Source: a virus. From it: a stretch of DNA of 28,082 nt. The notes beneath the pieces were generated by a model. It was given only the letters and a program-made list of their open reading frames with translations. It made no database searches and was not told the origin of the DNA. Positions within the stretch are counted from its first letter, which is position 1. Each line of letters starts with the position of its first letter. A program made the translations under genes and the position numbers. Below are positions 1 to 28,082 of this stretch, one piece after another. The stretch is taken from IMG/VR virus record IMGVR_UViG_3300025009_000325, positions 1 through 28,082 of that record; one strand, written 5' to 3'.

Positions 1-348
1 GTTGCGATCATGGTAGGGCACGTGCAGATCACCGATCACCAGCGTCTTTTTCCCAGACAGCATGACCGGCGCCCACTCATCAAACGCCTTAATGCCTTCA
101 GGCAGTGCGGCGAAAGGATTGGTCGAGCGGCCGGGTTCAACAAAGTGGGTGCGGTCGGTAGCGTGGGAGCGCTTGTCGTTTCCCTGCGCCCCACGCAGAT
201 ACCGCACTCTGCTGCGAACCGCGTCAATGGAGGAAAACATCTCAGGGGCAGCGGCGTAGATTGCTTTGGCAACAGTCAGGTCAGGAGAGTGGGGGAACCG
301 GTCCAGGTATTCGAGCACAAGTTCACGGGCAGCATCAGAGCTGGGCAA
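1..348 (-). CDS. Calcineurin-like metallophosphoesterase, N-terminal part (cut by left edge)
   Basis: The frame is open from a TTG at 348 to the window edge, giving 116 residues with no stop. The TTG is chosen because GGAGG lies five bases upstream, overlapping the TAG stop of the preceding lipoprotein gene. Residues 1-55 are helical and resemble a small helix-turn-helix (AIYAAAPEMF followed by VRSRVRYLRG). At residues 103-112 the sequence LVIGDLHVPY contains the D-x-H metal-binding motif that opens the calcineurin-like phosphoesterase fold. Members of this family hydrolyse phosphoesters in nucleotides, nucleic acids or phosphoproteins. The remaining metal ligands (GD, GNH, GH.H) should lie beyond the left edge, so activity and substrate cannot be judged. 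It closes the leftward gene series and is probably cytoplasmic because no signal peptide is present. Confidence 0.8.
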   Translation of the reverse strand, partial: MPSSDAARELVLEYLDRFPHSPDLTVAKAIYAAAPEMFSSIDAVRSRVRYLRGAQGNDKRSHATDRTHFVEPGRSTNPFAALPEGIKAFDEWAPVMLSGKKTLVIGDLHVPYHDRN

Positions 349-357
349 AGCGTCCTC

Positions 358-753
358 CTACTTTTTGTAGAGCAGCCCCTCTTTAAAGGCGTGAATCGCC
401 AGGAGCAGGCGGTCCTTTTCTACATGCGCAACGCTGGTAAGGTCCGGGCCGGTGAACTGAAAGCCCAGGCTCTCAATCAAGATCGACGCCTCGGTTGCGT
501 AGAGCTGTGGGATTTTCGGCATTACGTAGTTGAGCAGAATCTGGCCAGAGTCAACAGTGATGCCGTCGTTTTCGATCATCGCAACGAACTTATCGGCCTG
601 CTCGTCCCAGGTCATACGCCCTTGCATCTTTAAGCCAAGCGTCTTTGCGGCGATGCTGGTGGCAATCTGTTCAGTCAGATCCGGCTTTGCTGCAAGGTTC
701 AGGCAGCCTGTGAGAAAAATGATTACAAGTAGGGTGGTGAGTAGCTTTTTCAT
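358..753 (-). CDS. Small outer-membrane-type lipoprotein, function unknown
   Basis: This 131-residue protein starts at the ATG at 753. GGAGG lies ten bases upstream, and that start places a lipoprotein signal (MKKLLTTLLVIIFLTGC) at the N-terminus; a longer start at 822 would bury it. The lipobox LTGC predicts lipid modification of Cys17, and Leu at +2 favours outer-membrane sorting by the Lol system in a Gram-negative host. The mature part is mixed helical, with no catalytic motif that I recognise. The ATG overlaps the TAA of the upstream zinc-ribbon microgene (TAATG), so the two are translationally coupled. An o-spanin role is possible from its size and location in the lysis area, but no partner i-spanin was seen and the mature part is not proline-rich. 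The call as a lipoprotein is firm; the function is unknown. Confidence 0.82.
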   Translation of the reverse strand: MKKLLTTLLVIIFLTGCLNLAAKPDLTEQIATSIAAKTLGLKMQGRMTWDEQADKFVAMIENDGITVDSGQILLNYVMPKIPQLYATEASILIESLGFQFTGPDLTSVAHVEKDRLLLAIHAFKEGLLYKK

Positions 754-839
754 TATTCTTTTTCCTCCATTCGGTGTTCGCAAATAGCGCACATGGCGGT
801 GGGCTTTCCGCATTTCATGCACTCCGGCGCAAACAGCAC
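753..839 (-). CDS. 28-residue zinc-ribbon-like microprotein
   Basis: A short frame begins at GTG (839-837) and ends in a TAA that shares its last base with the ATG of the lipoprotein gene. The product reads CMKCGKPTAMCAICEHRM in its core, with two CxxC pairs separated by five residues, as in a minimal zinc ribbon. AGGAG lies three bases before the GTG, closer than ideal, so an internal ATG giving 21 residues is an alternative start. It fills the gap between the Cys-rich gene ending at 847 and the lipoprotein gene. The core resembles the CRFCGKPMPCKAC core of the 50-residue protein at 1876-2028, which supports it being a real gene. Role unknown; nucleic-acid or protein binding is typical for such ribbons. 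Confidence 0.55.
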   Translation of the reverse strand: MLFAPECMKCGKPTAMCAICEHRMEEKE

Positions 840-846
840 CTGCTCC

Positions 847-1065
847 TCATGTGTACGGCCAGTCGGTTTTGTCGATTTCTTCTTCGTAGTATTCGACGGG
901 GTTTTCATATTCCCTCAGTGGTATGGCATCTTCATGAAATGGGCATTGGGGCTGGCCGTCGTAGCGATTTACCGTGTCAGCCGTATGTGAGCAGAACGTG
1001 CCGAACTCACGCTGATCACCGTTTCGATCAACCCTGAACTCGCATTTGGCACGGGTGCAGCTCAT
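847..1065 (-). CDS. Small Cys/His-containing acidic protein, function unknown
   Basis: This 72-residue protein starts with ATG at 1065, directly after the TAG of the YiiX-like gene (TAGATG), with GGAGAA inside the end of that gene as ribosome binding site. Residues C3, C8, C25, H27, C41 and H44 could form a metal site; the C-terminal third is acidic and tyrosine-rich (EYENPVEYYEEEIDK). No signal peptide or membrane segment is visible. I do not recognise the family. Its tight position between the hydrolase and the zinc-ribbon microgene shows it belongs to the same transcript. It could be a small metal-stabilised regulator or inhibitor of a neighbour, but nothing in the sequence shows this directly. 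Confidence 0.7.
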   Translation of the reverse strand: MSCTRAKCEFRVDRNGDQREFGTFCSHTADTVNRYDGQPQCPFHEDAIPLREYENPVEYYEEEIDKTDWPYT

Positions 1066-1695
1066 CTATTCTCCTATCTGAAACTCCTCGGCGTAGAGCG
1101 GCAGCCCGCTTTCCTTCATGATCTCGGCGGTGAGCAGCCCGGTGAACTCAACTTCAAACCAGTCGCCGCGCAGGATCTCTCTTTCAAGATCCGCCGGTGT
1201 CCAGCCGCGCCAGGAAGGAAACAACCCATAGCCGTGGTAGAAAGCTGCCACCACCTCAGAGCAGATAGCCTGGCCGGTGCCGATCTTGCGCAGCCAGGGG
1301 AACACCCATGTGCCGACCCACTGGAGCGCCAGCCGGGCGACCGGATAGACATGCCCATCGAAGCGGCTCATGCGCGCCTTATCCCAGGCCAGCCAAAAAC
1401 GAGGGGAGGTCATGCCCACGCTTTTCGCCGGGCGGCCTATAGTGACGTAGCTGCCGATGTAGTCGGCAAGGCCGTTGGGCCTGCGGCGCGTTCTCCAGCG
1501 AGCAGAAAAGGTTTCGCCCAGGTGGGTGGTGATCAGCTCAGCGTGCGAGCGTGTCGGCACAAAGCCAATTTGCTGCGCGCGTTGGTGGGAGATGATTGTG
1601 TTGGTGAGGAGTTTGTCGCGCCATTTTGCGGCCGGGCCGCCGACGCCGGAGGTGAGCAGGATGTGCCCGGGGCGGAGATTGATTCTTTCGGTCAT
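1066..1695 (-). CDS. YiiX-like permuted papain-fold (NlpC/P60-superfamily) hydrolase
   Basis: The 209-residue protein opens with GHILLTSG (residues 10-17), then RSHAEL with His51, and later QAICSEVVAAFYHGYG with Cys145, followed by a TPADLERE segment. This order, with the catalytic His before the Cys, is the circularly permuted NlpC/P60 arrangement of the YiiX/YaeF group, whose members act as amidases or cysteine peptidases on peptidoglycan peptides, proteins or lipids. Residues 60-140 form an insert with basic (RWRTRRR) and hydrophobic stretches. No signal peptide is seen. The ATG overlaps the TGA of the 48-residue gene upstream (ATGA). It lies shortly after the SleB-type hydrolase, so a role in wall cleavage or host lysis is plausible, though a virion or anti-host role is not excluded. 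The substrate cannot be deduced. Confidence 0.75.
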   Translation of the reverse strand: MTERINLRPGHILLTSGVGGPAAKWRDKLLTNTIISHQRAQQIGFVPTRSHAELITTHLGETFSARWRTRRRPNGLADYIGSYVTIGRPAKSVGMTSPRFWLAWDKARMSRFDGHVYPVARLALQWVGTWVFPWLRKIGTGQAICSEVVAAFYHGYGLFPSWRGWTPADLEREILRGDWFEVEFTGLLTAEIMKESGLPLYAEEFQIGE

Positions 1696-1838
1696 CTTAC
1701 AGGCGCCTCATCTGGTTCTGGGTTTAATTCTGTGAGCAGATCAGAGAGCGATTCGCGCGTGATGTCGTCAGAGTTCGGCGTGAAGTTATCGACCACCCAC
1801 CAGAATCCCAGTTCTGCAAAGAAAAAGATGTGGGTCAC
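1692..1838 (-). CDS. 48-residue protein with aromatic hydrophobic N-terminus
   Basis: A GTG at 1838 follows a near-perfect ribosome binding site (GGGAGGTGATC), and the frame ends in a TGA that overlaps the ATG of the YiiX-like gene (ATGA). The product has a hydrophobic, aromatic first part (THIFFFAELGFWWVVDNF, residues 2-19) and an acidic, hydrophilic tail. The first part is short for a full membrane span but could insert or lie on the membrane. It could be a small holin-type or anchoring peptide, or merely a leader peptide coupling translation of the hydrolase gene. I recognise no family. The strong start site and coupled overlap are the evidence for expression. A sigma70-like promoter ends only a few bases before it. 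Confidence 0.6.
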   Translation of the reverse strand: MTHIFFFAELGFWWVVDNFTPNSDDITRESLSDLLTELNPEPDEAPVR

Positions 1839-1879
1839 GATCACCTCCCATTATACTCGCCCAAAGCAATAACAGTCAA
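1839..1879 (-). promoter_or_regulatory. Sigma70-like promoter (TTGACT-N18-TATAAT)
   Basis: On the minus strand TTGACT (1879-1874) is followed after 18 bases by TATAAT (1855-1850). This is five of six matches at -35, six of six at -10 and a near-optimal spacer. It falls in one of the few gaps between genes in the window. The -35 box includes the TGA stop of the zinc-ribbon gene. Transcription would begin near 1843, about five bases before the GTG of the 48-residue gene and inside its ribosome binding site. The transcript would therefore be nearly leaderless for that gene but normal for the YiiX-like hydrolase and the genes after it. A promoter used by the host RNA polymerase is inferred. Confidence 0.55.
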
Positions 1880-2028
1880 CCCCGCGCCTCTTTCATGATC
1901 TTTTCCATCAACCCAGGATTTCTGCGCGCGAAAAGGAAAACATCATTGCACGCTTTGCAGGGCATAGGCTTTCCGCAGAAGCGGCACTTTTTAATCCGGA
2001 GTCTTCGAAGGAAGGATCGCAGGCCCAT
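1876..2028 (-). CDS. 50-residue zinc-ribbon-like protein
   Basis: The ATG at 2028 has AAAGGA eight bases upstream, and the frame ends at TGA (1878-1876). The product has a basic N-terminus (RSFLRRLRIKK), then CRFCGKPMPCKAC with two CxxC pairs, then a helical, basic C-terminal half. This looks like a compact zinc ribbon that could bind nucleic acid. It overlaps the 3' end of the SleB-type hydrolase gene by 38 bases in another frame, which is common for small phage genes. The CxxCGKP core is shared with the 28-residue product at 753-839. Function unknown. Confidence 0.65.
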   Translation of the reverse strand: MGLRSFLRRLRIKKCRFCGKPMPCKACNDVFLFARRNPGLMEKIMKEARG

Positions 2029-2461
2029 CGTGTTTTCCTTTGTCCAGGTTGTGGAAGTTGATTCGCCCTATCTTACGCACGAAGCTCGCAGGCGTGGCCC
2101 ATGAGGGGGGCTTTATGCTTTGATCCCAGTAGTGGTCGGCGCCCGGGGCTGGGTGCTCTATCATTCCCGTGAGCGCCTGGATGGCGATCTCGATGCACTC
2201 GAGCCACACAGGATCGCCGTCCTTGGGCCAAGTGGTGAGCTGCGCGTCACGTGGGTCGGTGAGCGAGGAAAAGGCCCACTTTTTAAACAGCACGTCGGAG
2301 ACGGTCTTTGCTTTAAAGTACGGCCGGCCGAGGCGGTTGAGTACCGTCATGGCCACAGCTTCTTTGCCGGGCCGGGGCTCACCGCGAGCTTCACGCCAAA
2401 TGCACAGTGCAAGAAACACGGTGTCAGACATCGTTTGGTACGGGCGATTTCGGTCTACCAT
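1991..2461 (-). CDS. SleB-type cell wall hydrolase (endolysin candidate)
   Basis: The 156-residue product from the ATG at 2461 matches the Hydrolase_2 (SleB/CwlJ) fold. Residues 16-28 read FLALCIWREARGE, with the conserved catalytic-type Glu24 in the REARGE motif, followed by a VAMTVLNRL helix and a later GADHYW segment at 107-112. This family cleaves the glycan strands of peptidoglycan, and in phages it commonly serves as the endolysin. A longer frame exists up to 2665 but overlaps the preceding gene fully, while the ATG at 2461 has AAGGAG about ten bases upstream and overlaps the previous stop by only seven bases. No export signal is present, so access to the wall would need a holin. It is close to the usual single-domain length. 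Confidence 0.88.
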   Translation of the reverse strand: MVDRNRPYQTMSDTVFLALCIWREARGEPRPGKEAVAMTVLNRLGRPYFKAKTVSDVLFKKWAFSSLTDPRDAQLTTWPKDGDPVWLECIEIAIQALTGMIEHPAPGADHYWDQSIKPPSWATPASFVRKIGRINFHNLDKGKHDGPAILPSKTPD

Positions 2462-2985
2462 GTCACAGTTTCTCCTTGCCAGGTGGCTGACGCACCTTGC
2501 CACGTACCCCATCCGTGCCCGCCGGCATAGTTGTAAGACAAACTGTAGACTCCAATGCCGGCGGAAAAAAAGAACACCTCTTCGGTCGCCGATTCCGGGA
2601 TGACGCCGTAGTACCCGGCGGTGGTCAGCATGGAAAATGGCGCGGAGGTCGGCGCGATGAGCCACAGGTATGTGAACTCCGGCAGCTTTCCCACGGACAA
2701 GTCGTAATTCCAGCGGATGACCGGCCGGCGCGAGCCGATCGTTTTATTGGTGCTGCCGATCTCCCATTCGTCGGTGTCAAAGGCATGCGAGTAGACATCG
2801 ACGATTTTTGCGCCGGTGATGCTTCGGATCATCGTCAGGGCCGGCAGCGTGGGGTGGAGCAGTTGCTCATTGCTCAACGCATCCACGCGGCGCTGGCTGC
2901 CAAGCAATGTGGCGAAGGAGATTGTCGCGCCCGCTGTGCCGTAGGCTATTTCAAAATCGGGTTGGCTTGAAGTGATGAGGGACAT
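2455..2985 (-). CDS. Unknown virion or tail-associated protein
   Basis: This 176-residue protein starts at the ATG directly after the TAG stop of the upstream membrane-protein gene. It appears mainly beta-structured, rich in aromatic residues and Ser/Thr, and ends in a short tryptophan repeat (WGTWQGASATWQGETVTW). A hydrophobic stretch near the middle (FTYLWLIAPTSAPF) is too interrupted for a clear membrane span. There is no signal peptide. I do not recognise the family. It lies between the exported fibre-like cassette and the endolysin, so a baseplate, fibre-associated or host-lysis accessory role are all possible. The repeat of W-x-x-x-x-x-W spacing at the C-terminus suggests a carbohydrate- or protein-binding edge strand, which is only inference. 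Confidence 0.7.
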   Translation of the reverse strand: MSLITSSQPDFEIAYGTAGATISFATLLGSQRRVDALSNEQLLHPTLPALTMIRSITGAKIVDVYSHAFDTDEWEIGSTNKTIGSRRPVIRWNYDLSVGKLPEFTYLWLIAPTSAPFSMLTTAGYYGVIPESATEEVFFFSAGIGVYSLSYNYAGGHGWGTWQGASATWQGETVTW

Positions 2986-3279
2986 CTATTTTCCCATGTA
3001 GGTTTTGATGTACTCAATGGCCTGATCTTTAACGCAGCCAATGATGTAGGCTTTGCCAGTTATCCAGATGCCCCAGGCAGCCACCGCCCCACCGACCGCG
3101 CCGCTGATCGCCTGGAGCGTCGCGTTCTTTGCACGAAAGGCTTTGAGCTTGGCGTCGTATTGGCGTTGCATGATCATCATGTTCCACAAGATTAGCCCGA
3201 GGACTTTCTCCTGTGGATTGCCGCGGACGAACTCTTCGGCCTCTTCGCGGGTGTTGATCTCTTCTGTCAGTCCGGGCAT
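2986..3279 (-). CDS. Small one-pass membrane protein (possible holin)
   Basis: The 97-residue protein has an acidic helical N-terminus (EEINTREEAEEF), a helix rich in Lys/Arg (RQYDAKLKAFRAKNATLQ), and one hydrophobic segment at about residues 57-82 (ISGAVGGAVAAWGIWITG), followed by a short charged tail. The ATG at 3279 has AAAGGCGG seven bases upstream. Small membrane proteins of this size just before an endolysin gene are often holins, but this one has a single clear span and a long N-terminal cytoplasmic part, which is not a standard holin class. Its gene is separated from the endolysin gene by one gene of unknown function. A membrane anchor for a neighbouring exported fibre is an alternative. 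Confidence 0.72.
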   Translation of the reverse strand: MPGLTEEINTREEAEEFVRGNPQEKVLGLILWNMMIMQRQYDAKLKAFRAKNATLQAISGAVGGAVAAWGIWITGKAYIIGCVKDQAIEYIKTYMGK

Positions 3280-3306
3280 AGAACCGCCTTTCTCTAATGT
3301 GCGTAA

Positions 3307-4539
3307 TTATCCAAAAATTCTACCACCCAAACCATGTGTTTCTGGAACGTCGTTAGGCCCCGGTGTCGGAGTTGGCGTAGGGGTAGGCGTAGGCGTCGGT
3401 GAAGGTGTTGGCGTCGGAGTTGGCGTAGGCGTAGGGTCCGGGGCTGTTTCGCCAATCGTAACAGAAAGCCCGGTGGCGTTGTATGCTCCATCTTCATCTA
3501 CGATATACAGCCAAGCCGTTTGCCCGGTAGTCCAACCTGCCGTATTTGCCAATATGGTCACGCTGCCATCTGCCCACGCTGTAGCGGGCTGAACTTCCCT
3601 GCGAGTACAGGCCGCCCAAGTAGAGGCGTTTCCTAATTCGCCCCGCGCCCTGCTTCCGATCTGGACGTAGACATCATCGACAAAAACTTGCTCGTCACCA
3701 TCGCGTCCGTCTACCGTGTTGCCCACATAATTTTGGATCGCAAAGGACTGCATCCGTTGGGGGAGCCCGTTGTAAACTGCTAAATTGCCGTTGTAGTTCA
3801 GGACATTAGTGATTACGCCCCCGGTTTTGTGCATGTCATAGACGAATGTCCCATCCTTAACCGTTGATGAGCTATTGCCCTCTGCGTAGATTTCAACCCG
3901 CGACCATGTGTTAAATCCTGGGTCTTCGGCTGCACTCAAATACTCATAGCCCACCTTATCTTCGATGGTTGAATACCAATCCGATTGTGCTACCCTGGTG
4001 GTCATGCAAAGGACATAATCTTGGCCGTTGTTCCAGTGGCTTGCCATAAAGACCGTATAGGTGTCATCCATGTTATTGGTGCGATCCATGATGCGCCACA
4101 TTTTGTGCTGTCCGAGCGTGTCGCTAAGGTCAGCGTATATCCAGAAAGTGGCGTAGACTTTCGCTGCGACACCGCCGAGGCCGTACCAATATCCAGAACC
4201 GTAACAGGACGCAGTATAAGAAGATCGTATTGATTTGCTGCCGCTGTGGGCGCGGACATCAGAATACCTCGGAGCGCGGCGGCTGGTAGAATCCGGGTCA
4301 GCACCCCAACCGGAAGCAACAAAAGCATTGCCGGATGTCCCGGCTTCGATGTTCGCCCCAAGCCATGAGTAAGCCCCTGCGTCAGCGTTGGTGCCAAAAG
4401 AACTCCCGCTCACGGTGATGGACGCGCCGTTATCGTAGGTTCCAGAAAAACTTGTCGGCGCAGGGGCAGCAAGCGCCACCCCCGACCACAGGAGCAGGAT
4501 TATTCCTGATAATTTACAGTGATTGAAACCGCTGAACAT
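3307..4539 (-). CDS. Secreted jelly-roll (LamG-like) protein with Pro-Thr linker
   Basis: The 410-residue protein begins with a Sec signal peptide (IILLLWSGVALA, cleavage likely after Ala24). An excellent ribosome binding site (GGAGGT, five bases before ATG 4539) fixes the start. Residues 29-50 resemble the first strands of an IPT/TIG domain (SITVSGSSFG). Residues 90-300 look like a lectin or polysaccharide-lyase jelly roll with aspartates near its end (EQVFVDDVYVQIG). A small beta module follows (WADGSVTILANTAGWTTGQTAWLYIVDEDG). Residues 364-395 are an almost pure Pro-Thr linker, leaving a 15-residue tail ending GLGGRIFG. It overlaps the upstream lipoprotein gene by 40 bases. The architecture suggests an exported glycan-binding protein; an enzyme activity is not demonstrable from the motifs seen. 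Confidence 0.82.
   Translation of the reverse strand: MFSGFNHCKLSGIILLLWSGVALAAPAPTSFSGTYDNGASITVSGSSFGTNADAGAYSWLGANIEAGTSGNAFVASGWGADPDSTSRRAPRYSDVRAHSGSKSIRSSYTASCYGSGYWYGLGGVAAKVYATFWIYADLSDTLGQHKMWRIMDRTNNMDDTYTVFMASHWNNGQDYVLCMTTRVAQSDWYSTIEDKVGYEYLSAAEDPGFNTWSRVEIYAEGNSSSTVKDGTFVYDMHKTGGVITNVLNYNGNLAVYNGLPQRMQSFAIQNYVGNTVDGRDGDEQVFVDDVYVQIGSRARGELGNASTWAACTRREVQPATAWADGSVTILANTAGWTTGQTAWLYIVDEDGAYNATGLSVTIGETAPDPTPTPTPTPTPSPTPTPTPTPTPTPGPNDVPETHGLGGRIFG
3355..3450 (-). repeat. Hexanucleotide repeat encoding the (Pro-Thr)n linker
   Basis: The plus strand shows imperfect tandem GGNGTN units (GGCGTA, GGCGTC, GGTGTT), read on the minus strand as Pro-Thr dipeptides with one Pro-Ser and one Pro-Gly variant. 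The units are degenerate at third positions, so the array has been diversified rather than recently copied. Such tracts change length easily by slippage in multiples of six bases, which keeps the frame. The complementary frame encodes a GVGVGV shadow that is not a gene. Confidence 0.9.
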
Positions 4540-6140
4540 TGCACCTCCTCGCCCGCCGCCATCCCGCGAGACTCAATTGCAAACTGTTGCATGGGATAAC
4601 TCCCGCCGCCCTCAACTTCTGCTTCGGTCCAAGCGATGCCGGTGGCCGGGTTTGTTGACCAAACTGCGGTCTGGTCAGTAAATGATTCTGTCAAAGTTTT
4701 ATCCGAGCCTACGTAATTCGTTCCGTTGACTCGCAGATTCCCACGAATGGATGAATCCGCAACGGTTTCTCGGCAGCGCAAATTTACGGTTACGTTGTCA
4801 ATCGAAGACGAAGAGATTGAAAAAGCTGTGAAAGTAAAATAGTGATAACCGGCAGTGTCGGCCTTATACGCATAGTCGGTATCGTTTGGTGAATCTGGAG
4901 TCTCATCTGTGTCACCGTAAACCGTGGTAGCCGATGCCGTCCAGCTACCGCCGGCCCCGGTACCTGTCGGAACTCTGGTCTGAGATGCAGCGCCCCCGCT
5001 TTGAACCGAATTGTTTGTGATCGCACCGGACGTAATGCTGGCAAGGTCAACCCCACCAGAGGTTGATTCAATTCCGTTCGTCGGTTGGGTGTAGTCAAGG
5101 TCGCAAGTGTCTCCTGAATTGACTGTCGTCCCGAGTGTGTAGACCGCATCTGTTCCCGGCAAGCCGCTGTCATACGTGGCCGTGATATCGTTTCCGGCAG
5201 TGGCACAGTCAACGTCAAACCCGCCGTTTCCACCCGCTCCGACCGAAAGCGAAGCAGATCCAGTAAGGGTGAGCGTTACGCCATCGGTATCAATCACGCG
5301 AGAGGTCAGTGTTGGTGTAGCAGGCGAAAGCGAATCCGTAAGGCTTACCGTCATCCACTTTCCAGCCGTCGCGCTATAAATGGCAAGGGTAGTCCCGTCA
5401 ACCGCGATACCAGAAACGTGGGCCGAATCACTGTTTGCCGGGTAGGTGTCGAAAGCAAACCCCCCGAAAGCGGTCCAGGCAGAACCACTCCAGTAATGAA
5501 GGGTGTCCACGCCGCCATTGGTGTAACAGCGGATTTCAGTGTCTTCTGCCGGGGCAGGCCAGCTTTCCACCGCAAGGGTGTTGCAGGCAAATTGTACCGC
5601 GCATAGCCCTGTCGTTGGGTCGCATAATCCGTTGTGAAGGTTGGGGTCGTCAGCGTGGTCGTCGGTGTATGTCTTTGCAGCTTTTGCGCTCGGGAGCGAG
5701 TCGTCTGAAGCGCTGGTCGCGGCCAGATCGGAGTCGATTGAAAGGGCCGCAACCGCTCCACCAGTAGCCCTACCAACGACGGTCTGCTCCCCCACCGTCA
5801 GCCTCGCCGGGGTGTTGTCCGAAGTGGCATAGACGATTGAGTAGGCATCGAAAAGGGATTCGAGCAGATAGCCGGCGTGGGGGTCTGCCGCGCCTTCGTG
5901 CGTAGTGAGATCACCAGATATTTCATCTATGGCGTCTTGTGCGGTAAGAGAAGACACCGTTCCCGCCGGTACGTTGGTTACGTTTCTTGCGTACATCTTG
6001 TACGTGTCATCGAAGTGGTCGTCTGCATCGGCGTCCAGTTCAACACCGGTTTGTTCGAACATCACCGGCTTAGCGCAGCCAACAGCCAGCAGCAGAACTA
6101 CTAACCAAATCCAATGATGTCTACTTTTTCCTCTTGCCAT
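4500..6140 (-). CDS. Fibre-like lipoprotein with SwmB-like and C-terminal beta modules
   Basis: This 546-residue protein starts at ATG 6140, with AAGGA nine bases upstream, and opens with a lipoprotein signal (WIWLVVLLLAVGC, Cys22, Ala at +2). The next 140 residues hold phage fibre-stalk motifs: PAGTVSSLTAQDAIDEI (59-73), ADPHAGYLLES (85-95) and LPSAKAAKTYTDDH (149-162). Residues 172-206 contain five cysteines. Residues 275-380 resemble the SwmB repeat of bacterial surface proteins (NSGDTCDLDY then ITNNS). The last 160 residues form a beta-sandwich-like module ending in SAVSITVNYQE. It overlaps both neighbours by 40 bases. The join of a lipid anchor to a fibre stalk suggests display on the host outer membrane. 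A virion fibre with a fortuitous lipobox is the alternative. Confidence 0.82.
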   Translation of the reverse strand: MARGKSRHHWIWLVVLLLAVGCAKPVMFEQTGVELDADADDHFDDTYKMYARNVTNVPAGTVSSLTAQDAIDEISGDLTTHEGAADPHAGYLLESLFDAYSIVYATSDNTPARLTVGEQTVVGRATGGAVAALSIDSDLAATSASDDSLPSAKAAKTYTDDHADDPNLHNGLCDPTTGLCAVQFACNTLAVESWPAPAEDTEIRCYTNGGVDTLHYWSGSAWTAFGGFAFDTYPANSDSAHVSGIAVDGTTLAIYSATAGKWMTVSLTDSLSPATPTLTSRVIDTDGVTLTLTGSASLSVGAGGNGGFDVDCATAGNDITATYDSGLPGTDAVYTLGTTVNSGDTCDLDYTQPTNGIESTSGGVDLASITSGAITNNSVQSGGAASQTRVPTGTGAGGSWTASATTVYGDTDETPDSPNDTDYAYKADTAGYHYFTFTAFSISSSSIDNVTVNLRCRETVADSSIRGNLRVNGTNYVGSDKTLTESFTDQTAVWSTNPATGIAWTEAEVEGGGSYPMQQFAIESRGMAAGEEVQCSAVSITVNYQE

Positions 6141-6562
6141 ATTTCAGTTCCTTTAATCAGGTCGGCGTACCACAAGCCTTGTTGTGAAAAGCAAATGTTG
6201 TAGGCGTGGATCTGTGTATCTTTTTGGCGGACTATGATGCGGAAGATGGACGGAGCATGAGTTGGCCCGTCCATCTTGGCAAAGCGGATGTTGGCGAAAG
6301 TCACCAAAGCGCCAGCAAAGTCTTCGCAGTCGTGGCGATGCGTTTTATACAGGCTCGGTACAGCTATGGGGTGAACGCCGAACTCCATAGCAAGGCGCTG
6401 GTTAGCCCATACTACTGTTTCAGCAAACTCGTCCTTAGTAATGTGCTGAAACGCTGCGTCAAGCAGATTCTCCGTTGCGGAGATTTTCTTTCCCCACGGC
6501 ATACGAGAATCGAATTGCTTTAGCTGCTCTCTGATTTGCGTTGATGTTATGATTTTTTGCAC
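6101..6562 (-). CDS. Transglutaminase-like cysteine hydrolase or transferase
   Basis: The 153-residue protein carries HRHDCEDFAGALVTF at residues 76-90, placing a Cys79 at the start of a helix as in transglutaminase-like and bacterial transglutaminase-like cysteine proteinase folds. His119 (IHAYN) and Asp134 (WYADL) follow at suitable spacing for a Cys-His-Asp triad, with a beta hairpin between them. No signal peptide is visible, unlike the proteins on both sides. The annotated start is a GTG at 6562 without a convincing ribosome binding site; the ATG at residue 21 is possible and would keep the catalytic part. It could cross-link, process or deamidate a neighbouring exported protein, or act on wall peptides. 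Assignment rests on motif order only. Confidence 0.62.
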   Translation of the reverse strand: MQKIITSTQIREQLKQFDSRMPWGKKISATENLLDAAFQHITKDEFAETVVWANQRLAMEFGVHPIAVPSLYKTHRHDCEDFAGALVTFANIRFAKMDGPTHAPSIFRIIVRQKDTQIHAYNICFSQQGLWYADLIKGTEIWQEEKVDIIGFG

Positions 6563-6590
6563 AGATGCGTGATCCCTGTCGTTGCGGCCC

Positions 6591-7859
6591 CTAAAATCTC
6601 CCGGTGCAAACCCCGGTCATCGTCGGCGGCAATATCGGCGGCAATATCGGCTGCGTCCCGTAATAAAGCGTGCCCATATCAGCGCTGTCGTCGCCCGCAT
6701 TTTCTCCGGGTGATCCTGATGCGAGTTGCCAATTATTCCAGTTCGCGATATTTAACGGAGTGCCAGAGTATACCGCTGCGCCTGTAACTGTATTTGTTGG
6801 TGTAACAACTAGCGATATTGTGCTGCTATTACTATTTAAGTTATAATCTATTGTTGATCCAGACCCAACACCTTCTTCTTGGTCGCTTGCAGCAGTTTGG
6901 AGCGTTGAATTGTCAAATATGTTATTGTTGAGTGTCCAGTTTGAGTTTGGAGAAACGGCGCTTTTAGAGCCAATACTAACGTCCATGTTATAGAACGTAT
7001 TATGGCTCATGTTCATACCACTTACGCCGCCGATCTGTATGCACTGTGGCTCATCGCACTCTTGAAAGACGTTACCGGTTATCGACATCGCGCCGGATGT
7101 ACCATCGTAAATACCTATGTGGACTGCGTTGTTATAGAAGTAACTATTTATAATTGCGTTATTAGGCCCGCCGCCGCCGTCATCTTGATACGCGTCAACG
7201 TGGTTAGCGCATCCTGTTTGATAAAAATTTGAAAAAGTATTACCTGGCCCTACAGTTATCCCACCACCGGCCTGAACATTTATGCCGTCTGAACATTCAT
7301 TGCCACCGGTAAAAGTGTTGTTGGAGATTGTAAAATTATTATCATCGCCACTACTATTTATACCAATCATTCCAGATGCTGTACTTGGAGCTACGTTATT
7401 GATTATATTCCCATCGATCAAAACACTGAAAGAGTAGCCACTGCCGCAATCGGGGGCCACGAAGTACATTTTTGCATTTATCGTAGAATTTGTTATCTGG
7501 AGATTATTTGAGCACCCGCCTGGCTGGTAGCTTCCACTCAGAATTACATTGTCTATTTTTATGTATTCTGCGCCCCAAAACGTGAATCCATTTAATGGTG
7601 CGTCGGGGTTAATATCAAGATCGACAGTGGCACCTTTTGTATTGACCGATTTTATCGTAACATAACTTGCGAATTGTTCGGTGATCTGGCCTGTTACAGT
7701 ATAACTTCCGTCATTTAAGCAAATCTCGTCACCGGCAGAAGCGGCACTGATGGCTGTATTTATATTTGCGCCGGAGTTGAGCGTGGTTGTGCAGACAGCT
7801 CCCGACGCAGAGGGCAGAAAAAAAGCACAGACCACGGCTATGAGTATTTTAGTCCGCAT
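6591..7859 (-). CDS. Secreted right-handed parallel beta-helix protein
   Basis: The ATG at 7859 is preferred over an upstream start at 7934 because it places a Sec signal (MRTKILIAVVCAFFLPSASG) at the N-terminus and overlaps the previous gene by only 11 bases. The 422-residue product begins with a cap found in secreted beta-helix proteins (INTAISAASAGDEICLNDGSY), with paired cysteines. Repeated coils of the N-N-x-F type follow (ISNNTF, INSYFYNN, ITGNVF, MSHNTF, LNNNIF), as in pectate-lyase-like folds. This fold is used by polysaccharide lyases and hydrolases and by phage tailspikes. No catalytic residues can be assigned. The gene is visibly richer in A+T than its neighbours. A C-terminal proline-rich end (ILPPILPPTM) is encoded by a small 12-base tandem repeat. 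Confidence 0.8.
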   Translation of the reverse strand: MRTKILIAVVCAFFLPSASGAVCTTTLNSGANINTAISAASAGDEICLNDGSYTVTGQITEQFASYVTIKSVNTKGATVDLDINPDAPLNGFTFWGAEYIKIDNVILSGSYQPGGCSNNLQITNSTINAKMYFVAPDCGSGYSFSVLIDGNIINNVAPSTASGMIGINSSGDDNNFTISNNTFTGGNECSDGINVQAGGGITVGPGNTFSNFYQTGCANHVDAYQDDGGGGPNNAIINSYFYNNAVHIGIYDGTSGAMSITGNVFQECDEPQCIQIGGVSGMNMSHNTFYNMDVSIGSKSAVSPNSNWTLNNNIFDNSTLQTAASDQEEGVGSGSTIDYNLNSNSSTISLVVTPTNTVTGAAVYSGTPLNIANWNNWQLASGSPGENAGDDSADMGTLYYGTQPILPPILPPTMTGVCTGRF

Positions 7860-8637
7860 CGCCACCAACCCAATTATCGTGGTATTGAGCGTTGCCACCG
7901 GAATAAATCCCAAGATATTTACCGCTGTCGGCAAAATCCTGGCCTACTTCATTAGTGCTACCATCGCCATCCCCGTTAACATTCCCAGAAGAGTTGGTCG
8001 TGGTACACGTAGTCGCGCTTTCTCCGGTAACATACACTCCATAGTCACACGTCCCCCAGGACGCATACGCCGGAGGGGCTGACGAGCTCCAATGCCAAAC
8101 CTTCCATTTTGTGCTTAGGCCGGTGCCTGTGACCTCTAGCCCGAGTGAATCTCCCTCTGCAATACTGACAGAAAAAGAGGCTATGTCTGAACACGACGCT
8201 CCTGTGCAATATCTTACAGCTATGGCTGATCCGTTATTGTTCCGCAAGCAATACGCTACTGTTGTAGCGTTGTCTGATGCAACTTGCCGCGCATAGACTC
8301 CGGTATAGGAAGTAACGCTGGATGGCCTGTATTCGACGGCAACATATTGAGAGATAGTACTGGTCTGCGCATCGTAAATATAGACGGTGGATGGCTGGAT
8401 AATTAACTCACCACCGCTAATGGAGGAGTCTGTTCCCGTCAGTTTTACCCACGCCCCGGACGAAACGGAAGACAGCTCGCCGTTGTCGTAGGGAAAAGCG
8501 TCAGAGAAATCTTGACCTGGCGTGGCTGCGCCGGAAACGACCGCCCCGCCACCAACCATGATTGGCCCCACCCAAGCAAAAGCGATAGAATAGGCAAGAA
8601 GCAAAGCACAGGCTATTAAGAATCCATACTTTTTCAT
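7849..8637 (-). CDS. Secreted LamG-like (concanavalin-fold) protein
   Basis: The ATG at 8637 overlaps the TAA of the upstream fibre-lipoprotein gene (TAATG) and has AGGAG eight bases before it, so it is preferred over a start seven codons upstream. The 262-residue product begins with MKKYGFLIACALLLAYSIAFA, a Sec signal with cleavage likely after the AFA. The rest is a lectin-like beta sandwich that starts FSDAFPYDNGELSS and ends GIYSGGNAQYHDNWVGGD, resembling the DDF.GGD end of LamG-like domains in phage and secreted proteins. Four cysteines in the second half may pair in the periplasm. Glycan binding is inferred. A lipobox-like LIAC exists at residues 7-10 but lies too early in the signal to be convincing. 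Confidence 0.78.
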   Translation of the reverse strand: MKKYGFLIACALLLAYSIAFAWVGPIMVGGGAVVSGAATPGQDFSDAFPYDNGELSSVSSGAWVKLTGTDSSISGGELIIQPSTVYIYDAQTSTISQYVAVEYRPSSVTSYTGVYARQVASDNATTVAYCLRNNNGSAIAVRYCTGASCSDIASFSVSIAEGDSLGLEVTGTGLSTKWKVWHWSSSAPPAYASWGTCDYGVYVTGESATTCTTTNSSGNVNGDGDGSTNEVGQDFADSGKYLGIYSGGNAQYHDNWVGGDAD

Positions 8638-11600
8638 TATGGTGTCTCCTGTACCCATGTTCCGCTCCCGCCCATCGTGACCCAGTTCGTAACGTCGATG
8701 GCAACCAAGCAGATAAAGTCGCCGTTTACACCGTCGCCAGCCACACCAGGGGAGTTGATAGCCTCTCCAGCAGAAGCAGCGGCTCCATAAAGGAGTATTA
8801 CGTCAGAGCCGTCAACGTCTATCTGGACGCCACCAGTACCGCCGCCATTGTCATAAAAACAAGCGCTCATGCCAGCAGCAGCAGCAGGGAGGGTGTAAAC
8901 TGTATCGCTCGTCGCCGTAGCGTGGTCAGCAATAAACATAGTCCCGTACATCTGCGCGGCGGTCGGAGATTCTGTGCCATCGGTGGTCGTTACAAGGTTT
9001 ATGGCTCCAAGGATTGAGCCGGTACTGACAAGGCCGATTGACCCCATGTTCAGCGCGGTCACGCCTGTGCTGGAAGAAACTCCAACTTCGTTTGCCGTAT
9101 CGTCAAAGTTGAGTGTCAAATCCTCATCGGCGCCAGCGCTAAGACCAAGAAAAGTGATAGCGCCGTCTCCGTCGTCTGTGATCTTTACGCCAGTAGCCCC
9201 AAGCGTTACATCGTCAATCGTTGGGTTCTGGTTGAAAACGATTAGTGGTGTGCCTGTACTACCAGTTTCGTCGGTTACTATTGTTGCAAGTTCGGAAGAT
9301 GTATCTATATCCGTGGTAGCCATACCGCCAGCCCCGCCGTCGTCGTCTACCTCTTTCCACGTGTCCGTGGCCCGACACACATAAAGCGACCCGTCCGTGT
9401 CGGCGTCAGTATCCCAATAGGTGTCGCCAACGGTACACGTACCTGGTAGCGATGTGGCATTTGGTGTACGAAGGGTAGTAGATATTAAGACCGTAAACGT
9501 ACCAGCAGCAGCAGTCGATCCGCCTATAATGCTATTGTTTACCGTCCCGCCAGAAATCGTCAGCGCGTCGGCTACTTCGTTGTCGGCCCAAGGGTTATCT
9601 GTGTTTACGAGGTTTTCAGTTATTGTTCCGTCTGCGATGTCGGTAAGCGTTGCTTCAGCGGCTTGGTATCCATCCAGGTCAACAAAGGACGTGGCCTGCA
9701 CATAGGGATCAGCCGCCGTCCCGGTTCCACTTTCTGCCGCGTTCGTCCACGCCAGCACCATGTTCGCAGAAGATGCCCGAGCGTTCGGAAACTGCCCACG
9801 ATAAGCGCCGTCCCCTGTAATCGAGGCGGGGCCACGGAAACCAGCCGCGTGTGTGTCGGTGGAGTTTGCTTCGTAAAGGCCCAGGTCGGAAGCCTCCCCG
9901 GAAGTCTTAGACGTTACAAATGATGTCCCTGTGATGGTCGTCCCGGTGATAGCCGCTGGAGTTGTGCCGCCGATAGCGCCAGGGGCATCAAATGGCAACC
10001 GAGCCGCCTCTATAGTACCAGAAGAAAAGAACGAGGTGGCGCTGTCTCCTGTCGCTGCTACCGATGCCGTTCCGGTTACGTTGCCGGTCACGCCACCGTC
10101 AGCGTAAATCATGCCATCGACTTCAAGCATCCCGGTCACATAGCTGTCTTGCCCGTCCTGCGCCTGTCCCGGTGAGCCTCCACCAACTTTTAGATTTCCG
10201 GTCAGGATTGCCACGCCGTCAGCAGCGGGGGTCGTGATCGTAAGAAAGCCTGAATCGATTTTGTTAAAGACTGCCGTTTCGTTCGTGGCGTCTTGAAAGG
10301 TGATCGTCGGGGAGTCTCCGGTTCCATCGTCCATAAGGATGTTGCCGGTCATCGTGCCGCCAGTAGTCGGAAGACCGCCGCCAGCAGCCACCGAATCGAC
10401 ATAAGCTTTGCGAGCAAACTGGTTGTCGGTTGTCGGGTCGGTAGCAGGGCCAACGGGAATCCCGGTCAGCGTGAGGACGTTCGTTGATGGATTAAAGCTG
10501 ATACCTGCGTCCGTTTCCGTGGCTTGGCTTCCGGTCGCGCCGTCCACAAGGATAGGGTAGAAAGTGGCGTTGTCGTCTGCCGTGTCAACCGGGGTTACGT
10601 TGTTGGGGGCCGAACTACCTAAGGACGCCGGGTCGGTGTATCCCATTGTCCCGTCAGCGTCTACATTCAGAAGGTAATCCGCTCCACCAGGGGCAGCGGT
10701 AGGGGTCGTCCATCCTATCGCGGCACCCGCAACGCCCGAAGTGATCGTAAAAATGTTATTGTTCGTGGCGTTTTTCATTTGGATCGCGCCGGTGTTCGCA
10801 CTACCGGTTCCGACCGTGAGGCCGTTCGCGCCGGTGAAATTGCCAGTTGCGAACGTGACATTGGCAGTATTAAGAAGGTTCTGGTTCGTAGCACCCATCA
10901 ATCGCCAGCCGTCCGTACCATCACCGTCATCCGGCAATATCGTTGTTGGTGAGGACTCTGTAAGGGCAGCTCCGGTTTCATCATATTTGAAGAAATACTG
11001 CACGACATCAGCGCCACTGATTGTCGTTACCGTAGCTATGTCGCCTTCTGCTAAACCAGCCGAAGCGATAGCGTCAAGAGCGCCAGCACCGCCACCGATT
11101 AGAACCGTGCGAAAATAAGGGATATTTACACCACTATCTAATGCCGCCTGCTTCTCGGTATCCAGTTCGTTCAAAGCGTTCTGGACCGTTACGGCTGCGA
11201 TGCTACCCGCAGGGGTATTGGCTACCTCTGCGGCGGTCTGGTCGTCAGTGCCAGCACCTGCGGCAAGAGTGGCTAAGGACACACCAGCCGGATTGTCTCC
11301 GTCCGTAAATGTCATGGTGTTTGTTTCTTCTGAGATAGAGCCCGTAGCACCGATAAGTACGGCCCCTTCAACGCGAATACCGCGCGCCCCGTCACTGCTC
11401 AAACCAGGAGGCGGCGGAATCGCCATCGGCGCCGCCGTCTCTTCCAGATTATACTTTAACCCGACGCAGCCGCTGAGCATCAGCATTGCTAAGATAACGG
11501 GCACACCTTTTCCAAAGCGGGTGAGCAGTATCTGCGCAATGCGCTTTACGGCGCCAATGTAGGGCACCCATTTGTCGGGCAGGTAGCCGGCAATGCCGTC

Positions 11601-11675
11601 AGTTGCAAGCAGCATGAGTAGTACCCCGAGGAGAGTCTCCCAGTGAGCAACAATGAAGTTTCCGATTTCAGTCAT
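8637..11675 (-). CDS. Large fibre-like lipoprotein with membrane-associated N-terminus
   Basis: The 1012-residue protein has two hydrophobic N-terminal segments: residues 14-30 (TLLGVLLMLLATDGIAG) and 57-69, the latter ending in a lipobox LSGC with Cys70 and Val at +2. A fibre-like body follows: PAGSIAAVTVQNALNELD (155-172), then long Gly/Ala/Thr/Asp-rich stretches typical of trimeric phage fibre shafts, with collagen-free beta repeats (GGTMTGNILMDDG, PSTNVLTLTG). The C-terminal 120 residues (ADHATATSDTVYTLP and later GDFICLVAIDVTNWVTMGG) look like a receptor-binding tip domain common in phage fibres. The lipobox sits far from the first Met. An internal GTG at residue 58 or nearby could start a normal lipoprotein signal, or the first span may act as an anchor. 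Fibre homology is firm in kind; location is inferred. Confidence 0.82.
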   Translation of the reverse strand: MTEIGNFIVAHWETLLGVLLMLLATDGIAGYLPDKWVPYIGAVKRIAQILLTRFGKGVPVILAMLMLSGCVGLKYNLEETAAPMAIPPPPGLSSDGARGIRVEGAVLIGATGSISEETNTMTFTDGDNPAGVSLATLAAGAGTDDQTAAEVANTPAGSIAAVTVQNALNELDTEKQAALDSGVNIPYFRTVLIGGGAGALDAIASAGLAEGDIATVTTISGADVVQYFFKYDETGAALTESSPTTILPDDGDGTDGWRLMGATNQNLLNTANVTFATGNFTGANGLTVGTGSANTGAIQMKNATNNNIFTITSGVAGAAIGWTTPTAAPGGADYLLNVDADGTMGYTDPASLGSSAPNNVTPVDTADDNATFYPILVDGATGSQATETDAGISFNPSTNVLTLTGIPVGPATDPTTDNQFARKAYVDSVAAGGGLPTTGGTMTGNILMDDGTGDSPTITFQDATNETAVFNKIDSGFLTITTPAADGVAILTGNLKVGGGSPGQAQDGQDSYVTGMLEVDGMIYADGGVTGNVTGTASVAATGDSATSFFSSGTIEAARLPFDAPGAIGGTTPAAITGTTITGTSFVTSKTSGEASDLGLYEANSTDTHAAGFRGPASITGDGAYRGQFPNARASSANMVLAWTNAAESGTGTAADPYVQATSFVDLDGYQAAEATLTDIADGTITENLVNTDNPWADNEVADALTISGGTVNNSIIGGSTAAAGTFTVLISTTLRTPNATSLPGTCTVGDTYWDTDADTDGSLYVCRATDTWKEVDDDGGAGGMATTDIDTSSELATIVTDETGSTGTPLIVFNQNPTIDDVTLGATGVKITDDGDGAITFLGLSAGADEDLTLNFDDTANEVGVSSSTGVTALNMGSIGLVSTGSILGAINLVTTTDGTESPTAAQMYGTMFIADHATATSDTVYTLPAAAAGMSACFYDNGGGTGGVQIDVDGSDVILLYGAAASAGEAINSPGVAGDGVNGDFICLVAIDVTNWVTMGGSGTWVQETP

Positions 11676-11678
11676 TTT

Positions 11679-12098
11679 CTACCTCTTCACAAAGCGCAGG
11701 GTGACAGTGATGATGTTTGAATTGCCGATATTGGCGGCGGCAAGACTGCCCGTGGCGACGATCTTTGCAGTCAAGGTGTTGTCTATCGGGGGAAAATACC
11801 CCAGCGTGCTGTGCCCGCTCTCACGCTCTGCGGCGGTCAGGCTGCGCGCCGATCCGGATAAGAAGATCTGCGCCCCGTCGGCGTCAACGATCTGCACACG
11901 ATAGGCAGTTGTCGGCGCATCCCCGCCGGCGGCGGGCTTAGTCAGCACTTCACCCAGGACGTAGTTGGCAAGGCCCGTGAGCGCGGTGTCGGGGATCGTA
12001 CCCGCGGCCGCATCGGAAGTGCAGGCCAGGGCGACGATCCGTTCGGTCTTGATTTTATCGGGATTGGTTGTTCTGGTCTGGACTACTGATCCTGCCAT
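11679..12098 (-). CDS. Unknown 139-residue phage structural-type protein
   Basis: The ATG at 12098 has AAAGGAG about six bases upstream and follows a short AT-rich gap with a TATAAT box. The product is predicted beta-rich: it begins MAGSVVQTRTTNPDKIKTERIVALACTSD in sense, then alternates beta strands and Ala/Gly loops, ending SNIITVTLRFVKR. No signal peptide or membrane span is visible. It has the look of a small capsid- or tail-associated beta protein, and it precedes the large fibre-like lipoprotein by three bases. I do not recognise the family. Confidence 0.72.
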   Translation of the reverse strand: MAGSVVQTRTTNPDKIKTERIVALACTSDAAAGTIPDTALTGLANYVLGEVLTKPAAGGDAPTTAYRVQIVDADGAQIFLSGSARSLTAAERESGHSTLGYFPPIDNTLTAKIVATGSLAAANIGNSNIITVTLRFVKR

Positions 12099-12148
12099 GG
12101 GTTACTCCTTTATGTTTTCTTTAATTATACCGCATCTGCTGAATAAAA
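12099..12148 (-). promoter_or_regulatory. Candidate promoter in gap after the 1504-residue ejection gene
   Basis: On the minus strand this AT-rich gap holds TATAAT (12129-12124) in gcggTATAATtaaag, about 25 bases before the ATG at 12098 and with a ribosome binding site (AAAGGAG) in between. The -35 region is weak (ATGATT at a 17-base spacer, three of six matches). It is one of the few gaps in the window and lies between the ejection genes and the exported fibre-like cassette, so it would allow the latter to be expressed separately. Whether it is active cannot be told from sequence. Confidence 0.4.
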
Positions 12149-15100
12149 TCATTCCGAGCTGCGCGGTCCTTTTTTCTTCTTGACAATGTTTTGCTCGGTG
12201 AGCATATCCCTGTCTTGCATTTCCCCGAGTAAAGTTCTGGTAGCTATCGTGTGCGTCCGGCTCTTTACCTTTTCGAGCAGACGGTATTTTTCCTCGTCGC
12301 TCCACTCAGGCCAAGCCTTTCTGGAGATCAGATCTTCAAACTCAGCCTTTAACTGAGTGCCGTAGTCGATGGCGTAGCTTCGGTACATGTCCTCGGGTAT
12401 CTGGTACTCGTTGCTGTGCGCTGACACCGTTTCTTCCGGCAGCGCGGGGTAGAAACCAAGTTTTTCCAGCTCCAACTCCACGGGGTCATTGGTTTCTTTC
12501 GCCCATTTGAAGGGCAGCCATTGGCGAAACACGCCGCCGGGGATAACGCTGTCCTTTCCATACACATCCAGTTGTGCCGGCAGCGTACCAGACACGCCCG
12601 GGATGGTACGTGCAAGAGCCTTTATCCACTCATTGCCCTCGCGGGGTTTAGCTTCTCCCTCTGTCAGCACTTCATACGCACGGCTTGTGGAACTGAGGAA
12701 ACCGGAGTACGGAATCCACCCCATAGCAAATCTTGGGATTGCTGATTGTCTACGGTCATACCTATCCAGAACATTTTGTAGCCCGGCAAAGTAAGCGCCG
12801 TCGAGAAGGTTGTCCTTCATCATCAACGCAAAATCCATGAACGCCTCGGTTGCCTTCTTCTCATCTGGAGCGTTGATGATCTTATCATAAAAAGTTGTAG
12901 CCGCCGCGATCCCGGTGTTGAAGGGCTCCATCCGGCGAAACTCATGCCATGTGTACCCGTCCTTTTCGTTGCCTCGCCTCAAGGACCAAGGCTTTTTACC
13001 CTGCCTGTACCAAGCATCGCGCTCGGCTTTGTTCTCCGGAAGCGGGCCGGTGATTATGCCCTGCTGCGCGGCGTTGAGTACAAAGTAGGCGATAATGGCG
13101 CCCTCTATCTGCTTTGCGATGATTTCGGCTGGAACGTATTTTTTATGCGCCGCCCAATCTTTACCCAGCGCTTTGACAACGCCCGGCTCCATACCTTCGA
13201 TGCCCCTCTTCATGCCCCAAGACGCAGCTTCTTTTACCAACCCAAGCCCGGGGGTCATCTCAACGCCGCGCTTTAAAAGATTGCTGATCGTATTGACGAA
13301 TGGCATAATCGTCATCTTCAACAATGTCCCGACCACAGGGACTTCCCGTGCTTTTGCAAGCAGGTTGGTAAAGGGGTCAGGCGGATCAGTGAAAGTTGAG
13401 TAGCGGGAGAACCGCTTGGCAGATTCCAGATCCGCGCCGCTTAAATTCTCCGCAAAGTTCTTTTCGAACTGTGCGCGCTGATCGCCTTTGAGCCCTCTCT
13501 GATTTGCCGCCCTGCGCGCCAGAGCGTTCACTTGAGCGTCAAAAGCGATCGAGTTGGCCCACACATCCATAGCTTGCAGTCCACGAGTGGCTACGGTCAG
13601 ATAAGGAGCAAGCGTGCGCAAAATTTTATGTGGGCTCCTGGCGAACGCCGACGCTGAAGCGCCCATGTCGTTTGTCCATTTGGTTTCGTAAGAATCGACA
13701 CGCCCTCTTTTCATCATCTCTGCGGCAGCGCCGCGGCCTTTTACAAACCCAGTTCCCATGCCAGCCATCATTGGCACAATTTCATCAAGATACCGCTGTC
13801 GCTGCGCGCCGGTGAAGGTAGACCAAATCTTGTCTATGGGAGCAGTGAGCGCCCGGTGGGGGAGCTGCCATGTAATCCACGACGTATTGCCCGCCACATT
13901 CACAAGGTGGGTCGGCGGGCCGGACAGGACATTGTTATACCAAAACTCAACAAGGTAGTCAGCGAACTTCGGGTCGGGCATCTCCTTTTCGAAACGGTCC
14001 AGTATGTCTTTTGTGAGAGTGCCTTCTTCGAGTCTACGCAGAACTCTTTGCGCGTCCTCTATCTGCCGCGGGCTCAACTTTTTAAACCTATTCAGGATGT
14101 CCGCGATGCGGTCGCCTGAGACATATTTTTTCTGGATCTCAAGCGCACGGCCGACCTCGCTCTTTGCCCCGCTCGTGATGTCTAAAATACCTTCCCGAAA
14201 ACCGGTGAACTTTTGATTGAACTCGTCTATGCCAATCTTACCTTTACGGAAATCATCGAGCACCCCACCGAACATCTTCATAGCGGTGGCGTTGATCTCA
14301 CCAACAGCATCCATCTTGGCGGTGAGATTTCCACCCGACATCTTCTGTAAGTCCTGGAGGGCCGACTCCATCCGATTCGGGGAGATGAGAATCTTGTCTG
14401 ACCGTGCTTCGGTCTGCTTATGCGTAATCGTCTGTTTTTCTTTGGCGATTGCAAGCTCAAGATCCTTGGCGCTCTGCGGGATATTCTGCTTATCGAGGTT
14501 CACCGATCCGGCGTATTTACCGTCACGCGGCGCCGGCGGGTTCTCTGTTTTGTCCAGAATCTGCTGGCCATAAACCGCCGCAGCGTGGTCAACGACACCG
14601 CCATAATTCTGCGTAATGGCGTCGATCACCTGCCGATCCACACCCATGCTGGTGAGGTACTCGCCCACGTCTTTACCGACACGGCCGGCGTTGCGCTTTA
14701 CCATCAAGATGTCTTTTGCCAGGCGATCGTAGGCCGCGCGGCGCTCCGGCGTCATGGTCTTTAAGTCGTAGCCCAGCGAGCCGGTTTTGCCGACAGCAGT
14801 GTTCACGTCACGTAGCATATCCTTTACAGACCGCATGCCTGTGTTGGGCTCGGGCGCTGCTGCTTTGGCGGGTTCGACGGGCTTTGTCACACGGTCATAC
14901 GCTTCGCTCATCATCTGCTCGGGGGTGCGCTTATCACGCTGTGATGGATGCTCCCTGCGGGCGGCCTCTTGTGCCTCACGATAGAGCTGCGCCTTGTAAG
15001 CGTTGTTCGTGCGGTCTTCGCTAAAATCTTTCGCGGCTTTATACTCAGCTTCTTTTGCCCGAGCAGCATCTTCCAAACGCTTCAGCTCTGCAACTTCACC

Positions 15101-16663
15101 GGCCGACGCTTTCTCTCCGAATGCCACCGCTTCGTTGGTGGTCTTAAATTCCGGAATCGGACGATTCGGGGCTTCTTTCGGATATTCAACGGATGAAATG
15201 TTCGGCCCGGGTTTATCGCCCACCAGCGCCGCCTGCCTTGCGATCTCAGCGTCTCGGGCGTTTCTGGCCTCAATGGCGAGAACGTCCGGATTTTTCGCTG
15301 CTTCAAGTTCGGCGTCCTGACGCTCCAATTCGGTCAACCGGCCCCGCAGTCCTTCTCGGCCCACAGGCGATTGAACCTCGTCCACCATCCGCGCGTAGCG
15401 TGCTTCTTCTTTTTCACCATAAACGCTCTCGGCATTCTCAAAAGTCTCGGCCGCCTGCTGCGCGCGTTTCGTTTCGGGGCGCTCATCATAAGCAAGCGTC
15501 TCCTCTACACGGGAGAGCCGATCGAGTGGGCGCTGTGGGGTGTTGGCACGCTCTTGCGCGATGCGCGTTAAGATCTCATCTTTGGCGAATGTATTGTCGA
15601 GCTTCACATTCTCCGCGGGGCTCATTTTTTCCGGAACGCCGGACTTGGGCGCTGCTTTGCCCATCACCTCTTTGGCGCCGTGAACAGATTTAGCGGCGAC
15701 GACCAACTCGGAGATGTCGCCCGCAAAACCAAACAGACCTTTGATCTCCTTTTGCTTTTCTTCAGGCAGGCTCTTTACATAATCTGAATCAGCGAGCGAT
15801 TCGAATATGGATTTTGCCGCCGTGCCTGGCGCCATCAGAGCTTCGCCAAGCACCTTGCTCTCTTTGTAGTAGGGGCGATAGCTCGGCACATTCTGCGCCG
15901 TCCACTTGCTGTTTTCCTCAAAGCCTTTCGTTGCCGCCTGGTGCAGCTTTTCTGGATCGATCTCGCCGCCCAGGATAGCCTGATCCATCACCTCTTTGGC
16001 AAGACTCTGCGCATAGCCGAGCGCACCGGTGAAAAATTGCGGGACGCCGGCGGTGATAAATTCAGTCACACCCTCGGCCCAGGCCGCGGGATTGGCGGTA
16101 AATCTGCCGACATCATCCCAAGTGGAGGTGAACTTCTCCGTCGCCCGCTTGGTCATGTCCTTGACATCGATCGCGGAAATAGCTTTCGGGATTTCTGTAG
16201 CCGCTTTTATCGGGTCAATAATCGGCACCGGGCTATACTTATTCGCCGTCTCAACAAGACCCTGCGCTTTTTTCACAGCGTCGGATTCGTACCATGCTTT
16301 CTCCGGCGGAGGCGCTACGCGGTCAAACGCAGCACCCCACGGATCGGGCTGTTCAGTTTCCGGCGCTGTTCGTTTTTCCTGAACAGGCTCGCCGGTCTTT
16401 GTGTTCACCCCATCAAGCACCATGCGGGGGTGGCCTTCAGTTTTAAACTGAGAGGGCCAGTGACCGGTATCGTCCGGCGCAGCGCCGGCAGCGAACGCAG
16501 CACGATAGTCATAGAAGTGTTGGGGATCGTCTGGATCGGGGTTAAGCCCCTGTTTTGCCGCCTGCCCCGCATACCACTTCTTGAACTCTTCCTCATCAGG
16601 AGGAGGGGGCGTCTGCGCCCGCGAAGAAACCCGATCGTATGCACTTCCCCACGCGTCAACCAT
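12149..16663 (-). CDS. Giant internal virion (DNA-ejection) protein, polyvalent-type
   Basis: The 1504-residue protein starts right after the TAA of the upstream gene (TAAATG). Residues 50-92 hold a segment common in phage injection and polyvalent proteins (FYDYRAAFAAGAAPDDTGHWPS and later HPRMVLDGVNTKTG). A short motif, W/M-x-x-A-Y/F-D-R-V, occurs at residues 5-12, 109-115 and about 586-592. Residues 360-600 are charged coiled coil. After about residue 900 comes a part reminiscent of large polyvalent-protein domains (FWYNNVLSGPPTHLVN), with several amphipathic or hydrophobic segments (AIIAYFVLNAAQQG). Proteins of this size beside a nozzle gene normally leave the virion with the DNA and form a channel across the envelope. 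I found no RNA polymerase motifs like those of the N4 virion polymerase and no lytic transglycosylase motif. Confidence 0.82.
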   Translation of the reverse strand: MVDAWGSAYDRVSSRAQTPPPPDEEEFKKWYAGQAAKQGLNPDPDDPQHFYDYRAAFAAGAAPDDTGHWPSQFKTEGHPRMVLDGVNTKTGEPVQEKRTAPETEQPDPWGAAFDRVAPPPEKAWYESDAVKKAQGLVETANKYSPVPIIDPIKAATEIPKAISAIDVKDMTKRATEKFTSTWDDVGRFTANPAAWAEGVTEFITAGVPQFFTGALGYAQSLAKEVMDQAILGGEIDPEKLHQAATKGFEENSKWTAQNVPSYRPYYKESKVLGEALMAPGTAAKSIFESLADSDYVKSLPEEKQKEIKGLFGFAGDISELVVAAKSVHGAKEVMGKAAPKSGVPEKMSPAENVKLDNTFAKDEILTRIAQERANTPQRPLDRLSRVEETLAYDERPETKRAQQAAETFENAESVYGEKEEARYARMVDEVQSPVGREGLRGRLTELERQDAELEAAKNPDVLAIEARNARDAEIARQAALVGDKPGPNISSVEYPKEAPNRPIPEFKTTNEAVAFGEKASAGEVAELKRLEDAARAKEAEYKAAKDFSEDRTNNAYKAQLYREAQEAARREHPSQRDKRTPEQMMSEAYDRVTKPVEPAKAAAPEPNTGMRSVKDMLRDVNTAVGKTGSLGYDLKTMTPERRAAYDRLAKDILMVKRNAGRVGKDVGEYLTSMGVDRQVIDAITQNYGGVVDHAAAVYGQQILDKTENPPAPRDGKYAGSVNLDKQNIPQSAKDLELAIAKEKQTITHKQTEARSDKILISPNRMESALQDLQKMSGGNLTAKMDAVGEINATAMKMFGGVLDDFRKGKIGIDEFNQKFTGFREGILDITSGAKSEVGRALEIQKKYVSGDRIADILNRFKKLSPRQIEDAQRVLRRLEEGTLTKDILDRFEKEMPDPKFADYLVEFWYNNVLSGPPTHLVNVAGNTSWITWQLPHRALTAPIDKIWSTFTGAQRQRYLDEIVPMMAGMGTGFVKGRGAAAEMMKRGRVDSYETKWTNDMGASASAFARSPHKILRTLAPYLTVATRGLQAMDVWANSIAFDAQVNALARRAANQRGLKGDQRAQFEKNFAENLSGADLESAKRFSRYSTFTDPPDPFTNLLAKAREVPVVGTLLKMTIMPFVNTISNLLKRGVEMTPGLGLVKEAASWGMKRGIEGMEPGVVKALGKDWAAHKKYVPAEIIAKQIEGAIIAYFVLNAAQQGIITGPLPENKAERDAWYRQGKKPWSLRRGNEKDGYTWHEFRRMEPFNTGIAAATTFYDKIINAPDEKKATEAFMDFALMMKDNLLDGAYFAGLQNVLDRYDRRQSAIPRFAMGWIPYSGFLSSTSRAYEVLTEGEAKPREGNEWIKALARTIPGVSGTLPAQLDVYGKDSVIPGGVFRQWLPFKWAKETNDPVELELEKLGFYPALPEETVSAHSNEYQIPEDMYRSYAIDYGTQLKAEFEDLISRKAWPEWSDEEKYRLLEKVKSRTHTIATRTLLGEMQDRDMLTEQNIVKKKKGPRSSE

Positions 16664-17668
16664 TTAGTACCCCGCCCGCTTGGCTTTAATCATCGCCGCT
16701 TTAATAGCGTCTTCTCTGGACAGCTTCGGATTTTCTTTGATCACTTCTTGGATAAACGTATCCCGAGCAGCGTCAGTGAGAACTTTCTTTTCAAACTTCG
16801 GTATCTCCCCCTTCTTGGTCAGATAGTTGGGGTCTTTGTCTTCATGGATGAGCATCAGATCCTGCTGCAACTGGGACATGATGTTGGCGTGTTCTTCTTC
16901 CATGCCTTTAAGCGGGCGCTTGAACTCGTCGGTCAGGCCGATGAGCTTACTGTCGTAAAACTTGAACGTGTCGTCTATCAACTGCGCCCGGGTATACTTG
17001 TCCGCCGTGCTACCCGCTTTTAATTTCTGCTGTTTATCAGCAGCTTCCATAGCACGCATCTCGGCCTTACGTTTCTCGAGGCTATTCCACTGCGGCGAGC
17101 CTTCTTCGTATTGCTGCTGGTAAATCTCGATCTGGGTTATACCGTCGCTCGGGGTACTTGGCTTGTCAGGCTTTTCAAACGTCGCACCTGCCTCACTGAG
17201 CTGAGCATACACCTTGTTCGCCTGATCTTCGGGCACCACGTAGGGCGCCTGCGCCACGCCGTTCTTATCCCGCCAGTTGATGGTGACGTACTTGGTCTTG
17301 ACAGGATCGGGCTCCAGCTCCTTCATAGACGTAACCGCCCCAACTCCGGCGATCTTGTGCTTCAAATCCAGCGCAGGATTGGATAAGATACTCCTGGCTA
17401 CGGAGGGATAGTCTTCCGACCCCATCTCGTAACCACCTTGTGGCATTGGCATGTTCATCGCCGGGCCAGTGGGGTCGGCGCCGGGCGGCTGGTCGGGCCG
17501 GCCGCCACCGGAGACAAGCTCCGCCAGCAGCTTCTCCTGCTCGCGCTTTTTCATCTCCTCCTGGGTCTTCATGTAGGAGGACAGCATCGACGCAAACATC
17601 TGCTGCGTACCACCAGCAGGGCCGCCGAAAGGGTCTTTGGTGTAGCCGGGGAATTGAATTACTGGCAT
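16664..17668 (-). CDS. Ejection or internal virion protein, coiled-coil
   Basis: The 334-residue protein begins MPVIQFPGYT and is hydrophilic and largely helical. Residues 30-52 (MKTQEEMKKREQEKLLAEL) and about 195-225 are coiled-coil-like, with a Gly/Pro-rich part between them. The C-terminal 60 residues (FEKKVLTDAARDTFIQEVI to KAAMIKAKRAGY) are helical and basic. The ATG follows directly on the TAA of the HNH gene and the stop abuts the ATG of the 1504-residue gene. There is no signal peptide. Position among ejection-type genes and composition suggest an internal virion protein that passes into the host with the DNA. I cannot assign a named family. Confidence 0.72.
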   Translation of the reverse strand: MPVIQFPGYTKDPFGGPAGGTQQMFASMLSSYMKTQEEMKKREQEKLLAELVSGGGRPDQPPGADPTGPAMNMPMPQGGYEMGSEDYPSVARSILSNPALDLKHKIAGVGAVTSMKELEPDPVKTKYVTINWRDKNGVAQAPYVVPEDQANKVYAQLSEAGATFEKPDKPSTPSDGITQIEIYQQQYEEGSPQWNSLEKRKAEMRAMEAADKQQKLKAGSTADKYTRAQLIDDTFKFYDSKLIGLTDEFKRPLKGMEEEHANIMSQLQQDLMLIHEDKDPNYLTKKGEIPKFEKKVLTDAARDTFIQEVIKENPKLSREDAIKAAMIKAKRAGY

Positions 17669-18367
17669 TTAAAAACCTCTCGTAATAATTTCATCCCGAA
17701 AGACGTATCGGAAAAATCTCTCCGCGTGGTCTGCTTCGTGCCTGCGGATCTTAACGTGGCAAGGGACACACAAAGTAACGCCGTTGTTATAATCGAATTT
17801 CAGTTCGTCGCATTCTGACCGCATAATGATGTGGTGCGCTTGCAGATGCCGCCCTCTCTTGCCACAATCCACGCAAGTATAGTTATCCCGCTCGAATATA
17901 TACTGACGCCACACCATGTGGTCTTCCAGTTTACATTCGTCTCTTACGTATCGCGGCGCCCTAAATCTTCCTGAGTTCAACTCTCTTGACAAGCATCCAC
18001 AGCTATTGACGTGCCCCGAGCGCAGCATGTGCGTCGTTATTATCTTGACCACACCGCACGTACAAACGCACTCCCACAAAACTCCGTCTTTAGTAGACCC
18101 CACCCGCTTAACTACCGTCAACCGGCCGAACTTTTCACCTTCTAGTTTTGCTGATTTTCTTTCAGACCGCGCTTCATTGTTTAGACAACCACAGCTACGA
18201 ACGGCACCACTGCGGATATCCCCCGACGAAGCAACGTGATAATTTCCACAATCACACAGCCCCTGCCACCGCGGCTTCTGATACTTCTCGCGCGAAGCTT
18301 GCCCAACAATCACCAAACGCCCAAACCGCTGTCCGGTCAGATCGATGATAGCACCACGATGGATCAT
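17669..18367 (-). mobile_element. HNH homing-type endonuclease gene, free-standing
   Basis: The 232-residue product has two tandem zinc-ribbon modules, each of the GxxFGRLxV ... CxCG ... SCGC type (residues 11-62 with C38, C40, C59, C61; residues 77-126 with C102, C104, C123, C125). An HNH nuclease domain follows: CVDC at 165-168, HH at 178-179, Asn195 and CVPCH at 200-204. These ribbon modules precede HNH or AP2 domains in many phage mobile endonucleases and probably bind DNA. The gene starts in TAATG with the upstream ejection gene and ends in TAAATG with the next, so it is inserted cleanly with no loss of either neighbour. It is less GC-rich than the surrounding genes, consistent with arrival by homing. 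It likely nicks or cuts an allele lacking it. Confidence 0.9.
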
Positions 18368-19140
18368 TAGAACCAGTCCTCTATTTGGCTTAAAAGTCCA
18401 CTGATTGGATCAAACACAAACCCGAGAGCTTTTCCTACGTCCTCGCTACCAGTAATATCTTCAGCAAAACCACCGACTCCTTCTCCAGCCCAATTCCTCA
18501 GAGGATCGGCCCAATAGTCGGCCGCAGCGGGCAAGCGCTTTAACGCTGTGCTCCAGTCACTGTTGTTCACCGCAGCGTCGAAATTCTCCCCCTCCGTTGG
18601 CTCCCACCCCAGTTTATCATGACCCCAGGCAAGCCAGGGCTCGGTTGCAAAAGAGGGATTCCAGCCGCCATCACCAATGCCAGTAAAGACGTTGCCCGTC
18701 TTCTGGCCGTCAACTACCGTGTCGGTGTTGTTGGAAGCAACGAGCTGGCCGCCAATAGCGGCTGCGATGTAGGCAACCGGCAACAGCGCGGCCATGCCAC
18801 CGCCGCCCGCAGGCGCGCCGGCCGGGGTCGCGGGGGGAGGAGCTGCGGGCGGAGGCGCGGCAGGAGGCGGCATGGCCGGCGGAGGTGCAGCCTGTGGCGG
18901 AGGCGGCGTAGACGGAGGTGGCGCCGACGCTGGGGTAGATGGCGTGCTCGGCGTCTGAGGCGTCTGGGGAGTCCTGAATTTGTCCATCATCTTTTCGATC
19001 ATCTTGGGGTTCATCCCCATGCCCTGATCTTCTTTCTCCTGCTGAGCTGCTTGCTGCTGGTCCATACGGTAGACCGGGCGGTCTACGTTCTGGGCCTGCA
19101 ACATCTGCTCAAGTAATTGCTGCCAGTCGTACTGCATCAT
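18367..19140 (-). CDS. Proline-rich ejection-type protein with membrane segment
   Basis: The 257-residue protein has a Gln-rich helical start (residues 1-50), a Pro/Ala/Thr-rich linker at 57-111, a hydrophobic segment at 116-135 (MAALLPVAYIAAAIGGQLVA), then a tryptophan-containing C-terminal domain (GWNPSFATEPWLAWGHDKLGW) ending in an amphipathic helix. The ATG overlaps the TAA of the preceding gene (TAATG). Its position between two other helical, hydrophilic internal-type genes suggests a DNA-ejection protein that inserts into the host membrane. Alternatives are an assembly scaffold or an unrelated membrane protein. No family recognised. Confidence 0.7.
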   Translation of the reverse strand: MMQYDWQQLLEQMLQAQNVDRPVYRMDQQQAAQQEKEDQGMGMNPKMIEKMMDKFRTPQTPQTPSTPSTPASAPPPSTPPPPQAAPPPAMPPPAAPPPAAPPPATPAGAPAGGGGMAALLPVAYIAAAIGGQLVASNNTDTVVDGQKTGNVFTGIGDGGWNPSFATEPWLAWGHDKLGWEPTEGENFDAAVNNSDWSTALKRLPAAADYWADPLRNWAGEGVGGFAEDITGSEDVGKALGFVFDPISGLLSQIEDWF

Positions 19141-20147
19141 TAGGTAGTCCCTCCCCCCTTGCCGCTGAACATGGCGCTAAAATCCGTTCCGCCAGCCGCG
19201 CCGAGGAGCGATTGCAACAGCCCCTGGCTTTGCGTTGGCCCTTGCACAATCGGGCTGAGCGCCGAGGTGCCGAGCGTCGAGGGCAGCAAGTTGAGGTACG
19301 GGTTGCTGTAGCCCTGCTGCGACAGCCACTTGTTATACTCTGCGGTCAGCGCGTTCTGCTCAGTTGACTGCTGTGTGCCGCCCACGGCCTGGCCTTGCGT
19401 GAGCATCGCCATCAACTGCTGGAAGGGTTGTTCCGCCGTGGCGTTGGCAAGGCCGGGCACTTGGGTGGCCCGGGTGAGGTCGGCCTGATTTCCTTCGAAC
19501 ATGCGACTCAGATAATCCGAGCCGGCCTGGTAGTTCTTATTGGTCGTGTCCATGCCGGCAGTGAACTTGCGCTCATCGAATGCGCCCTTTTCACCGTACA
19601 GGGCGGTGGCAAGCTGAGAGTTCAGATTGGTCATCATGTCAGAGGCGCTGCCAGCAATCGCCCGATTGGCCGCGCCGCTGGACCCTGCGTTCTGGGAGAC
19701 AAACTTTTCTTGCAAAGACGGAACGATCGACTCTTCCCAGTTCTTCATGGCCGGATCAACCAGCGCACTCTTGTACCAAGTCTGAAGGGCGGCGGGGTCG
19801 TATTGACCCACATCGTAGCCCTGGACATTTTGCTGCGGCGTTGCGCTGCTGCCCTGCATCACCTTGTCGATGGCGGAAAGCGACGTAGCATTTTGCTGCG
19901 GGTTCTGGCCCATCATCTGCTGGAGTTTAGCGTACACGTCGCTCTGAAGCGGCGATGCGCCAGCGGCGGTTGCGCCGGGGTAGGCTTCGACGCCCTGGCC
20001 AAGCATGCCCGGGGTGTCTTCCGTACCGACGAACATGCCTGACAACTCATCGAGCAACTTTTTCTGACTGGGGGTCAGAAGTTCAGCAGTCCCGGTTTGC
20101 TTGGCGTCCTCGCTGCTGCCTAGGAAGAAGTCCTTTACACCACCCAT
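19140..20147 (-). CDS. Internal virion or DNA-ejection protein, Gln/Ala-rich
   Basis: The 335-residue protein begins MGGVKDFFLGSS and is rich in Gln, Ala, Ser and Gly, with amphipathic helices (LTPSQKKLLDEL, DPAMKNWEESIVPSL, ASDMMTNLNSQLATALY). No signal peptide. The start is fixed by GGAGG eleven bases upstream. Its composition, length and location after the nozzle gene resemble the small ejection proteins of P22-like podoviruses, which leave the particle with the genome and form a trans-envelope conduit. Identity with a named family is not claimed. Confidence 0.74.
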   Translation of the reverse strand: MGGVKDFFLGSSEDAKQTGTAELLTPSQKKLLDELSGMFVGTEDTPGMLGQGVEAYPGATAAGASPLQSDVYAKLQQMMGQNPQQNATSLSAIDKVMQGSSATPQQNVQGYDVGQYDPAALQTWYKSALVDPAMKNWEESIVPSLQEKFVSQNAGSSGAANRAIAGSASDMMTNLNSQLATALYGEKGAFDERKFTAGMDTTNKNYQAGSDYLSRMFEGNQADLTRATQVPGLANATAEQPFQQLMAMLTQGQAVGGTQQSTEQNALTAEYNKWLSQQGYSNPYLNLLPSTLGTSALSPIVQGPTQSQGLLQSLLGAAGGTDFSAMFSGKGGGTT

Positions 20148-20150
20148 TTT

Positions 20151-20591
20151 CTATTCTCCTCCGAGTTCCATGGTGACAACACCAGCCGGCTTTAAACCAT
20201 GTTTTGCGAACGCGCGAGGCGCCCGGGTGTCTATCGTCAGCTTTTCAGCATGAATCTCTTTCATTAATTTCTGGGCAAGATTTTTCGCCTCACCCAAGAT
20301 GCCTTTGTTCTGGTACGCTTTATCCACCGACAGCATATTGATATGTAGCACATACGTTATAGGGTTTAATGTAAGCCACATGAAACCTTTGATGACGTGC
20401 TCATGGTCTGCAAACACGCCAAGATAGTTCACCGCCCAGAAGGTTTGCCCGGCGCTGACCATGCGCAGCACATTGTAGAACCGGTCCACGTCGGGCAGCT
20501 TCGGTTTTATCTGCTCGACCAGTGGACGCGGCAAAAGAGAAAAGTCGTTGATTGGTGTGTAGCGTAATCCCGATCCCTTGATCTTCTTCAT
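20151..20591 (-). CDS. GNAT-family acetyltransferase
   Basis: The 146-residue protein shows the N-acetyltransferase pattern: a strand HINMLSVDKAY at residues 83-93 followed by QNKGIL (94-99), matching the Q/R-x-x-G-x-G/A acetyl-CoA pyrophosphate loop with Ile-Leu at its end, and a helix LGEAKNLAQKLM. The C-terminal TIDTRAPRAFAKHGLKPAG corresponds to the region after the core helix, where a late residue contacts the acceptor. It would transfer an acetyl group from acetyl-CoA to an amine of unknown target. The gene sits between tail nozzle and ejection genes, where acetylation of virion or host proteins is conceivable. Start at ATG 20591 with a weak ribosome binding site. Confidence 0.82.
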   Translation of the reverse strand: MKKIKGSGLRYTPINDFSLLPRPLVEQIKPKLPDVDRFYNVLRMVSAGQTFWAVNYLGVFADHEHVIKGFMWLTLNPITYVLHINMLSVDKAYQNKGILGEAKNLAQKLMKEIHAEKLTIDTRAPRAFAKHGLKPAGVVTMELGGE

Positions 20592-20599
20592 AAAAAATC

Positions 20600-20836
20600 C
20601 TATGCGGGAGGTGGATGTGAGTCATGCGCGTCGTAGCGCGTTTTGAGCGCCTGCAACTGCGTGTTCAACTGGTTCACTGTGCTGGCGATGTCGCTGTACA
20701 TGGTGTCAATATGAAGCACCAGCAGCCGGATGTACTCTTTCAGCGCCTCGGGGTCGGCGCCTTTTACTTTGCTCAGCGCCTGAACCACTGACTCTGGTTT
20801 CCAGGGCACGTTGGTGGTCGGAGAAAGTGTAGGCAT
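20600..20836 (-). CDS. Small coiled-coil protein, tail-associated
   Basis: This 78-residue protein begins one base after the stop of the nozzle gene. Residues 15-72 are helical and heptad-like (ALSKVKGADPEALKEYIRLLV then DIASTVNQLNTQLQALKTRYD), preceded by a proline-containing head and followed by a SHPPPA tail. No cysteines, no signal peptide. It may oligomerise with the nozzle or ejection proteins. Family not recognised, but its helix heptads, exact fit between neighbours and ATG start make a real gene likely. Confidence 0.68.
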   Translation of the reverse strand: MPTLSPTTNVPWKPESVVQALSKVKGADPEALKEYIRLLVLHIDTMYSDIASTVNQLNTQLQALKTRYDAHDSHPPPA

Positions 20837-20837
20837 A

Positions 20838-22640
20838 CTACCCTCTTATTGGCCCAGCCGGCTTAAAGTATGGGACAACCGCGTGGACTTGAACCGTCTG
20901 ATCAGCGGCGTTCTGGTACATCCGCATGCGATGAAAATCGCCCACGCCGCCAGCGTAAAAGCGCACCCACACTTTGGAGTCACTTATTTCCGGCGCGGCT
21001 TCCCCACACGCTTCGGTTGCGCTGGCATACGCCGTAGCGTCATAATCCGTGTAAAAATCAATCTGAAGTTGCGTGCTCGGGCTGCGCGTCAGCAGCAGAT
21101 CCACCCACCCCAAGCGGGCGCGAAGACCTTTGGCGAGATATGGGTTCCAACGGCCGGACATCACTTCGAACTCAATAGCCGCGCCGTTGTCGCTGCTGCC
21201 GACGTTTACCGTCCAGACATACCCTGTGGAGTCAACACCAATGATGGTGGGGTAGCCGGCCTGCGCTGCGATATCATCAAAAGAAGTGGTGATTGTGTCG
21301 AGCACGGTTGTTACCGTATCGAGCACAAGACCGGATTGGCCGATCTTAAAATACCCGTAGGCGTTAAACCCAAAGTCGTATTCACTCCAGGCTTTATCCT
21401 CGTAGTTGTAGACCAGCGAGTAGTCATTGGTGGTTGACCCAATGCGTGGGTAAGAGATGATTACCTGCCGCAGCGCAGGGTCGGGCAAAGAGTACGCCAG
21501 CCCGAAATTCTCGTGGTCGATGCTGGCAGCAGCGTCGGGCACCTTCTCGTCAATCGAGTACACCTGGAGCCCGTCTGTCTCGTTGATGCTCGTCTCACCA
21601 AGAGCTCCCATCCGGTCGGCAAAGTTAAAACCAGAATATGTGCCAAAAGCGCCGTCAACACCGGAGATGCGCTCCCACCTAAAGGGTAGGTCCGCGTCGC
21701 CGGTGTAGCGCAAGCGCCAGGACGACGCTTGGAAGAAAACGACAAGATCATCCTTTATAAAATCGGCGGCGACAATCCATTCGGAAGTCGGGCAATCAAC
21801 ATACCCATCGTTTGTCCAGTCGTCCGGATCACCAATGGTACACCAGCGCGCGCGCTGGGGATAGAAAAACCCGCCCTCAGTTGTGCGCAGCGCCACCAGG
21901 CGCTCTTTATACTGGAAGATGAGCAGACACGTATCAACGTCGTTGTCCGCATCGCCATCCAGGTCCATGAGCAACGGGGTGAACGCCGACCCGTTGTAAC
22001 TCTGCACCCGGTCCTTGGCGTTGGTCACAAACAGCCGGTCCTGGTAATTGGCGCCCCAAATAATGTTGGCCGTCGTACCGGTGAAAACATCCGTGCTCCC
22101 AATCGCCATGAACTCTTCAGCTACTTCATCGTACCAGGCGGCGCGCTTGGTGTCGAAGATCAGAAGTTGCGATGTGCCAGCGGTTATGTCCTGGTAGGAC
22201 TCAACCCCAACGCCAGGCAAGCTGGGGTAGTAGGAGTAATCAACCGTCACCGCGGCCGTGGCGTTGCCAGAAAAGGTGATGTCGAAAACTCCAGTTGCAT
22301 AGACAATCGTGCCGGTGCCATCACCCGACAACGTGCCGTCGCCATCGTCTGTGAGAACAAGCGTTGCGTCTGTAAATTCTACCGTCCCGATCTGCACCGG
22401 GATCTCAGCGAGCGTACCTGTATAGTGCGCCGCGCCCAGCGCCCCAACGGCTTCTGCGGCGACGCCGTGCGCGAGCCTGCCAAATGGCTCGCGGCCCCGG
22501 CGCTTTGATAAAACACCACGACGCAGATACGCATTTTTCATCTGCGTATAGGCTTCGCTGGGCAGCAGCCAACTCTCAACGCCCAGCTCAACGCCGTAGC
22601 GCATGTTGCCGACCAGAAATGGGGTAAAGCCAGAAGTCAT
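20838..22640 (-). CDS. Tail nozzle / stabilisation protein, P22 gp10-like
   Basis: The 600-residue protein opens with a segment typical of podovirus nozzle or hub proteins (TQMKNAYLRRGVLSKRRGRE, residues 32-51), which describe an N-terminal part that meets the adaptor. A repeated strand pattern follows (QDRLFVTNAKDRVQSYNG, LLIFQYKERLVALR, DLVVFFQASSWRLRY, YSLVYNYEDKAWSEYDFG) consistent with a beta-propeller. Residues 76-142 are a separate small beta domain of TDDGDGTLSGDGTGTIVY type. The role would be to extend the adaptor and close the tail tube of a short-tailed phage. The ATG overlaps the upstream TGA (ATGA). Confidence is good for the nozzle class and lower for one-to-one equivalence with P22 gp10. 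Confidence 0.78.
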   Translation of the reverse strand: MTSGFTPFLVGNMRYGVELGVESWLLPSEAYTQMKNAYLRRGVLSKRRGREPFGRLAHGVAAEAVGALGAAHYTGTLAEIPVQIGTVEFTDATLVLTDDGDGTLSGDGTGTIVYATGVFDITFSGNATAAVTVDYSYYPSLPGVGVESYQDITAGTSQLLIFDTKRAAWYDEVAEEFMAIGSTDVFTGTTANIIWGANYQDRLFVTNAKDRVQSYNGSAFTPLLMDLDGDADNDVDTCLLIFQYKERLVALRTTEGGFFYPQRARWCTIGDPDDWTNDGYVDCPTSEWIVAADFIKDDLVVFFQASSWRLRYTGDADLPFRWERISGVDGAFGTYSGFNFADRMGALGETSINETDGLQVYSIDEKVPDAAASIDHENFGLAYSLPDPALRQVIISYPRIGSTTNDYSLVYNYEDKAWSEYDFGFNAYGYFKIGQSGLVLDTVTTVLDTITTSFDDIAAQAGYPTIIGVDSTGYVWTVNVGSSDNGAAIEFEVMSGRWNPYLAKGLRARLGWVDLLLTRSPSTQLQIDFYTDYDATAYASATEACGEAAPEISDSKVWVRFYAGGVGDFHRMRMYQNAADQTVQVHAVVPYFKPAGPIRG

Positions 22641-23005
22641 ACGCCGCCTATCATTTTCGCAGCTTCGTGCTGGATGCGCTGCCGGTCCTCCAGAAGTTGC
22701 ACCAGATAAGCAACTGCCGGATCTGGTTTCGGACCATGCTCGGTTGTCATGTTGTTCCGGAAAGACTCCACTGCTTTTTGATTCCCCTCGAGGAGCCCGA
22801 GCGTTGTGAGCGCAAACTCAAGCTGCCAGCGGTCGATGCAGCGCCCAATTTTATCTTTAGGTTTCAGCGGCTCGCCCCGGGGCGTGACCAGAAGTTCTAC
22901 CCATGCAGGGCAGCCGGATTCCCCATCCCACTCTTTTTCGCAGCAGCCTTTTTTAAATGCGGCCAGGCCGCGGATACAGGGGGGCTTAGTCTTTGACACA
23001 GGCAA
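22637..23005 (-). CDS. Cys-rich protein of unknown function
   Basis: The 122-residue product contains C10, C21, C22, C32 and C53, with a CCEKEW segment and WVELLV next to a Pro-rich turn. The C-terminal half is helical (DPAVAYLVQLLEDRQRIQHEAAK). The first start is TTG at 23005, but AGGAG is only about four bases away; the in-frame GTG at 22999 is ten bases from it and may be the true start. It overlaps the collar-fibre gene upstream by 20 bases and the nozzle gene downstream by ATGA. Cysteines could bind zinc. I do not recognise the family; a fibre chaperone or tail accessory is possible from position only. Confidence 0.68.
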   Translation of the reverse strand: MPVSKTKPPCIRGLAAFKKGCCEKEWDGESGCPAWVELLVTPRGEPLKPKDKIGRCIDRWQLEFALTTLGLLEGNQKAVESFRNNMTTEHGPKPDPAVAYLVQLLEDRQRIQHEAAKMIGGV

Positions 23006-23852
23006 TTATCTCCTGAAAATGTGGAGTGGAGTTGCTTCCAGTGGCCCCAGTGCCTGCGGCACCCGTCGCGCCCGTACCTTCGGCGCCTGTGTTCCCCGCC
23101 CCCGCAGCGCCGGTAGCGCCCGTGCCGGCGGCGCTGGTGGCGCCCGTGCCCTCGGCGGCGGTATTACCCGAAACAGGGGTGCCCGCGCCTCCTTGGTAGT
23201 CGGAGTAATACCCAAACCCTGCGTCGGCGGTGAACCCCGCCCCGCCTACTGCGACACCGTAGTTATGCCGATGATTGGTATTCACCGTCAGCCCACTGGC
23301 CCCATGTGCGTGGTTTGGGCCAGTATGAACGTGGCTGGGACCGGTGTGAGTGTGGCCCCCAATGGAGTGCGCGTGACTTGGGCCAGTATGCGTGTGACTC
23401 GGCCCGGTGTGGGTGTGCGCGCTCTGCGGGTTCACCGCACCGCCGGACCCAATGTTACCGGACGCGGCGTAGCAGAGCATAGCGTTGTCTTGCCAGTCGG
23501 CTTTTCTTGTCCAGCCGGTCGGAGCGCTGTTCTGGCCGAACACCATTATGGTGCCAGAGGGTGCGTTGAGTTCTCCCTGGTAGCCAAAGGTCTTTGCCGC
23601 GCCGCCCGGGGCTATGGCCTTTAGCGATCCGGCATTGTTCCACAGCTTGGTCGCTGAAGCATGCGCGGCTTCATCTCCTGCCTGGTCGATAAGCTGCACG
23701 ACGTTGTGCATGCCCGCCGTGCTACTCATCGTACCGGGAAACTCGTGATCCCGGCCAAGAGCGTCTTCGAGCGCGGCGTTGTTGGTCCTTACCCCGTCAT
23801 CGATGTAGCGTGCCTGGATTCCCGCTGCTGGCACATCTTTATTCCACGCCAT
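22986..23852 (-). CDS. Phage tail-collar-type fibre protein with His-x-His and octapeptide repeats
   Basis: The 288-residue protein has an N-terminal part with GMHNVVQLIDQAGDEAAHASA (47-67), then a phage tail-collar motif at residues 100-128 (GTIMVFGQNSAPTGW). Residues 146-184 are repeats of the H-x-H type (HTHTGPSHTHTGPSHAHS and so on), with another HRH at 194-196. Residues 235-272 are five copies of an octapeptide close to GTGATGAA. The end, HFQEIIACVKD, is a terminal beta strand common in collar fibres. HxH pairs in trimeric fibre needles, as in T4 gp12, bind zinc or iron. The gene has AAGGAG before ATG 23852. It is likely a short side fibre or tip protein. Placement between connector and nozzle genes is as expected for podovirus tail parts. 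Confidence 0.8.
   Translation of the reverse strand: MAWNKDVPAAGIQARYIDDGVRTNNAALEDALGRDHEFPGTMSSTAGMHNVVQLIDQAGDEAAHASATKLWNNAGSLKAIAPGGAAKTFGYQGELNAPSGTIMVFGQNSAPTGWTRKADWQDNAMLCYAASGNIGSGGAVNPQSAHTHTGPSHTHTGPSHAHSIGGHTHTGPSHVHTGPNHAHGASGLTVNTNHRHNYGVAVGGAGFTADAGFGYYSDYQGGAGTPVSGNTAAEGTGATSAAGTGATGAAGAGNTGAEGTGATGAAGTGATGSNSTPHFQEIIACVKD
23037..23150 (-). repeat. 24-bp tandem repeats encoding an octapeptide (GTGATGAA)
   Basis: Five successive units encode GTGATSAA, GTGATGAA, GAGNTGAE, GTGATGAA and GTGATG. Unit copies vary at codon third positions. Glycine and alanine at nearly every other position suggest a glycine-rich packed bundle or flexible spacer in the fibre rather than a collagen triplet helix, because glycine spacing is not strictly every third residue. 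Confidence 0.85.
23301..23417 (-). repeat. Repeats encoding the His-x-His-Thr-Gly-Pro-Ser tract
   Basis: Imperfect units of about 18-21 bases encode HTHTGPS or HAHSIGG-type segments, six successive H-x-H pairs in about 39 residues. Third-position differences between units show age. The product is predicted to chelate several metal ions along a trimer axis, which is an established arrangement in phage fibre needles. Confidence 0.88.
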
Positions 23853-23863
23853 GAATTACTCCT

Positions 23864-24490
23864 TTAAAACAGCGGAACGCTGCGCATCCCGATGGGGTAC
23901 TGCTCTGTGATATCGACGTTGATCAGCGACTTGTAGTGCGTAAAAAGCGGCGACAGATTCTGCACAGCGTCCATGTCCTGGTCATCGCTCAACTGCTCAA
24001 TCGCCGCACCGTAGACCACCAGCCGACCCCACAACTCGTTCTCGGGTGTGTCGGCGTCATTGACCAACTCGGCCGGCGTCGTTGACACCATCCGCATTTT
24101 TACTGCGTAGATGGCGTCGGGGATCTTTCGAATGTAGAGCGTACGGTCAAAGAGCAGCACCCCTGTGGGCGAGTCTTCGTCGGTTTCATCCAACGGATAC
24201 TCATCAAAAAACTGCTCTTTGTCCGTGTAGAAATCAATACGCTCGTTGTCCAGATAAACCGGGCCGGACACGGCGATCACGGTTGCGGGCAGAGCGTACT
24301 CGCCTGTGCTCGCCACCGTGTTGAAGTCGTACCAGCCCTTGAACTCAGGCGGGCTTATTAAGCGTGGCAGCATCAACCGGTAGAAAGTGTTGAGCTTTTT
24401 CTTGACATCGGCAAGTGACATCTGAGATGTCGTGCGCTTGCCGGTTATCTTCCGGAAGTCAGTCTGCCAATCGAGAAACGTGTAAGCCAT
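23864..24490 (-). CDS. Head-tail connector (adaptor-like) protein
   Basis: The 208-residue protein begins MAYTFLDWQTDFRKITGKRTT, followed by a helical part (SLADVKKKLNTFYRLMLPRL) and a beta part with GWYDFNTVASTGEYALPATV and VLLFDRTLYIRKIPDA. This layout is familiar from adaptor-type proteins in N4-gp56-capsid phages, where it joins the portal ring to the tail. The C-terminal half is helical (LWGRLVVYGAAIEQLSDDQD). It lies directly before the tail genes, as expected. The ribosome binding site before ATG 24490 is weak (GAGGG). Confidence is moderate because the call is by overall resemblance, not a unique motif. Confidence 0.68.
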   Translation of the reverse strand: MAYTFLDWQTDFRKITGKRTTSQMSLADVKKKLNTFYRLMLPRLISPPEFKGWYDFNTVASTGEYALPATVIAVSGPVYLDNERIDFYTDKEQFFDEYPLDETDEDSPTGVLLFDRTLYIRKIPDAIYAVKMRMVSTTPAELVNDADTPENELWGRLVVYGAAIEQLSDDQDMDAVQNLSPLFTHYKSLINVDITEQYPIGMRSVPLF

Positions 24491-24502
24491 AAGCCCTCTA
24501 CA

Positions 24503-25138
24503 TTACTTCGGAGATTCGACCTGCTCCGTCACAACAGCAGCGGTCAGGGTGGCAGGAAGCGACCCGCCAACCGTATAGAACAGACCGGCCAAGTTGCTGT
24601 AAGCGACGGTCGTGTTGGCGGCGCCCAGCTCGGTTGTCCCAAATGTGAAATCACCATCCGACTTGGTGGCCGTGACATAGCCAATGCGGACATGATCCGC
24701 TGCAACGGCGGGCAGCGCGGACGCAGCCGCAAGCGCGGAAGCATAGCCTGTAGCATTGGCCGTCGCTTCCACCGCGTCGATGGTGAGGTCGGTCCCGATA
24801 TCAAGAGCCACAGCACCATACTTGGTCTGGGGCACAACGTCGTTACCTGGGGCGGTGCCAGCGGAGACAGCCGCTTTGGTGTATAGCTTGCCATTGATAA
24901 TAAACGAAAACTGCAAATTCGCTACGTGCGTTGCCGTCGAACCGATGCCCAGCTCAGCGGAGGTGACAAGATAATCGCCTGACATGGCGCCGAGGGCCGT
25001 CAGCAGCGTCGCATGATCGTCGCGCAGCTCGTTGACCAGGGCACGGACGGCATCGACTTCGGTGTCGAAATTCTTGAGGAGTTTTACAAGTTCCTCCTCG
25101 CGCGACACCGCTTCGTGATTGATCTTTTTCTTAGCCAT
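24503..25138 (-). CDS. Unknown virion-type protein with coiled-coil start and beta body
   Basis: The 211-residue protein has a helical N-terminus (residues 1-45, EELVKLLKNFDTEVDAVRALVNEL) then a beta-rich Ala/Thr/Gly body (ANLQFSFIINGKLYTKAAVSAG, VRIGYVTATKSDGDFTFGTTEL). Similar coiled-coil-plus-beta proteins in head modules can be decoration or head-fibre proteins. No signal peptide or membrane span. It overlaps the upstream gene by eight bases and has AAGGAG before its ATG. The family is not recognised. Confidence 0.72.
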   Translation of the reverse strand: MAKKKINHEAVSREEELVKLLKNFDTEVDAVRALVNELRDDHATLLTALGAMSGDYLVTSAELGIGSTATHVANLQFSFIINGKLYTKAAVSAGTAPGNDVVPQTKYGAVALDIGTDLTIDAVEATANATGYASALAAASALPAVAADHVRIGYVTATKSDGDFTFGTTELGAANTTVAYSNLAGLFYTVGGSLPATLTAAVVTEQVESPK

Positions 25139-25562
25139 TTACTTTCTCCTTCTTAGGAGGCGCCATGCGGTTGATGCCGCCACGGGGCTCCACAATCGGC
25201 AAACATGTGAACCGCCGGACGTGGCCGGCTGGTACGCTTTTGATGGCCCCAGTGATAGGGTCAGCTTCGTCTCGATACACAGGTGTCGTCAAGCTGTTGA
25301 CGTGGGACACCACTTCCTCCGGCCAATTCACGATGTCGCCGTGCTTGGCCTTAAACTCGACGCCCTCGTAGAAAAACCGCACAACGGGCGTAGGCTGGCC
25401 GGCGTCGGGGGGATCTTCATTGTTGTTGAACTCGCAGCGCATTTTTGGGCCTTCATCCAACCGCGCTTTTGTTTTGGCCCGGGCCTCTTTTACCTGCCGG
25501 CGCTCTTTTTCCACTTGCAACTGGACGAGGGCATTTTCTTTGTCAACAGCTTGCATGCTCAT
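25131..25562 (-). CDS. Small unknown head-region protein
   Basis: The 143-residue protein starts with a helical, Lys/Glu/Arg-rich part (DKENALVQLQVEKERRQVKEARAKTKARLDE), then a beta-containing middle (MRCEFNNNEDPPDAG, VVRFFYEGVEFKAKHGDIVNWPEEVV), and ends with a basic KKEKVNG. No signal or membrane segment is visible. The middle resembles small head-closure or minor structural proteins, but I cannot name a family. It follows a hairpin-containing gap downstream of the possible decoration gene. ATG 25562 has AAGGAG nine bases upstream. Confidence 0.7.
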   Translation of the reverse strand: MSMQAVDKENALVQLQVEKERRQVKEARAKTKARLDEGPKMRCEFNNNEDPPDAGQPTPVVRFFYEGVEFKAKHGDIVNWPEEVVSHVNSLTTPVYRDEADPITGAIKSVPAGHVRRFTCLPIVEPRGGINRMAPPKKEKVNG

Positions 25563-25641
25563 CTTGGAATACTCCTTTTATCAGGTGAAGCCTGGAGGGG
25601 GTTTTCACGCCCACCTCCAGACGTTGTGTAGAGGTTAAAGA
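25563..25641 (-). promoter_or_regulatory. Gap with inverted repeat downstream of decoration candidate
   Basis: The 79-base gap contains CTGGAGG (25620-25614 on the minus strand) and its complement CCTCCAG (25598-25592) around a 15-base loop that can extend the stem by two G-C pairs. No run of T follows, so it is not a classic rho-independent terminator. It may stabilise the 3' end of the capsid-region transcript or partly stop transcription to reduce expression of later genes. The ribosome binding site for the next gene lies just after it. Confidence 0.45.
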
Positions 25642-26313
25642 CTAAGCCACGTCGCCGTGGTCGGTGTACTTGTCAGCCACGAAAGCGATGTAGTAGACCA
25701 CATCGCCGTCATCCACGAAACCAGCGGCGATGGTAACGCCTTTGCCGGAGTCATCACTGCCCAGGTTCATGTTGTCGGTCGAGAACACGTAATTGGGCGC
25801 CGTGCCGTCACTGCCAAAATCCACAGCGGTTCCACCTTTGGTAAGAGAGATCCGGAACGTGGTGGCTGTGGCATCGATGACATAATACTGCACCAAGGCG
25901 CTCACGTTGGTGGGCAGGCCGCCGGAGGCGATGAACATAACCTTCTCGCCGTTCTTCAGGCCGTGACCGGCCGCGGCGGTACAGGTGATCAGATCTTCGG
26001 AGGCGCCGCCGGTGTCATCGAAGGTGACGCTCTTGCGATCGCCCACAACGACGCCGGGGTTCCAGGCGGAAACCAAACCACCGGAGGCCATCTTCAGGAA
26101 GAAATCGCCCGCACTGGTGCCCGCGAGGAAACGGTCATACTGCACTTCGGCCGCGTCACCCATGCCGTAGAACCACTCGAGAATGGCAACATCCGTAGCG
26201 GAGGCGGCGGTGTTGATGATTTTGATGTAGTCGGGGGTGACGCCGAGGTTCAGGTTATAAGCCTCACCGTCGGACGTGAACTTCCCGATCAAGATTTTGG
26301 GATTCTGGTTCAC
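25642..26313 (-). CDS. Possible capsid decoration protein
   Basis: The 223-residue protein is the next gene after the major capsid protein and starts at GTG 26313 with AAGGAG six bases upstream. It is mainly beta, for example KILIGKFTSDGEAYNLNLGV, VTFDDTGGASEDLITCTAAAG and KVMFIASGGLP, with a fold suggestive of small beta domains (VYYIAFVADK at the end). No signal peptide. Proteins encoded immediately after the capsid gene and made at high level often decorate the shell. Hairpins flank this gene on both sides, which fits a distinct expression level. Decoration is inferred from position and composition; a minor head or tail protein is the alternative. Confidence 0.65.
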   Translation of the reverse strand: MNQNPKILIGKFTSDGEAYNLNLGVTPDYIKIINTAASATDVAILEWFYGMGDAAEVQYDRFLAGTSAGDFFLKMASGGLVSAWNPGVVVGDRKSVTFDDTGGASEDLITCTAAAGHGLKNGEKVMFIASGGLPTNVSALVQYYVIDATATTFRISLTKGGTAVDFGSDGTAPNYVFSTDNMNLGSDDSGKGVTIAAGFVDDGDVVYYIAFVADKYTDHGDVA

Positions 26314-26374
26314 TTTCTACTCCTTAATAAAAGATGAGTTTGAGACAGGGGCGGCTGCCCGCCCCGGGTTCAGA
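26314..26374 (-). promoter_or_regulatory. GC-rich hairpin between capsid and decoration genes
   Basis: The gap between the capsid stop and the next ribosome binding site contains GGGGCGG (26365-26359 read on the minus strand) and CCGCCCC (26354-26348) around a four-base loop GCAG: seven consecutive G-C pairs. The downstream run is TGTCTCAAACTC, with no clear U-tract. It probably protects or partially ends the capsid mRNA. It is the strongest simple hairpin I noticed in the window. Confidence 0.55.
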
Positions 26375-27313
26375 TTAGGTGTCTTTGGTCACGCGCAGGT
26401 TGTGAATCCACGCATCGTTCAGGATGCGGCCAGCCCACACGGCTTTCCAGCCGGCGGTGGCGTAACGATTCAAGGGAGAACCGGCGGTGTCGAAACCCTT
26501 CATGACGGTCTTGATGCCTTCCAGGGACACGTCACCAAAAGCATCAGCACCAAAGATTGGAAGGTAGTACTGAGCCGTGGCATCGGAAGACTTGTGGGCA
26601 TTGGTCGTCCATTCCCACCGGGTGTTGCCCAGAGCGCCCCATTCCCACCCGGTCGTGCCGGTCTGGGAGGCGTAAGCAGCAATCGACAGAAAGCCCGTGC
26701 AGCCTTCAAGATCCATCAGCAATTCCTGATGGATGATGCCGCGGAAGGCGGGGCGAAGCGGGCTGGACCCGACGCCGGTGCCGGAGCCAACCAGCTTGGT
26801 AACAAACTTGGCGTTGCCGGACAAAAGCTCCAGCACCACGTTGTCCACATCGCCGCGGGTGATCTCGGTGGGGGTGTTGCCGTTATCCCCACCGGCCGCG
26901 TTGGTCGCGCTGGCAGAGGCCGACAGGATATCACGCATCAATGTTTCGAAAGTGATGTCGGCCTGGTAGCCATTGCGTTCGGCGGCCTGGGTGAGCACCG
27001 GATCTTGATTGGTCATATCGACCTCTTCCGTTATGTGCTCCAGACCGCCGTACCAGGAGATCTTGGCGGTCAAAGACTCCTGCGTAACCTTGTGAGCCGC
27101 AGGATCGGCGCCCTCGGACAGCGGGGTCGTGGCGGCAGCCGGCATGGGATACCGGTGCCACTTGTAGGTGTTGCCGGACTTGGACGGCATGGAAGCATGC
27201 TGGGCGTGCTGCCGGTAAACCATGTTCTCTTTGGCAGCTTCCAGCAGGACGCGATTGTAGAAAATTTCTACCGCGGGAGCGACATCAGCGGTAGTGGTTA
27301 CGTTATCGGGCAT
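26375..27313 (-). CDS. Major capsid protein, N4-gp56 family
   Basis: The 312-residue protein matches the N4-gp56 capsid pattern in order: an N-terminal arm with VEIFYNRVLLEAAKENMVY, a basic/aromatic GNTYKWHRYPMP strand at residues 47-58, then TTPLSEGADP, a long E-loop-like LTAKISWYGGLEHITEEVDM, DPVLTQAAERNGYQADITFE and a later helix-beta region with GFLSIAAYASQTGTTGWEWG. These proteins adopt the HK97 capsid fold and form the icosahedral shell. The start ATG 27313 has AAGGAG nine bases upstream, and 17 bases separate it from the scaffold-like gene. Length is in the expected range. A separate decoration gene probably follows. This is the most secure function in the window. Confidence 0.93.
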   Translation of the reverse strand: MPDNVTTTADVAPAVEIFYNRVLLEAAKENMVYRQHAQHASMPSKSGNTYKWHRYPMPAAATTPLSEGADPAAHKVTQESLTAKISWYGGLEHITEEVDMTNQDPVLTQAAERNGYQADITFETLMRDILSASASATNAAGGDNGNTPTEITRGDVDNVVLELLSGNAKFVTKLVGSGTGVGSSPLRPAFRGIIHQELLMDLEGCTGFLSIAAYASQTGTTGWEWGALGNTRWEWTTNAHKSSDATAQYYLPIFGADAFGDVSLEGIKTVMKGFDTAGSPLNRYATAGWKAVWAGRILNDAWIHNLRVTKDT

Positions 27314-27330
27314 TTTGAACTATCTCCTTT

Positions 27331-28082
27331 TTAGACAGCTCCGCCGCGCTTAACCCGCTCAACTTCGGCGCGGAAATCCTCCGCAGACATCGAAGCATAA
27401 CGGGCGGCAAGAGAGACGGCTGCTCCCGGGACAGACTGGCCGGTGCCAGGATTGCCGGGTTTGGCCTGGTTCTCGATGATGCGGTTGATCTCATCCATGA
27501 TGTTGCCTGTAGCCGCTGGCGCGGCAGGGGCGGCTGGAGCAGCCATCCGTTCAGCGCGCATCTTTGCAAACTGCACGGCGGCGGGAAGCTGCTTTTCCTG
27601 TGGAAGTGATCGGATGATCTCCGCAAACATCGGGTTCTCTTGCATAATCGCGGGTAGCTGTTCTTTGAGTAATTGTTGGTAGTGAGGAACGTGTTGCGTC
27701 AACTTGATCTCGGCCAGTTGGGGTTGGAGGCTTTTCACAGCGTCTTGGATCATCCCCATCATTTGCTGCTGTTGCAGCTTTAAAGCCTTTCGAACATGGC
27801 CTGCTTCGAGCAGGTTTGAATCCGGCACGCCTTCGAGAAGATCCGCGATGGCGGCAGCGGTGGGCGCGGGCGCCTGCGGCTGGGGGGCCGGAGCCTGGGG
27901 CGCGTTGGCCCGGTAGAGCGCCATTTGATCGCGCATGAGCTGCAACTGCTGGCTCATCTGCTCGCGTTCGGCCTTGGTGCTTTGCAGCTCACTTCGCATC
28001 TTTTCGATTACCGGCAGCGGCACCGTGCGCGTTTCGGGCGCAGGCGCGGGAGCGGCCGGCTCGGCAGATGCTGCGGGAGCCG
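27331..28082 (-). CDS. Scaffold-like head assembly protein, N-terminus cut by right edge
   Basis: The frame is open to the right edge, so the start is outside. The visible 250 codons show an Ala/Pro-rich N-terminal part, a charged coiled coil (EKMRSELQSTKAEREQMSQQLQ), another Pro/Ala linker, helical Gln-rich segments (KLQQQQMMGMIQDAVKSLQPQL) and a C-terminal short helix (MSAEDFRAEVERVKRGGAV). This order, in the gene before the major capsid protein, is typical of phage scaffold proteins, whose C-terminal helix binds the inner capsid surface. There is no protease motif in the visible part. A GTG at 28023 is an internal possible start, but open frame continues upstream, so I treat the gene as partial. 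Confidence 0.75.
   Translation of the reverse strand, partial: APAASAEPAAPAPAPETRTVPLPVIEKMRSELQSTKAEREQMSQQLQLMRDQMALYRANAPQAPAPQPQAPAPTAAAIADLLEGVPDSNLLEAGHVRKALKLQQQQMMGMIQDAVKSLQPQLAEIKLTQHVPHYQQLLKEQLPAIMQENPMFAEIIRSLPQEKQLPAAVQFAKMRAERMAAPAAPAAPAATGNIMDEINRIIENQAKPGNPGTGQSVPGAAVSLAARYASMSAEDFRAEVERVKRGGAV

Follow-up and report, generated by a model that had tools for sequence, protein, structure and literature searches.

The synthesis and assembly of tailed-phage fibres are taken to be cytoplasmic. The locus analysed here raises the question of whether a phage may send a whole set of fibre-, lectin- and beta-helix-like proteins through the export machinery of its host, and what such proteins would do outside the cytoplasm. 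The window, i.e. the whole stretch of DNA that was analysed, is an IMG/VR record of 28,082 bp and represents the late region of an uncultivated podovirus-like phage. The cassette is situated in the late module, past the ejection protein and ahead of the lysis genes, as is the case for podovirus fibre or spike genes (Table 1). All open reading frames listed in an earlier note on this DNA are present where it placed them.

Table 1. Features of the window; a slash marks the predicted cleavage site
Feature	Position	Strand	Remarks
Lipoprotein, 131 aa	358..753	(-)	MKKLLTTLLVIIFLTG/C, lipobox, Cys17
Cell wall hydrolase, lysis module downstream	1991..2548	(-)	PF07486
Sec-signal protein, 410 aa	3307..4539	(-)	signal 4468-4539, MFSGFNHCKLSGIILLLWSGVALA/AP, SPase I
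Thr-Pro repeat linker before short Gly-rich C-terminal tail	3361..3438	(-)	common to counterparts in G001, G002, G003
Fibre-like lipoprotein, 546 aa	4500..6140	(-)	MARGKSRHHWIWLVVLLLAVG/C, lipobox AVG/C, Cys22 (codon 6075-6077)
Protein without signal, 153 aa	6101..6562	(-)	conserved
Sec-signal protein, 422 aa	6591..7859	(-)	MRTKILIAVVCAFFLPSASG/A, SPase I
Sec-signal protein, 262 aa	7849..8637	(-)	signal 8575-8637, MKKYGFLIACALLLAYSIAFA/WV, SPase I
Fibre-like lipoprotein, 1012 aa	8637..11675	(-)	N-terminal TM helix, then lipobox LSGC, Cys70 (codon 11466-11468)
Conserved N-terminal module, 88 codons	11412..11675	(-)	TM helix + basic loop + lipobox + LEET
Conserved gene, 139 aa	11679..12098	(-)	upstream edge of cassette in G000, G002, G003, G004
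Ejection / internal virion protein	12149..16663	(-)	phrog_6651; phage context of cassette
Virion structural protein	20838-22640		
Signal-free fibre-like protein, 288 aa	22986..23852	(-)	G002 homologue with added lipoprotein module
Major capsid protein	26375..27313	(-)	phrog_1357

Cassette genes and predicted signals

Of the six genes that make up 3307-11675, five are predicted by a rule-based caller to carry an export signal of either the Sec (SPase I) or the lipoprotein (SPase II) type, and most SPase I members carry canonical SPase I sites. The remaining gene, 6101-6562, lies mid-cassette and was missing from the list of the earlier note; neither it nor 2986-3279 gives a call. The note had all five genes begin with a signal. 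The five signals are indeed called, but that of 8637-11675 is internal: an ATG with a Shine-Dalgarno sequence upstream (AAGAGGTAGAAA-ATG) opens a transmembrane helix at approximately residues 13-31, and the lipobox follows at residues 67-70, an arrangement also found in G002. A lipobox is called in 358-753 as well, in agreement with its description as a sixth, predicted exported lipoprotein. The genes overlap by 1 to 40 bp or are separated by gaps of 27-28 bp, as befits the tight operon that had been proposed.

A lipoprotein without Asp at the +2 position goes to the outer membrane under the enterobacterial Lol rule. No Asp is found at +2 after the Cys in the window lipoproteins, thus they are expected in the outer membrane if this rule, which may not be that of the host, applies. 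The 4500-6140 sequence continues after cleavage as CAKPVMFEQTG. By eye, a post-Cys motif LE[QED]T is present in several lipoproteins and absent from others.

The cassette genes of the window show no fibre family match in PHROG, Pfam or NCBIfam, and 8637-11675 and 3307-4539 yield no match among 50,697 phage records. Predicted structures are poor, with a mean pLDDT of 38.8 for the 153 aa protein and 42.3 for the 410 aa protein. Relatives of individual genes are more informative as to type. Fibre relatives of 8637-11675 are L002 and L003, and relatives of 3307-4539 are found in G002 and G003. The counterparts of 6591-7859 in G001 and G010 match Pfam Beta_helix above cut-off, whereas the window copy does not; an exported gene of the G010 cassette that is close in size to 7849-8637 matches Laminin_G_3 below cut-off. 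The 6101-6562 sequence has 87% identity to G002 and 25% to G001, where the gene is upstream of the cassette; it displays a DCEDFA...IHAYN pattern that is cysteine-peptidase-like by eye only. The small lipoprotein 358-753 is 51% identical to a G002 lipoprotein and has a weak match to the Cor family phrog_1119 (E = 9.5e-4) over residues 1-38 only, mainly the signal.

Two other candidate markers were set aside. Cysteine content, as a marker of an oxidising location, is 10.0 per 1000 residues in the cassette vs. 5.5 in other late genes, but it is not diagnostic because the signal-free spike of G010 reaches 13.4 per 1000 residues. A dual start, suggested by an internal Met just past some cleavage sites, was seen by eye and is not general.

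In the window, 1066-1695 encodes a 209 aa protein which, judged by eye from a SHAELI...QAICSEVV pattern, may be an amidase of the permuted papain-like type. It is conserved in G002, G003 and G004 and has no above-cut-off Pfam match. No integrase is seen in the window fragment. Scans of genome contigs for a host gave no convincing relative; the sole match is short and lies in the Flavobacteriales MAG contig L044.

Signal caller and controls

The caller is our own and not SignalP; it combines n-region charge, an uncharged hydrophobic stretch and an SPase I or lipobox site. The T7 late region is free of calls. N4 has only three, in open reading frames located at its annotated spanin, endolysin and holin genes. 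For an E. coli region the caller recovers TolB and CpoB, does not list Pal, and calls some inner-membrane proteins. Thus the caller is imperfect yet useful for contrast. Signals at annotated starts are found in 22 of 26 cassette genes vs. 5 of 255 other open reading frames of the same five genomes (Fisher p = 4e-24, with cassette membership defined by position and therefore partly subjective). When N-termini are shuffled with composition kept, a signal is called in 4.8%. Chance signals are therefore unlikely, as had been argued from the window.

The cassette in other phages

The search of related genomes that the earlier note suggested finds the cassette at the same site in G001-G004, G005 and G010. 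Relatives were reached through the fibre gene (L002, on contig G001, and L003, in G002) and through the capsid protein (G003 and G004). G002, G003 and G004 have the capsid gene in common with the window. G001, G005 and G010 have a different, P22-like backbone; the window's capsid gene is absent from G001, which carries a P22-like portal and capsid, and the G005 capsid protein is 96% identical to that of G001. One fibre gene is common to both backbones (82% over 453 aa).

These six genomes show three to seven fibre-, lectin- or beta-helix-like genes at the site, nearly all signal-bearing. G002 has the gene order and signal types of the window, i.e. a fibre with transmembrane helix and lipobox, a Sec gene, a Sec beta-helix-like gene, a 152 aa protein, a lipobox gene and a Sec gene, and an additional Sec fn3-like gene ends its cassette. 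Signal-bearing genes at the site number four in G003, three in G004 and six in G001, and in G005 three of them adjoin the ejection gene. The G010 cassette consists of Sec fibre-like, lipoprotein, Laminin_G-like and Beta_helix genes.

Separate fibre candidates without signals are found near the tail nozzle: 22986-23852 in the window, a 541 aa protein in G001 and a 670 aa protein in G010, the last a Beta_helix spike. Since several phages have such a candidate, the fibres of the virion may be encoded outside the exported set. No signal-free fibre is recognised in G002. The capsid relatives of G001, G006-G008, carry a 460 aa fibre candidate without a signal. No comparable cassette is present in the stretches examined of L039-L043, Desulfovibrio phage ProddE (L028) and a Salinibacter phage (L045).

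Several other features of these genomes were observed. In L064 (6522-8636, 11287-12129) and L065 (8094-9008, 11276-12073), distant phages with P22-like capsids, Sec signals stand at the starts of other structural-module genes, some next to the portal and some directly behind the capsid gene. A tyrosine integrase (PF00589) is found at G003:C1:48668-49300 (L023), with a homologue at G004:C1:33742-34383, so that both phages may be temperate. The capsid match in G002 (G002:C1:17494-19131, L004/L005) is split into two pieces approximately 670 bp apart with a 181 aa open reading frame between them, as if the gene were interrupted by an intron or insertion. The 953 aa terminase large subunit of G004 (G004:C1:29992-32853, L025) contains an intein-like insertion (KCLKQGERVPLADG...TFVEHN). 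By eye, acetyltransferase-like and radical-SAM-like genes lie among the structural genes of G001 (L002 2913-4375). Two IMG samples each contain relatives of both backbones, L013/L057 in 3300009285 and G002/L058 in 3300003154, hinting at a common host.

Conservation and exchange of N-terminal modules

Between relatives, bodies of the cassette proteins are approximately 17-33% identical and the signals persist. When 8637-11675 and 4500-6140 are compared with G002, the 50 N-terminal residues show 70-80% identity and the remainder approximately 31-39%; in 8637-11675 the first 50 residues are 80% identical and the body is largely swapped. Estimates of dN/dS against G002 are approximately 0.13-0.18 for signal-containing N-terminal segments of 8637-11675 and 0.13 for 4500-6140, whose h-region alone (13 codons) is too short for an estimate. 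By the sequence comparison with G002, purifying selection acts on the lipoprotein modules of both genes. In 7849-8637 and 6591-7859 the signals lack sequence conservation and yet remain signal-like.

Gain and loss of signals can be read directly from homologous genes. A 272 aa protein of G002 consists of a lipoprotein module (MKRFSIALFAAFLLFG/CAHQGLEQTG) followed by a region 48% identical to window 22986-23852; the module is found upstream of this region in G002 only, and the window homologue is without it. The large fibre has an SPase I signal in G003 and a lipobox in G002. In L065 and L080 the N-terminal domain is a homologue of the one in the signal-free G010 spike (E = 2e-5 for L065) and has a signal ahead of it.

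Possible function of the exported set

The sequence evidence gives good support to predicted export of the cassette proteins into the host envelope. The same arrangement in unrelated phages suggests that these viruses send receptor-binding-type proteins to the envelope of a cell that they are killing. The earlier proposal of an envelope destination stands in so far as the signals look genuine, are not due to chance and recur across unrelated backbones; surface exposure, receptor masking, superinfection exclusion and adhesion are putative. That the proteins also reside in lysogens is weakly favoured by the integrase of G003 and its homologue in G004, but the cassette lies in the late module.

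T5 Llp, a receptor-blocking outer-membrane lipoprotein, is encoded by a gene that adjoins the gene of the receptor-binding protein. According to PMC9586334, such superinfection-exclusion proteins keep phages from adsorbing to cells already infected and to fragments of lysed ones. The cassette resembles Llp and Cor in encoding phage lipoproteins, predicted here to be in the outer membrane, next to receptor-binding genes, with the phage's own receptor as the expected target. Podovirus fibres and tailspikes, such as T7 gp17 and those of the P22 type, share with it the position after the ejection gene, a modular N-terminus, swapped distal bodies and, in counterparts of window genes, beta-helix domains; they differ in that nearly every cassette member has a signal or lipobox. 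Exported bacterial adhesins and lipoproteins likewise combine a signal or lipobox with lectin-like and beta-helix domains and Thr-Pro linkers, but the cassette lies among the late genes of a phage, flanked by those for ejection and lysis. No description of exported fibre cassettes was found in the open-licence literature, as judged by titles and the openings of abstracts.

Our best guess, held tentatively, is that these are late, envelope-located proteins that bind the phage's own receptors and prevent wasteful adsorption. The late-operon cassette of fibre-like, lectin-like and beta-helix proteins would be exported by the host Sec machinery during infection. The two large lipoproteins would be lipidated and reach the outer membrane, and the SPase I proteins would fill the periplasm and be freed at lysis. 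Their most likely role would be to bind receptors of the phage itself, glycan or protein, both on the infected cell and on its debris, perhaps with some trimming, thereby keeping progeny and sibling phages from adsorbing to either. The cassette would then be a multi-protein counterpart of the Llp/Cor lipoproteins. What the sequences show are the signals, the conservation of the cassette and the gain and loss of signals as modules; export itself, the final location and the receptor blocking are what we infer in this scheme. An envelope role is favoured because G010 and G001 have a separate signal-free spike or fibre candidate in addition to an exported set of binding-type proteins, and by the analogy to Llp. 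The analogy is incomplete, however. Llp and Cor are single small proteins and Llp is expressed early, whereas the cassette encodes several large late proteins, some with SPase I signals; the receptor-blocking candidates are 250-1400 aa, and only 358-753 would match the small known lipoproteins in size. In addition, the shaft-like repeats of the cassette proteins look virion-built, surface glycans could be reached from the periplasmic face only via surface flipping, and G002 is without a recognised signal-free fibre.

The main rival to receptor blocking, somewhat unlikely in our estimate, is that the cassette encodes the virion's real fibres or spikes, which would be exported, folded in the periplasm, in some cases tethered to the outer membrane, and joined to virions only at lysis. 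The cassette occupies the tail fibre site of podoviruses such as T7, and its long fibre bodies, in which the N-terminal module is conserved and the distal part swapped, follow the usual pattern of virion fibres. Because of these fibre-like bodies at a fibre locus and the signal-plus-spike-domain genes of L065 and L080, this reading is almost as attractive as receptor blocking. The lipobox module on the G002 homologue of the window's signal-free fibre also fits, and leaves room for the lipid-anchored fibre of the earlier note. A lipid anchor would, however, keep fibres on the membrane, G010 and G001 have separate signal-free spike or fibre candidates, and we know of no tailed phage that takes up exported fibres. 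It is unlikely that the following broader form holds: that receptor-binding virion fibres routed via the Sec/lipoprotein pathway, folded outside the cytoplasm and mounted at lysis are widespread in environmental short-tailed phages, with export status a swappable N-terminal module.

It is quite improbable that the set consists of exported surface or matrix effectors (depolymerases, adhesins or surface-modifying proteins) for biofilm escape or lysogen conversion. Beta-helix, Laminin_G-like and fn3 domains, Thr-Pro linkers and the integrase genes of G003 and G004 are consistent with such effectors, but catalytic families give no above-cut-off match (that of G003 to Pectate_lyase_4 falls short), the position is in the late module and the window fragment shows no integrase. 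The extra transmembrane helix before the lipobox of 8637-11675 and its G002 homologue could mean that the hydrophobic N-termini are unprocessed membrane or virion anchors that resemble signals; since genes that have diverged repeatedly show canonical cleavage sites and lipoboxes, and orthologous fibres take the SPase II form in G002 and the SPase I form in G003, this is very improbable. The slightest chance of all is given to superinfection exclusion by 358-753 only, with the fibre signals serving something unrelated: its Cor-family match speaks for this but lies mainly in the signal, and the gene, near the lysis genes, may encode a lysis protein.

Thus two or more phage backbones that are unrelated to each other carry a conserved fibre-like cassette with working-looking export signals. 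Labels such as 'tail fibre' or 'hypothetical' in annotation would hide exported genes of this kind. If export is true, the cassette would represent either a new, multi-protein protection of progeny from re-adsorption or a step of phage assembly outside the cytoplasm.
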